64,000 bases of DNA, taken from Porphyromonas gingivalis ATCC 33277 (GTDB lineage Bacteria; Bacteroidota; Bacteroidia; Bacteroidales; Porphyromonadaceae). The stretch spans positions 606,501 through 670,500 of the forward strand of contig NC_010729.1 in assembly GCF_000010505.1 (NCBI RefSeq), given 5' to 3'. The position numbers and the translations under genes were made by a program. Below the pieces are notes generated by a model that had not been told where the DNA came from, did no database searches, and worked only from the letters and a program-made list of their open reading frames with translations. Shown here in pieces: positions 1 through 64,000 of the stretch. Position 1 is the first letter of the stretch; the number at the start of each line of letters is the position of its first letter.

Positions 1-1565
1 TAGGCATAAGGGGGTACCGGATTAGAGCCGTGTACGGCCTTGAAGTCGTTGGCCCCTCCACCTTGTACGGGCTGAGGCAAAAGAACGACATTGCCGAACT
101 GCACACGGGTTACACCGATGCCGCCTACTCCGTTTTGCTCCATCGAATAGTATTCTCCGGGAGCTTCTCCATAGCGTTCTTGCAGAAGCTGGATTTGATT
201 CGGTGTAAGGACTTCTTGCATCCACTGCTTCAAATCATTTGTGGGTACGAATGCCGGATAGCCGCTTTCGGTAAAGCGTGCCAGATTGCCTTCGGCATAG
301 CTATTGAAAATAGCTCCTTGCGTCATGATGATCTTTTCGAAAGCTGCTTCATCGGTGGGTAATCCGGTGAGATCATAGCCTTCGCTCTGCATCTTGCGCA
401 ATACATTATATATAGAAGGCAGGGTCTCTATTCCTTGTGCTACGAGGCTGTTTTGTCCCGGTCCCTTGAAATAGTAGATGGCAACGCGCTTCTCCTTGTT
501 AGGTTTGTTTTTTAGGGTGATGTATTTGTTCACCAGACTGGTAAATACCTCCAGTCGTCCGGGGATAGTTCTGAAGAGTTGTAACCCTGTCTTGGCATCT
601 TTTTCGAGAGCAACCAATGCAAAGGGAACCATGGCTCCGTCCAACTCGGGAGTCGATACGCTTTGTGCCAGGAAGCCGCCTACCATACCTTGCTTGTCTT
701 CCAACCAAGTCTCTCGAAGATTGCCGATTGTAAGAGGTGCCAGAATAGGAACATTTTGCTTGCGCAGCCATATTTCCGCTTCAGTGGAATGGCCTGCCGC
801 CAAACGTCCGTGAGGCATATAAATCAGAAGATCGGGGTTGATGAGTTCCAAGAATTCGAGACGCTTATTGCCTGCTGAAAAAGGGAAGACATTGAGTCCG
901 CTTTTTTCCAAAGAGGCTACAAGTTCGTCTATATGCTCGCGATTCGAGTTGAAGGGATTGCCGAAGCCTATCAGTAGTGCTACGCGTGGAGCACCCTCGC
1001 GATAACCATGCGTACGATAGTACTGCATATAAGCATCCATGGATTCGAAAATATCCTCATCGGTCTTGCCGAAGAAGAGGTTGCCGGCATACTCGATCGG
1101 TGCCTCGATCTTACCTTCCCGAAGAGATTTTCCAAGAATCTCCTGACGCAGGTAGTTGAATCCCGATCTATAGTTCTTGCCACCTCCGTAGCTGAAGTAT
1201 TTGGAGAGTATTTCCGCCTTTGTGCTATCGATAGAGCAGAGGTCATTCTCCGGATTGGTGGCAGACATCACGAGATAGGGAATCTGTTTTTCCTCCAAAC
1301 TTTTGATTTGGGCACGATCGTCTTCGTTCCATTTCGCACCCATGCCGAAGCATAGTACCGCATCGTACTTCTTCAGTTTGGTGAGGTCGTCCTCGACGTT
1401 TACTGTCACATTTCGTGCATCGGCCGAAAGACTCATTCGTGCCACCATAAACTGGGGGAAGTTCACCAATGCCACACGCGAGGGTTGCGGACGGAACATC
1501 CAAAATGCAAAGCCGATAGCCACCAATAAGATGGCTACCGACAGATAAATTATTTTTTTCTTCAT
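1..1565 (-). CDS. hmuS: HmuS, CobN/Mg-chelatase-like heme utilisation protein (N-terminal part)
   Basis: The reading frame is open from an ATG at 1565 to the window edge, giving about 521 N-terminal residues of a protein that in this family is about 1,400-1,500 aa. It starts MKKKIIYLSVAILL, a signal/anchor segment, and continues into a CobN-like region (for example ALLIGFGNPFNSNREHIDEL and KRVAIYYFKGPGQNSL). It lies 36 bp downstream of hmuR on the same strand, as in the hmuYRSTUV heme operon. HmuS is related to cobaltochelatase subunit CobN and is linked to handling or dechelation of heme taken up by HmuR. The exact reaction cannot be told from the sequence, and the C-terminus lies outside the window. 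Confidence 0.9.
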   Translation of the reverse strand, partial: MKKKIIYLSVAILLVAIGFAFWMFRPQPSRVALVNFPQFMVARMSLSADARNVTVNVEDDLTKLKKYDAVLCFGMGAKWNEDDRAQIKSLEEKQIPYLVMSATNPENDLCSIDSTKAEILSKYFSYGGGKNYRSGFNYLRQEILGKSLREGKIEAPIEYAGNLFFGKTDEDIFESMDAYMQYYRTHGYREGAPRVALLIGFGNPFNSNREHIDELVASLEKSGLNVFPFSAGNKRLEFLELINPDLLIYMPHGRLAAGHSTEAEIWLRKQNVPILAPLTIGNLRETWLEDKQGMVGGFLAQSVSTPELDGAMVPFALVALEKDAKTGLQLFRTIPGRLEVFTSLVNKYITLKNKPNKEKRVAIYYFKGPGQNSLVAQGIETLPSIYNVLRKMQSEGYDLTGLPTDEAAFEKIIMTQGAIFNSYAEGNLARFTESGYPAFVPTNDLKQWMQEVLTPNQIQLLQERYGEAPGEYYSMEQNGVGGIGVTRVQFGNVVLLPQPVQGGGANDFKAVHGSNPVPPYA

Positions 1566-1601
1566 CGTGGCGAATTATATTTCTGTTGCAAATAAGTCGT
1601 A

Positions 1602-3542
1602 TTAGAAAGTGATCCGAACCAACCCGTATATGATACGTCCGGGTGATGTCGGGGAATTGAATGCCAATGCTTTGGGTTTATAATCGAACAGGTTCTCCGC
1701 ACCGATATGGAGCGTATAGTTCCGATAGAAATGATTTTCAATATCCAAACGACAGATCGTATAACCCGGATACGTTATTTCCTCAAACAACTCGTTAGAG
1801 TTCATACGCCCTGTTTTCAGATCGGAAAGGAAGCGCGTGGAGAAGTTGGAGGCTAGTCTGTAATTCTTCGAGAAATTATGTCCATAAGAGAGAGTGGCAG
1901 TAGCTGCATGAGGGCGGGTGTTTGAGAGCTTCATCTCAGTTCCGGCCTTATCGGTCGCCTTCCATCGATCATAAGTGTAGGAATATGAAGCTCGAAAACC
2001 AAAGCCGTAAGGCAGTACCACATTCGCTTGTCCTTCAAAGCCGAATATTCTCATTTCTTTCGATACGTTGGTGTAGATCAAATCTGTGCCTTTGTAGGTG
2101 AAATCGATCCGATTGCGAACATGGTTGAAGAAGACATTCCCCATCAGTGTAAGCTTGTTCCAGTGAGCTTCTGCCGAGTATGAGAGCATGCGACTCTTCT
2201 CCGGCTTCAAATCCGGATTGCCGTAAATAAAGAAAGCACCATGATTGAAGAAAAAGTACATTTCCTGCAAAGAGGGGGCACGATACCCTTCCGCGTAGGA
2301 CAAGCGATTGGTGACATGACTGCACTTGTACATGGCAGACAGGCGCGATGTATAGTACAAGCCGAATCCGGAGTGCTTGTCCAAGCGCCCTCCATAGCTC
2401 AATACGAGTTTGGGGGTAACTTTATATATGTACTGTCCGTATAGGATTTTGTTGTTCACGGACTTTTCCCCCGGGTCGTTCGGAGAGGAAAGACGGGGCG
2501 ATGCTACATTATCATGGATATACTCCAGACCCACATTGAGAAGGTGGACTTCAGCAAGATTGAGATTGTATTGTGCTCGCAAATGGTGCATATCCTCATC
2601 GAAAATGGGAAGTTTCTTTTGGTTCTCAGTCTTGATCAGACAGGTATCACGGCTGTATTTGTCGTAATGATAAGAGATGTCCAGATCCGAAGTCTCGCTG
2701 ATACGCCAGTTGGCACCGGCTTTGACATCGTAGGAGTTGTACAGAAAATCGATCTTATCCGTCCAGTGCTGCTTACGCAGATTCACCAGTCCGGTAAGGT
2801 TGAAGGATAAGTTTTCCGTCGGAGAGATTGTAAACTTCTGATTTATATTCCATGTCGTATTGCCTGCAACATTCAGTTCCTGCTCGAACTGATCGGCCAA
2901 AATATAACTTTTGTCTGCTCTATATTGTACGCCGGACTGACTGGTGAAGATCCCACGTTTCACTCCTGCTGCCACATCGTATTTCTGTCCGTCGCGACTA
3001 TCGTATCGAGCCGAAGCAGATACGCGAAAAGGATCCTTGGCTGTACGGGTGATGATATTGATAACACCTCCGATGGCATTAGATCCGTACAAAGCAGAGG
3101 AAGCTCCACGAAGCACTTCGATTCGCTCGATGTCATCCGGATTGATTCGTTCGAAGTCTATTCCACTGGTAGATCCCGTTGAAATCAATTCGCCATCGAC
3201 GAGGAAGAGAATAGAACTTTCGTCAAATCCCTGAGCATTGAGCTGATCTCTGGAACCATGCTTGGTAAACTCGATCCCGGGAAGAATATACTGCAGTACG
3301 TCAATGAAAGAAGATGGGGCTATAGCTTTGATATCTTTGGCCTTGAACACCTTTGTGGGGACAGGTACATCTTTAAGCAGACGGGCTGTACGGCTACCGG
3401 TCACCACTATATCCTCAAGTGCGATATTGCCGGATACGATGGTGTCGGTAGGTTGGGCCGGAGGGTTGGCCGCATGGGAGTATATACTTATACTAAAGAA
3501 AAGCAGGCCGATGAGGGCCTGCTTTGTTACTACACTTTTCAT
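1602..3542 (-). CDS. hmuR: HmuR, TonB-dependent hemin/hemoglobin outer-membrane receptor
   Basis: The protein is 646 aa with a signal peptide (about residues 1-24). A plug domain (LEDIVVTGSRTAR through GGVINIITRTAKDP, about 42-170) is followed by a TonB-dependent beta-barrel ending in the aromatic VRITF. Residues reported as needed for heme/hemoglobin use in HmuR are at the expected places: His95, YRAP at 420-423, His434 and NPDL at 442-445. It imports hemin across the outer membrane with TonB energy. It follows hmuY by 14 bp and precedes hmuS, so the three are co-transcribed on the minus strand. Identification is firm. Confidence 0.97.
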   Translation of the reverse strand: MKSVVTKQALIGLLFFSISIYSHAANPPAQPTDTIVSGNIALEDIVVTGSRTARLLKDVPVPTKVFKAKDIKAIAPSSFIDVLQYILPGIEFTKHGSRDQLNAQGFDESSILFLVDGELISTGSTSGIDFERINPDDIERIEVLRGASSALYGSNAIGGVINIITRTAKDPFRVSASARYDSRDGQKYDVAAGVKRGIFTSQSGVQYRADKSYILADQFEQELNVAGNTTWNINQKFTISPTENLSFNLTGLVNLRKQHWTDKIDFLYNSYDVKAGANWRISETSDLDISYHYDKYSRDTCLIKTENQKKLPIFDEDMHHLRAQYNLNLAEVHLLNVGLEYIHDNVASPRLSSPNDPGEKSVNNKILYGQYIYKVTPKLVLSYGGRLDKHSGFGLYYTSRLSAMYKCSHVTNRLSYAEGYRAPSLQEMYFFFNHGAFFIYGNPDLKPEKSRMLSYSAEAHWNKLTLMGNVFFNHVRNRIDFTYKGTDLIYTNVSKEMRIFGFEGQANVVLPYGFGFRASYSYTYDRWKATDKAGTEMKLSNTRPHAATATLSYGHNFSKNYRLASNFSTRFLSDLKTGRMNSNELFEEITYPGYTICRLDIENHFYRNYTLHIGAENLFDYKPKALAFNSPTSPGRIIYGLVRITF

Positions 3543-3556
3543 ATTTCCCTCTTAAC

Positions 3557-4207
3557 TTATTTAACGGGGTATGTATAAGTGAAAGTGATGACTCCTTTTT
3601 TGAGTTCTGCATCCTGATAGTCAGTGAACTGCACTTTGGCAATATTACCATCAGCACCACGAACGAAGAAGACTCTTTTGCTCAGCTTGTAAGTGGGACC
3701 GGCAGGACCGTGAGAGAATTCCAGCCAACCACCTGAAGCAAATCCCTGTGCGTTCTTCTTGCCGGTAATCACTTCGCTGAAGCCCTGTTCTTCATATTCC
3801 ATCTGATGACCATCAGGTCCCATTTCGTACTTGACTGTAATACGGCCGAGAACATCTACGGTATATCCGTCTGTCGGAACGGAAGTAGCCTGATCCATTT
3901 CTGTCTTGCCGGAGAATACGGCACCACCTTTTCCCTTGCCACTTTCGCCACAATTGAGACGAACGTCATAGCGGTGAAGAGCCATGTCCCAGTTCAAATC
4001 GTTCTTATAGTCGGTAACATTTACGACTTCACCTTTGGAAAAAGAGAAATACTGCCACGTTTCGTATTTCGAAGCATCGATAGTTACGGTTTTGGTTACT
4101 GCTTCGGGTGTGGAGGGTTGGTTCGGCTCGTCTTTCTTCTTCCCACAAGAAGTTAGAGACACAATCAATGGCAATGCACAGAGTGCGGAGAAAATGATTT
4201 TTTTCAT
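3557..4207 (-). CDS. hmuY: HmuY, heme-binding surface lipoprotein (hemophore-like)
   Basis: The protein is 216 aa. It begins with a lipoprotein signal peptide ending in LTSC, so Cys21 is the lipidated residue. The two axial heme ligands known for HmuY, His134 (in DGHQMEY) and His166 (in LEFSHGP), are both present. HmuY sits on the outer membrane or is shed; it takes heme from host heme proteins and hands it to HmuR. It is the first gene of the hmuYRS operon, with a good Bacteroidetes promoter about 40-70 bp upstream. Expression in the species is known to respond to heme and iron; no operator could be identified here. Confidence 0.97.
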   Translation of the reverse strand: MKKIIFSALCALPLIVSLTSCGKKKDEPNQPSTPEAVTKTVTIDASKYETWQYFSFSKGEVVNVTDYKNDLNWDMALHRYDVRLNCGESGKGKGGAVFSGKTEMDQATSVPTDGYTVDVLGRITVKYEMGPDGHQMEYEEQGFSEVITGKKNAQGFASGGWLEFSHGPAGPTYKLSKRVFFVRGADGNIAKVQFTDYQDAELKKGVITFTYTYPVK

Positions 4208-4246
4208 AATTATCTGACCTTACTTTTAATAGGTTTCATCCGGCTG

Positions 4247-4277
4247 CAAAGTTGAGATGTTCACAAAAAACGAGCAA
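4247..4277 (-). promoter_or_regulatory. Promoter of the hmuYRS operon
   Basis: Read on the minus strand, TTG (4277-4275) and CAACTTTG (4254-4247) are separated by 20 bp. This is close to the Bacteroidetes consensus TTTG-N19-TAnnTTTG. It ends about 40 bp before the hmuY start. Confidence 0.55.
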
Positions 4278-4367
4278 TCCCAATTTGTAGGTATTTAAAG
4301 TCGGATTTATACTAAATAAGTGGTATTGGGAATACTGGAATTGCACATGAAAAAGCCCTCGATACAT

Positions 4368-4470
4368 AGGTGCTTTTATTCATTTATTATTTGTGTATCA
4401 GCCGATTATTCCGTGTGTTTATGGTATGATCAATGACACAAAGCTATGGCACGACAAGGAAAATCATCTA
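4368..4470. repeat. 103-bp direct repeat, copy A (end of a decayed IS)
   Basis: A sequence starting AGGTGCTTTTATTCAT and ending AAAATCATCTA recurs at 4828-4930 with about ten differences. Its last part contains ATGGCACGACAAGGAAAATC, which reads as a transposase N-terminus. It is therefore best explained as the left end of an insertion sequence present twice in this gap. Confidence 0.75.
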
Positions 4471-4666
4471 ATGAGGCCTTTGAAAAAGAGAAGGTTATCG
4501 TTTAGGTTGCAACTTATACAAAGGGATGAGAGTGGACACCGTGAACATACTTCTTGCGGCAGCAGCCTATGAATTCAAGAGAGCTATGAAGGCTCTTTTG
4601 GACTTTATCAAAACAATCTGCGAGATACTGTTTGCTGACAATATCTCCCTGAAAGGGACTTTTTAG
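4446..4666 (+). pseudogene. Internally deleted DDE transposase remnant
   Basis: Two pieces are joined in different frames. Positions 4446-4505 encode MARQGKSSNEAFEKEKVIV and a stop, a plausible transposase N-terminus. Positions 4505-4666 encode a 53-residue C-terminus (GCNLYKGMRVDTVNILLAAA, then AYEFKRAMKALLDFIK, ending SLKGTF and stop). The NILLAAAAYEFKRAM pattern is typical of the C-terminal end of IS5/IS1182-type DDE transposases. The catalytic middle is missing, so this is a dead fragment. Which ISPg element it came from is not resolved. Confidence 0.7.
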
Positions 4667-4671
4667 GGGAT

Positions 4672-4800
4672 GACTATATAGGAGTGTAAACAAAGCTATA
4701 TAGCAATCGGCCCAATCCTATATAGCAATCAAACGAAAGCTATATAGTAATCAGCTCAATCCTATATAGGAATCGACCGAAAGCTATATAGCTTTTGTTT
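4672..4800. repeat. 22-bp-period repeat array, AT-rich, core CTATATAG
   Basis: The palindromic core CTATATAG starts at 4674, 4696, 4718, 4740, 4762 and 4784, exactly 22 bp apart each time. Alternate units resemble each other more (AAAGCTATATAG versus AATCCTATATAG), giving a 44-bp higher-order unit (4692-4735 and 4736-4779). It lies between the transposase remnant and the second 103-bp repeat. Confidence 0.9.
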
Positions 4801-4827
4801 TCTTATAGAGACCTTTGCTCAATAAAC

Positions 4828-4930
4828 AGGTGCTTTTATTCATTCATTATATTGTGTGTCAGCCGATTATTTCGTGTATTTAGGTATAATCAATGACATA
4901 AAGCTATGGCATGACAAGGAAAATCATCTA
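4828..4930. repeat. 103-bp direct repeat, copy B
   Basis: Matches copy A at 4368-4470 in the same orientation. The transposase start region is also here, but a stop codon (TGA at its third codon) has arisen, so it is non-coding. Downstream sequence diverges immediately after ATCATCTA in both copies. Confidence 0.75.
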
Positions 4931-4990
4931 TTATTACGAAGCAAACCGAACTCTTTATCTCCTTTCTTTGGTATATCCTAACAAACGATA

Positions 4991-5034
4991 CAAGGGCAAT
5001 GCCTGAGGGGATCTCCCTTCCGGCATTGCCCTTG
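4991..5034 (-). terminator. Hairpin downstream of prtT
   Basis: Perfect 13-bp inverted arms CAAGGGCAATGCC (4991-5003) and GGCATTGCCCTTG (5022-5034) with an 18-nt loop lie 26 bp past the prtT stop. No strong T-run follows on the minus strand. Confidence 0.65.
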
Positions 5035-5059
5035 TCGGTTTTGCTGTTGAAAGACTGAA

Positions 5060-7582
5060 TCAACGAATAAAGAGCTTCCCTACCATGTCTTCTACCACAA
5101 CGATATAGGTGCCCTTCGGAAGACGTTCGACGTCGAGACGCATATCGGCAGATTCGATCTTCGTGGAGAGCTGCATTCGCCCTTGAATATCGAACAAACG
5201 AAGTGTGCTGCCCGCATATGTGGGAGGAATGGCTACATGGACATAGTCGTGAGCAGGATTGGGATAAAGTACTATAGTAGAAATATCCTTACCAGCGATG
5301 TCCGAAGAGGATAGATCCGTAATGAGACGGATACGATAGTAGTAGTCCCCAAACAAATCGATCGGATCCCAAAATCCCTGCTCTCTGATGACAATGTAAT
5401 AGATGCCATCGGGAAAGAGTTCGGCATTTGTATAGAGAGAAGAGTTCGCAGTCAGCTCCGGAGACAATACTTTGGTTTCCCCTTGGGCGAGACTCATGTG
5501 TTCTTCTTTCGCTTGGAAGAAAGTTTCCGAGAAAGCCTTTATAGCCACTATTTCGATTTTCCCGGAGAAAGTAGCACCACCTTCATTTGTAATGCTGAAA
5601 GTCGGCAATGTCTCGGGATTGGCCCGATGAACTGTGAGAAGATCGATCTGTGGGTTGGAGGCCACCAGTAACGATGAATGGGTGCTCGTGTGCTCTGCTA
5701 CTTCTATGGAAGCCAACTCTATCCATGAGGCATCTTCCATAAGCGATTCCATATCGCCCGTACAGACAAGCATGTATTGTCCTGCACGAGACTTGAGCCC
5801 TGTTATTGTCAGCGAAACTTTTTCGCCGTCTTCATCTCCCGGGTGTAATTCTACTAAATGTCTGCCAAGGAAATAGAGCCGTCCCTCTGTATTGCGGAGG
5901 GCAAAGGTGACGCGACTACGAAATTCTTCCGTACCCGGGTTGTAGACTGTGGCACTGAGTTTGCAGTCGGAATATGCTTTCAGGTTGTGCGAAAGAGAAC
6001 CGTCTTTGAGAACGATCCTGGCATCGGCAACGGAGTAAGCTACATCTCCGGCAGGCATAGTCACTTCTATCTTATTGACAAGCCCCATAAGTATGTGCTT
6101 AAGCTCTTTCCAATCTGCCATGCCATCTGTTCGATAGAGTATGGAGATGGTATTTTTCCCCTCGGCAAATTGACTGCATGGTATGGTTATGTTGCTCGTG
6201 CTTTCTCCGATAATGTCTTCCCAAACGATAGGGACGGTGACGGCTGGGTTAGTCGTTTCCGTTCCATTGGGAAGCGTCAGGCGGTAAGCCAATTTCACAT
6301 CCCCTGCATAAGTGGAGTAGTTCTTGATTTTTACACTCAGGTCAAGTGCTTCATCAGACATATTGTGTTGCAATCCATAGAGCGTGATGGTCGGATCCGG
6401 TACGATACCGGGGACTTCATTGCTGGCCGGCTCTATGCCTATGACAACCTCTTGGTCAGTAGAGTAGCCTCCATCGCCTGCGCCTGTGCCAAGCGAACCC
6501 GGATTGAGTAGATTGAGATAGAAATTACCGTTACTCATGCCACCCCATCCCCAGTTGAAGTGGAACGTTCCGTCTGGTTCGTATCCATCGCAAACGAAAG
6601 CATGTCCCATCGATCCGTCTGCACCGGCATAATACACAGGTCTGTTTTCTGCCAGTTCCTTACGAATCATGTCTTTCCATTCCTTACCGGGAAGGAGAGA
6701 GCGATGGATGTAACGAAGCGATTTCTTGTAATGAAAGGTCTCCCGCAGGGCGCGTTCGACAAATATGGAGAAAGTGCCACTGCCGAAATCGGCAAACTGC
6801 ATATTGACAGAAAAGCTGACATCTCTCATGAAAGTACTCAGTGCTTTGACCTCTTCAGTGCTGACGTTATCGTCAACTGTACCGGGCATGTTTTCCCAGT
6901 CGTATGTGTCGCCGAACGTGCCTGAATAGTGGGTATGCGTCCCCGTCATATCATCGTAGTAGTCATATCCGCCGGAAGCCTTCTCCGGCCACTTGTAGTG
7001 ACGCATGATTTGTCCCATGGCGGTGGCAACACAACCGGTATAAGCCTGCTGCCCGGAAGGAAGCAGGGGATGCAAGGTGTTAAATGGATAGCCCTGATCC
7101 CACAAGATCGGATCCGATGCATGTTCGCCCGTTTCCAAAATAGGGGCAATGGATGATGGCAGGTCCCGCGTAGGCTTGGCTTCACGGATAGGATCTATCG
7201 GCTCTGCCTTGCCGTCCATTACAGCAAGCATTTCACGTTCATAGCCTTTGAGCCACCCCCTGAGATTGTTCGGTATACGGGCCGCATCGAAGTGCCCCTT
7301 GAAAGCATATCCGATCACCTCCGGGAACCGATCATCCGCTGCGACGAGGAGAAATCCGTCTTTCTCTCCTCGATTGAAAACGAAGAATAGTGCCTCCTCT
7401 CTTTCTGCAGCTTTGTAAACGAAATCCATCCGGAGACTCGCTGTCGATGAAGACAGCGTGGGTTGTCGTTTGGCAAAAAAGTTCTTAGCCGTCTGTTCGG
7501 CTTTGGATCGTGTCACCGGTCCTGCCTGGAGCATAGGGAGACACAGTAATAATAGCCCTAAGGTGTAGAAGATACGTTTCAT
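5060..7582 (-). CDS. prtT: PrtT, C10-family (streptopain-like) cysteine protease, T9SS cargo
   Basis: The protein is 840 aa if translation starts at the ATG at 7582, which begins a clear signal peptide (MKRIFYTLGLLLLCLPMLQA). The frame extends 25 codons further upstream, but that extension has no signal character. A Spi-like prodomain (about 20-120) precedes the catalytic domain. The catalytic Cys184 is in YTGCVATAMGQ and the catalytic His327 in GHAFVCDGY, followed by FNWGWGG, as in streptopain. The C-terminal about 80 residues (LYPNPAHDYVHV to KGTYIVVV) form a type A type IX secretion sorting domain, so it is exported to the cell surface or medium. It stands alone between the hmu operon and tRNA-Arg. 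Confidence 0.93.
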   Translation of the reverse strand: MKRIFYTLGLLLLCLPMLQAGPVTRSKAEQTAKNFFAKRQPTLSSSTASLRMDFVYKAAEREEALFFVFNRGEKDGFLLVAADDRFPEVIGYAFKGHFDAARIPNNLRGWLKGYEREMLAVMDGKAEPIDPIREAKPTRDLPSSIAPILETGEHASDPILWDQGYPFNTLHPLLPSGQQAYTGCVATAMGQIMRHYKWPEKASGGYDYYDDMTGTHTHYSGTFGDTYDWENMPGTVDDNVSTEEVKALSTFMRDVSFSVNMQFADFGSGTFSIFVERALRETFHYKKSLRYIHRSLLPGKEWKDMIRKELAENRPVYYAGADGSMGHAFVCDGYEPDGTFHFNWGWGGMSNGNFYLNLLNPGSLGTGAGDGGYSTDQEVVIGIEPASNEVPGIVPDPTITLYGLQHNMSDEALDLSVKIKNYSTYAGDVKLAYRLTLPNGTETTNPAVTVPIVWEDIIGESTSNITIPCSQFAEGKNTISILYRTDGMADWKELKHILMGLVNKIEVTMPAGDVAYSVADARIVLKDGSLSHNLKAYSDCKLSATVYNPGTEEFRSRVTFALRNTEGRLYFLGRHLVELHPGDEDGEKVSLTITGLKSRAGQYMLVCTGDMESLMEDASWIELASIEVAEHTSTHSSLLVASNPQIDLLTVHRANPETLPTFSITNEGGATFSGKIEIVAIKAFSETFFQAKEEHMSLAQGETKVLSPELTANSSLYTNAELFPDGIYYIVIREQGFWDPIDLFGDYYYRIRLITDLSSSDIAGKDISTIVLYPNPAHDYVHVAIPPTYAGSTLRLFDIQGRMQLSTKIESADMRLDVERLPKGTYIVVVEDMVGKLFIR

Positions 7583-7692
7583 TATTGCATTTTGTTTTGT
7601 TGTTCGAAGCAGGAGAGGCAGAAGAAGCGATAATCCGTCATCCTCTTTAAGCCGCACTAAGATAAAAAAGAGCCATTATTAAAAGTTTGCAG

Positions 7693-7726
7693 AAAGAAAA
7701 AAAAGGATACTTGCGCATCCCTTTTT
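7693..7726 (-). terminator. tRNA-Arg terminator
   Basis: On the minus strand, immediately after the tRNA, AAAAAGGGAT and ATCCTTTTTTTT form a short stem ending in an eight-T run. Confidence 0.7.
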
Positions 7727-7730
7727 CAGG

Positions 7731-7804
7731 TGATCAGGCTGGGATTCGAACCCAGGACCGATAGCTTAGAAGGCTATTGCTCTATCCAGCTGAGCTACCT
7801 GACC
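7731..7804 (-). tRNA. tRNA-Arg (anticodon TCT)
   Basis: The minus strand folds as a complete cloverleaf: acceptor GGTCAGG/CCTGATC plus discriminator A, D arm with AGCTCAGCTGGATAGAGC, anticodon loop CTTCTAA (anticodon TCT), and T arm CTGGGTTCGAATCCCAG. The CCA end is not encoded. Confidence 0.95.
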
Positions 7805-7819
7805 ATCTTTATTCGGGTG

Positions 7820-7827
7820 CAAATGTA
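7820..7827 (-). promoter_or_regulatory. -7 box for tRNA-Arg
   Basis: TACATTTG on the minus strand matches TAnnTTTG and lies 16 bp upstream of the tRNA. A -33 TTG at the standard distance is not clear (the nearest is 14 bp away). Confidence 0.45.
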
Positions 7828-8268
7828 ATCTTTTTGTCGGACAATTTTTGTCGTAAATGTATGTGCGAACGAATCTTTTCGATCTTTTCCTCAGGAAAGT
7901 CTTTTTCCGGAAGGTGAATTCTTGGCAGATTTTTGTCGATTGCCTCGGCTTGTTTGCAAAAGGAGCTATTCAAAAAAACACGAACCGGAAATGCTCCGAT
8001 TGTGGCGCGTATTCCCTGAAAAAGTGGCGCGAGATTTTTTTCGTTGTGGCGTGAGAATTTTTTACTTCCCACGCCAAAATAAAAAAGTTTACGAACCGCG
8101 TTTTGAGGAGTAGCAAACGGGAAAATTTTGGAGCCTAAACCAATTCGGTTATAATAGTACATGTTCCTGATCTTCTTTTCTGAAAAGGCTTGATAGGATT
8201 GAGGGAACTGTTTCTTTTTTCTTTTGCTTTGATTCGGCTGTTAGTGAACAATGAAAAGAGAAAAAGAA
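7828..8268. other. Intergenic region, no supported gene
   Basis: About 440 bp lie between tRNA-Arg and the sodB terminator. An open frame at 7809-8162 (minus) overlaps the tRNA promoter, is low complexity and resembles nothing known. GTGGCGCG and GTGGCGTG recur around 8000-8050, but no clear element was found. Confidence 0.5.
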
Positions 8269-8312
8269 GAAGCCTCTGCCGAGACACCCGATCGGTTCTT
8301 GGCAGAGGCTTC
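8269..8312 (-). terminator. sodB terminator
   Basis: Perfect 12-bp arms GAAGCCTCTGCC (8269-8280) and GGCAGAGGCTTC (8301-8312) lie 35 bp past the sodB stop, followed on the minus strand by TTCTTTTTCTC. Confidence 0.85.
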
Positions 8313-8347
8313 CTTATGTATTGGTGCAAAGTGCACCCATGGAGTTC

Positions 8348-8923
8348 TTAATACCGAGATTCTACAATATCCCAGTCAACGATACTCCAAAGATCTTTGA
8401 GGTGGTCGGCACGACGATTCTGGTAAGTCAGATAATATGCGTGCTCCCATACGTCGAATCCGAGCAAAGGGTTCAACCCTTTGCGCACGGGATTGCCGGC
8501 ATTGGGTTCCTTCTCGATGGACAGTTTGCCATTGGCATCGGATGCAAGCCATACCCAGCCCGAACCAAAGAGGGTGGTACCGGCTGTGTTGAACTCCTCT
8601 TTGAACTTTTCGAATGAGCCGAATTGTTTGTCGATAGCTTCCCCCAGTTTGCCTTTCGGTGCTCCTCCTTTGCCCGGACGGAACTGAGTGAAATAGAGAT
8701 TGTGGTTGAGGGTTTGGCCGGCATTGTTGAAGATACCGCCTTCGCTCTTTTGTACGATGGTATTCAAGTCTGCGTTTTCAAATTCCGTGCCGATGATGAG
8801 CTTATTGAGGTTGTCCACATAGGTCTTCAGGTGCTTACCGTGGTGGAATTCCACTGTTTCTTTGCTGATAACAGGAGCCAGTGCATCGACCGCATAAGGC
8901 AGGGAAATGAGTTCGTGAGTCAT
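8348..8923 (-). CDS. sodB: Superoxide dismutase, Fe/Mn cambialistic
   Basis: The protein is 191 aa, the normal length for a Fe/Mn superoxide dismutase. All four metal ligands are at expected positions: His27 (VEFHHGKH), His74 (TLNHNLYF), Asp157 and His161 (GFDVWEHAYY). Gly155, just before the FDVWEH block, is the residue linked with the mixed Fe/Mn use of the P. gingivalis enzyme. It converts superoxide to peroxide and oxygen in the cytoplasm and supports oxygen tolerance. It is a single-gene unit with its own terminator. Confidence 0.97.
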   Translation of the reverse strand: MTHELISLPYAVDALAPVISKETVEFHHGKHLKTYVDNLNKLIIGTEFENADLNTIVQKSEGGIFNNAGQTLNHNLYFTQFRPGKGGAPKGKLGEAIDKQFGSFEKFKEEFNTAGTTLFGSGWVWLASDANGKLSIEKEPNAGNPVRKGLNPLLGFDVWEHAYYLTYQNRRADHLKDLWSIVDWDIVESRY

Positions 8924-9060
8924 AACGTCTGATTTTTATTGTAATTAAGTCTTTTAATAATTTGTATCGGAGCAGTGTAAAACCGACACCGACAACTTTT
9001 TAATCATTATAAGAACATGATGAACGGAAAAAGGTTCGAATCTTGGTCGTAAAAACCGAT

Positions 9061-9831
9061 TCATTCCATGACGAAAAGGTAGTTGATCTCATCCGAAAGC
9101 TCCGGCCGGAAGATAAAACCTTCGGGCGAAAAGAGTTGCATCTCTTCCACATGGCGGCATCGGCGGGTGAGGAGGTGGGCTGTCATCAGTCCGCGTGCCA
9201 TTTTGGTATAGATCACGATCTGTTTGAGACCTCCATCGGGCTGTGGTACCTTGAAGTGGGGTGTCACTACCCGTACGGCTTGTTCTACTCGTTTCCAGTC
9301 GAATAGCTTTTTCATTTCTTCACTGGCCAGAAAACATAGCTCACCGCCCTTTTCGCATACCTTTTCGATCAGAAAATCCGTAAGATGCGGTCGCCAGAAG
9401 TTGAATACTTCATCTTCGACGGGTGCTCCCAGATGGGCAAATCCTTCCATCCTGTATGGACGAATCATGTCACTCGGTCGCAAAAGACCGTAGAGGAACG
9501 AGGTGATAAGAAGATGTTCGGAGGCATAGAGCCAATCGTCAGCATTGAAATTGGCAGGAGCAAGCTTCTTGAAAACCATACCCGTATAAGCCAATGCTGC
9601 CGGAGCAGTGGGTGAATCGTCCTCGAAGAAGTGCTGCCAGCGTCGGTGATTCTCTTCTGCCAACTTTCTATTGATACGGAGTAGTCGGGATAATTCCTCT
9701 ATATCGCAGGAAGATGCAGCTAAAGCAATCTTTGTGGTCTGCTCATCGAAGATCGGCGAAGTGGTCGTCAAATGTGATGGCAAACGCTTCGGAATACCGA
9801 TCGTCTTGGCACATGAAAGGAGTATGAGCAT
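9061..9831 (-). CDS. yaaA: YaaA-family peroxide-stress protein (DUF328)
   Basis: The protein is 256 aa when started at the ATG at 9831 (MLILLSCAKTI), the usual YaaA start; the open frame begins seven codons earlier. The family signatures LLSCAKTI at the N-terminus, AALAYTGMVFKKL, LLITSFLYGLLRPSD and RPYRMEG are visible. Members of this family bind DNA and limit iron-dependent oxidative damage during peroxide stress in E. coli; the same role here is inferred. Its position just upstream of sodB, on the same strand but separated by 137 bp, fits a stress-related neighbourhood. Confidence 0.85.
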   Translation of the reverse strand: MLILLSCAKTIGIPKRLPSHLTTTSPIFDEQTTKIALAASSCDIEELSRLLRINRKLAEENHRRWQHFFEDDSPTAPAALAYTGMVFKKLAPANFNADDWLYASEHLLITSFLYGLLRPSDMIRPYRMEGFAHLGAPVEDEVFNFWRPHLTDFLIEKVCEKGGELCFLASEEMKKLFDWKRVEQAVRVVTPHFKVPQPDGGLKQIVIYTKMARGLMTAHLLTRRCRHVEEMQLFSPEGFIFRPELSDEINYLFVME

Positions 9832-9858
9832 AAGGCTTGATCCTGATGACAAAAAAGA

Positions 9859-9900
9859 AGAGGAAGCCTCCGTCTGTATAGTGATCGGTGGGCTTCCTCT
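9859..9900 (-). terminator. Terminator after the prtC/thioesterase run
   Basis: Inverted arms AGAGGAAGCC (9859-9868) and GGCTTCCTCT (9891-9900) are followed on the minus strand by TCTTTTTTG. They close the long ftsX-to-thioesterase gene run. Confidence 0.8.
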
Positions 9901-9915
9901 CTACTTCGTTTTTTG

Positions 9916-10335
9916 TTATTTGGTGGTTTTGGACAAAATGTCTTTCATCAGCACATCGAAATACTCTCCGCGGGTGAGCACACCGTCCTGTACGGCTACT
10001 ACTTCCACTTCGCCACAGGCTGCCATTACACCGTCTTCTCTGATAATGTCCTGCATGAAAATGAGTTTGGGGCCTTTCTTGTGGCAGGTCAGACAGCTAC
10101 GGAAGCGATCGCCGCTACGCAAGGACTGTTTGAACGTTATGGTCACTTTGTAAACGAAAGCATCAAGACCTTTTTCGTGCATTTGTCCGAAATTATCTCC
10201 GAGGCTTTCCCAGAATTCATGGCGGGTGTGCTCCATATAGCGCTGATAGTTGCTGTTGTTTACCACACCCTGCAAGTCGCATTCATAGTCTCTCACCTTC
10301 ATGTCGAGGGAGAACAGATATTCTTTCTCTTTCAT
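9916..10335 (-). CDS. Acyl-CoA thioesterase, 4HBT hotdog fold
   Basis: The protein is 139 aa, matching single hotdog-domain thioesterases of the 4-hydroxybenzoyl-CoA thioesterase (YbgC-like) group. The segment VRDYECDLQGVVNNSNYQRY carries the usual D-x-x-G-x-V-x-N/H-x-x-Y pattern, where the Asp or the neighbouring polar residue acts in catalysis. It likely hydrolyses small acyl-CoA thioesters in the cytoplasm; the substrate is unknown. It sits downstream of prtC in the same orientation (55 bp gap) and is the last gene of the run. Confidence 0.85.
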   Translation of the reverse strand: MKEKEYLFSLDMKVRDYECDLQGVVNNSNYQRYMEHTRHEFWESLGDNFGQMHEKGLDAFVYKVTITFKQSLRSGDRFRSCLTCHKKGPKLIFMQDIIREDGVMAACGEVEVVAVQDGVLTRGEYFDVLMKDILSKTTK

Positions 10336-10390
10336 ATCATTGGGTTTTGTCGGGTTTGAGAGGTGATAATTCGCTCTCGGTCCCTACATC

Positions 10391-11644
10391 TTATTCTTCT
10401 CTTTTGTCGAACCGGTAGAGCTTGTCCGACGGACGCACTTTCTCCTTTACCGGAATGGAAATGCGTTGTCCCTTTGTCGCCTTTTCCACGGTTTGCAGTT
10501 CGTATCGGATCTCTTCCACCTTTTGGATGATCACACCTGTAGTAGGGCCGGTGATCACAATCTCATCGCCTATATGCAGTTCGCCGGACTCTATCTCGAA
10601 TTCAGCCACACCGAGACGGCTGAAGTATTTGATTCCCTTGCCTACATATATTTTCTGTCGCGTAGCTCCTGAGCCGTAACGATGTGTCCATTCACCGAGC
10701 CGTTGTCCGAGGTAGTAGCCATCCCAAAAGCCTCGGTTGAATACCGTAGCCAATTGTTCGTCCCACCGGCCTATGGACTCTTCATCATAGGTGCCGTTGC
10801 AGTAGGCTTCGATCGCTTCTTTGTAGCAGCGGCAGACCGTATAGACGTATTCGGGGCCACGTGCCCTTCCTTCTATCTTGAATACTCGTACGCCGGCATC
10901 CATCATCTTATTGATGAAATGAATAGTCTTCAGATCCTTCGGCGACATGATGTATTGGTTCTCAATGTCCAGTTCCAGACCGCTATCCTTGTCCTTGACG
11001 GTGTAGCCCCTCCTGCAGATCTGCGCACAGGCTCCTCTGTTGGCGGAGCTGTTGTGTTCGTGCAGGCTTAGATAGCACTTGCCCGAAACGGCCATACACA
11101 GAGCGCCGTGAGCGAACATCTCTATACGTACGGGATGGCCTTTAGGTCCACAGATATTGTCCCTGACGATGGTCTCGTGGATTGTACGTACCTGATCCAT
11201 ATTCAGCTCTCTTGCCAATACGACCACATCGGCAAAGCGCGAATAAAAGCGTAGGGCTTCCGCATTGCTGATATTGAGCTGAGTGGACAGATGCACTTCT
11301 ACTCCGATCTCGTTGGCATACGTCATCGCAGCCACGTCGGAAGCTATAATGGCAGATATTTGTGCCTTTTGTGCCGCATCGATGACGGAGCGCATGAGTG
11401 CTATGTCCTCGTCGTATATGACGGTATTCACCGTTAAATAGCTCTTTACGCCTTTATCTCTGCAAATCTCTGCTATTTTGTACAGATCTTCTGTGGTGAA
11501 GTTGTTAGCAGATCGGGCGCGCATATTCAGTCCTTCAATCCCGAAGTAAACGGAATCTGCTCCCGCCTTGATGGCTGCCATAAGCGATTCGTACGAACCG
11601 ACGGGAGCCATTATCTCGAAGTCGTTTACATTCATTTCTTTCAT
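10391..11644 (-). CDS. prtC: PrtC, peptidase U32 family ('collagenase')
   Basis: The protein is 417 aa and begins with the U32 signature region (FEIMAPVGSYESLMAAIKAG and ADSVYFG). The central cysteine-rich block typical of U32 proteins is visible (FAHGALCMAVSGKCYLS, then GACAQICRRGY), followed by the C-terminal barrel-like domain (about 320-410). P. gingivalis PrtC was described as a collagenase. Many U32 relatives (RlhA, TrhP/YegQ, UbiU/V) are instead RNA- or ubiquinone-hydroxylation enzymes that bind an iron-sulphur cluster through such cysteines, so the protease label should be treated with care. It is 3 bp from folK. Confidence 0.9.
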   Translation of the reverse strand: MKEMNVNDFEIMAPVGSYESLMAAIKAGADSVYFGIEGLNMRARSANNFTTEDLYKIAEICRDKGVKSYLTVNTVIYDEDIALMRSVIDAAQKAQISAIIASDVAAMTYANEIGVEVHLSTQLNISNAEALRFYSRFADVVVLARELNMDQVRTIHETIVRDNICGPKGHPVRIEMFAHGALCMAVSGKCYLSLHEHNSSANRGACAQICRRGYTVKDKDSGLELDIENQYIMSPKDLKTIHFINKMMDAGVRVFKIEGRARGPEYVYTVCRCYKEAIEAYCNGTYDEESIGRWDEQLATVFNRGFWDGYYLGQRLGEWTHRYGSGATRQKIYVGKGIKYFSRLGVAEFEIESGELHIGDEIVITGPTTGVIIQKVEEIRYELQTVEKATKGQRISIPVKEKVRPSDKLYRFDKREE

Positions 11645-11647
11645 TAG

Positions 11648-12097
11648 TCAGAGGTTCGGAGTCGGAGCCTCCGGATGCAGCCAAGGAGCTACGTCCGATA
11701 GCGGCATACGCACAAAATCCCGTTGCCACATTTGTGGGTGGGGCAGTTCCAGCTCAGGTGACTGTACTTTCGGGTATACGGAATGCAATAGAATGTCTAT
11801 ATCGATCGGACGATCATGATAGACCCCTCCATTGCTTTTTTGTGTACGACCCAATTCCCTTTCGATGGCTTGTGTGATGTGCAGAATGTCCTGTGGTTTG
11901 AGTTCCGATCGCAAAGCCACCACCGCATTGAGGAAAGGATGGGGCGATTCGAATCCCCACGGCTCGGTTTCGTAGAACCGAGAAAGGGTGAGCAGTCTGC
12001 CCACCCTCGTTTGTAGCATCTCCAATGCTGCAGACAACAAACTATGTCGATCGCCTAAGTTGCTGCCCAAAGAAAGATACACTATGGCCATACTCAA
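11648..12097 (-). CDS. folK: 6-hydroxymethyl-dihydropterin pyrophosphokinase (HPPK)
   Basis: The protein is 149 aa. The N-terminus [11 protein letters not shown] and the signature [11 protein letters not shown], with [11 protein letters not shown] further on, are diagnostic of HPPK; the two Asp residues of DIDILL bind Mg-ATP. It transfers pyrophosphate from ATP to 6-hydroxymethyl-dihydropterin in folate synthesis. The start codon overlaps the queA stop by 4 bp (ATGA), so the two are translationally coupled. Its own stop is 3 bp from the start of prtC. Confidence 0.95.
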
Positions 12098-13146
12098 TCG
12101 ATGATGAGCATGGCATCGCCATAAGCACCGAAACGATACTTTTCTTTTACAGCGAGGTCGTATGTATTCATAATCAGCTCATGTCCTCCGAAAGCGGCCG
12201 TCATCATCAGTAGGGTAGAGAGCGGCATATGGAAGTTCGTAACCAAAGCAGAAGGCAGATGGAACTCGTATGGAGGAAAGATGAAGCGATTGGTCCAACC
12301 TTCGAACGGCTTGAGATGACCATCTGTGCTTACAGCTGTTTCCAAAGCACGAAGAATGGAAGTTCCTACGGCGCAGATCTTCTTTTCTTCATCCCATGAA
12401 CGGTTGATGTTTATGCACGACTCCTCCGTGATATACATCTCCTCGCTATCCATTTTGTGCTTGGTCAGATCTTCTACATCGATGTCGCGATAAGCTCCCA
12501 AAGCGTGGTGTACCGTTATGTAAGAGAAATGGCAGTCCTTGATCTCCAGTCGTTTCATCAGCTCGCGGCTGAAATGAAGACTGGCAGCAGGTGCCACCAC
12601 GGCGCCTTCCACTTCGGCAAATATGCTTTGATACCTCTCCGGATCCTCTTTGTTCACGTCCCGATCGATGTACTTCGGCAGAGGAGTCTGTCCCAATTGG
12701 AAAAGCAGTTCCTTGAATTCGTCATGAGAGCCATCGTACAGGAAGCGCAGCGTACGTCCTCTGGAGGTCGTATTGTCTATCACCTCTGCCACCAGCTCTT
12801 CATCATTGCCGAAATAGAGCTTATTGCCTATGCGTATTTTGCGGGCCGGATCCACGAGGACATCCCACAGCTTCAGTCGTTCATTCAGTTCACGCAGGAG
12901 GAAAACTTCGATCTGAGCACCGGTTTTCTCTTTATTACCATAGAGACGGGCGGGAAAAACACGGGTATTGTTGAAGACGAAGGTGTCACCCTTGTCGAAA
13001 TACTCCAGAATGTCCTTGAAAACGCGATGTTCGATTTCTCCTGTACGACGATGTACGACCATCATTCGCGATTCGTCGCGGAACTTGGTCGGCTCTAATG
13101 CAATCAGTTCCTCCGGAAGATTGAATTTGAACTTGGATAATTTCAT
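12094..13146 (-). CDS. queA: S-adenosylmethionine:tRNA ribosyltransferase-isomerase
   Basis: The protein is 350 aa, the usual length for QueA. Typical segments are [20 protein letters not shown] at the start, [18 protein letters not shown], and near the end [20 protein letters not shown] with the [12 protein letters not shown] block. It makes epoxyqueuosine on tRNA from preQ1 and SAM. It lies 17 bp after truB and overlaps folK by 4 bp, within an RNA-modification and folate gene run. Confidence 0.96.
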
Positions 13147-13163
13147 AGCGATATATGTTGCCG

Positions 13164-13940
13164 TTAGTTATTTTTATTTGTAGGTGTGGAAGACGGATTG
13201 TCCTCTTTTTGTTCGAACTCCGGTTCATAAGCAAAACCAAGACGGTCGAACCATTGTTCCAACTCATCCATCGAAAGGCAGTCTTCGATACGCGCATTGC
13301 CTACTCTTGTCCTGCGCAATGCCTCCAAATGTCCTCCCGATTCGAGGGCTGTGGCAATGTCACGAGCCAGGGCACGTATATAAGTGCCTTTGCCGCATAC
13401 GATCCGTAGCGTGATGAGGGGTAGGGCATACTCCAGTAGTTCGATCTCGTCGATCTGCAACGTACGGGTTTTCATCTCCACCTCTTTCCCCTTTCGAGCC
13501 AAATCGTATGCGCGTTTCCCGTTCACGCGAACGGCAGAGAATATGGGCGGTACCTGTTCTATCGTTCCCGTGAATCGAGGTAGTATGTCCAGAACCGATT
13601 GGCGCGTGATATGTTCGTACGGGAAGAAAGCATCCGGTTCCGTTTCCTTGTCGAAACTCGATGTCGTAGCACCCAGTCTGATGGTGGCAATGTACTCTTT
13701 CGTGCCGGCCTGCAGCACATCGATTTGCTTCGTGGCACGTCCTGTGCACAGGATCATCACGCCCGATGCCAACGGATCCAATGTGCCGGCATGCCCTACG
13801 CGCAGCTTCTTGATACCCATCCGACGACAAGCCCGATAGCGGAATTTATTGACCAAGTCGAACGAAGTCCATGTGAGAGGTTTGTCGAAGTATAGTACTT
13901 CTCCCTCGCGCAGGTGGAGCGGACGATCTATTTGTTTCAT
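13164..13940 (-). CDS. truB: tRNA pseudouridine-55 synthase
   Basis: The protein is 258 aa. The catalytic aspartate is in [14 protein letters not shown]; the substrate loop [15 protein letters not shown] precedes it and [12 protein letters not shown] follows. It is shorter than the E. coli enzyme (about 314 aa) and seems to lack a full PUA domain, as is common in Bacteroidetes. The tail (residues 240-258) is Asp/Asn/Lys rich and probably disordered. It lies 9 bp after uppP. Confidence 0.95.
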
Positions 13941-13949
13941 TTTTCCGAT

Positions 13950-14792
13950 TCAGACAGCTAAGGATACCCCTGAGAGCATCAATACGATAAGCAGACCGCC
14001 AACCAAGATACGATAATAGCCGAATGCCTTGAAGCCATATCGGGTGAGGAATCCGATAAAGAACTTGATCGCGGCCAGTGCTACGATGAAGGCCACGATA
14101 TTGCCCACGAGGAGCACGATCATGTGTTCTCTGAAAATTTCTATTCCGCCTTCCTTGTAGAGTTTATAGGCCTTTAGCAGGGTGGCACCGAGCATCGTAG
14201 GTACAGCCAGAAAGAAGGAAAACTCCGCAGCAGCCTTACGACTCAGTTTTTGTTGCTGACCGCCGACTATGGTAGCCATGGAGCGTGAGAGTCCGGGTAG
14301 GAATATGGCCAGACATTGGAACAACCCTATAACGAACGCTTTGGGGTATGTGATTTCTCCTCTGTCCGATGAGGCGAAGAGCTTATCGACAAACAGCATG
14401 AAAATACCACCGAGGAATAATACGACGGCCACTACCCAGACGCTGCCCAGCATTCTATCTACCCAATCTTCGAACAGGAATCCCAAGATAACGGCCGGAA
14501 CTAGTGCTATCAATAGCTTCCAATAGAGATCGAAGCGACTCATAAATTCTTTCCCTTTGCCTTGCCCTAAAGCTCGTGGAGCCACGGGAAAACAAAAGAA
14601 ACGTTTCCGGTACAGCACCAGAACGGATAGGATGGCACCGAACTGTATCATCACGGTGAAGGCTCTGACAAAAGAAGTGCTTTCCACCCCCATTATGCCT
14701 TCGGCGATAATCATGTGTCCGGTGGAAGAAACCGGAAGAAACTCGGTCAGCCCTTCGACTATGGCTAAAACGATGGCTTGTAGAATGGTCAT
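13950..14792 (-). CDS. uppP: Undecaprenyl-diphosphatase (UppP/BacA)
   Basis: The protein is 280 aa with about eight predicted membrane helices. The two family motifs are present: EGLTEFLPVSSTGHM (about 14-28) and LPGLSRSMATI (about 163-173), which form the active site. It dephosphorylates undecaprenyl diphosphate so that the lipid carrier can be reused in peptidoglycan and polysaccharide synthesis. It sits between the DUF3098 gene and truB. Confidence 0.95.
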   Translation of the reverse strand: MTILQAIVLAIVEGLTEFLPVSSTGHMIIAEGIMGVESTSFVRAFTVMIQFGAILSVLVLYRKRFFCFPVAPRALGQGKGKEFMSRFDLYWKLLIALVPAVILGFLFEDWVDRMLGSVWVVAVVLFLGGIFMLFVDKLFASSDRGEITYPKAFVIGLFQCLAIFLPGLSRSMATIVGGQQQKLSRKAAAEFSFFLAVPTMLGATLLKAYKLYKEGGIEIFREHMIVLLVGNIVAFIVALAAIKFFIGFLTRYGFKAFGYYRILVGGLLIVLMLSGVSLAV

Positions 14793-14899
14793 ATTATCAT
14801 GCAGGAAGGGAGGTACATCCTTCTCGGATCAGGCATAGAATTACTCCCCCACAACGTGCGGTTTGCGGTCTGATCGGCAGAAGGACCCTCGCCGGAGAG

Positions 14900-15127
14900 T
14901 TACTTGCGATTGTCTTTTTTATCCGGCGATACCATGATGGCATATACCATCAGTACGAAGCCGGCCATGCTCACCCACGGTGCTATCTGTATGCGTTTGG
15001 CACTGAAAATATCCGGATTGAAGCTTACTTGGTCGGCTGATCCTCCCCCTGACATCAATATGAAGCCCAGAATGATGAGGATAGCGGACACCCCCATCAA
15101 GATAAAGTTCTTTTTCCCGAAAAGCAT
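14900..15127 (-). CDS. DUF3098 small membrane protein
   Basis: The protein is 75 aa when started at the ATG at 15127 (MLFGKKNFILMGVSAILIIL); the longer frame from 15229 adds residues without family character. Two membrane segments are visible, FILMGVSAILIILGFIL and WVSMAGFVLMVYAIMV. A small DUF3098 protein between ftsX and uppP is a recurrent arrangement in Bacteroidetes. Its function is unknown; the context suggests the cell envelope or division. It starts 46 bp after ftsX. Confidence 0.85.
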   Translation of the reverse strand: MLFGKKNFILMGVSAILIILGFILMSGGGSADQVSFNPDIFSAKRIQIAPWVSMAGFVLMVYAIMVSPDKKDNRK

Positions 15128-15173
15128 AGTATGCTGTTTGATTGTCTTAGTTGGTTTGTCAATATTCCTTGCC

Positions 15174-16061
15174 TTATACGAGGTGCATTTTGCCTCCATC
15201 CATGCGGATATATTTGTTCGTTGCAGCACGTGCCGAAAAGGCAGAGATCAGTATGCCCACAAGTAACATGCCTCCGGCTATGGTCAGGAGGTTTTCCATC
15301 GTTAAGAAGGGGCGTAAACTCCTGTTGAATGCGTATTCATCAGTTGCATAGAGGGCTATACCGAGGAGTAGTATGGCGAGCAAAGCTGCCACGAGTCCAT
15401 TGAGCATACTGTAGCGAACGAAAGGCTTACGGATAAAGCGAGGCGTGGCACCCACCAGCGTCATGGTACGGATGCTGAATCGCTTCGAATAGATCAACAA
15501 ACGGGTGGTGTTGTTGATCTGTATGTAGCTGATCAGAAGGAGCAAGGCTGATAGAGCGAGCAGAACGAGACCGATACGGCGTGTATTGCGGTGTACTATG
15601 TCGAACATATCCGCCCTGTATTCCAGATTGTCCACTCCATTCCATGTGCGGATGGCAGAGTCTATGGTTTTCAGACTGTCCGGATGGGTGTATTGGGCTT
15701 TGAGGTGAACGCACATTTCCGCTTGCAGGGGATTATAGCCGAGCATCTTGGCCGGATCGTCTTCGCCCAATTCTTTTTTCATCTCTTCGAGTGCTTGATC
15801 GGCAGAGATATAGCTGACATCTTTGACGAAGGGTGTGGCCGCTATCTGTCGCTGTAGCTCTTGTGCCTGCGTTTCATCCATGTCGGAGGATAAGAGCAGA
15901 TTGAAGGAGAGGTCTTCTCTCACGGAATTGCCTATTCCTCTGCCGACAAACTCAATGATGCCGATAGTCCCCAGAAGGAAGAGGACAACGGCAATACTCA
16001 TAATGGCCAAAAACCTTGAATGGAAAAAGGCAGAAGACCGCTTCTTGTTCTTTTGTGACAT
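15174..16061 (-). CDS. ftsX: FtsX, cell-division permease
   Basis: The protein is 295 aa with the FtsX layout: a cytoplasmic basic N-terminus (MSQKNKKRSS), one membrane helix (FLAIMSIAVVLFLLGTIGII), an extracellular domain (about 50-165), then three C-terminal helices (about 168-190, 220-245, 257-280). It normally pairs with the ATPase FtsE to activate peptidoglycan hydrolases at the septum. No ftsE is next to it, which is common in Bacteroidetes. It is the first gene of the run. A -7-like TATTTTTG (16212-16205, minus strand) lies about 145 bp upstream, without a clear -33. Confidence 0.92.
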   Translation of the reverse strand: MSQKNKKRSSAFFHSRFLAIMSIAVVLFLLGTIGIIEFVGRGIGNSVREDLSFNLLLSSDMDETQAQELQRQIAATPFVKDVSYISADQALEEMKKELGEDDPAKMLGYNPLQAEMCVHLKAQYTHPDSLKTIDSAIRTWNGVDNLEYRADMFDIVHRNTRRIGLVLLALSALLLLISYIQINNTTRLLIYSKRFSIRTMTLVGATPRFIRKPFVRYSMLNGLVAALLAILLLGIALYATDEYAFNRSLRPFLTMENLLTIAGGMLLVGILISAFSARAATNKYIRMDGGKMHLV

Positions 16062-16588
16062 TCTTATTGCTATATCTCAGAGAAAGAATGGGAGACTGAC
16101 ACCCTCTTCCGGCCGGCGGTGGTTTTGATCATCGACGGATCCGTTTCAGGGGATCGGTGGCCTGTCATTGTTTCCCAAAAGGCCAAAATACCCCAATTTC
16201 TCCGCAAAAATAGTATATAATATGGTATGCGACTATATTTTCTCGAGCGAGAAAAATCCTGTAGGGTCGATCCCTAAGGGTAGTATATATGACGTGTACT
16301 GAAAAAAGTTGACACTCGGGGAGGTTAATTTCGAGATTAAAATTACAGAAATTTCTCTAAAGTCCATTATGGGTTTACACACCTTACTCTTTAAGACGAC
16401 TTTCGGTTGACAGCCGCTAAATCCGCCCTCTGGCGGGGAGTCATTTTGCGATAGAGCTTGGGCGAGATTCGGGGGGGATTCTCTTGGGGGATCTACAAAG
16501 GGGCATTACTCGTTCTTTTCTGTAGCAATATGCCGAAAATCTACATGATAGATTGAAATAGAGGGGAATCCATGCTTTTAAACAGGGA

Positions 16589-16672
16589 GTCATCATCCGG
16601 TCACTACTACACTTTTGAGAACTGGTCTGCAGTTATAGCAGTAATTGTGTCGGAAAATGACCGAATGATGAC
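16589..16672. repeat. Long imperfect inverted repeat, possible structured RNA or MITE
   Basis: The outer arms GTCATCATCCGGTCA (16589-16603) and TGACCGAATGATGAC (16658-16672) pair with one mismatch. Inside, ACAC/GTGT and CTGC/GCAG can also pair, so the whole 84 nt can fold as one long interrupted hairpin. Confidence 0.7.
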
Positions 16673-16721
16673 TGTCAAAACATAGAGATAAGCGGTCAAA
16701 GAACAAGGGGAATAAAAAAGA

Positions 16722-16753
16722 AATCGCTGTAAAACCTTGATTTTACAGCGATT
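16722..16753. terminator. Perfect 13-bp hairpin
   Basis: AATCGCTGTAAAA (16722-16734) and TTTTACAGCGATT (16741-16753) are perfect inverted arms around a 6-nt loop. It could terminate transcription in either direction or be part of the neighbouring structured element; no gene uses it clearly. Confidence 0.55.
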
Positions 16754-16811
16754 CATCTTGAATATGAAGGCCTAATTGACATCCTATGTGACATCGCTTT
16801 GAGACCTATTA

Positions 16812-17145
16812 GCGGTATGGACGGGAAAAGAACCATCCATTGTATCCTTTTTATTTTCAGTTCCTTAAAAGGAAGTCTTTGCTTATGTAACCAAAATGAA
16901 ACCAAAGACAGATTATCTTCAGACGATGCTCAGACGGCATTTTTTTGATGTCCTTAGATAAAGAAGCAAAGGAAATTCATTTTGCTCTTCAGACTTCTTT
17001 CAGACTAACTTAATTGTTCCAGCGGTGTGTACGGGATATGAACCAACCCGTATCAACAACCTTATTTCCAACTGTTTAATGAATGGCATTTGTCTATTGC
17101 AACCAAAACGGAACCACAGAGTAGTTATTTTCAGGCTATGTATAG
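16812..17145. repeat. Two diverged direct repeat copies, about 209 bp apart
   Basis: GCGGTATGGACGGGAAAAGA (from 16812) parallels GCGGTGTGTACGGGATATGA (from 17021). Further on, GTAACCAAAATGAAACCAAA (about 16886) parallels GCAACCAAAACGGAACCACA (about 17098), each followed by a TTATnTTCAG motif. Identity is roughly 65-75% by eye. Confidence 0.5.
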
Positions 17146-17250
17146 ACGAAACCTCATTACTCAAATTTCAGGTACAAAGGTATTACTTTTTTGAACCTAA
17201 GCCAAACTTTATGTGAAATAAATAATTGAAAAAAATTTTGGGTTACATTT

Positions 17251-17302
17251 TTAGTGCAAGTGCAAGCCCCCTATATATAAAGGGGAGCTTGCACTTGCAC
17301 TA
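17251..17302. repeat. Strong 17-bp palindrome with internal direct repeats
   Basis: TTAGTGCAAGTGCAAGC (17251-17267) is the exact reverse complement of GCTTGCACTTGCACTAA (17286-17302). The loop holds CCCCT/AGGGG, which can extend the stem with one bulge. Each arm contains GTGCAA twice. It may be a terminator or a protein-binding site. Confidence 0.8.
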
Positions 17303-17674
17303 ACGGAACCTGTATCTGTATTATCCTGATTTTAGTTGTTTTTTAGTCATTCAATCTCTACGTAAGCCAATTTTATCGGATAACATAATTCCCTTTTTTC
17401 TTCCTGTTTTTTGTATCATTCTTCAAGCCTCTAAAATATAATCATAGCAGATAATGAGGTTCTCCTGCATATGTATTGAAAAATCATAACAAATTGCAAT
17501 GATGTTAAATATTTTCCATTGAACGCAACGGCTTATACTTTAGTCTCATTTTAGATATAGAGACGTATATTATAAAAACCATTGCATCCTACGCAAAATT
17601 CTTTACGGAAAGCGAAAAAAGATGTGTAATAAAAGTAATGGAAGCTGCCGGGGTGCAACTAACTTTACATTGTT

Positions 17675-18016
17675 ATGCAGAACGTAGGATTAAGACTCAA
17701 ACAGGAGCGGAACAGAAAAGGCTATTCTTTACAGTATGTTGCTGCTTCACTGAATGTTAGTACCACTGCAGTCTGTCGGATCGAAGCCGGAAATAAATAT
17801 TTAAGCATGGAGCTTTTCGACCGGTACTGTGAACTTTTGGGACTGAATCCCAGAGACGTGTTTTCGAATCCTGCAATGGAAGAACGAGACCGGATTGCTC
17901 TTGAGATCGGCCGAAGGTTTATAGAGATAATGGAGTTGGGGGTAACAATTATCCTGCCCAAGATTATGAATATCAATATCCGACCCGGGCCTCCGGACAG
18001 TAAAATGAAACAATAG
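17675..18016 (+). CDS. XRE-family helix-turn-helix protein, possibly truncated
   Basis: The protein is 113 aa. Residues 1-62 form a lambda-repressor/XRE type DNA-binding domain (LRLKQERNRKGYSLQYVAAS, then STTAVCRIEAGNKYLSM). The rest has a hydrophobic stretch (IMELGVTIILPKIM). The stop codon TAG ends exactly at the base before ISPg1 copy 1, and that copy has no target duplication, so the true C-terminus may have been lost. Small XRE regulators are common in mobile elements. Its target is unknown. Confidence 0.6.
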   Translation: MQNVGLRLKQERNRKGYSLQYVAASLNVSTTAVCRIEAGNKYLSMELFDRYCELLGLNPRDVFSNPAMEERDRIALEIGRRFIEIMELGVTIILPKIMNINIRPGPPDSKMKQ

Positions 18017-19354
18017 GAGACCTTTGCAAAATAAGGAGGTGGAGGGAAGAGGAGTTCTTCGCATAAAAGGAGCGAGTGAAAGGGGTGGCAGTAAGGAGTG
18101 AAAGTAGTTGTAAATCCCCCCTTTGAGGAGCTACTTGCACGAGCTCCTCAAGGGGGGTTATACCTTATCCTACAGATGAGGACATAATTATCCCCGGCGT
18201 TCTGTATAAATTAAAGGCGATGCTTTCAAGAATGTTTTGAGTATGGGTCTTGGCAAGTCCCCGGTATCGACATGTCCGCCATGAAACCACCGGCGAATAC
18301 TGCCAAAGGTGCGTTCGATGGTGCTCCGTATCGGACTGATTGCTTTGTTTCGTTGCTTCTCTTCCTCGGTCAATGCCCTGTTGCGTTGTGCCTTGTGCAT
18401 AATGCCGTCTTGAAGGTGATGGGTTTGCAGGTAGGAACGATTTTCCCCGCAAGCATATCCTTTGTCCGCCAAGACGGCTGTGCCTTGAGGTATGTTTGCA
18501 CCCTGCAATAGCGGAATAAACTCCTTCGTGTCACTGCGGTTCGCTGCAGTCGTTATCACCTTTTGAACAATGCCTTGAACATTGGTCAGACAATGCTTTT
18601 TGTATCCGTAGTGATAACGCTTTTGTTTGTAAACCCAACGGGCTTCTTCATCCGTCCCTTTACGCTGACGGACAACCTGTTTTTGATAATCCTCCTCTGC
18701 CTCTTTTTCCTCCTCGCTCCGATTGTCTTCTCTGTCGTCTGCGACTTCAATCGTAATGGTTCCGTTGGGTTTATGTGGCGTCTCCACAAGGCTTGCATCG
18801 ACAAGCACCCCTTCCCTGACCGAAATGTGATGGCGCGAAAGTTGTTTGTTAAACTGCGCCAACAGTTTGTCCATGAGACCCAACTCTGTCAGTGCCGAAC
18901 GAAATCGACTGATGGTGCTGTGGTCGGGAGATACCTCTTCCATCTTCAGTCCCAAGAATCGGGAAAAGGTGATTGAATCATTGATGCGCTCCTCCAAAGC
19001 ACAATCACTGAGGTTGTACCATGTCTCCAAAAGCAACATCTTGAATAAGAGAATCACGTCATAAGCCGGTGCGCCGATGGCATTTTGTCGCTTCGTGTAT
19101 TTCTTGTTGATCAGCGTCCTGATCGGACGCCAATCGATAAGCGTGTCAACCTGATTGAGGAAGTCGTTTTGTGCTTTGCGATAACGCTTTGAAAGGAGTG
19201 CGTCTGCAAATGTTACATGCTCATCGGTATTCTTGAATTGGTATGCCATGGGAGGAATATTATGCTGTTTTTACTACTCAAATATACAAAATAACTCCCT
19301 ATTATACAATGAATTAACAGACAAAATATACACTAATCGCCGTGCAAAGGTCTC
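18017..19354 (-). mobile_element. ISPg1 (IS1126) copy 1, IS5 family
   Basis: The element is 1,338 bp with terminal inverted repeats GAGACCTTTG...CAAAGGTCTC. It is in minus orientation. The flanks AATAG and TAAAA do not match, so there is no target duplication, and the sides were probably joined by recombination between ISPg1 copies. Its transposase has a frameshift. Confidence 0.95.
18165..19249 (-). pseudogene. ISPg1 transposase, frameshifted near the C-terminus
   Basis: The frame from 19249 follows the other ISPg1 transposases until FGSIRRWFHGG. One base is then missing (CGACATGTCCGCC here against CGACATCGTCCGCC in copy 5, around 18270), so the last about 38 residues are read out of frame and the product ends at 18188 with SPLIYTERRG. 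The normal ending (CRYRGLAKTHTQ ... SSSVG) lies in the next frame down to 18165. It may also be an acceptable variant, but the other four copies have 361 intact codons. Confidence 0.85.
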
Positions 19355-19476
19355 TAAAAACGAATATGAAGTCCTCAATCCCTCGCATCCAAAAGAAACT
19401 GGCTCGAATGAAGCCACAACAACTAATCACAATACAATTTTAATGCGTCACCCCTGAACGCGATCGTCCTGCTGCA

Positions 19477-19506
19477 TTGTCCATTTAGAAAATATTCTTA
19501 TATTTG
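19477..19506 (+). promoter_or_regulatory. tRNA-Ser promoter
   Basis: TTG (19477-19479) and TATATTTG (19499-19506) are 19 bp apart, a full match to the Bacteroidetes sigma consensus, and lie 38 bp before the tRNA. Confidence 0.75.
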
Positions 19507-19544
19507 CACCGTCATTAAGAGATGCCTCATGTATTTCTTGATTA

Positions 19545-19629
19545 GGAGAGATGGTAGAGTGGTCGATTACAGCGGTCTTGAAAACCGCCGTACTGAAAGG
19601 TACCGGGGGTTCGAATCCCTCTCTCTCCG
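19545..19629 (+). tRNA. tRNA-Ser (anticodon TGA)
   Basis: The sequence folds as an 85-nt class II tRNA: acceptor GGAGAGA/TCTCTCC plus discriminator G, anticodon loop CTTGAAA (anticodon TGA), a long variable arm around TACTGAAAGGTA, and T arm GGGGGTTCGAATCCC. CCA is not encoded. An integrase remnant starts 275 bp downstream, so the tRNA is a candidate attachment site of the ICE. Confidence 0.95.
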
Positions 19630-19666
19630 CTGATAGGTCTGGACAAAAACAGACAATAAACGGACA

Positions 19667-19699
19667 AAAGCCTACAAGTTAATGACTTGTAGGCTTTTT
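19667..19699 (+). terminator. tRNA-Ser terminator
   Basis: AAAGCCTACAAGT and ACTTGTAGGCTTT are perfect 13-bp arms around TAATG, followed by a T-run. Confidence 0.9.
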
Positions 19700-19903
19700 T
19701 GTTTGTGTTTTGTCCTGTACGAAAGACAGAAAAAAGCCCCCAAAAGACACAAATTTGTGCCTAAATCGTTACCGATTCCGTTCCGGACAAAAACGGTAAC
19801 GATTTGTCCAAAAATGACCTCTTGCTGTCCAAATTTGTACAGTCTGTATATGTCTCACAATTAACACATTAATAGTGGTTTTGTAACATTAAAAAGTGAG
19901 ATT

Positions 19904-20128
19904 ATGAAGAGTACATTCAAAGTCCTTTTTTACCTAAAAAAAGGTTCGGAAAAGCGTAACGGAGAGGTAACAATTATGGCAAGAGTTACCGTTGACGGAA
20001 AAATCAGCCAATTTAGTACAAAACAAAGCATTCTACCTGATAATTGGAATGTAAAAGCAGGGAAAGCAACCGGGAAGTCTTGTGCACAGCTTAATAAGTT
20101 ACTGGAAGACATTAAAGCATCATTATGA
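19904..20128 (+). pseudogene. Tyrosine recombinase (ICE integrase), N-terminal fragment
   Basis: The fragment is 74 codons of an integrase of about 400 aa. It starts MKSTFKVLFYLKKG and shows the Arm DNA-binding domain typical of Bacteroides conjugative-transposon integrases (MARVTVDGKISQFSTKQSIL and DNWNVKAGKATGKS). ISPg1 copy 2 begins inside it at 20127, and the stop TGA is made of the last host base and the first two IS bases. The core-binding and catalytic domains are absent from this window, so the element cannot excise by itself. Confidence 0.85.
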
Positions 20129-21465
20129 GACCTTTGCACGGCGATAGGTGTGTATTTTGTTTATTAATTCATTGTATAATAGGGAGTTATTTTGTATATT
20201 TGAGCATTAAAAACAGCATAATATTCCTCCCATGGCATACCAATCCAAGAATACCGATGAGCATGTAACATTTGCAGACGCACTCCTTTCAAAGCGTTAT
20301 CGCAAAGCACAAAACGACTTCCTCAATCAGGTTGACACGCTTATCGATTGGCGTCCGATCAGGACGCTGATCAACAAGAAATACACGAAGCGACAAAATG
20401 CCATCGGCGCCCCGGCTTATGACGTGATTCTCTTATTCAAGATGTTGCTTTTGGAGACATGGTACAACCTCAGTGATTGTGCTCTGGAGGAGCGCATCAA
20501 TGATTCAATCACCTTTTCCCGATTCTTGGGACTGAAGATGGAAGAGGTATCTCCCGACCACAGCACCATCAGTCGATTTCGTTCGGCACTGACAGAGTTG
20601 GGTCTCATGGACAAACTATTGGCGCAGTTTAACAAACAACTTTCGCGCCATCACATTTCGGTCAGGGAAGGGGTGCTTGTGGATGCAAGCCTTGTGGAGA
20701 CGCCGCATAAACCCAACGGAAGCATTACGATTGAAGTCGCAGACGACAGAGAAGACAATCGGAGCGAGGCGGAAAAAGAGGCAGAGGAGGATTATCAAAA
20801 ACAGGTTGTCCGCCGGCGTAAAGGGACGGATGAAGAAGCCCGTTGGGTGTACAAACAAAAGCGTTATCACTACGGATACAAAAAGCATTGTCCGGCCAAT
20901 GTTCAAGGCATTGTTCAAAAGGTGATAACGACAGCAGCGAACCGCAGTGACACGAAGGAGTTTATTCCGCTATTGCAGGGTGCAAACATACCTCAAGGCA
21001 CAGCCGTCTTGGCGGACAAAGGATATGCTTGCGGGGAAAATCGTTCCTACCTGCAAACCCATCACCTTCAAGACGGCATTATGCACAAGGCACAACGCAA
21101 CAGGGCATTGACCGAGGAAGAGAAGCAAGGAAACAAAGCAATCGGTCCGATACGGAGCACCATCGAACGCACCTTTGGCAGTATTCGGCGGTGGTTTCAT
21201 GGCGGACGATGTCGATACCGGGGACTTGCCAAGACCCATACTCAAAACATTCTTGAAAGCATCGCCTTTAATTTATACAGAACGCCGGGGATAATTATGT
21301 CCTCATCCGTAGGATAAGGCATAACCCCCCTTGAGGAGCTCGTACAAGTAGCTCCTCAAAGGGGGGATTTACAACTACTTTCACTCCTTACTGCCACCCC
21401 TTTCCCTCGCTTCTTTTATGCGAAGAACTCCTCTTCCCTCCACCTCCTTATTTTGCAAAGGTCTC
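20127..21465 (+). mobile_element. ISPg1 (IS1126) copy 2
   Basis: The element is 1,339 bp with GAGACCTTTG ends. The left flank (ATTAT) interrupts an integrase; the right flank (CTATG) is a traN fragment. The flanks differ and belong to unrelated genes, so the copy marks an IS-IS deletion or rearrangement junction. A TATATTTG promoter box lies just inside the left end and drives the transposase. Confidence 0.95.
20232..21317 (+). CDS. ISPg1 transposase (IS5 family)
   Basis: The protein is 361 aa and intact. It has the IS5-family DUF772-type N-terminus (VILLFKMLLLETWYNLSDCA), the DDE residues in the region of LVDASLVETP, VLADKGYACGENR and IRSTIERTFGSIRRW, and a basic linker. It cuts and joins DNA at the inverted repeats of its own element. 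The sequence is almost identical to copies 3, 4 and 5, so these copies spread recently or are homogenised. Confidence 0.95.
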   Translation: MAYQSKNTDEHVTFADALLSKRYRKAQNDFLNQVDTLIDWRPIRTLINKKYTKRQNAIGAPAYDVILLFKMLLLETWYNLSDCALEERINDSITFSRFLGLKMEEVSPDHSTISRFRSALTELGLMDKLLAQFNKQLSRHHISVREGVLVDASLVETPHKPNGSITIEVADDREDNRSEAEKEAEEDYQKQVVRRRKGTDEEARWVYKQKRYHYGYKKHCPANVQGIVQKVITTAANRSDTKEFIPLLQGANIPQGTAVLADKGYACGENRSYLQTHHLQDGIMHKAQRNRALTEEEKQGNKAIGPIRSTIERTFGSIRRWFHGGRCRYRGLAKTHTQNILESIAFNLYRTPGIIMSSSVG

Positions 21466-21893
21466 CTATGGTAATCACTTCGTTAAAACTGCGGACGGGA
21501 TAAAGTACCGATTCCTGAATGGCAGTGCGCTTTGTCACCTTCTTATCGACCACCTTAAATTTAATGAAGTCCGTATCAAACGGAACATTGGAAGAGTTCT
21601 TCACCTGTGTATGGAAATAGAACATCCCGTTATGCACGTAAATTCCCTTGATTAAAAATTGTATCCCGAAACGCTTGCATCCCAAGTGGCGTATCTCTCG
21701 GTCATTGTTTTTATAGATGGATTGCATTATCAGTTTCACCAGCAACGGCGATTCATTACCCAGTTCACGGAAGTAAATGTTCATCCGGGTATGGGAATAA
21801 TCGGTTATACTTTCATTCTCAAGGAAATCTTTCATTTCTATATTCAGCATTTCCGGCTCATTGGCGTATTTGGCATTGAAAGAATACAAGCCC
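21466..21893 (-). pseudogene. traN internal fragment (second ICE lineage)
   Basis: About 142 codons match the middle of TraN. LGNESPLLVKLIMQSIYKNN and KRFGIQFLIKGIYVHNGMFY align with LGNESPLLVRLIMQSIHQNN and KRFGIQFTLKGIYTHNGLLY of the full-length TraN at 43184-44119. Identity is only moderate, so this comes from a different conjugative element. The 3' end is cut by ISPg1 copy 2 and the 5' end abuts the coupling-protein fragment on the opposite strand. It is non-functional. Confidence 0.85.
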
Positions 21894-22765
21894 AAGACCA
21901 GTTACAGGGGCAAATCGCATCGGCTAAGATACCGCTATCGAGAATGATAAGCCCGGCATTATACTGGGTAATGACGGGTGATGATTTTACGCTGGATATT
22001 AACAACCCGAACGAACCGAAGGTACTTTGTGTCGGCAACAATCCCGATAGGCAGAATATTTATTCCGCCGCTTTGGGACTGTACAACAGTCGTATAGTGA
22101 AACTTATTAACAAGAAGGGACAACTTAAAAGTTCAGTTATTATAGACGAACTACCCACGATTTACTTTAGGGGGTTGGATAACCTGATAGCCACCGCCCG
22201 TTCCAATAAAGTAGCAGTCTGTTTGGGTTTTCAGGATTACAGCCAACTAACAAGGGATTATGGCGATAAAGAAAGTAAAGTAATCCAAAATACAGTTGGA
22301 AATATTTTTAGCGGTCAGGTTGTAGGAGAAACAGCAAAAACATTGTCAGACCGATTCGGGAAAGTTTTGCAGAAACGCCAGTCTATGACAATCAACCGTC
22401 AGGATAAATCAACCTCAATCAGTACGCAGATGGATAGCTTGATACCTGCCAGTAAAATATCCAATCTTACCCAGGGAATGTTTGTGGGTGCAGTCAGTGA
22501 TAATTTTGATGAACGAATAGACCAAAAGATTTTCCATGCTGAAATTGTGGTGGATAACGAAAAGGTAAAACGTGAAACAGCCCGCTATGAAAAGATACCG
22601 GAAATTATTGACTTCCGGGATGCAGATGGCAACGACCTGATGAAAGAACAAATCCAACTTAATTATGACCGGATAAAGCAGGATGTAAAACAGATTGTCA
22701 TTGATGAAATGGAGCGCATTAAGGATGACCGGGAGTTACAGCATTTGGTGAAGAGGGAAGAATAG
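21890..22765 (+). pseudogene. Type IV coupling protein (VirD4/TraG-D, MobC-type), C-terminal fragment
   Basis: About 290 codons on the plus strand. They contain the TraG/TraD C-terminal ATPase region: VLCVGNNPDRQNIYSAALGL, then SSVIIDELPTIYFRGL (Walker B, IIDE) and ATARSNKVAVCLGFQDYSQL. Coupling proteins bring relaxase-bound DNA to the type IV channel during conjugation. The N-terminal half with Walker A is missing and replaced by the inverted traN fragment. In Bacteroides ICEs this gene stands next to the accessory genes and topB, as it does here. Confidence 0.8.
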
Positions 22766-22818
22766 TAAAATGTTGGTAACTAGAGAGTCTTTTAGGATAC
22801 GATCATAGAAGAAATCAG

Positions 22819-22826
22819 TATCTTTG
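22819..22826 (+). promoter_or_regulatory. -7 box of the STAND NTPase gene
   Basis: TATCTTTG matches TAnnTTTG and lies 26 bp before the start codon. The -33 region is weak (TTTAGG at 22791). It suggests that the cargo gene has its own promoter. Confidence 0.5.
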
Positions 22827-22852
22827 CTATCAATTATATAGCAAATGTAGAA

Positions 22853-25800
22853 ATGAGTCTAAACGCAGCACATGAAGGATATGAATATCAAGATTTACTA
22901 ACTGTCTATTATATTCTATCAGAGATACTGAACGGAAATAATGCCAATTTCATAATTGACAGAAAGCTAAATCCTGATGATGCCTTTGATGATTTAACTA
23001 TTGAAAGGTCTGGAATAATTCTAAAAAAACAAATTAAATATAGTAATGCCCATACATTACAAAAAAAGGATATTTCGGCGAATAGTAGTTACCAACTGGC
23101 AATTGACGATTTATACCACTCATGGCTTCGAAATAAAAATAATGAAGTACGATTATGCCTGGCATGGAATGAACCAACAGATGATTTAGTTCAAATACTA
23201 TCGGAGCAAAGCGGAAATAAAACATTTATTTCCCATCCAACCCGATTATTTCAAATCAATATAGATAAACTTTGGCCAGTAGGCAAAAAGCCTTTAGCAA
23301 AGTGGAAAAGATTTCGGGAGTCTTCTCAAAATATAAATAGGAATGATTTTGCTGAATTCTGCATGCATTTATATATAGAAACCAATTTCCCAAAATTTAG
23401 CCTGAATATTGATTCTCCGGGAGAATTAGAAACTGTAGTGTTTCAGCAGGCAGAATTATTGGGTATCGGAACGTTTCCCAATCATCATATTACAGTAAAA
23501 AATTTTGTAGCACGGCTTATTCTAAAAGTAAAAGAAGCCAGAAGTAAAGGACATAACATTCATACGCAATCTATATTCATTTCATTCAATATTAAAACGG
23601 ACTACGGAGCAATTGAGCAGAATTTTCCTATTGATAAACAAAAAAATGTAATAACAAAAAGGACTATCAATAATTTGATACATGAAATCCAAGGCCACAA
23701 GAAAGTAGTACTTTGGGGAGAGCCGGGTAGCGGAAAATCGTGGTTGGTTAATAATTTCATGACAACTGCTCAAAAAAATGGGGTACACATAGTAAAACAT
23801 TTTTGCTATACAGATTTAAAAGACCAATTACAAAAAGAACGGATAAAACAAAATACGCTTTATGGAAATTTAATATTCGATATCTTAAAAGTATTCCCTC
23901 ATCTTTCAGAAAAGAAAACACAGAAATATGCAAGCACCTTATCCGAATTAAATCTATTAATTCAAAACATAGACGAGCCTGCAATAATTATTATTGATGG
24001 GTTAGACCATATTGATAGGGTTTACAACTTTCATAATTATACCGACCTCTCAAGAGATGAAATTGAAATAATAGAAATCCTTGAAAATATAGAGTGTACG
24101 GAAAATGTTTCAATATTATTAGCTTCTCAACCTATTTCAAAGTTGAATAATATTTCCGGTTTTCACTCATTTGAAATACCAAAATGGAAAAAACAGGAGA
24201 TAATATCACTCTTAAAAAAACACAATATAGAGAATTTCATTATAAACGAAAAGGAGCTATCACAGATACTATTAGCCAAAAGTGAAGGTAACCCTCTATA
24301 TTTAACCTACCTCATTAAGGAATTGCAAAAAACGGGCGAAATTGAAGAGAACTTTATTAATAATCTTCCTGCATACTCGTACAATTTGAAAGAGTATTAT
24401 ACATATCTCCTCACAAAATTAAACACTCGGGAATCTTTACCGAAAATACTTTCCGGTGTTAATTTCTACCTTTCAAAAAATGAGCTCAAGGAGATTACAG
24501 GAGAAGGAGATTTTATAGAAGAAGCATTATCCGCACTTTCTCCAATACTAAAGACTAATATTTCTCAGGATGGCTATATCATTTATCATGAAAGTTTTCG
24601 AAGGTATGTTTTAGATATATTGAAAGATAAGAATGTATCAATAGAGCAGAATGTATTTAAGCCCACAATTGATTGGTTTAAAAGCAAAAATATTTTTTCA
24701 TATACAAAAGCGTACCGTTATGGCTTACAGTTTTTCTACAATTGTCATCAATACCAAGAAATAGAACAACATATTACAAAAGAGTTTATAGTAAACAGCG
24801 TCTCTTGGGGACAACCTTGGAAGTCGATAGAATGCAACATTCAGATAATGGCTCAGTCAGCCATCCATTTGCAAAACTTTAGTTTAATGATAATAGTAAA
24901 TGAATTATTCAAAACTATTGGTAGCGTAGAAAACAGCTACGAGAGCTCATTCAATGCTTATATGGAATGTATGGGAATGACCAAAGGGTTTGAATACGTT
25001 TCCAATTTCTTAACTTTTGAGGGAGAACCCACTTTGGATAATCCTGTACAGGGGCTTCAGGTTTGCTATATATCTTCACGGCATAATGCTTTTGCACCTT
25101 GGAATTTATATTTCGATTATTTTAAAAAAGGTGAAAAAATTCAACTTGAAGATTTTAAATACTATGTCAGATATTTCATTGCACAGGAAGATACCAAAGC
25201 ATTAGTTGAAATATCAAAAAAAGTAGTAAGAAAAAAGCTGAAACCATTTGAAGAAATTTTTGTACATGAATTTGAAACCATTTCAAATTCTGAATACCAA
25301 AAGAACCTTTTAAAGGCAGAACCCTCTATTACAAATATATGTATTAAGAAAAAGGATGACAAGCACAAAGGCATTGATACTTTAATACAGCAGATTAAAA
25401 CATCCAAAGGCTTTTCTGAAAAAGAAACTGAAATTGTTGCTGATTTTATTAATCAATGTAACATTCAAGAAATAGATAAAATTGAATATGAAAAAATATC
25501 CAAACAATTATCAGGCATAAACTGGTTCTATAACTGGCTTATTTACTGTGTAAAAATAACAATAATCAACAATAAGACAGATTATACTTTTGATGAGGTT
25601 AAAGAGGCTTTTTCATATTTAATATACGATACAGAACCATTTAAAGGAGAGCCTCGAACTTGTGATTTGTATTACATACAACCAGTTATATATAAGTCTA
25701 TTAAAGAAGGGTTAAGATTCGTCAATTCTGTAGAAGAATGGAAGTATATTATAAACCTGGTTATAGACGTGAGTTATAAAACAGGCACATCATTTCAAGG

Positions 25801-28465
25801 TTCTATAGGAGGGCCAATAGGAACAGATAAATTGTTTGCATTATTTGAAGAAATAGCAATTCCATCAAATGCAGAATATCTTTTAGAAAAAGCTATCGAA
25901 ATATATGAGGCTAATAAAGAAACCTTATATTTTTCATATCTCTCGGATTTTTGCTTTTCTATTTGCAAGCTCTGCCTTAAAGCCAATAAAAAAGACGATG
26001 CTGATGCATATTTTCTTTTAGGATCCCGGTATATGGTTAGCTATACATGGAGACGAGATATTACCTTATTCGAGGCAGTAGAATGTTTATCTTTTTTACC
26101 TCAACTAGACGCAGAATTAACAAAAGACAGCTTACAAAGAACATATGAGTTGGCCGAATCCGTAATTTATCATACAGACGGAAAAGATACGAAATGGCTA
26201 CCCATATATTGGTTTAAAGAATACGTGAAAATTGATTCGTTCGAAGCCTCTGTATGGTTAATGAATCAACTTTATAAAACTCGGTACTATTGGATATTAG
26301 AACACAATCTGCAAAATTTGTTAGAACATACACAAGGCGGTATAAACCCTATTGTAGAACAATTCATTTCAAACTCATTCATTGTTGAAAATGATGAATC
26401 CTACATCAAAACCACTATTAATATCAATGAGAAAATTGCAAATGAATCCCCTTTTTTAAACTCCTTTTTTGCTAAAAAGATTTATACTCGCCTTCAAAAT
26501 GAACGTCGCTCTGAATATTCGGATAGCTTGAATGATAAATTGCACAACTATTTTTCTTTATTGAATATCGAATACCAACCAGTAAAAAAACAAACTCCAC
26601 AAAGGAACAAAATACAAACAGAGAAAAAAAACAACTTTCGGACAAAAGAATTTTCAGATATGTCATTGTCTGAAATAGGTAATTGCGTTAAAAAAGGGAA
26701 TCTGTCAGAATCAGACTTTCATTCCTTGACCTATATCTTTGACAACTTAAAAATAGATGAAGAATCAAAGCAACTAATCAAAGATTGTGTCATTGGAAAT
26801 TCACGTTACAGATTTGATGATGACATTCCGTTAGAAAAACTGGGTATATTATTCGAAAGAAATAAGGAATTAAAAATCTACTTCAACGTTTTAGCATTCG
26901 TCTGGACGATTAGTGGTAATGGGAGTATTTTTCATCTCAAAGAAAAATTTAAAGAAGCATATTCTATAGATGCAGACAAATCCATCGAATATCTATTTGA
27001 GCTTCTTCCTATCATATTCAATGGAATAAACCGGGATTTTGCATGCAACTTATTAACAGCCTTAGTTGAAGCTGGATATGATTCAAAAAACATAATCGAT
27101 TCGGTTAAAAACCTCATTGATTGTATCGAATATAAAATTCCTGTTATCGAAAATAAAGATTGGAATCATGAGCTTGAAAATGAATTTGGTATGAATCAGG
27201 AGGAAATATTAATTTCTATTATGCTAATTCGTTCAAAAGCTTATACAACAGAGCGGCTTATACATACACTCACTGCATTTGCAACACTATTGTATAAGGA
27301 GCCTAACAAATTAATAAAACCATTGAAGTGGTTTTTCTGCAAACATGAATATTTTAAAGAATCGGTTATACTATGTGTATTAGATATTCTCTATGAATAC
27401 GATAAATTATATCCGGCATATATTAAAAACTTTACTTTTGAATTGGAAAAAATCTATCCTAAAAGATATTACTTAATAGATTGTCTTTTGGAACGATTTT
27501 TAAATAAAAAAGCATTTCCTATTATACTTCCGTCTCAGTCAGGGATATACCCCATTAATCGAAAGGATTTAGAAACGTTTTTATCCTTTAATAACAGATT
27601 AAAAAAGTTAGATGCTATAGAGATAGACGTAACTTCAGTTGTCGCCAAACACAAAACCATTTATTTGTCAAAACACAAAGACAAATTAGACCTATATGCA
27701 AATAGGTCTTATGAAATGTATGTAAAACATATCTATCCATCAGATTACATCTTACAAAGAATTAACACAGACCTGTATCAAGATTTAAGAACATTACAAA
27801 AAGAAGAAGAGGATGATTGCTACGATTTTCTCAGGATTAACACTAAAGCTTTAATTGCTCAAAATTTATCATTTTCATTGCGGCCAAAAGATTTAACTCT
27901 TCCATCACAAGGAAAAAGTTTAACTGAAAAATATCCAATAAAGAATGACAGTGGATGGATAAGATTAGCTCACTACGAAAATGAATTAAAAAAAAGAGAT
28001 AGACTTTTTGATTTGAAAGAATATCGGACTTGGGGTACTTGTCTTGGTGGTTTTAATAATTCAACTCCATTGGCTTTAGAAACACTTTATGATTATGCGT
28101 TTTGTTTACCAGATCATGGAGTGTTATTTGAATTTATACAGTACGACCCTTTAGAGAATTATCATTTATTTTGGCTTAATCCAATAATACTAGAACGGCT
28201 AGGAATAGTCATCAGTGACTTTTTGACTGGAATTGTCGCAAAAAATGAGAATGATGAAGTTGTATTAAAATATAATCAATGGAAAACTAATTACGTTGGT
28301 AATGGGGATTTTGGCATTAGAGAAGAAATACCAACAATTGAAGGTGTAGAGTTACTAATACGAGAAGACTATTTTAAAAAGATGCAACGAATTCTTGGTA
28401 AGCAATTATCGGAATATGTAACTCTATTTTTGAACTTCAAAGATGTTTCGAAAGAATCTGAGTGA
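22853..28465 (+). CDS. Giant STAND NTPase with N-terminal Cap4/DUF4297-like nuclease (Avs-like)
   Basis: The protein is 1,870 aa and the gene is clearly more AT-rich than the core genome. Residues 1-200: GYEYQDLLTVYYIL (9-22), then AFDDLTIE (44-51) and KKQIKYS (58-64). This fits the G-x-x-YQ helix and D...QxK core of Cap4/DUF4297-type PD-(D/E)XK nucleases. Residues 270-500 are a STAND ATPase: Walker A GEPGSGKS (289-296), Walker B IIIIDGLDHID (378-388), sensor-like SILLASQP, and a GNPLYL motif like GLPL of NB-ARC proteins. The remaining about 1,350 residues look helical and have no recognised fold; in Avs proteins this part is a TPR-like sensor of phage terminase or portal. The likely role is anti-phage abortive defence: target binding, oligomerisation, DNA cleavage. 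The role is inferred from architecture only. It is inserted as cargo between the coupling-protein fragment and the DUF3945 gene, with its own promoter box and terminator. Confidence 0.75.
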   Translation: MSLNAAHEGYEYQDLLTVYYILSEILNGNNANFIIDRKLNPDDAFDDLTIERSGIILKKQIKYSNAHTLQKKDISANSSYQLAIDDLYHSWLRNKNNEVRLCLAWNEPTDDLVQILSEQSGNKTFISHPTRLFQINIDKLWPVGKKPLAKWKRFRESSQNINRNDFAEFCMHLYIETNFPKFSLNIDSPGELETVVFQQAELLGIGTFPNHHITVKNFVARLILKVKEARSKGHNIHTQSIFISFNIKTDYGAIEQNFPIDKQKNVITKRTINNLIHEIQGHKKVVLWGEPGSGKSWLVNNFMTTAQKNGVHIVKHFCYTDLKDQLQKERIKQNTLYGNLIFDILKVFPHLSEKKTQKYASTLSELNLLIQNIDEPAIIIIDGLDHIDRVYNFHNYTDLSRDEIEIIEILENIECTENVSILLASQPISKLNNISGFHSFEIPKWKKQEIISLLKKHNIENFIINEKELSQILLAKSEGNPLYLTYLIKELQKTGEIEENFINNLPAYSYNLKEYYTYLLTKLNTRESLPKILSGVNFYLSKNELKEITGEGDFIEEALSALSPILKTNISQDGYIIYHESFRRYVLDILKDKNVSIEQNVFKPTIDWFKSKNIFSYTKAYRYGLQFFYNCHQYQEIEQHITKEFIVNSVSWGQPWKSIECNIQIMAQSAIHLQNFSLMIIVNELFKTIGSVENSYESSFNAYMECMGMTKGFEYVSNFLTFEGEPTLDNPVQGLQVCYISSRHNAFAPWNLYFDYFKKGEKIQLEDFKYYVRYFIAQEDTKALVEISKKVVRKKLKPFEEIFVHEFETISNSEYQKNLLKAEPSITNICIKKKDDKHKGIDTLIQQIKTSKGFSEKETEIVADFINQCNIQEIDKIEYEKISKQLSGINWFYNWLIYCVKITIINNKTDYTFDEVKEAFSYLIYDTEPFKGEPRTCDLYYIQPVIYKSIKEGLRFVNSVEEWKYIINLVIDVSYKTGTSFQGSIGGPIGTDKLFALFEEIAIPSNAEYLLEKAIEIYEANKETLYFSYLSDFCFSICKLCLKANKKDDADAYFLLGSRYMVSYTWRRDITLFEAVECLSFLPQLDAELTKDSLQRTYELAESVIYHTDGKDTKWLPIYWFKEYVKIDSFEASVWLMNQLYKTRYYWILEHNLQNLLEHTQGGINPIVEQFISNSFIVENDESYIKTTININEKIANESPFLNSFFAKKIYTRLQNERRSEYSDSLNDKLHNYFSLLNIEYQPVKKQTPQRNKIQTEKKNNFRTKEFSDMSLSEIGNCVKKGNLSESDFHSLTYIFDNLKIDEESKQLIKDCVIGNSRYRFDDDIPLEKLGILFERNKELKIYFNVLAFVWTISGNGSIFHLKEKFKEAYSIDADKSIEYLFELLPIIFNGINRDFACNLLTALVEAGYDSKNIIDSVKNLIDCIEYKIPVIENKDWNHELENEFGMNQEEILISIMLIRSKAYTTERLIHTLTAFATLLYKEPNKLIKPLKWFFCKHEYFKESVILCVLDILYEYDKLYPAYIKNFTFELEKIYPKRYYLIDCLLERFLNKKAFPIILPSQSGIYPINRKDLETFLSFNNRLKKLDAIEIDVTSVVAKHKTIYLSKHKDKLDLYANRSYEMYVKHIYPSDYILQRINTDLYQDLRTLQKEEEDDCYDFLRINTKALIAQNLSFSLRPKDLTLPSQGKSLTEKYPIKNDSGWIRLAHYENELKKRDRLFDLKEYRTWGTCLGGFNNSTPLALETLYDYAFCLPDHGVLFEFIQYDPLENYHLFWLNPIILERLGIVISDFLTGIVAKNENDEVVLKYNQWKTNYVGNGDFGIREEIPTIEGVELLIREDYFKKMQRILGKQLSEYVTLFLNFKDVSKESE

Positions 28466-28560
28466 TGAAATATTGTGATAAATTGAGAAATCTATTTATG
28501 TGTAAGAGGGAACGAAGATTATATAGGTGAGCTATCTAACGCCATCTAACGCCATCTGCA

Positions 28561-28593
28561 GCCACCTTCCTGAAAACAGGGTGGCATTTTTTT
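28561..28593 (+). terminator. Terminator after the STAND gene
   Basis: GCCACC and GGTGGC with inner CCTG/CAGG form a stem with an AAAA loop, followed by seven Ts. It separates the cargo gene from the DUF3945-topB pair. Confidence 0.8.
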
Positions 28594-28650
28594 ATATCCC
28601 ATACCTTTGATTTGATAATCAAATATTTATTCATTTAAAAATCAAAAGTT

Positions 28651-30135
28651 ATGGATGTAAATTCAAACAACAAGTCCGCCTCTGATGAACAGATGATGGA
28701 CATTCTTCTTGTCTTTGACAAGGAAAAGAAAACGATTAATGCCGTAAAGGGTATTGATGAAAACGGGGAACTGCAAACCGTTCCGCCGAAGCAGGAACAT
28801 AATAACGATTTCCTGAAAGTGGATAAGCAGGGTAACGCACTTGAAAATTTCTTGAAGAACTTTTTCAACCAGCTAAAAGACCCGACCCGTTTCAGTTTCT
28901 TCAAAATAGCACCCGAAGATACCGAACGGACAGTAAAAATCATTCAGGAGAATATCAAGAACCCGACACCTGCTGCCGATGAAATGCTTGATAAAATCCG
29001 TATCGAGCCTAAAGACCTGAAAGTGGAAAATCCGAAAGAATCCACAACACAGGAACAGAAGCCCGATACAAATAAGTATTTCATTGACCCTAACAAAATC
29101 AACTGGGACGACCTGAAAAATCTGGGTGTCACCAAAGAACAGCTTGAAAAATCAAAGGCTTTGGAGCCTATGCTGCAGGGATATAAGTCGCCTTCTACCT
29201 TTCCGATTGAAGCCAACTTCGGGTCAATGGTAATGAAAACGGATGCCCGTCTTTCGTTCCGTCCGGACAGTGAAGGGAATGTGGTATTGGCTATTCATGG
29301 CACCCGTAAAGGACCGGAACTTGACCGTCCGTTTTTTGGACACCAGTTTACGGATGAAGACAAAAAGAATCTTCGGGAAACCGGAAACATGGGTAGGATT
29401 GTTGATGTAAAAAACTACCGTACAGGCGAACTTATACCTTCTTTTATCAGTATCGACAAACAGACCAATGAACTGGTATCCATGAAGGCTTCGTCCCTCA
29501 AACTCCCTGATGAAATAAAAGGCGTTAAGCTGGATGAAAAACAAAAAGCTGACCTGATGGAAGGTAAAGCGGTATTCCTTGAAAATATGATTTCCGCCAA
29601 GAATAAGCCGTTCTCTGCCTTCGTTCAGGTTAATGCGGAGAAACGCAGCCTTGAATTTATCTTTCCTGAAAAAGAGCAAAAACAAACCCAACAACAGGGA
29701 CAACAGCAGAGGAACGACCAGCCAGAAGGGGTGCGTATTCCCAAATTCCTTGCAGGAGTGGAATTATCCGATAAACAGCAGGCTGATTTGCGGGCAGATA
29801 AAACCATCTATGTAAAAGGGCTGAAAGATAAAGAAGGTCAGGAATATAACGCCTATGTAAAGGTAAACCATGAAAAAGGAAAACTGGATTTCTACAAATT
29901 CAATCCTGATAAAGTGAAAGAGAAAGCCAAAGAAATAACCCCTGCCAACGAACATAAAACACAAGTAGCGGTCAATTCCGAAGGCAAAACGAACGAAGCG
30001 ACCAAGCATACGAAAGAACCTTTGAAGCCCGGACAAGCTACACCTACCGGGGAACAGAAGAAAAAGCGGGAAGAAAAGAAAGAAGAACAGAAGCCCGACA
30101 AACCTAAAAAGTCGCAAGGTCGCAAAATGAAATAA
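28651..30135 (+). CDS. ICE protein with DUF4099 and two DUF3945 repeats
   Basis: The protein is 494 aa. Residues 1-110 form an N-terminal domain (MMDILLVFDKEKKTINAVKG). Residues 140-225 match the DUF4099 type (NWDDLKNLGVTKEQLEKSKA, SFRPDSEGNVVLAIHG). Two DUF3945 repeats follow, about 285-345 (GVKLDEKQKADLMEGKAVFL) and 370-430 (GVELSDKQQADLRADKTIYV). The tail of about 60 residues is Lys/Glu rich and disordered. This protein regularly precedes topB in Bacteroides conjugative elements. Its function is unknown, possibly in transfer DNA processing. It is 95 bp from topB. Confidence 0.8.
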   Translation: MDVNSNNKSASDEQMMDILLVFDKEKKTINAVKGIDENGELQTVPPKQEHNNDFLKVDKQGNALENFLKNFFNQLKDPTRFSFFKIAPEDTERTVKIIQENIKNPTPAADEMLDKIRIEPKDLKVENPKESTTQEQKPDTNKYFIDPNKINWDDLKNLGVTKEQLEKSKALEPMLQGYKSPSTFPIEANFGSMVMKTDARLSFRPDSEGNVVLAIHGTRKGPELDRPFFGHQFTDEDKKNLRETGNMGRIVDVKNYRTGELIPSFISIDKQTNELVSMKASSLKLPDEIKGVKLDEKQKADLMEGKAVFLENMISAKNKPFSAFVQVNAEKRSLEFIFPEKEQKQTQQQGQQQRNDQPEGVRIPKFLAGVELSDKQQADLRADKTIYVKGLKDKEGQEYNAYVKVNHEKGKLDFYKFNPDKVKEKAKEITPANEHKTQVAVNSEGKTNEATKHTKEPLKPGQATPTGEQKKKREEKKEEQKPDKPKKSQGRKMK

Positions 30136-30230
30136 TTATTAACCACAAAAGCCGTGTAAACGAGCGCAGAGCCAAACTTGTTTGAGCTATGCCGAGTGCA
30201 GCCGGATTTATCTAAAAATCCAATTATATA

Positions 30231-32312
30231 ATGATAGCAGTAATAGCAGAAAAACCCAGTGTGGCAAGAGATATAGCCACCGTACTGGGTGCAACAAAAA
30301 AGAATGACGGGAACATTTCAGGTAACGGATACATCGTTACCTGGGCGTTCGGTCATTTGGTAGGACTTGCCATGCCTGATGCCTACGGAATCGAAAACTT
30401 CAGTCGGGAAAATTTACCCATACTACCGCAGTCGTTCCGGCTTATTCCCCGTCAGGTAAAAACCGACAAAGGACATAAGCCCGATAGCGGAACGGTTAAG
30501 CAACTCAAGGTTATCAAAGAAGTATTCGACCAGTGCGATAAAATTATCGTTGCTACTGATGCCGGAAGGGAAGGTGAATTGATATTCAGGTACATCTACC
30601 AATATCTTGAGTGCCGGAAACCTTTTGTCTGCTTATGGATAAGTAGCCTGACGGATAAAGCCATCCGGGAAGGATTGCAGAATCTCAAGGACGGGACAAT
30701 GTACGATAACCTTTTCCGGTCGGCAAAGGCAAGAAGCGAAGCAGATTGGCTTATCGGTATTAATGCTTCCCAAGCGTTAAGTATAGCTGCCGGACGGGGG
30801 ACGTATTCTTTGGGACGGGTACAGACACCCACGCTGGCGATGATATGTTCCCGTTATCTTGAGAACAAGAACTTCGTTCCACAGAAGTATTGGCAACTGA
30901 AATTACAAACCGGGAAAGATAGCATCGAATTTTCAGCCCTTTCAGAAGAAAAATTCGATAGCCAGCAACCTACCATCGACAAGCTGCAAACAGTAAAGGA
31001 TAGCGGTCAGGTGCAGGTTAAATCAGTAGAATGTAAGGAAGTGAACCAAGAACCACCGCTTTTGTATGACCTTACCTCCTTGCAGAAGGGAGCCAATACA
31101 AAACTTAATTTCTCCGCAGATAAAACGCTGTCTATTGCACAAAAACTCTATGAAGGCAAGCTGATTTCATACCCCCGAACCGGAAGCCGTTATATATCAC
31201 AGGACGTTTTCTATGAAATACCGGAACGTATTTCCCTGCTGGATACTTACGACCGGTTTGCCGGCTACGCAAAATCAATGAAAGGTAGTAATCTGAACCG
31301 TCGAACAGTGGATGATAAAAAAGTTACAGACCATCACGCATTGATTATAACCGAGAATAAGCCCGGCAGTTTACAGGCGGATGAACAAGCAATATACGAA
31401 CTGGTTGCCGGAAGGATGCTGGAAGCTTTTTCGCAAAAGTGTGTCAAGGAAGTTACTTCAATTTCTCTCACCAGTGGCGACAGTATTTTTGCAGTGAAAG
31501 GAACAGTAATAAAGTCTGCCGGATGGCGGGCTGTTTTCAACACCCAAGAAGAAGGCGAAAAAAATACCGTTTTGCCAGCATTAAAAGAAGGTGATAATTT
31601 AGCTCTCTCCGATATTGAGTTGCTGGAAAAGCAGACTAAGCCCAAACCGTTGCATACGGAAAGTTTGTTGCTATCGGCTATGGAGAACGCAGGGAAAGAA
31701 CTGGAAGATGTCGAACTGAAAGCCAGCATGAAGGATTCCGGTATCGGTACGCCAGCGATACGGGCAGCGATTATCGAAACTCTCTTTACTCGTCAATATA
31801 TTGTCAGGGAGAAGAAAGCCCTTGTGCCGACTGAAAAGGGACTGGCGGTTTACGATATAGTCCGGGACAAGAAAATCGCAGACGTGGAAATGACAGGGAT
31901 GTGGGAAAATGCCCTTTCCAAAATAGAAAGCGGGGAAATGAATCCCGATACTTTCCATAAAAGTACCGAAGTTTATGCTTCACAAATAACCAGCGAACTG
32001 TTAGGAATGCAGCTCACCTTAAAAACGCAGCTGGATTTAATCTGTCCGAAATGCGAAACAGGTAAAATTATGCTGTATCCGAAAGTTGCCAAATGTGATA
32101 ATACCGATTGTGGGCTAATCGTTTTCAGGAATAAAAGCGATAAGCAGCTATCCGACAAACAGGTTATGGAACTGGTAACAGCCAAGAAAACCGGATTAAT
32201 AAAAGGCTTCAAGAGTAAAGCCAGGAAGTCTTTCGATGCTTCACTGGCTTTTGACGACCAGCTCAATGTTGTATTCGTTTTCCCTGAAAAGAAAGGGAAA
32301 TCAAGGAAATAA
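30231..32312 (+). CDS. topB: DNA topoisomerase III (ICE-type)
   Basis: The protein is 693 aa. It has an N-terminal toprim domain (VIAEKPSVARDIATVLGA and VATDAGREGELIF), a type IA core with the active-site Tyr in ISYPRTGSRYIS (about residue 312), and the usual IGTPAIRAAIIETL block. A C-terminal zinc-finger-like segment follows (CPKCETGKIMLYPK with CDNTDCG). It relaxes or decatenates DNA with single-strand breaks. The plasmid/ICE lineage of topB is a standard part of Bacteroides conjugative transposons and probably helps element replication or transfer. It appears intact. Confidence 0.95.
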   Translation: MIAVIAEKPSVARDIATVLGATKKNDGNISGNGYIVTWAFGHLVGLAMPDAYGIENFSRENLPILPQSFRLIPRQVKTDKGHKPDSGTVKQLKVIKEVFDQCDKIIVATDAGREGELIFRYIYQYLECRKPFVCLWISSLTDKAIREGLQNLKDGTMYDNLFRSAKARSEADWLIGINASQALSIAAGRGTYSLGRVQTPTLAMICSRYLENKNFVPQKYWQLKLQTGKDSIEFSALSEEKFDSQQPTIDKLQTVKDSGQVQVKSVECKEVNQEPPLLYDLTSLQKGANTKLNFSADKTLSIAQKLYEGKLISYPRTGSRYISQDVFYEIPERISLLDTYDRFAGYAKSMKGSNLNRRTVDDKKVTDHHALIITENKPGSLQADEQAIYELVAGRMLEAFSQKCVKEVTSISLTSGDSIFAVKGTVIKSAGWRAVFNTQEEGEKNTVLPALKEGDNLALSDIELLEKQTKPKPLHTESLLLSAMENAGKELEDVELKASMKDSGIGTPAIRAAIIETLFTRQYIVREKKALVPTEKGLAVYDIVRDKKIADVEMTGMWENALSKIESGEMNPDTFHKSTEVYASQITSELLGMQLTLKTQLDLICPKCETGKIMLYPKVAKCDNTDCGLIVFRNKSDKQLSDKQVMELVTAKKTGLIKGFKSKARKSFDASLAFDDQLNVVFVFPEKKGKSRK

Positions 32313-32453
32313 TCTGAAATTCTGTATCTTTACCACAGAAAATTCCATTATGAATAGATTTTATGCTATCCGTAATTGAGGATTTTTGTGGTTAGCACCC
32401 GGTGGGGACGCCGTGTGCTTTTCGTAAAAGCTATTTATGTAGAATAATAGACA

Positions 32454-34094
32454 ATGAGTACAGATGTAAAAAACAAAATTATAGTTCCGAAAGACTTGCA
32501 TGGTTCTAAATTGCTATGCTTTCTTCATCCTAATAGATTTGAGACTGAGGATAAAAAACAAGCTGTTGAATTATTACATAAAATTTGCATGACAAATCTG
32601 ACGGATTTCCACAAGTCAAATCAAATTAAAGATTTAATCCTAACAGAGGAAGAACGGAAGCTTGTTTTATTTCACGAATGGAACAATTCTGAAAACGCAG
32701 AAGTGAAATCACGCTGTAGTGATGTTCTTTGTAGATTTGAGAAAGATAAACGTTTCATAAAAGTAATAATATCAAATAATTATCTTGTCGCTTATCAGTT
32801 ATTTGGTGAGATTGAATTTTTAATCCGCTCAATTACAGTTCGTGATATCAAGATTCTTAATACTGATGATTTTTTGAAAGATATCTTATCTGCAATTAAC
32901 GATAAATTTAGTCATCCATTTTGGATTCAGAGAGTTGTTGATTCTATAAAAAAATCATACCCTGTAGAAAAACTTGAAAAATTATGCAATTATATTGAAT
33001 GTCAAAAAAACAGCTTGATTGACGGTAATTATTCCGAAAAAAGAGAGTATATAAAAGCCCAATACTCACTTAAAGTAATAAGTAAGCAGATGTTTCATAA
33101 AGAAATGGCTTTATGTTTTGAAAATGAAGCAGATGCCACTGTGAATAATAAAGAGCCGAATACTTTTTATCCGAATTTAGTTGATATTTACCAAAATGCA
33201 TATAATGAAATTTTTCAAATTAAAAATCAAGCACCAGAAGAGTTTGAAAGGATAAAAGGTAAGTTGCTACAAGAAAAGTCTGATTTTATGGATATGCTTT
33301 CTCTCTGCGGTATTAAAACTCAAATAGAACTTTCTGATGATTTCATTAAAAGTGTAGAAAAATCCGTTTCAAAAATCACTATAGGTAATTTTATTGACAC
33401 AATTAACCTGATGCTTTCAATTCCTTTCATGACTTCGGAAGGAGTCAGTTCCTATGAAGCAGCAGTGAGAAAGGCAAGCCCTGTGTCTTCTATGTTTGGA
33501 CACAATCAGTTAGATAAAAAGGGAAATGTCGTAGGCGTAGCAGAGTCAGAGAAGTCATTAAAAACAGAAGCTCATATTTATTTTCGACAAAAAAGGCTGT
33601 ACGCAATATGGACATATATCAATCTTCATCAATGGTCAAATATAAAATCGGAAGAGGATTTTATCTATTTCTATTTGCAAAAGGAAAAACCAGTATATAT
33701 AGAAGAAGAAAACTTGATATTTTGGACTAAAGGAATTGCCGCAGGCTTAAATAAAGACTTTATAAGTGCATCTCATATCCTAATGCCATATTTAGAGCAT
33801 GCTTTGCATAATATTGCTGAAATCACAAAGGGAAACATAACTACTTTAGAGAAAAAACGTCAAGAGGCTCCTTCTTTAGGTGTAATTTTCCCGATGCTTC
33901 AAGGCGTGATTGACGAAGAAATACTATATGAAATAGAATCCTTTCTACAAAATGGGATAGATGTCAATTTCAGGAATAATTTGTCTCATGGACTTCTAAC
34001 TCATTTTGAAATTGAGAAATATGGAATCTATTTGTGGTGGATATGCTTAAAACTGTATTTTGAAGGAAAGAGTATAATTAAAATCGTTCCCTAA
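32454..34094 (+). CDS. DUF4209-domain protein with HEPN-like motif
   Basis: The protein is 546 aa, AT-rich in codon use and helical throughout. The C-terminal DUF4209 region has RNNLSHGLL (about residues 511-519), where R-N-x-x-S-H fits the R-x4-H catalytic pattern of HEPN ribonucleases, followed by a helix ending KYGIYLWWICLKLYF. DUF4209 has no established function. A HEPN-type RNase toxin or defence role is my inference from this motif and from the location: cargo directly after topB in a decayed ICE. Its last 17 bp overlap the convergent HTH gene. No partner antitoxin gene is adjacent on the same strand. Confidence 0.65.
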   Translation: MSTDVKNKIIVPKDLHGSKLLCFLHPNRFETEDKKQAVELLHKICMTNLTDFHKSNQIKDLILTEEERKLVLFHEWNNSENAEVKSRCSDVLCRFEKDKRFIKVIISNNYLVAYQLFGEIEFLIRSITVRDIKILNTDDFLKDILSAINDKFSHPFWIQRVVDSIKKSYPVEKLEKLCNYIECQKNSLIDGNYSEKREYIKAQYSLKVISKQMFHKEMALCFENEADATVNNKEPNTFYPNLVDIYQNAYNEIFQIKNQAPEEFERIKGKLLQEKSDFMDMLSLCGIKTQIELSDDFIKSVEKSVSKITIGNFIDTINLMLSIPFMTSEGVSSYEAAVRKASPVSSMFGHNQLDKKGNVVGVAESEKSLKTEAHIYFRQKRLYAIWTYINLHQWSNIKSEEDFIYFYLQKEKPVYIEEENLIFWTKGIAAGLNKDFISASHILMPYLEHALHNIAEITKGNITTLEKKRQEAPSLGVIFPMLQGVIDEEILYEIESFLQNGIDVNFRNNLSHGLLTHFEIEKYGIYLWWICLKLYFEGKSIIKIVP

Positions 34095-34356
34095 TCAGTT
34101 TGTGCACATCCGAAGCCTTATAGTAACATCTTCCATCATCTAATTTGATGTAAGGTAGAATACCCTTTGCTCGATAGCGTTGAAGTGTGCGAAGGCTGAC
34201 TTTCAAGAGAAACATCAAATCCTGATTATCTAAAAGTTGTTCACCATCCAAGCAATTACGTTGGGTTGTCAATCGTTCGATTTTCTTATCCGCCATTTCG
34301 AACCTGTCCATTATACGTTCCATCCAGGCGATGAATGTTTCTCTATCTATATTCAT
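34078..34356 (-). CDS. Excisionase-like helix-turn-helix protein
   Basis: The protein is 92 aa. The N-terminal half is a short coiled-coil-like helix (WMERIMDRFEMADKKIERL). The C-terminal half is a MerR/excisionase-type HTH (DLMFLLKVSLRTLQRYRAKG, then ILPYIKLDDGRCYYKASDVH). Such proteins act as excision or regulation factors in Bacteroides ICEs. It lies 12 bp downstream of the primase/RepA-like gene on the same strand. Confidence 0.8.
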   Translation of the reverse strand: MNIDRETFIAWMERIMDRFEMADKKIERLTTQRNCLDGEQLLDNQDLMFLLKVSLRTLQRYRAKGILPYIKLDDGRCYYKASDVHKLIRERF

Positions 34357-34368
34357 GACAATAACCGA

Positions 34369-35574
34369 TTAAAAATGACCTTTGATAAAATAACTCTGAT
34401 TTGAAGGATCTTTGATGATAATTTCCTTCTCCCGCATAAAACGGATATAGCTTTTCGCCGTGCGTTCCTTTACATCCATAATTTGCTGTATCTGTTCGCA
34501 CAAATCTATATAAGTGATAAATGTTTGTTGGTCGAAAACTTCACGGGTAACGCTTACCAGTTCCTTTTCTTTCCGTTTCTCTTTCTCTTCACGGGGCTTT
34601 TCTCCAAGATACAGGTGCATTCCGACTTCTTTGTTCCAAGTGAACTGCATTAACGGAACATCCAAAGGACTGCCTTCACGAACTTTCAGAGCCTTCACGA
34701 CTGATATAGTCGGATCATTATCCAACTCAATGGAAAGAATCGCAGCCGCTTTACGTTGCAGTTCCGACCCCAAGTGCCCACGAAGCTTTAATCCGTTCGG
34801 AACATAGTGCAATACACAAACAATACAGGTCTGATATATTCCAGCCAATCGGTAGAGTTCATCGACAACCCGCAAACTTTCGGCTTCATCATTGGCGGAA
34901 TGTACCAAATCGGCAATACCATCTATTACAACCAACTGGATACCGCCATATTGATAATGAAACTTATCCATGCTTTGTACAATAGCCTGTAAACGTTCTT
35001 TGCGGGACATCCCGGTAAGACAGAAGGCTTTCAACTCTTCCGGCTTTTCTGCTTGTTTTGCCCGCTTTAATAGGTTGGAAACATTCTTAAACAGCTGTAC
35101 TTCGGACTGTTCTGTATCATACAGCAGAACAGCTTTATTTTGACTGTTTTCGTATACATGGATTCCCAACGTATCTATACGAACATTTTCCGGTTTTATC
35201 GACCCAGCCACCAGTGCTGCCACATAGTTGCTTTTCCCAGTTCCTTCACCGCCTGTGATACAAAGGATATTTCCTTGTGTACCCAGTGGTACATCCCCGG
35301 CAGATATGATTTCCTGTGCTTTTGCCGGAGGATTATTAAAGTCTATTTCGCACGATTTCAGCATAGTCATAGTATCGCTGTATAGAGTATCTAAAAAATC
35401 AAGGAAGAGTTTCAGAAACGATTCACGGTTATTCCCAAGCCTGAAATAATCGGATATATCTTTCTCTTCTTTTGTTCCTGAAAGTGGTAATAGAAGGCGT
35501 TTTACGCCGTATTCTGCCAACTGTTTTTTATGTTTGGAAGAACTCTCAAGCCCGGTTTTATCTACATCATAAAG
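34369..35574 (-). pseudogene. Toprim/RepA-like AAA ATPase (ICE replication protein), N-terminus lost
   Basis: About 402 native codons remain. They start in a toprim motif (LLYDVDKTGLESS), followed by a RepA/AAA_25-type ATPase with Walker A TGGEGTGKSN and Walker B LVVIDGIADLV, and a C-terminal winged-helix segment (KERTAKSYIRFMREKEI). Such proteins act as primase-helicases for ICE or plasmid replication. The 5' end, with the expected primase zinc-finger part, is removed by the IS982-family element; the open frame simply runs 41 codons into that IS up to 35697. A product of 442 aa could still be made but would lack the primase domain. Confidence 0.8.
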
Positions 35575-36648
35575 TAACGTCAGTTCGACGTAAGAAAAAG
35601 CCAATGGATTTGTTTTCTGATTAGTGGTAAACGCCCAAAGAACGTGGGCATTATGCTTGAAAAAGTAGCGAATTATTTGTATCTTAGCTGTTGACAATCA
35701 ATAAGATACGAACAAACAAAACGCTACTTTATGAAGACAAATATAGTTGATGTTTTTTGCATCATAGATGATTTCTCCAAGCTTTTTGATGAAGCAATCA
35801 AGAAAAAGACCCTCGAAGAGGCAGACAAAAAACGCAGGAATAGAAAGTTTAAGATGTCGGACAGTGAGGTCATGACCATCCTGATCCTGTTTCATCTGTC
35901 AAGATACCGAGATTTGAAAGCTTTTTATCTTCAATACATCACCCATTCTTGTCGATCCGAGTTCCCACATCTTGTCTCTTATAATCGCTTTGTGGAGCTG
36001 CAAAGCAGGGTAGGTTTCAAGCTGATAGCATTTCTCAATATGTGTTGTTTGGGTCAATGTACAGGCATCTCTTTCATCGATTCCACCCCACTGAAGGCTT
36101 GTCATATCAAACGAGCTCATGGGCATAGGACAATGAGGGGATGGGCTCAAAAAGGCAAAAGCACCATGGGTTGGTTTTATGGATTCAAGCTACATATTGT
36201 TATCAACGACAGGGGTGAAATCATCAACTATCAAATCACACCGGGCAATTGTGATGACAGAGAACCTCTGAAAGACGGAACATTCACCAAGAATCTTTTT
36301 GGCAAACTCATTGCCGATAGAGGCTACATTTCCCAAAACCTTTTTGACCGGCTCTTTGTCGATGACATCCACATGATAACCAAAATCAAAAAGAACATGA
36401 AGAACTCCCTGATGCATCTATATGACAAAGTTTTATTGAGAAAGAGAGCCTTGATCGAAACGGTCAATGATATGCTCAAAAATGTCTGTCAGATAGAGCA
36501 CACGAGACATCGCAGTGTCAACAATTTTGTCACCAACCTGATCTCCGGTATCATCGCTTACAACATCCTGCCTAAAAAGCCTGAACTCAATATTGAAATC
36601 ATCAGAAACCCTAACTTTCCTATTTCCGCTTAGATCGAACTGACGTTA
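35575..36648 (+). mobile_element. IS982-family insertion sequence (IS195/ISPg2-ISPg3 type)
   Basis: The element is about 1,074 bp, bounded by 14-bp inverted repeats TAACGTCAGTTCGA (35575-35588) and TCGAACTGACGTTA (36635-36648). The left side is the primase/RepA gene on the minus strand and the right side a different gene on the plus strand. The flanks show no duplication, so a deletion or rearrangement occurred here. Which named ISPg element this is cannot be settled without comparison. Confidence 0.85.
35731..36633 (+). CDS. IS982-family transposase
   Basis: The protein is 300 aa, the usual IS982 length. It shows SDSEVMTILILFHLSRYRD near the N-terminus and the DDE elements GISFIDSTPLKACH (Asp), KLIADRGYIS (Asp) and KRALIETVNDMLKN (Glu). 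It appears intact. The stop codon is only 1 bp from the right inverted repeat. Confidence 0.93.
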   Translation: MKTNIVDVFCIIDDFSKLFDEAIKKKTLEEADKKRRNRKFKMSDSEVMTILILFHLSRYRDLKAFYLQYITHSCRSEFPHLVSYNRFVELQSRVGFKLIAFLNMCCLGQCTGISFIDSTPLKACHIKRAHGHRTMRGWAQKGKSTMGWFYGFKLHIVINDRGEIINYQITPGNCDDREPLKDGTFTKNLFGKLIADRGYISQNLFDRLFVDDIHMITKIKKNMKNSLMHLYDKVLLRKRALIETVNDMLKNVCQIEHTRHRSVNNFVTNLISGIIAYNILPKKPELNIEIIRNPNFPISA

Positions 36649-36964
36649 ATACAGCAAACATTATCAGGCCCTTGAAAGAGAAATTCGGCATCGGCTTTTA
36701 TTACGACAGCGAAAATCCGCAGTTTAAGGACAGCTTCGAAGTGGCGATGCTCCTTCAGGAAGCACAGCAAAAGAAACAGGCAGAAGATGAAGAAACCCAA
36801 CGAGAACGAATACGAGCCGAGAAAGTCGAACAAGTCGGGAGGGAGCGTTTAATACGGATTTTCCCCGAAGATGCACAGGCGGTTATCGTAGCACGTCAGA
36901 TGCAGGATGAGAGTGATCCATATACGGATTATCACGCAAGTCGCATCATTCGAACCGTTATTTT

Positions 36965-38303
36965 GAGACCTTTGCACGGCAATTAGTGTGTATTTTGTTT
37001 GTTAATTCATTGTATAATAGGGAGTTATTTTGTATATTTGAGTATTAAAAACAGCATAATATTCCTCCCATGGCATACCAATCCAAGAATACCGATGAGC
37101 ATGTAACATTTGCAGACGCACTCCTTTCAAAGCGTTATCGCAAAGCACAAAACGACTTCCTCAATCAGGTTGACAGGCTTATCGATTGGCGTCCGATCAG
37201 GAGGCTGATCAACAAGAAATACACGAAGCGACAAAATGCCATCGGTGCCCCGGCTTATGACGTGATTCTCTTATTCAAGATGTTGCTTTTGGAGACATGG
37301 TACAACCTCAGTGATTGTGCTCTGGAGGAGCGCATCAATGATTCAATCACCTTTTCCCGATTCTTGGGACTGAAGATGGAAGAGGTATCTCCCGACCACA
37401 GCACCATCAGTCGATTTCGTTCGGCACTGACAGAGTTGGGTCTCATGGACAAACTATTGGCGCAGTTTAACAAACAACTTTCGCGCCATCACATTTCGGT
37501 AAGGGAAGGGGTGCTTGTGGATGCAAGCCTTGTGGAGACGCCGCATAAACCCAACGGAAGCATTACGATTGAAGTCGCAGACGACAGAGAAGACAATCGG
37601 AGCGAGGCGGAAAAAGAGGCAGAGGAGGATTATCAAAAACAGGTTGTCCGCCGGCGTAAAGGGACGGATGAAGAAGCCCGTTGGGTGTACAAACAAAAGC
37701 GTTATCACTACGGATACAAAAAGCATTGTCCGGCCAATGTTCAAGGCATTGTTCAAAAGGTGATAACGACAGCAGCGAACCGCAGTGACACGAAGGAGTT
37801 TATTCCGCTATTGCAGGGTGCAAACATACCTCAAGGTACAGCCGTCTTGGCGGACAAAGGATATGCTTGCGGGGAAAATCGTTCCTACCTGCAAACCCAT
37901 CACCTTCAAGACGGCATCATGCACAAGGCACAACGCAACAGGGCATTGACCGAGGAAGAGAAGCAAGGAAACAAAGCAATCAGTCCGATACGGAGCACCA
38001 TCGAACGCACCTTTGGCAGTATTCGGCGGTGGTTTCATGGCGGACGATGTCGATACCGGGGACTTGCCAAGACCCATACTCAAAACATTCTTGAAAGCAT
38101 CGCCTTTAATTTATACAGAACCCCGGGGATAATTATGTCCTCATCTGTAGGATAAGGCATAACCCCCCTTGAGGAGCTCGTACAAGCAGCTCCTCAAAGG
38201 GGGGATTTACAACTACTTTCACTCTTTACTGCCACCCCTTTCACTCGCTCCTTTTATGCGAAGAACTCCTCTTCCCTCCACCTCCTTATTTTTCAAAGGT
38301 CTC
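36965..38303 (+). mobile_element. ISPg1 (IS1126) copy 3, with target duplication
   Basis: The element is 1,339 bp with GAGACCTTTG...CAAAGGTCTC ends. The 5-bp target ATTTT is present on both sides (36960-36964 and 38304-38308), which marks a simple, fairly recent insertion into the ICE gene. Confidence 0.97.
37070..38155 (+). CDS. ISPg1 transposase
   Basis: The protein is 361 aa, intact, and differs from copy 2 at a few residues (for example DRLIDWRPIRRL against DTLIDWRPIRTL). The DDE residues are retained. The function is transposition of its own element. Confidence 0.95.
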   Translation: MAYQSKNTDEHVTFADALLSKRYRKAQNDFLNQVDRLIDWRPIRRLINKKYTKRQNAIGAPAYDVILLFKMLLLETWYNLSDCALEERINDSITFSRFLGLKMEEVSPDHSTISRFRSALTELGLMDKLLAQFNKQLSRHHISVREGVLVDASLVETPHKPNGSITIEVADDREDNRSEAEKEAEEDYQKQVVRRRKGTDEEARWVYKQKRYHYGYKKHCPANVQGIVQKVITTAANRSDTKEFIPLLQGANIPQGTAVLADKGYACGENRSYLQTHHLQDGIMHKAQRNRALTEEEKQGNKAISPIRSTIERTFGSIRRWFHGGRCRYRGLAKTHTQNILESIAFNLYRTPGIIMSSSVG

Positions 38304-38849
38304 ATTTTAGGCTTTTCCAAACATAAAAGAGACCTGTTTTCCGAAATGAGAAAATACGCATCCCATTTTGAAGGAACTGCCTATTTGAGCGAAAAGAACG
38401 AAAAATATGAGCATCGGGAAAAATATTCGATGGGAGCAGGATATTATTTGGGTAGAAGCAAATACAGCGGTTGGATAATCGAGAAAATACCTGTGTACAA
38501 TCGGGAGCAGACAATTAAGGATTTAGCTTACACGGCAGGGGAAGAAGAAAACATACGGCTTGGCAATGCCATAGCGACACATCCCGACAAACAGTCTGAG
38601 CAAACAGATGGGAATTACACGCTTGTAGAGTATTCCGAAAAAGCCGTAGCCGTTTTCGGGGAAACACGGGCAATCAAAGAGGAGCTTAAAGCAATGGGTG
38701 GACGCTTCAACAGCCGATTAATACACAACGGCAAGAAGTCGGCAGGATGGATATTCCCGAAGTCGCAAGAAGAACGATTAGCCCATTATTTCGGATTGAA
38801 TTAAATAACAAGGGGCAAGGTTTGCTCTGCCCCACCAAATGCAACAGAT

Positions 38850-39104
38850 ATGAAAACAGAAATAGAAAGTATCGTATGTAATTGGGCAGACGAGGTACCT
38901 CACATTCTTATAAGGGTTATCAATGCCGTAGCCCTATCTGCTAATGAGGAGGAATTGAGAACCTCTATAAGGCAGATAGCTGAAGAAACAAAACTTGACG
39001 AATTCTTCGCCTATGGTTACGGCGCACATCACTTTTGGCTTACACATCGCAGACCGTCCAATGGTGAGCCGATGCCAAACAGATTATTAAAGGTTGAATT
39101 TTAA
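38850..39104 (+). CDS. Small hypothetical ICE protein (84 aa)
   Basis: This 84-aa acidic protein has a central helical segment (ANEEELRTSIRQIAEETKLD) and a conserved-looking HHFWLTHRRPSNGEP end. I do not recognise a domain. Similar short genes follow the preceding gene in Bacteroides conjugative transposons. It overlaps no other gene; the next small gene starts 4 bp after its stop, so they are probably co-transcribed. Confidence 0.6.
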   Translation: MKTEIESIVCNWADEVPHILIRVINAVALSANEEELRTSIRQIAEETKLDEFFAYGYGAHHFWLTHRRPSNGEPMPNRLLKVEF

Positions 39105-39108
39105 GGAT

Positions 39109-39330
39109 ATGAAGAAGCAAATTTACAGAATACGGACACAATACATCTTTGAAGGTGTGTTTGAAGTGCTTGCCGAGAGCGGAGAGGAAGCACGGCAAAA
39201 AGTCCTGCAAGATTGCGGACTCGTAATGGGAGGAAACATCTACAGCACCTTGCCCGATGAAGAAGTAAATTGGGCATTCGACATCCATCCGGAAAAGCGG
39301 ATAGGCAGGATAGAGAAAAAGACAGAATAA
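39109..39330 (+). CDS. Small hypothetical ICE protein (73 aa)
   Basis: The protein is 73 aa from the ATG at 39109 (MKKQIYRIRTQYIFEGVFEV). It has one predicted alpha/beta unit with VLAESGEEARQKVLQDCGLV, resembling the small DUF-type proteins that handle helical-strand repeats in ICE accessory modules. The function is unknown. It follows the 84-aa gene directly. Confidence 0.6.
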   Translation: MKKQIYRIRTQYIFEGVFEVLAESGEEARQKVLQDCGLVMGGNIYSTLPDEEVNWAFDIHPEKRIGRIEKKTE

Positions 39331-39355
39331 GGAACAGCGGGCAGTTTTTCTACCC

Positions 39356-39401
39356 GTTACTTTTTCCATGACTTGCCTGATGGACGGGGAGAAAAAGTAA
39401 C
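39356..39401 (+). terminator. Inverted repeat after the small ICE genes
   Basis: GTTACTTTTTC (39356-39366) and GAAAAAGTAAC (39391-39401) are perfect 11-bp arms 24 nt apart and lie 26 bp after the preceding stop. It could be a terminator or the end of a degenerate element. Confidence 0.5.
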
Positions 39402-39546
39402 AAAAAACCAAAAAGGAATGAAATTCATTCGATTTGTTCAATAATAACTCAATTAAGAGAATCGCTAAATTTGAGAAGGTTATCACAATTACAGCCCCAT
39501 ATTTACATAGAGCCAATAAGCATATTCCCGAAAAAAAGTTTTAACT

Positions 39547-40605
39547 TTGCATGAAACAAAAAATTATATACGCAATAATCCGAAAATCAAGAGGGCTGCA
39601 AACCGAATGGGCACTTTCTTTACATATAATCCCTTATGGCACGAGCAAATCGGTAAGATTTATGCTCTGTTGGAACGTGTAAAGATTTCGGAGGAGCAGT
39701 CGAAAGACGTATTGCACCTGAGAAGAACAAACCGCATTCTTACGGTCGGCTCTACAACGGCTATTGAGGGCAACAGGCTCACTGTCCAGCAGGTGTTTGA
39801 TGTGATTAACGACAAGGTCGTGTTTGCTCCTCTGCACGATATTCAAGAGGTGAAAAACGCTTTTTCGGCATACGGGCAAATACCCGATTTATATCCATAT
39901 AGCGTTGATGACCTTCTGAAAGCACACAGGGCTATCACCGAGAATCTCATTCAAGAGTCGGGGCAATTCCGTAGTGTTGGCGTTGCCGTTGTCGATAGCA
40001 AGGGAAAGGTGTTGCATTCGGGAGCAAATTTTGAAGAAGTGCCCGCACGGGTTGCCGAGCTATTGGAGTGGGGAAAAACAACCGATACGCACGCACTTAT
40101 AAAGAGTTCGGCCATGCACTTTATGATAGAGCATATTCATCCGTTCCGCGACGGAAACGGCAGAATAGGACGGCTTTGGCAGACACTTATTCTCTCGAAA
40201 TGGAACGAGCTTTTTGAGTGGCTTCCCGTAGAGACAATGATTTACTACAACCAGGAAAAGTATTACCAAGCCCTGCAACAATCGCAATCCAACAGCGGTA
40301 CGCCCGACTGTCGCCCCTTTATCGACTTTATGCTTGATATTATCGGAAACGCGATGGTTCGATATGTTGAAAGCGAAGAGAAAGACAATGGTGGTTTAAG
40401 GGGTGGAATAAAAGGTGGATTAAATGAGGTTGAGCAAGCGATTGTCTCATTAATCAGAGAGAACCAATATATTAGAGTTTTTGAAATGGCTCAAAAACTC
40501 TCAAAGCCCGTCCGCACCATCGAGAATCATATTAGCCGGCTTAAAGAGCGAGGTATCGTATCCCGCATGGGCAGTAAGAAAACGGGCTACTGGAAAATTA
40601 ATTGA
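39547..40605 (+). CDS. Fic-family AMP-transferase with wHTH domain
   Basis: The open frame gives 352 aa from a TTG at 39547; the first in-frame ATG is at 39607 (MGTFFTYNPLW) and could be the true start. The Fic motif HPFRDGNGRIGR (198-209, numbered from the TTG) is complete, including the catalytic His. An inhibitory-helix motif TTAIEGN (70-76) precedes it, so the protein is a class II, self-inhibited Fic enzyme. The C-terminal about 60 residues form a winged helix (FEMAQKLSKPVRTIENHISR). It likely AMPylates (or otherwise nucleotidylates) a protein; the target is unknown. It converges with the PD-(D/E)XK-like gene, 30 bp apart. Confidence 0.85.
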   Translation: MHETKNYIRNNPKIKRAANRMGTFFTYNPLWHEQIGKIYALLERVKISEEQSKDVLHLRRTNRILTVGSTTAIEGNRLTVQQVFDVINDKVVFAPLHDIQEVKNAFSAYGQIPDLYPYSVDDLLKAHRAITENLIQESGQFRSVGVAVVDSKGKVLHSGANFEEVPARVAELLEWGKTTDTHALIKSSAMHFMIEHIHPFRDGNGRIGRLWQTLILSKWNELFEWLPVETMIYYNQEKYYQALQQSQSNSGTPDCRPFIDFMLDIIGNAMVRYVESEEKDNGGLRGGIKGGLNEVEQAIVSLIRENQYIRVFEMAQKLSKPVRTIENHISRLKERGIVSRMGSKKTGYWKIN

Positions 40606-40635
40606 GAACGGTTTCGTATAAATACGGATAATCAT

Positions 40636-42018
40636 CTATATTTGTTCCCCATTCTCTTTTATAGAATCTGTTGGCTTCACATTTATTGTATGTGATGAAT
40701 AAGGGAAAATTTTAGGCATAAAACTTCGTATTAATTTACTTTCCATATCAAAAAAACATTGTGCGACAGAATCGTTAAACAAAGTGGGGTCTAATGGATA
40801 TAGGGCATGTGGGTTATGATAAATCATAACTCCTTCACTCCATGTTTCATTAGCATTCTCATCAACATAATAATTAACAACATCAGGTTTATCAGCATTT
40901 TCATTATGATTATAAATTGTCATTGTGCGTACTAATAAACTATTTCCATTCCCCATTCCAGCCTGTCTGCCTATCCTGTTAAATTTAGACAATGTTGCTG
41001 TTGATGAAAAGATTATAGCACTAATATTTTTATTAGCTTCGTCTAACAAGAATCCTGCAGGAATTTGTGTCCCATTACTTTTTTGGAAAAAATCTATTTT
41101 TTGGGGATTAATAACTAATTCTCCTGTTTCTGAGTATTTGTAGTCGTTGTACTTATATCCATATAAGTATTCTACTAATGAATTAAATGACCATGTCATA
41201 GACATCGTGTCATGGAAATCCGCAATAGCTATAAGAAAAGGTTTATTTTGGACATGCTTCTTTTCCCAATATTTCTTTTTTGCCTTATCATAAATTGCGC
41301 TTCCAAACATCAAAGGAACATTATTTTTTAATTCCGAATTTATTTCATCCGGTGATTTAGGCGTGTAATCAGTGATATTTTTTATATTTTCAGGTTTCCT
41401 GCTTATTGTTACTGCTTCGATTGCAATCTCTTTATCCATTTTATTTACAATAAAATCAGGGGCTTCAAAATCTCTTTTAAATGAAAAAGATTGTTCTCTA
41501 AAGAAACAAAATAGATATAATTCAAAAATACGAGAGTCAAAGCCATTTAATGATTGAAATTGGTCTATAAAATTCCCGTCAATATCTTTGTAATGGTATG
41601 ATATTTCTTTAATAACTTCTTTTGCACTTGAATGAAAATCAGATTCTTTTAACAATTTATAGTGAGGATGTATTATTTTTTCATTATCCAAATCTTTAAA
41701 TAAATCGAAAAAATCACTATAATTATCGTGTTGAATAATAGTATCCTCATTAAATGATTGCTTAATCCATTCTCTTGCTTCCGTAATAGTTTGCATATCA
41801 ACATTAACCTTCACTGCTCTGTATTGCATAGATTTATCTCTTGATAAAATCCCAGCAGAGTAATTATTATCAATCAAATCCAAACAAATAAAACCAATCA
41901 AATCGCTACCATCTGTATAATACTCCAACTCTTTTGTAATCAACCTAACAAAAGGTTCTCTTGAGAACAGAGCTATTATGTCAAAATATTTTTTGGATAA
42001 AGGAATTAAATCTTTCAT
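40636..42018 (-). CDS. Uncharacterised protein with possible PD-(D/E)XK nuclease core
   Basis: The protein is 460 aa and AT-rich, like the other cargo. No named family was recognised. Residues 160-205 look like a restriction-endonuclease fold: a helix with E166 (RIFELYL), then APDFIV (PD at 187-188) and a strand ending IAIEAV (E201). The usual final Lys after the Glu is replaced by Val, so activity is uncertain. The rest includes an N-terminal domain (1-150) and a C-terminal domain with no recognisable motif. It follows the tra operon, separated by a hairpin terminator, in a position that often holds cargo. A defence function is possible but unproven. Confidence 0.55.
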   Translation of the reverse strand: MKDLIPLSKKYFDIIALFSREPFVRLITKELEYYTDGSDLIGFICLDLIDNNYSAGILSRDKSMQYRAVKVNVDMQTITEAREWIKQSFNEDTIIQHDNYSDFFDLFKDLDNEKIIHPHYKLLKESDFHSSAKEVIKEISYHYKDIDGNFIDQFQSLNGFDSRIFELYLFCFFREQSFSFKRDFEAPDFIVNKMDKEIAIEAVTISRKPENIKNITDYTPKSPDEINSELKNNVPLMFGSAIYDKAKKKYWEKKHVQNKPFLIAIADFHDTMSMTWSFNSLVEYLYGYKYNDYKYSETGELVINPQKIDFFQKSNGTQIPAGFLLDEANKNISAIIFSSTATLSKFNRIGRQAGMGNGNSLLVRTMTIYNHNENADKPDVVNYYVDENANETWSEGVMIYHNPHALYPLDPTLFNDSVAQCFFDMESKLIRSFMPKIFPYSSHTINVKPTDSIKENGEQI

Positions 42019-42081
42019 CTCACAGTACTTTAGAGTGTAACTTCGGACTACAACTTGTAGTTCTGCACAAAATTAGTCACA

Positions 42082-42117
42082 AATAAACACCCAGTAATAA
42101 AATACTGGGTGTTTATT
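42082..42117. terminator. Strong hairpin between tra operon and cargo gene
   Basis: AATAAACACCCAGTA (42082-42096) and TACTGGGTGTTTATT (42103-42117) are perfect 15-bp arms with a TAAAA-type loop, ending the tra operon (minus strand). A -7-like TAATTTTG (42075-42068) for the next gene follows. Confidence 0.85.
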
Positions 42118-42137
42118 AGCATATTCATTTCAAAGAT

Positions 42138-42575
42138 TTATTCTTCCTTGTTGTTGTCATTATTGAACGATAGCGAAAATTGCTGCACCTGACCGAAGCT
42201 ATCCTCGATGTACACGTCGATGACCTGTTGGCCGGTAGTTCGAGAAGTGTAATACAGCCTGAACTTTTCTTTGGTGAGCGGATAGCGTTCGTTGGGCTTG
42301 AAGACTGTACCGTCGTCCATCTTTAACCGTCCCTTACCATCGGGTTGAAAGTACCTTATGGAATAGCGGGTGTTTGCAAACTTACCCTGCCGTTTGAGCG
42401 TGCAGCGTATCTCTACCGTCTGTCCTTTGATGATGTTCTTCTGCACGGGCATCGTTTCCACGGTGAACGGGTACGCCTGTTGAATATCCAACTCGTGATT
42501 ACAAGCAGACAGGCAAAACATGGCGAGGGCAAGCAGCTCCGTCACCCAAATTGCGTTTAATACTTTTCGTTTCAT
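42138..42575 (-). CDS. traQ: TraQ-like DUF3872 lipoprotein
   Basis: The protein is 145 aa with a lipoprotein signal ending CLSAC, so it is probably anchored in a membrane facing the periplasm. The rest is a beta-rich Ig-like domain (GQTVEIRCTLKRQGKF, YSIRYFQPDGKG). DUF3872 proteins are called TraQ in CTnDOT-type elements. The traP primase that sits between traO and traQ in CTnDOT is missing here. It is the last gene of the tra operon. Confidence 0.8.
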   Translation of the reverse strand: MKRKVLNAIWVTELLALAMFCLSACNHELDIQQAYPFTVETMPVQKNIIKGQTVEIRCTLKRQGKFANTRYSIRYFQPDGKGRLKMDDGTVFKPNERYPLTKEKFRLYYTSRTTGQQVIDVYIEDSFGQVQQFSLSFNNDNNKEE

Positions 42576-42594
42576 TGTATCCTCCTTTCTCTTT

Positions 42595-43179
42595 TTAGTG
42601 TATCATCCATTTCAGTCCTGCCCCGAATTGCGCATGAAACCGCCCGGTAGATGTGCCCCACAGCACCCGTTCGCGGGCAGTCAGAAGCAGCACGATACGG
42701 TCGGACAAATACGTCTCCATTTCGAGGGTGAGTGCTCCGCCATAGACAAAGCCGTCTTTGTTCCGAAGAGTAGCCCCGTCGAAGAGCGTCTTTTCACCCC
42801 AATTGCTTGTTTCGTATCCGGCAAGAGCGGATGCTCCGAGCGAAAACAGCAGCGTCTTACCGGGCGTAGAAAGAAAATTCAGGAAGTAACCGCCTTCTCC
42901 TGTGAACTGGCTGACGGGGATTCGATTCGCTCTGTACGGATAATACTTGTTCAGGTGCTCTGCGCCAAAGACCCACTGATGGCCGCCTTTAGAGTATGTG
43001 GCCATCGACAGTCCGAAAGAATATCCTAACTTATTCCTGCTATCCAGACGGTGCATACCGTCTACCATTCCTCCTGTTATCCGTATGCCCTGCATGCCGG
43101 GCAGGCAGCGTTGGGCGTAAGCCTGATTCGTGGAAAACAACGTCCACAGAACCGAGAACATAAATACCAGCTGTTTCAT
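42595..43179 (-). CDS. traO: TraO, conjugative transposon protein
   Basis: The protein is 194 aa with a signal peptide (MKQLVFMFSVLWTLFSTNQAYA). It is beta-rich (YSFGLSMATYSKGGHQWVFG, SLGASALAGYET), as expected for a small outer-membrane barrel-like TraO. It is part of the mating-pair apparatus of Bacteroides conjugative transposons. It starts 4 bp after the traN stop. Confidence 0.85.
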   Translation of the reverse strand: MKQLVFMFSVLWTLFSTNQAYAQRCLPGMQGIRITGGMVDGMHRLDSRNKLGYSFGLSMATYSKGGHQWVFGAEHLNKYYPYRANRIPVSQFTGEGGYFLNFLSTPGKTLLFSLGASALAGYETSNWGEKTLFDGATLRNKDGFVYGGALTLEMETYLSDRIVLLLTARERVLWGTSTGRFHAQFGAGLKWMIH

Positions 43180-43183
43180 AGAC

Positions 43184-44119
43184 TCACTTCACTTTTAGTT
43201 CACTGATTACACGGGCTCTCACAAGATCGGTATTCTCTACGGTGAACGACTGATGGCGTCCACCGTCTTTTTCGTGCAACTCGACCACAAGATGCTTATC
43301 GTCGGGAATGGTAAACTTCGGCAGCGTAAAAACGGTTCGCTCCGTTCTCTTTCCTCCGGCACACATCAGATGGTTATACGCTCTGAGCGGGGCAATGACC
43401 TGTTCCTGAACAGCGGTGCGCTTGACTACCTTTTTATCGATGATTTTGAACGTGATGTAATCTACGTCGAATGGCACATGGGAAGCGTTTTTCAGTTGTG
43501 TATGGAAATAGAGCAATCCGTTGTGCGTGTAAATCCCTTTCAACGTAAATTGGATGCCGAAGCGTTTACTCCCGATATGTTTTATCTCACGCCTGTTGTT
43601 TTGATGGATGGATTGCATAATCAGCCTGACGAGCAGGGGCGACTCGTTCCCTAACTCTTTCAGGTAAATATCCATCGCATTGTTCGGGCGGTTCACCGCT
43701 TCGCCATCGCGGATAAAGTCGGCCATCTCGATGCTTAACTTGACCGGTTCGTCGGCATACTTCACGTTGAACGTGTAATAGGCTCCATCTTCGGTAATCA
43801 CCGCCAGATTACTCTCACGGGAGAAATCCCGAAGCGCGGCCTTCACCCGCAGTACGTTTTCCGCCCCGTCGGCTTTGGCGGCCAACAGGTCGGCGGAACC
43901 CAAATCCACGTAGCGAATCGCTGCCGGGAAGATGATATGCACGGTTTTGGAGAACGTAACCTCCAGCGCATACGGCGGTATCATGCGGTTAAAGGTGAGC
44001 GGGCGTGTCAGCCCTTCAAAATAATCTCCTTTGGAAGGAGAAGAGAGCGTGTCGGCTTGCTGTGCTTGCGCCGTTGTGATGCACCCGATAAGAGCGCATG
44101 CCAAAAGAATTGATTTCAT
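43184..44119 (-). CDS. traN: TraN, conjugative transposon protein (DUF4138)
   Basis: The protein is 311 aa with a signal peptide ending AQA. The mid-region LGNESPLLVRLIMQSIHQNN and KRFGIQFTLKGIYTHNGLLY is characteristic of DUF4138/TraN. It is an envelope component of the mating channel, probably equivalent to VirB9. It is intact, unlike the diverged fragment at 21466-21893. It lies 73 bp downstream of traM. Confidence 0.9.
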   Translation of the reverse strand: MKSILLACALIGCITTAQAQQADTLSSPSKGDYFEGLTRPLTFNRMIPPYALEVTFSKTVHIIFPAAIRYVDLGSADLLAAKADGAENVLRVKAALRDFSRESNLAVITEDGAYYTFNVKYADEPVKLSIEMADFIRDGEAVNRPNNAMDIYLKELGNESPLLVRLIMQSIHQNNRREIKHIGSKRFGIQFTLKGIYTHNGLLYFHTQLKNASHVPFDVDYITFKIIDKKVVKRTAVQEQVIAPLRAYNHLMCAGGKRTERTVFTLPKFTIPDDKHLVVELHEKDGGRHQSFTVENTDLVRARVISELKVK

Positions 44120-44192
44120 ACGAATTTGGTTTTAATGATTTTCTGTTTGATACTGTTTGGATATTTTAGTGGCGGATTGTCTCCTTGTGATT

Positions 44193-45554
44193 TTATGTTT
44201 TGGGGAGCAGTAATACTTTGTATCCCGCTTTCAATGTAACCTTGACTTCACGCATCTTTTTGCCGATGTATTGCGAAATGCCCTGCATGGCGTTTCGTCC
44301 CAAATCGGCAGCCAGTTGCGAACCCGCATTTCCCCCGATGGTAATGTTGCTCCCCGTAGAGGCTCCCATGTTGGCAGCAATCTCTTTGGCGGCATTGATT
44401 TCGGTCGAGTTAGGAACAAAAATGCCTTGCACTCCATCGATGTCGTACACCTCCAGTTCGACCGGGATTACGTTATCGGCATACTGAATGGAGCTGATGG
44501 TGATATGCAGGCGTTCGCCTCCGAGCTTGGAGCTCCCGATAAGGATCGTATTGGCCGGTATCAGGAACTGTCCGGCTCTCATCGATTCCAGCAAACGCAG
44601 TTGTAGCTCTTTGCCGTTGGACAAGGTTACGGTGCGATATACCGAAGCCCGGATGCTGTTCTTTTCCGTTACGTCTTCCTTTCCGGCAACGGTGATAAAG
44701 CTCATATTGCGAGGCCGGGCATACTGTTCCAGAAACGCTTCGTCTTCCATCGGAGCGGATAACAGGGTAACGACGTCCGGCCGTACTTGCGATACGGGGA
44801 GAGAAACAGCTTTTTGCGGGAGTTTACCGCTTGTATTGACAGCCTCTTCCGATTGTGTTCCCTGTTGTTCACCCTCCGTTACAGGCTTTGCTTGCGATGC
44901 CGCCATATACTTCGCCGCAATCGCATAGGACTTCTCAATCATGTCAAGTTGTTGATCGGTGGAAGATTTTTCTTCCAATTGCCTTTCTAACTCCTGAACA
45001 CGATACTCCAAGGCGAGTTGTGTCTGCTCGTCCGCTTCTTCTGCGGGTTGGTCGTACCAGCTGCTTAATTGACGGTTGATGTTCTGATAAGCGTGTGCCG
45101 AAGAGCGGAGGCCTTCGCTATTACGGGGATTGCGACCATCCGTATAACCGGATGCGTTGTTCGCTTCCGTTACACGGGCATCTGTTACATAATCGCCGTG
45201 TTCTTCTTCCGTAAGGAGCGAAAAGTCTTGCAGCGTACGCATCTTTTCCTGCTGCTTGCTTTGCATGGCTTCCCGTTCGTAAGCTTCCCGCTTATCCCCG
45301 ACAATGGCTTCATCTTTCGGGATAGGCAGTTCGGGATTGAACCCGTCGGACTGCGTATTCTCTTTGTTGCCGGAAGGAGCAAAAATGAACCACATCGCTC
45401 CGGCAAAAATCAGGAAGAAGAGCGGGTAAACCAGCATCTTTTTCCGCTTCTGAATCTCTTGCGGAGTAAGCTCCTTTCCGGGTTTATCCGCCTTCTTCTT
45501 TTGCTTCTCGACAACTTCCGCTTTCGGGTCGTTGCCTTCATGTTCTTTATTCAT
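44193..45554 (-). CDS. traM: TraM, conjugative transposon channel protein (VirB10-like)
   Basis: The protein is 453 aa. It has a short cytoplasmic N-terminus, one membrane helix (MLVYPLFFLIFAGAMWFIFA, about 40-59), a long charged coiled-coil periplasmic part (about 75-245) and a C-terminal beta-rich domain ending VTLKAGYKVLLLPKT. The layout is that of VirB10-like inner-to-outer membrane connectors. The start overlaps the traL stop by 4 bp. Confidence 0.9.
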   Translation of the reverse strand: MNKEHEGNDPKAEVVEKQKKKADKPGKELTPQEIQKRKKMLVYPLFFLIFAGAMWFIFAPSGNKENTQSDGFNPELPIPKDEAIVGDKREAYEREAMQSKQQEKMRTLQDFSLLTEEEHGDYVTDARVTEANNASGYTDGRNPRNSEGLRSSAHAYQNINRQLSSWYDQPAEEADEQTQLALEYRVQELERQLEEKSSTDQQLDMIEKSYAIAAKYMAASQAKPVTEGEQQGTQSEEAVNTSGKLPQKAVSLPVSQVRPDVVTLLSAPMEDEAFLEQYARPRNMSFITVAGKEDVTEKNSIRASVYRTVTLSNGKELQLRLLESMRAGQFLIPANTILIGSSKLGGERLHITISSIQYADNVIPVELEVYDIDGVQGIFVPNSTEINAAKEIAANMGASTGSNITIGGNAGSQLAADLGRNAMQGISQYIGKKMREVKVTLKAGYKVLLLPKT

Positions 45555-45814
45555 CGTGGAATGAGTTTAATTGTTTTTATACTGTCTGTTTGCGATTCCG
45601 GTTTCAGATACCTGATGCGCTCTATCGATATATTCCGCTTGCCTTTTCCCAGCTCATAAAGAGAAGAAACGGTCATGTAGAAGGCCAGCATTCCGAAGAG
45701 GACAAGCAGGAGAAGTACCGTCCTTATCCGGCTTTGGGGAGACATCTGTTCCAATCGAGAGCGTACGTATCGTTCCGTCCGTTTTTTCAGGATTGCGATG
45801 CTGTTTCTTATCAT
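45551..45814 (-). CDS. traL: TraL (DUF3989)
   Basis: This 87-aa small protein has a basic cytoplasmic N-terminus and one membrane helix (VLLLLVLFGMLAFYMTVSSL). Position and size match TraL/DUF3989 between traK and traM in CTn-type operons. It overlaps traM by 4 bp and starts 3 bp after traK. Confidence 0.85.
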   Translation of the reverse strand: MIRNSIAILKKRTERYVRSRLEQMSPQSRIRTVLLLLVLFGMLAFYMTVSSLYELGKGKRNISIERIRYLKPESQTDSIKTIKLIPR

Positions 45815-45817
45815 GGC

Positions 45818-46441
45818 TTACCGGTCTATGGTTCGTATATCCCTGTTCGCGATGATTTCGAAACGTTCCATCATGAACCCGTGCGGGTTATTGTCGCTAC
45901 GGACGGAGTTACGCAGGTCGCAACGGGTAACGAGGCTTCGCTCCGTTACGTTGCTTGCCCGGATAATCCTCTGTGTGGCATAGACCGTTGTCCTGTAGGG
46001 ATAAGTGTCGAAGTTGCAGGCAACCGAATCGACCCGGAGCATCTGATGGATATTGCCGGCCACAATCCGGTTGTAATACCCTTTTTCCTGCATATCCTGA
46101 TAGTAGCGGAAAGCGCTCTTGTCGACCAGAAAGAGGGCCCGGTTGATGTTCGATTCGATGGCATTTCTGTCGGGCGAAAGGGTGAAAAACAGTTCGTGAA
46201 AACGTTTGACATGCTCACGGGCTTCGACCGGACGGTTCTGTGCCAAATCCTGCGAAAGCGCCAACATAAGCGACTTGCCTTCATCCAATACATAGATTTT
46301 CTGCCGCTGGGCTTCGGCAAAGGAGTAGGAACTCCAAACCGAATACCCGGTAATTCCGGCACATAAAAGGACAAATACAAAGACCATCATCCGTATTTGT
46401 CTGAAACTTGTTTCGATATTCTTTAAGCTTTTGAACTCCAT
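45818..46441 (-). CDS. traK: TraK, conjugative transposon protein
   Basis: The protein is 207 aa. One membrane segment (MMVFVFVLLCAGITGYSVWS) is followed by a soluble periplasmic domain with SLMLALSQDLAQNRPVEARE and FFTLSPDRNAIESNI, typical of TraK (VirB8-like role). It is 17 bp after traJ. Confidence 0.9.
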   Translation of the reverse strand: MEFKSLKNIETSFRQIRMMVFVFVLLCAGITGYSVWSSYSFAEAQRQKIYVLDEGKSLMLALSQDLAQNRPVEAREHVKRFHELFFTLSPDRNAIESNINRALFLVDKSAFRYYQDMQEKGYYNRIVAGNIHQMLRVDSVACNFDTYPYRTTVYATQRIIRASNVTERSLVTRCDLRNSVRSDNNPHGFMMERFEIIANRDIRTIDR

Positions 46442-46458
46442 AGTTTTTGTTTTTGATT

Positions 46459-47445
46459 TTACTTACCGAGCAACCGGCCTCCTACATTTCCGAGTGTGGC
46501 TCCCGCGACTCCGCTTGCCACCCCTCCGGCCTTGCCTGCCGTTTTGTTTACCGCGCTGCCGTATGCTCCGGCCCCTCCGGAATGGATAATCCAACCGGCA
46601 ACCGTTGGGATCGTAAAGTAGCCGACGATTCCGATAACCAGAAAAACGATGTAAAGGCCGTTCGATCCGTCGGGAACGTAATTGGGGTCTTGCAGCAGAG
46701 CAATATCCTGTTGCAGCATCAAGGCCTGAATCTTCGACAGGACTGCCGAAAAAAGGTCGGCCACGGGTAACCAGAGATAGACCCCGATGTAGCGTGCCAA
46801 CCACTGGGTGAGTGTCGCCTGAAATCCGTCGTAAACGGAAAAAGCAAAGGCTATCGGCCCTAATATGGACAGTACGATGAGAAAAAACGTACGTATCGTG
46901 TCGATACTCAAGGCTGCGGCATGGAAAAGCAGTTCGAAAAAGTTTCTGACAACCTCCCGAAACCACGTCTTGATGTCGTACCAAAGCCTTTCTCCCCACA
47001 TACCGATGATTTCGGGAGTATCCATGATACCCAGGTCTTTCATCTTCTGGTCATAGGCTTCGTCATCGACCAGCCACGCTTTACCTTCCCGCAACCGGGC
47101 TTCGTAACGGAGCTGGTCTTTCTGTTGTTGCAATGCCTGCACATCGGTTATCTGGCTCTCCATGACGGTATGCGATCCTTTGACGATGGGACTCATCACG
47201 GCGTGAATGCTTCCCAAAACAAGTGTCGGAAAAAACAGGATGCACAGGCCGATCGCAAACGGACGCAACAAAGGAAACACGTCGATGGGTTCGGCACGCG
47301 CGAGTGCCTGCCAAACCCTGTAGGCCACATAGAACAAAGCTCCGAGACCGGCTAAGCCTTTGGCTACGCCGATCATGTCGGAGCAAAGCGGCAACATCTC
47401 CTGATAGAGATTGGCAAGAAGCTGATGCAGATTATCAAAGTTCAT
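46459..47445 (-). CDS. traJ: TraJ, polytopic mating-channel membrane protein
   Basis: The protein is 328 aa with several membrane helices (for example LGALFYVAYRVW, FAIGLCILFFPTLVLGSI, FFLIVLSILGPIAFAFSV, LYIVFLVIGIVGYFTI). The C-terminal tail is Gly/Ala rich. The family is VirB6-like in the inner-membrane part of the channel. The conserved block ALMLQQDIALLQDP is present. It is 20 bp after the TraI stop. Confidence 0.9.
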   Translation of the reverse strand: MNFDNLHQLLANLYQEMLPLCSDMIGVAKGLAGLGALFYVAYRVWQALARAEPIDVFPLLRPFAIGLCILFFPTLVLGSIHAVMSPIVKGSHTVMESQITDVQALQQQKDQLRYEARLREGKAWLVDDEAYDQKMKDLGIMDTPEIIGMWGERLWYDIKTWFREVVRNFFELLFHAAALSIDTIRTFFLIVLSILGPIAFAFSVYDGFQATLTQWLARYIGVYLWLPVADLFSAVLSKIQALMLQQDIALLQDPNYVPDGSNGLYIVFLVIGIVGYFTIPTVAGWIIHSGGAGAYGSAVNKTAGKAGGVASGVAGATLGNVGGRLLGK

Positions 47446-47465
47446 GTCTTCTTCTCTTTTTTGAG

Positions 47466-48089
47466 TTACCAGTAACGTTCGGAAGGACTGCCATACAACG
47501 CCAATACCCGTTTCATGTCATTTTTCTCTTTTGCCCGGATGTACGATACCGAGATACTTTTCCGGGTATAGTACTTCGTCAGGTTGCGGTACTCCAACAT
47601 CTTGTTGTATATCTGGTCGATGGCATCCATCCGCTCCTTGTCGGACAGCGATAGCCCATTGCCCTTGGTTACGATGTTTTTCAAGTCCGAAACCAAAGCG
47701 CCTCCTTCTGCCAACAGTTTGGCATATCCCGTAGAGATCGCCGTCAATTCATCGGGAGAAAAATTCGGGTCGCTTACCATCTTGTTGAATCCGTTCACGT
47801 AGATATCCGTAATTTCGCTCACCATTTCGATGGTCAGCTTCACCTTGCGGGCATCTTTAATCAGGCTGTGTACGGACTTCAGCGCGTCGTAATACTCTTT
47901 TCCCTGCTTGTAGATTTTAATGCTTTCATTCAGGTTTTTAATCATATTCGCTGCCGTAGAAGTTCCCTGCACGGCGCTGATGATGTTTTGTACCAAATTG
48001 GTCGGGTCGGTTACCACCCACTGTGCTTTGGCCTGATAGGAACACACGGAAAGAGCCGCTACCAGACACGATAAAATAATTCGTTTCAT
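47466..48089 (-). CDS. traI: TraI (DUF4141), conjugative transposon periplasmic protein
   Basis: The protein is 207 aa with a signal peptide (MKRIILSCLVAALSVCSYQAKA). It starts QWVVTDPTNLVQNIISAVQG, a VirB5/DUF4141-type opening, and continues as a helical rod with KYYTRKSISVSYIRAKEKND. It probably forms part of the mating channel. It lies between traG and traJ. Confidence 0.88.
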   Translation of the reverse strand: MKRIILSCLVAALSVCSYQAKAQWVVTDPTNLVQNIISAVQGTSTAANMIKNLNESIKIYKQGKEYYDALKSVHSLIKDARKVKLTIEMVSEITDIYVNGFNKMVSDPNFSPDELTAISTGYAKLLAEGGALVSDLKNIVTKGNGLSLSDKERMDAIDQIYNKMLEYRNLTKYYTRKSISVSYIRAKEKNDMKRVLALYGSPSERYW

Positions 48090-48140
48090 GTTCTTTGATT
48101 TTTAATAATTGATAATGATTCGTTTCTAATAAAAGGAAGT

Positions 48141-48590
48141 TTACAGGCTTTCCCTGCCTTGCCGTTCTCTTTCGGCCATCTGTTTAATCGCCAACTCCAT
48201 ATTGCCGTCCAATTGTTCGGTCAGACGCAACACTTCCAGTTTTTCAGACTCTTCGGTCGTGTACGTGTAATACTCTTCCAAACTAACCTCAGTGGCATAA
48301 ACCGCCGATTGTACACCGCCCAGCCCAAACCACACCTCCTTATATTTACGGCTGGGCACATTCGACATATTGATGGAAAGGATCTGCGACTTCTCCTTAT
48401 CCGTCAGGCCGAGTAAAGCCTGAATGCTGTCGAACTTATTCATGTATTTGCGCTGGTCAAGCAGAATCTTACAATCACTGTTGTTAATGATACTCTCCTT
48501 GACGATAGGCGAGGCGATGATATCATCGACCTCCTGCGTCACCACGATAGCTTCACCGAAAAACTTGCGGACGGTCTTAAGTAGGCTAAG
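48141..48590 (-). pseudogene. traG: TraG (VirB4-like ATPase), C-terminal exon after a group II intron
   Basis: About 150 codons encode the C-terminal end of the conjugation ATPase TraG: LKTVRKFFGEAIVVTQEVDD, then NSDCKILLDQRKYMNKFDSI and GLGGVQSAVYATEVSLEEYY. Full TraG is about 830 aa. The upstream side abuts the 3' end of a group II intron, so this is the downstream exon; the upstream exon and traA-F are absent from the window. Without it the tra operon cannot work. The exact intron/exon border is uncertain by about 25 bp. Confidence 0.85.
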
Positions 48591-48637
48591 CACCCAGCGC
48601 CTTATCATATTTCTATGGTAGGTTTCCAAATGCTCGC

Positions 48638-48677
48638 CCCCGAACCGGACTTACACCTCTCAGCGTATCCGGCTCTC
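48638..48677 (-). ncRNA. Group II intron domain V
   Basis: The minus strand reads GAGAGCCGGATACGCTGAGA then GGTGTAAGTCCGGTTCGGGG. This has the paired GAGCCGGAT.../...GTCCGGTTC arms and terminal loop of a group II catalytic domain V. Confidence 0.85.
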
Positions 48678-48685
48678 CACTAATT

Positions 48686-49163
48686 TCAGTCTATCTTTCC
48701 GTCATGTATCTTCTTGTGACAACTCCTGCACACGGCAATCGTCTTGCGTTTGCGGGCAATCATGTGTCGTTCCCAGCTTTCCTTACCCTGCAAGTTTTTT
48801 AGTTTTCTTACATGGTGCATAACAAGGTCGTCTGTCGCTCCACATAATTCACACTCACGGGCTTTCAGTCTTTCAACAAGGCTTGTCCGCCCCGCAGTAT
48901 AAATTGTTCGTGGCATAATGTCACATTCCGATTTATAGGTGGGCTTCTTTCGTTTGAAGCCACCGTCGTAAAAGTATCTTTCCTTTACACCTGTTTTAGT
49001 CATGTGTTTTATGATAAACCTACCGTTCTTACGATATTTTTTGTTTACCTCACGTGTGCGGCACTTGTATTTGCCTGCAAACGTTTTGTACATGCTGTAT
49101 TCCATGATGTACTTGAAATTATTCAAGGCATGGGCGCAGTTGTTGGCTATGGAGTAATAATTA
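48686..49163 (-). pseudogene. Group II intron reverse transcriptase/maturase, C-terminus
   Basis: About 158 codons are open up to the ISPg1 border. They contain the maturase domain X end (YYSIANNCAHALNNFKYIME and MYKTFAGKYKCR) and a C-terminal HNH endonuclease domain (CELCGATDDLVMHHVRKLKN, then CRSCHKKIH). The two CxxC pairs and HH of the HNH zinc site are complete. The reverse-transcriptase domain is missing because of the ISPg1 junction. Confidence 0.88.
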
Positions 49164-49164
49164 G

Positions 49165-50501
49165 AGACCTTTGCACGGCGATTAGTGTGTATTTTGTTTG
49201 TTAATTCATTGTATAATAGGGAGTTATTTTGTATATTTGAGTATTAAAAACAGCATAATATTCCTCCCATGGCATACCAATCCAAGAATACCGATGAACA
49301 TGTAACATTTGCAGACGCACTCCTTTCAAAGCGTTATCGCAAAGCACAAAACGACTTCCTCAATCAGGTTGACAGGCTTATCGATTGGTGTCCGATCAGG
49401 ACGCTGATCAACAAGAAATACACGAAGCGACAAAATGCCATCGGCGCCCCGGCTTATGACGTGATTCTCTTATTCAAGATGTTGCTTTTGGAGACATGGT
49501 ACAACCTCAGTGATTGTGCTTTGGAGGAGCGCATCAATGATTCAATCACCTTTTCCCGATTCTTGGGGCTGAAGATGGAAGAGGTATCTCCCGACCACAG
49601 CACCATCAGTCGATTTCGTTCGGCACTGACAGAGTTGGGTCTCATGGACAAACTATTGGCGCAGTTTAACAAACAACTTTCGCGCCATCACATTTCGGTC
49701 AGGGAAGGGGTGCTTGTCGATGCAAGCCTTGTGGAGACGCCGCATAAACCCAACGGAAGCATTACGATTGAAGTCGCAGACGACAGGCAAGACAATCGGA
49801 GCGAGGCGGAAAAAGAGGCAGAGGAGGATTATCAAAAACAGGTTGTCCGCCGGCGTAAAGGGACGGATGAAGAAGCCCGTTGGGTTTACAAACAAAAGCG
49901 TTATCACTACGGATACAAAAAGCATTGTCCGGCCAATGTTCAAGGCATTGTTCAAAAGGTGATAACAACTGCAGCGAACCGCAGTGACACGAAGGAGTTT
50001 ATTCCGCTATTGCAGGGTGCAAACATACCTCAAGGCACAGCCGTCTTGGCGGACAAAGGATATGCTTGCGGGGAAAATCGTTCCTACCTGCAAACCCATC
50101 ACCTTCAAGACGGCATTATGCACAAGGCACAACGCAACAGGGCATTGACCGAGGAAGAGAAGCAAGGAAACAAAGCAATCGGTCCGATACGGAGCACCAT
50201 CGAACGCACCTTTGGCAGTATTCGGCGGTGGTTTCATGGCGGACGATGTCGATACCGGGGACTTGCCAAGACCCATACTCAAAACATTCTTGAAAGCATC
50301 GCCTTTAATTTATACAGAACGCCGGGGATAATTATGTCCTCATCCGTAGGATAAGGCATAACCCCCCTTGAGGAGCTCGTGCAAGTAGCTCCTCAAGGGG
50401 GGATTTACAACTACTTTCACTCCTTACTGCCACCCCTTTCACTCGCTCCTTTTATGCCAAGAACTCCTCTTCCCTCCATCTCCTTATTTTTCAAAGGTCT
50501 C
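49165..50501 (+). mobile_element. ISPg1 (IS1126) copy 4
   Basis: The element is 1,337 bp with GAGACCTTTG ends. The flanks AATTA and AAGAC do not match. The left side is a group II intron and the right side an IS982 end, so this copy is a rearrangement junction and the right border of the ICE remains. Confidence 0.95.
49269..50354 (+). CDS. ISPg1 transposase
   Basis: The protein is 361 aa and intact, with small differences from the others (DWCPIRTL, VADDRQDNRSE). The DDE residues are present. Confidence 0.95.
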   Translation: MAYQSKNTDEHVTFADALLSKRYRKAQNDFLNQVDRLIDWCPIRTLINKKYTKRQNAIGAPAYDVILLFKMLLLETWYNLSDCALEERINDSITFSRFLGLKMEEVSPDHSTISRFRSALTELGLMDKLLAQFNKQLSRHHISVREGVLVDASLVETPHKPNGSITIEVADDRQDNRSEAEKEAEEDYQKQVVRRRKGTDEEARWVYKQKRYHYGYKKHCPANVQGIVQKVITTAANRSDTKEFIPLLQGANIPQGTAVLADKGYACGENRSYLQTHHLQDGIMHKAQRNRALTEEEKQGNKAIGPIRSTIERTFGSIRRWFHGGRCRYRGLAKTHTQNILESIAFNLYRTPGIIMSSSVG

Positions 50502-50570
50502 AAGACGTCAGTTCGGCGTAAGAAAACGCCAATGTATTCGTTCCCTGATTAGTGGTTAACGCACTAACAT
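50502..50570. mobile_element. IS982-family end remnant
   Basis: ACGTCAGTTCGGCGTAAGAA followed by CTGATTAGTGGTTAACGC closely matches the left end of the intact IS982-family element at 35577 onwards (ACGTCAGTTCGACGTAAGAA, CTGATTAGTGGTAAACGC). Only about 65 bp are left, directly against ISPg1 copy 4. Confidence 0.8.
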
Positions 50571-50696
50571 TTTGTATGTTATAGGTTGTACCGTTCAGGC
50601 AATTGTATAGGGGGCAATCCTGCTTTTGCTTGGATCGAACCAACATTGAAATTCGGATTGCTTTTGACAGAATGTTGCAGTCCGCACAGGAAGATG

Positions 50697-50975
50697 GGCT
50701 ATACCATAGGGCAAGATGGCGGTACTCCGTAGAGGATGACGGGCTACCCCGTATGGCTCTTCGAGGTACGCTGTAGAGCTCTTCGAGGTACGCTCTACAG
50801 CGTAGCGAGCCGAGCCGTAGAGTTCCGCTCCGGGAGCCGTAGAGGTAGGTGGCCGAGCTGAGCCCTAGAGCCCGGCGCGGTGAGCCCTACAGCGTAGCTC
50901 GAAGAGCCGTAGAGCACAGCTCGGTACGCTCTACGGCGTAGCCCGAGTCGCTGTAGGGCGTAGCTCGACCCCCTT
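50697..50975. repeat. 22-bp-period array, GC-rich, core near CTSTASAG
   Basis: A TA dinucleotide in a near-palindromic G/C context (CCGTAGAG, CTGTAGAG, CTCTACAG, CCCTACAG, CTCTACGG) recurs at 50707, 50730, 50752, 50774, 50796, 50818, 50840, 50866, 50888, 50910, 50932 and 50954. Nine of the eleven steps are exactly 22 bp; the others are 23 and 26. No open frame runs through the array. Confidence 0.85.
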
Positions 50976-51205
50976 TCGGCGTATGTTCCGAACGGCTATA
51001 AAACAATGCGGATTCGATCTGAAGAAAATATGCAATATGCTGTTTGTCAGCGTATTTCATTTCTCGGTTGAGAAATTTCAGCTTCGAGAGGCTTCGACAT
51101 CCAATGAGACGTCAAACTTTTTCCCTTTCATTTTCTGATTCGATTATAGTCAATATCCCAACAAAAGAGAGTTGGCACCATATCGCTTACATCGAACTCA
51201 CGTCT

Positions 51206-51262
51206 AAGGGATCCCTATCGAGACTCCTAAGGGATCTCCATCGAGACTCCCAAGGGATCTTC
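51206..51262. repeat. 23-bp tandem repeat, 2.5 copies
   Basis: AAGGGATCCCTATCGAGACT (start of 51206-51228) is repeated as AAGGGATCTCCATCGAGACT (start of 51229-51251) and a partial third copy. Diverged relatives with TATAAAG continue at about 23-bp spacing to about 51320. The overlapping 118-codon frame 51044-51400 is not convincing as a gene. Confidence 0.8.
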
Positions 51263-51489
51263 ATATTATCAAGTATGGAGGCTTTATGGTATAAAGGGGT
51301 AAGACTTTTAAGTATAAAGTGCTATGTTCTCTCGCCGGTGAATATTCGGCCGGAACAGGCAGGCATATGGAAGGCGTGGCAAGATTGCTCCGAGGGGTGA
51401 ACAAAAGGGGATATTTTTCGGTTAGAGAATATAGAAGTCAATAATCATCGGGTTTCACTGTGTAGGCCCGAATAATAAATTACAGAACA

Positions 51490-51972
51490 ATGAAAATAAG
51501 CGAAAACGTAACTAAAGCGATCAATGACCAAATCAAGGCCGAAATGTGGTCTTCAAACCTCTATCTGTCCATGTCTGTGCATTTTGCGCAGGTAGGGTAC
51601 AACGGCTTTGCTCATTGGCTCAAAAAGCAGAGCCTCGAGGAAATGGAGCACGCCTACGATATGATGGACTACCTCCTGAAGCGTGGCGGTGAGGTGAAGA
51701 TAGAAGCTATCGATGCCGTGCCCCAGAAGTTCGGCTCTGTATTGGAGGTATTCCAACAGGTGTACGAACACGAGTGCAAAGTGACCGAAATGATCGAGGC
51801 TGTCGTAAGGGCTGCTTCCGAAGCCGGAGATATGGCATCACAGGACTTCTTCTGGAAGTATATCCGCGAGCAGGTAGAAGAGGAAGCCACTGCTGCCGAA
51901 ATCGTCGAAACGATCCGTCTCTCTCAGGAGCAGAATCTGATCTTCATCGATCATCAGCTCGCCCGGAGATAA
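51490..51972 (+). CDS. ftn: Ferritin
   Basis: The protein is 160 aa. The ferroxidase-centre residues of bacterial ferritins are visible: the helix A Glu (INDQIKAEMWSSNLYLSM), ExxH in EEMEHAYDMMDYLLKRGGEV, and the helix C/D Glu residues (EQVEEEATAAEIVE). It forms a 24-subunit cage that oxidises and stores iron in the cytoplasm. It is one of the few core genes on the plus strand and has its own terminator. It is 516 bp from the GC-rich repeat array. Confidence 0.96.
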   Translation: MKISENVTKAINDQIKAEMWSSNLYLSMSVHFAQVGYNGFAHWLKKQSLEEMEHAYDMMDYLLKRGGEVKIEAIDAVPQKFGSVLEVFQQVYEHECKVTEMIEAVVRAASEAGDMASQDFFWKYIREQVEEEATAAEIVETIRLSQEQNLIFIDHQLARR

Positions 51973-52010
51973 ACCCCGCCTGCCGTTGGCAAAGGTCGGT
52001 ACCAAAATAA

Positions 52011-52056
52011 AGAGGCTTCCTTCTCCGTCCCGAATGGACAAATGAAGGAAGCCTCT
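52011..52056 (+). terminator. Ferritin terminator
   Basis: Perfect 13-bp arms AGAGGCTTCCTTC (52011-52023) and GAAGGAAGCCTCT (52044-52056) are followed by CTTATTGTATTT. ISPg1 copy 5 inserted 14 bp further on. Confidence 0.9.
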
Positions 52057-52070
52057 CTTATTGTATTTAT

Positions 52071-61850: not shown

Positions 61851-62933
61851 TTAGTGCTTAGCTTCGAATTCCTTCATTACGCTAACCAAAGATTGTACGC
61901 TTTCGATAGGCAATGCGTTGTAGAGAGAAGCGCGGAAACCGCCTACAGAGCGGTGTCCCTTGATACCTACCATGCCGCGTGAAGCTGCAAACGTAGCGAA
62001 CTCTTTCTCCAGCTCTTTGTACTCATCCTTCATCACGAAGCAAGCGTTCATGATAGAGCGGTCTTCAGGATTAACCGTGCCGCGGAAGATCTTGCTGCTG
62101 TCGATGGCATCGTAGATAAGGGCTGCCTTGTCCAGATTCATCTTTTCCAACACCTTCACACCGCCGAGTTCTTTGTACCACTTCATCGTCTGGAGTGCTA
62201 CATAAACGGGGAATACGGGAGGAGTGTTGAACATAGAGTCTTTCTTGATGTGGATCTGATAGTTCAGCATATCGGGTAGAGGACGATCTACTTGTCCGAG
62301 CACATCCGTTTTTACCAATACGAAAGTAGCTCCGGCCGGACCGATGTTCTTCTGAGCACCACCGTAGATGAGGTCATACTTGGAAACGTCTATCGGACGA
62401 GAGAAAATGTCGGAAGACATGTCTGCTACAAGGCGAGTCTTCGTGTCGAAGTCCTTACGAATTTCAGTACCGTAGATCGTGTTGTTTGTCGTGAAGTGGA
62501 AATAATCTACGTCCTCAGGAATAACGAAATCCTTGGGGATGTATGAGAAGTTCTTGTCTTCAGATGAAGCCAAAACCTCTACTTCTCCACCATATACCTG
62601 CGTCATGATCTTGGCCTGCTTGATGGCGTTGGTTGCCCATGTACCGGTGTTGATAAAGGCTGCTTTCTTCTTTAGCAGGTTCAGCGGTACTTGGTAGAAT
62701 TGGAGGCTGGCGCCACCACCGAGGAACAGTACTTCATAGCCTTCGGGCACATCAAGAAGTTCTTTGAAGAGATTGCGAGCTTCGAGCATTACAGCATCGA
62801 ACTCTTTGTCGCGGTGAGAAACTTCAAGAACAGAAAGACCCGTTCCTGCAAAATTGAGACATGCTGATGCAGCATCTTTCAAAACTAAGTCATTGAGAAT
62901 ACAGGGTCCTGCGGTGAAATTGTGCTTCTTCAT
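61851..62933 (-). CDS. serC: Phosphoserine aminotransferase
   Basis: The protein is 360 aa from the ATG at 62933 ([13 protein letters not shown]); the frame allows four more codons upstream. Key parts are [26 protein letters not shown] (phosphate grip), [10 protein letters not shown] and the PLP lysine in [14 protein letters not shown]. It transfers the amino group from glutamate to 3-phosphohydroxypyruvate, the second step of serine synthesis, and may also serve pyridoxine synthesis. It is the first gene of the serC-serA-DUF1015 cluster with a clear promoter. Confidence 0.96.
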
Positions 62934-63020
62934 CTGAGAAAACAATGTTTAAGTGGTTAGTTATTAGTAATTTTTCTTGTTCTGCAGTCATTGGATGCAT
63001 AGGTGCATCTTTTGCCAGCG

Positions 63021-63050
63021 CAAAGGTACCAAATAAAACATATCGGCAAA
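63021..63050 (-). promoter_or_regulatory. serC promoter
   Basis: On the minus strand TTTG (63050-63047), an 18-bp spacer and TACCTTTG (63028-63021) match TTTG-N19-TAnnTTTG within one base of spacing, 88 bp before the start. Confidence 0.65.
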
Positions 63051-63266
63051 CTAATTCCTTAGGAAACAGCTCTCTTGCAAACTGCGATCATCAGAATCAT
63101 TGGTGTCAGATAAAAACGTTTCTTTCTGCGGTTTGCGTAAGACATTCATCTGAGGCCGATGAAAAATTTACGAGAAAAAGTATGCCGGTAAGATAAGAAG
63201 GAAGCCCCCCTTGTGGTTTGCAGACCGATTATCTGTCTGTAGGATTTTTCTTTTAGGAGTGATACA

Positions 63267-64000
63267 CTACAGTTTGTGATACTTTTTCCCTTGGGGTAGA
63301 ATGCCCTTCACATCGTAGATAATGGTGTTGGCTGTGGATGATTTTTCGAGATCGATATTCGAAAAATCTCTATGCGCTACAGCAATAATAATGGCATCGA
63401 ATTTTCCTTTAGGGAATTCATTGTGAATCTTTATGCCATATACTTGCTCAGCGATAGAAGGATTTGCCCAAGGATCGTGTACTATAATATTCTTCGTGTA
63501 TTCTTGCAGGGTGCTGTACGTGTCTATCACTTTGGTATTGCGGATATCCGGACAGTTTTCTTTGAATGTAAATCCTAAAATCAGAATTCGTGCATCTTTC
63601 ACCATGATGCCTGCTTTATTCATTTGCTTGATGGTTTGCGAGGCTATATAGGAGCCCATGCTGTCATTCAGCCTTCTCGCAGACATCAATACCCGAGGAT
63701 AAACTCCATATACCTGTGCTCGTTGAATAAGGTAATAGGGATCTACCCCTATACAATGCCCACCGACCAAGCCCGGCTGAAAAGGTAGGAAGTTCCATTT
63801 TGTAGCTGCAGCCTCCAATACTTCGCGCGTATCAATTTCCATTGCATTGAAAATCTTCGCAATTTCGTTCATAAACGCAATGTTTACATCTCGTTGGGCA
63901 TTTTCTATGATTTTTGAAGCCTCTGCAACTTTTATGGAAGATGCTTTGTGTGTGCCATTGACCAACACGGTATTATACATTCTATCCACATAGTCGGCTA
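63267..64000 (-). CDS. Nucleotide-sugar dehydrogenase (UDP-glucose/UDP-HexNAc 6-dehydrogenase), C-terminal part
   Basis: About 244 residues are present, and the frame runs off the right edge. It contains the active-site signature FLPFQPGLVGGHCIGVDPYY with the catalytic Cys, the middle-domain helix VAEASKIIENAQRDVNIAFM, and the C-terminal NAD-sugar domain (ILILGFTFKENCPDIRNTKV, IIVHDPWANPS). The LNDSMGSYIA segment is closer to the WbpA/TviB (UDP-N-acetylhexosamine) type than to plain UDP-glucose dehydrogenase. It oxidises the sugar C6 to a uronate for surface polysaccharide. P. gingivalis annotations often call it ugd/ugdA. Confidence 0.9.
   Translation of the reverse strand, partial: ADYVDRMYNTVLVNGTHKASSIKVAEASKIIENAQRDVNIAFMNEIAKIFNAMEIDTREVLEAAATKWNFLPFQPGLVGGHCIGVDPYYLIQRAQVYGVYPRVLMSARRLNDSMGSYIASQTIKQMNKAGIMVKDARILILGFTFKENCPDIRNTKVIDTYSTLQEYTKNIIVHDPWANPSIAEQVYGIKIHNEFPKGKFDAIIIAVAHRDFSNIDLEKSSTANTIIYDVKGILPQGKKYHKL

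Follow-up and report, generated by a model that had tools for sequence, protein, structure and literature searches.

A probable Avs-like immune receptor with a predicted Cap4-type nuclease and a separable C-terminal tail in the cargo slot of a degraded conjugative element of Porphyromonas gingivalis

The window analyzed here, a stretch of 64,000 nucleotides from Porphyromonas gingivalis ATCC 33277 (NC_010729.1, positions 606,501 to 670,500), contains a large gene that an earlier note, made from the letters alone, had described as an Avs-like giant STAND NTPase with a Cap4-type nuclease (Table 1). The gene is intact, forming a single open frame without interruption exactly as claimed, and its product contains GEPGSGKS, IIIIDGLDHID and GNPLYL together with the N-terminal series GYxYQ, FDDL and QIK. 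It is flanked by a 5'-truncated mobC and by DUF4099-topB, and its G+C content is 30-32%, compared with 43-51% in the transfer genes and DUF4099/topB. Other cargo shares this AT-richness, with 29-34% G+C at 32000-33999 and 41000-41999 (28.8% in the latter). The inverted repeat TTTGCTAT/ATAGCAAA upstream of the gene is a unique match in the window, with 0.03 expected when up to two mismatches are allowed, and it overlaps TATCTTTG, which we take to resemble the Bacteroidota -7 box. A sigma-70 scan was uninformative (36 sites versus 31.4 expected), and a terminator scan gave 4 versus 2.5 expected.

Table 1. Features of the gene and its surroundings (window coordinates)
Feature	Position	Strand	Details
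mobC lacking its 5' part; left border of the cargo slot	21659..22765	+	matches positions 377-655 of 655 of Bacteroid_MobC
Perfect 8+8-nt inverted repeat, possible operator	22823..22845	.	directly 5' of the start codon
Avs-like Cap4-nuclease/STAND protein, one fused gene	22853..28465	+	1870 aa; frame, Pfam, predicted structure
N-terminal nuclease domain, PD-(D/E)XK-type topology	22853..23617	+	about residues 1-255; predicted
D46 D47, candidate metal-binding acidic residues	22988..22993	+	identical in 11/11 rows; model strand 45-52
Q60-x-K62, candidate (D/E/Q)xK half of active site	23030..23038	+	identical in 11/11 rows; model strand 55-63
STAND NTPase with winged helix	23618..24682	+	about residues 256-610
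Walker A GEPGSGKS (289-296)	23717..23740	+	sequence; G294, K295, S296 identical in 11/11
Walker B IIIIDGLDHID (378-388)	23984..24016	+	sequence; D382, G383, D385, H386 identical in 11/11
GNPLYL (479-484), STAND GxP-type motif	24287..24304	+	sequence; P481, L482 identical in 11/11
YHESFRRY (578-585), conserved winged-helix motif	24584..24607	+	H579, S581, F582, R583 identical in 11/11 rows
Putative sensor part 1, long alpha-helical superhelix	24683..27517	+	about residues 611-1555; model, HEAT-type neighbors
Putative sensor part 2, C-terminal ~300 residues	27560..28462	+	equivalent of separate 283-301-aa protein in Pseudomonadota/Campylobacterota
DUF4099/DUF3945 gene, bordering the cargo slot on the right	28651..30135	+	Pfam
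DUF4209-type protein, PADLOC phage-defence candidate PDC-S39	32454..34094	+	546 aa; PADLOC E 2.9e-35; Pfam DUF4209 E 3.1e-4, narrowly missing the cut-off
Fic-family protein with winged helix, SoFic model of PADLOC	39547..40605	+	E 8e-40; Pfam Fic 1.4e-18
PD-T7-1 homologue, full length	40636..42018	-	E 1.2e-146, positions 3-448 of 452

Comparison across the genus bears out the cargo claim: the gene occupies a slot of a conjugative element whose contents vary. DUF4099 relatives occur in 15 of 26 Porphyromonas genomes (30 matches, one of which is the window's own), and the 16 next strongest stretches after the window's own were compared. A mobC lies upstream in 11 of these 16, with none within the stretch taken in the other five. 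The space before DUF4099 varies, with ABC exporters, surface proteins and others recognized by eye (L051 and L052 carry the same set), and relatives of the gene are absent from all 16. Neither outcome that would have spoken against the earlier note's reading was observed, be it a prediction lacking the PD-(D/E)XK-type fold or the STAND, or homology to a non-defence gene common to all related elements. The carrier, which had been called an ICE, is indeed a conjugative element, but a degraded one, with its mobC cut short and several transposase copies inside. A second element in the same genome (L047, genome positions 80000-92500) has a full-length mobC and different cargo, including a PDC-S02 gene (4.4e-140).

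The gene shares its degraded element with homologues of PD-T7-1 and PDC-S39 and with a SoFic-like gene. PD-T7-1 is a catalogued anti-phage system, and the PDC-S39 homologue, which has a DUF4209-like tail, directly follows topB and marks a second cargo position. The region is cut up by five transposase genes, near-identical by eye and presumably IS5-like (18188-19249, 20232-21317, 37070-38155, 49269-50354 and 52220-53305), and by a further transposase-like gene at 35731-36633. At 19545-21895, a tRNA-Ser gene (anticodon TGA) precedes a fragment of 74 aa that by eye is integrase-like, then a transposase gene and, in reverse orientation, a fragment (21416-21895) that by eye resembles the TraN-type protein at 43184-44119; the element may have integrated at tRNA-Ser and later been rearranged. 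In the literature, PGN_0578/0579 are treated as transposition genes in a passage of PMC5378342, and PGN_0578-0599 are treated under conjugation in a passage of PMC5329018.

The predicted N-terminus of the protein shares a PD-(D/E)XK-type fold with Cap4/DUF4297 in both Foldseek and VIA, in agreement with the nuclease originally proposed, and D46, D47, Q60 and K62 form a conserved D-QxK set of catalytic-type residues that may serve in catalysis. The nuclease assignment draws on this predicted fold and the motif, and hardly on sequence profiles. The window protein has no match to Pfam Cap4_nuclease, and among 13 N-termini a single one reached that model, at an insignificant E of 0.92. A PDB search with a profile of the 13 N-termini returned no nuclease at E<=10, and hhalign gave no match to one Cap4_nuclease-STAND sequence and a weak match to the N-terminus of another STAND protein (E 0.0021, probability 13.5%), with GY..Q, DD and QxK aligned. 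In favor of a nuclease, the PADLOC endonuclease models SAVED_PDDEXK and Effector/Endonuclease were matched by five (best 5.6e-4) and four (best 7e-4), respectively, of 11 whole long rows, the window protein belonging to neither group and the position within the proteins not being given. Members of Cap4_nuclease were found in 2 of 198 genomes of the order (one above the cut-off) and in two plasmid records, too few for a comparison profile to be built. Elsewhere in the order, one genome encodes a different STAND-like protein (L065) whose N-terminus matches Cap4_nuclease and whose gene adjoins one that by eye is restriction/methylase-like.

The central part of the protein is a STAND NTPase, with P-loop, Walker B, GxP-type GNPLYL motif and winged helix found in order. 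The NTPase alone is seen by Pfam (NPHP3_N 2.6e-7, AAA_22 1.5e-6, NACHT 2.7e-5 and AAA 2.9e-4, all within residues 281-431), and no DNA-binding output domain is detected by Pfam in the window protein. In the 11 long rows, which comprise the window protein and ten relatives, 19 motif residues are identical throughout (G9, Y10, Y12, Q13, D36, D46, D47, Q60, K62, G294, K295, S296, D382, D385, P481, L482, H579, S581 and F582), and G479 and N480 of GNPLYL each deviate in one row. Over residues 1-1600, these rows have a mean pairwise identity of 27-60% in each 100-residue block, and since the motif residues are invariant despite such divergence, the motifs are not a product of chance.

The earlier note had described about 1,350 C-terminal residues without a recognized fold. 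This stands insofar as no family in Pfam, PADLOC 2.0.0 or NCBIfam 20.0 matches along the length of the protein; what the description missed is that this region is predicted, at low confidence, to be a long alpha-helical superhelix followed by a distinct tail of about 290 residues, which elsewhere is a separate gene. The model of residues 671-1870 (12 rows) is poor, with a mean pLDDT of 58.7 and most of the tail below 50; helices make up nearly all of it as far as about residue 1700, and long strands occur only beyond that point. Its structural neighbors, among the matches listed, are mostly HEAT-type superhelices (CAND1, CRM1, the PP2A scaffold and importins), which would indicate a superhelix and nothing further. 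A second look at the C-terminal model with VIA gave no Avs structure among the 50 matches listed, a result that excludes nothing. PDB sequence searches with the whole protein, a profile, the N-terminus and the tail yielded nothing useful. The C-terminus consists of two parts, a predicted superhelix and a separable tail, each a putative part of the sensor.

The tail matches small genes of two plasmids by tblastn (E 6e-13 and 1e-8), and in a blastp search of a database of 18 sequences it matched six of seven small proteins within residues 1568-1849 (E 1.6e-13 to 1.5e-23); the seventh, L005, entered that search translated in a wrong frame, and aligns with the tail in the multiple alignment. All seven relatives from Pseudomonadota and Campylobacterota whose downstream frame is intact encode the tail in a gene of its own, which overlaps the large one. 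By eye, the large frame stops close to the position matching residue ~1555, and within its last codons begins a second frame, 283-301 residues long. The overlap is 8 nt in L002, L006, L009 and L015, 8 nt with the annotated start or 11 nt with the mechanical start in L003, and, with mechanical starts, 20 nt in L012 and 34 nt in L005. These seven are among the eight long rows of the clade; in the eighth, L010, the downstream region reads in several frames, through decay or sequencing error. Fused single genes are found in the window (1,870 residues), in L021 from the Bacteroidota genome G690 (1,887) and in L004 from Pseudanabaena (2,007). In a tree of the 11 rows, one branch separates fused from split forms with 100/100 support, although the midpoint root and the long branch of L004 keep the tree from telling fusion from fission. 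The tail was also considered as a portable domain common to other systems and rejected as such: its matches came from 2 of 72,556 plasmid records, both known relatives, and from 2 of 385 genomes of the phylum, namely the window's own and G690. Where two genes are present, the tail has to be supplied as a second polypeptide, so that it would act as a ligand-binding tip or as a license for activation.

Judged by sequence identity, the C-terminal half is diverging faster than the N-terminal half. For example, the window protein and L021 are 51.0% identical in the nuclease and 50.7% in the STAND part, versus 30.9 and 33.2% in the two helical parts and 30.4% in the tail. Three close relatives, L002, L006 and L009, look mosaic between the effector-NTPase and sensor halves. 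Between L002 and L006, identity is 87.7% in the nuclease but 97.4% in the second helical part, and between L002 and L009 it is 93.7% in the nuclease but 80.3% in the first helical part. Across 632 informative sites, L002 groups with L009 before a breakpoint and with L006 after it (chi-square 196, as against at most 18.5 in 2000 shuffles). In window-protein numbering the breakpoint falls at residue 690, just past the STAND part and near the module border. The small gene follows the helical part, although its extreme end does so less clearly. L009 is most unlike L002 and L006 in the region matching residues 734-968; nucleotide identity per 250-bp block is 72-83% there versus 80-94% in later blocks, and this stretch of concentrated difference lies in the first helical part. 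Drawn from three sequences, these data point to exchange and faster change rather than to proven positive selection, because dN/dS is below 1 wherever dS is computable.

The family is rare, patchy and cross-phylum, with members in Bacteroidota, Pseudomonadota, Campylobacterota and on a cyanobacterial plasmid. By tblastn, relatives were found in 3 of 72,556 plasmid records, those of Pseudoalteromonas pMEGA (L002), Moraxella osloensis pSKB0120-2 (L003) and Pseudanabaena ABRG53a (L004), in none of 50,697 phage records, and in none of 40 candidate stretches from viral contigs. A conserved-peptide scan of the genomes of 84,980 species, which uses short patterns and so sets a lower bound on the spread, gave 46 candidate stretches, of which 16 are relatives, at 15 loci. 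Ten of these loci match from residue 1 (L005-L013 and L015, with L007, L008, L011 and L013 covering part only), and five match merely part of the NTPase/winged-helix region. Within the order, the genome of the window itself is the sole match among 393. A profile search of the phylum matched 9 of 395 genomes, over length only the window's own and G690, and in G690's family 4 of 294 genomes matched, over length only G690 itself.

The gene's company of defence genes comprises the PDC-S39, SoFic-like and PD-T7-1 homologues described above and, near its relatives, several neighbors, where ten proteins were scanned (nine neighbors from five loci, and L004 itself). In L015, PDC-M62A/B lies next door and a type I restriction gene (5.7e-152) farther out. 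On the Moraxella plasmid (L003/L029), PD-Lambda-4 with an Avs4-like N-terminus (2.3e-67) is directly upstream, and of two further neighbors one has weak matches and one has none. A PDC-S23 gene is immediately upstream in L011, a PDC-S05 gene is found ~4 kb off in L010 with housekeeping genes in between, and an annotated type I R subunit is near L002. The L008 neighborhood has merely weak helicase-type matches, and inspection of the L006, L009 and L012 neighbors by eye revealed no obvious defence gene. To our knowledge, no relative of the window protein has been shown to defend.

The description of the protein as Avs-like holds for its order of effector, STAND and large C-terminal sensor in one chain, the sensor being modeled at low confidence, and does not extend to any named Avs family by the models tested. 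A named family was rejected for want of a PADLOC or NCBIfam profile match over length: the sole PADLOC match up to E 1 was to mad8 (1.7e-4, in the NTPase), and NCBIfam Avs1b, which has a cut-off of 1500 bits, scored 21.5 and aligned with residues 468-598 only. The closest likeness is to Avs3 (AVAST type 3, PDB 8dgc), the best Foldseek match to residues 1-700, which has the same nuclease-STAND-long C-terminal order in a chain of ~2000 residues and whose nuclease is termed a cap4 domain in an excerpt of PMC11291478. PDB sequence searches at E<=1, however, revealed no sequence relation to Avs3, and its rmsd against the model is high (24.6 over 489), so that the domains agree and the arrangement does not. 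The window protein's relatives, unlike Avs3, own a second small gene, and the matches listed for the C-terminal model are without an Avs structure. Weak profile matches to Avs1b occur in 2 of 11 rows (best 1.2e-10) and to Avs4 in 1 of 11 (0.041). Avs1b is described in a portion of PMC12799240 as a protease cleaving a partner nuclease, whereas here the nuclease is fused. The same effector fold is shared, by VIA, with the nucleases of HerA-DUF4297 and CBASS Cap4, neither of which has a STAND domain; the former is remodeled by the HerA ATPase, as given in part of PMC12198126, and the latter by a cyclic nucleotide, according to PDB titles. Finally, Avs5 (SIR2-STAND; Foldseek rank 7) has the common STAND receptor architecture, but with a Sir2 NADase as effector and a shorter C-terminal repeat region (excerpt of PMC12931631). 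No description of the family in print was found among the matches listed in open-access PubMed Central, a weak negative. Effector and switch are of known kinds; what is new is an uncatalogued Avs-like family with a splittable sensor.

Taken as a whole, the gene probably encodes an uncatalogued type of NLR-like (Avs-like) bacterial immune receptor, ligand-triggered and DNA-cutting, carried as defence cargo on the degraded conjugative element. Beyond the fold, its mechanism can be drawn by analogy with work on Avs3 and on DUF4297, the latter being activated by nuclease dimerization in the parts of PMC11291478 and PMC12198126 that treat it. The protein would rest in an inactive, nucleotide-bound state until a ligand from an invading phage or element binds the superhelix, the tail or both. 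Nucleotide exchange would follow, with ATP binding letting the STAND domains oligomerize, as in Avs3, and the paired nuclease domains would then switch on and degrade DNA, such that the invader is cleared or the infected cell is killed.

The same machine might instead serve its carrier element against another enemy, sensing competing plasmids or conjugative elements (e.g., a relaxase or coupling protein) and not phage. Its place in the cargo slot of a conjugative element and the three relatives on plasmids are consistent with such a target, but the named Avs receptors sense phage proteins, in the relevant part of PMC12931631, and a full-length PD-T7-1 homologue is among the other cargo, leaving this alternative unlikely. 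Far less probable is an intact-looking, unexpressed gene in a decaying element: the truncated mobC and the several transposase copies would suit a dead remnant, yet the 5.6-kb frame is open with its checked catalytic-type and NTPase residues intact, and a gene so long would not stay intact for long without selection. Least credible is a MalT-like STAND regulator of cell physiology, for although the maltose-system STAND 8bob came first by Z in a second look with VIA (14.8, tied with 6mfv at 14.6), this reading sits badly with an N-terminus predicted to fold like antiphage nucleases, a Pfam result devoid of any DNA-binding output domain, the company of defence genes, and a spread, over length, of 1 of 393 genomes in the order and 2 of 395 in the phylum, the window's own in both.

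Within the favored reading of a ligand-triggered immune receptor, a more specific proposal is offered tentatively, as possible rather than probable. The family may represent a new Avs-like receptor type that necessarily has two parts, a nuclease-STAND-superhelix chain and a C-terminal protein of ~290 residues that serves as its detachable sensor tip or activation license. Pseudomonadota and Campylobacterota encode the latter in a second gene that overlaps the first; in Bacteroidota and a cyanobacterium the two are fused. In recombination, superhelix and tail would move together as one sensor unit relative to a conserved unit of effector and NTPase, and the receptor would recognize a protein, from a phage or an element, to which no Avs is yet known to respond.

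NLR-like bacterial receptors read invaders through their C-terminal sensors, and few pairs of ligand and sensor are known. The family described here provides a natural two-gene split of the sensor, close relatives that look mosaic, and a stretch of concentrated difference, which together make the distinction between a ligand-reading and a nuclease-licensing part testable. Phages of P. gingivalis have been documented only recently (according to a passage of PMC10367356), and the locus adds a defence-rich mobile element to this organism.
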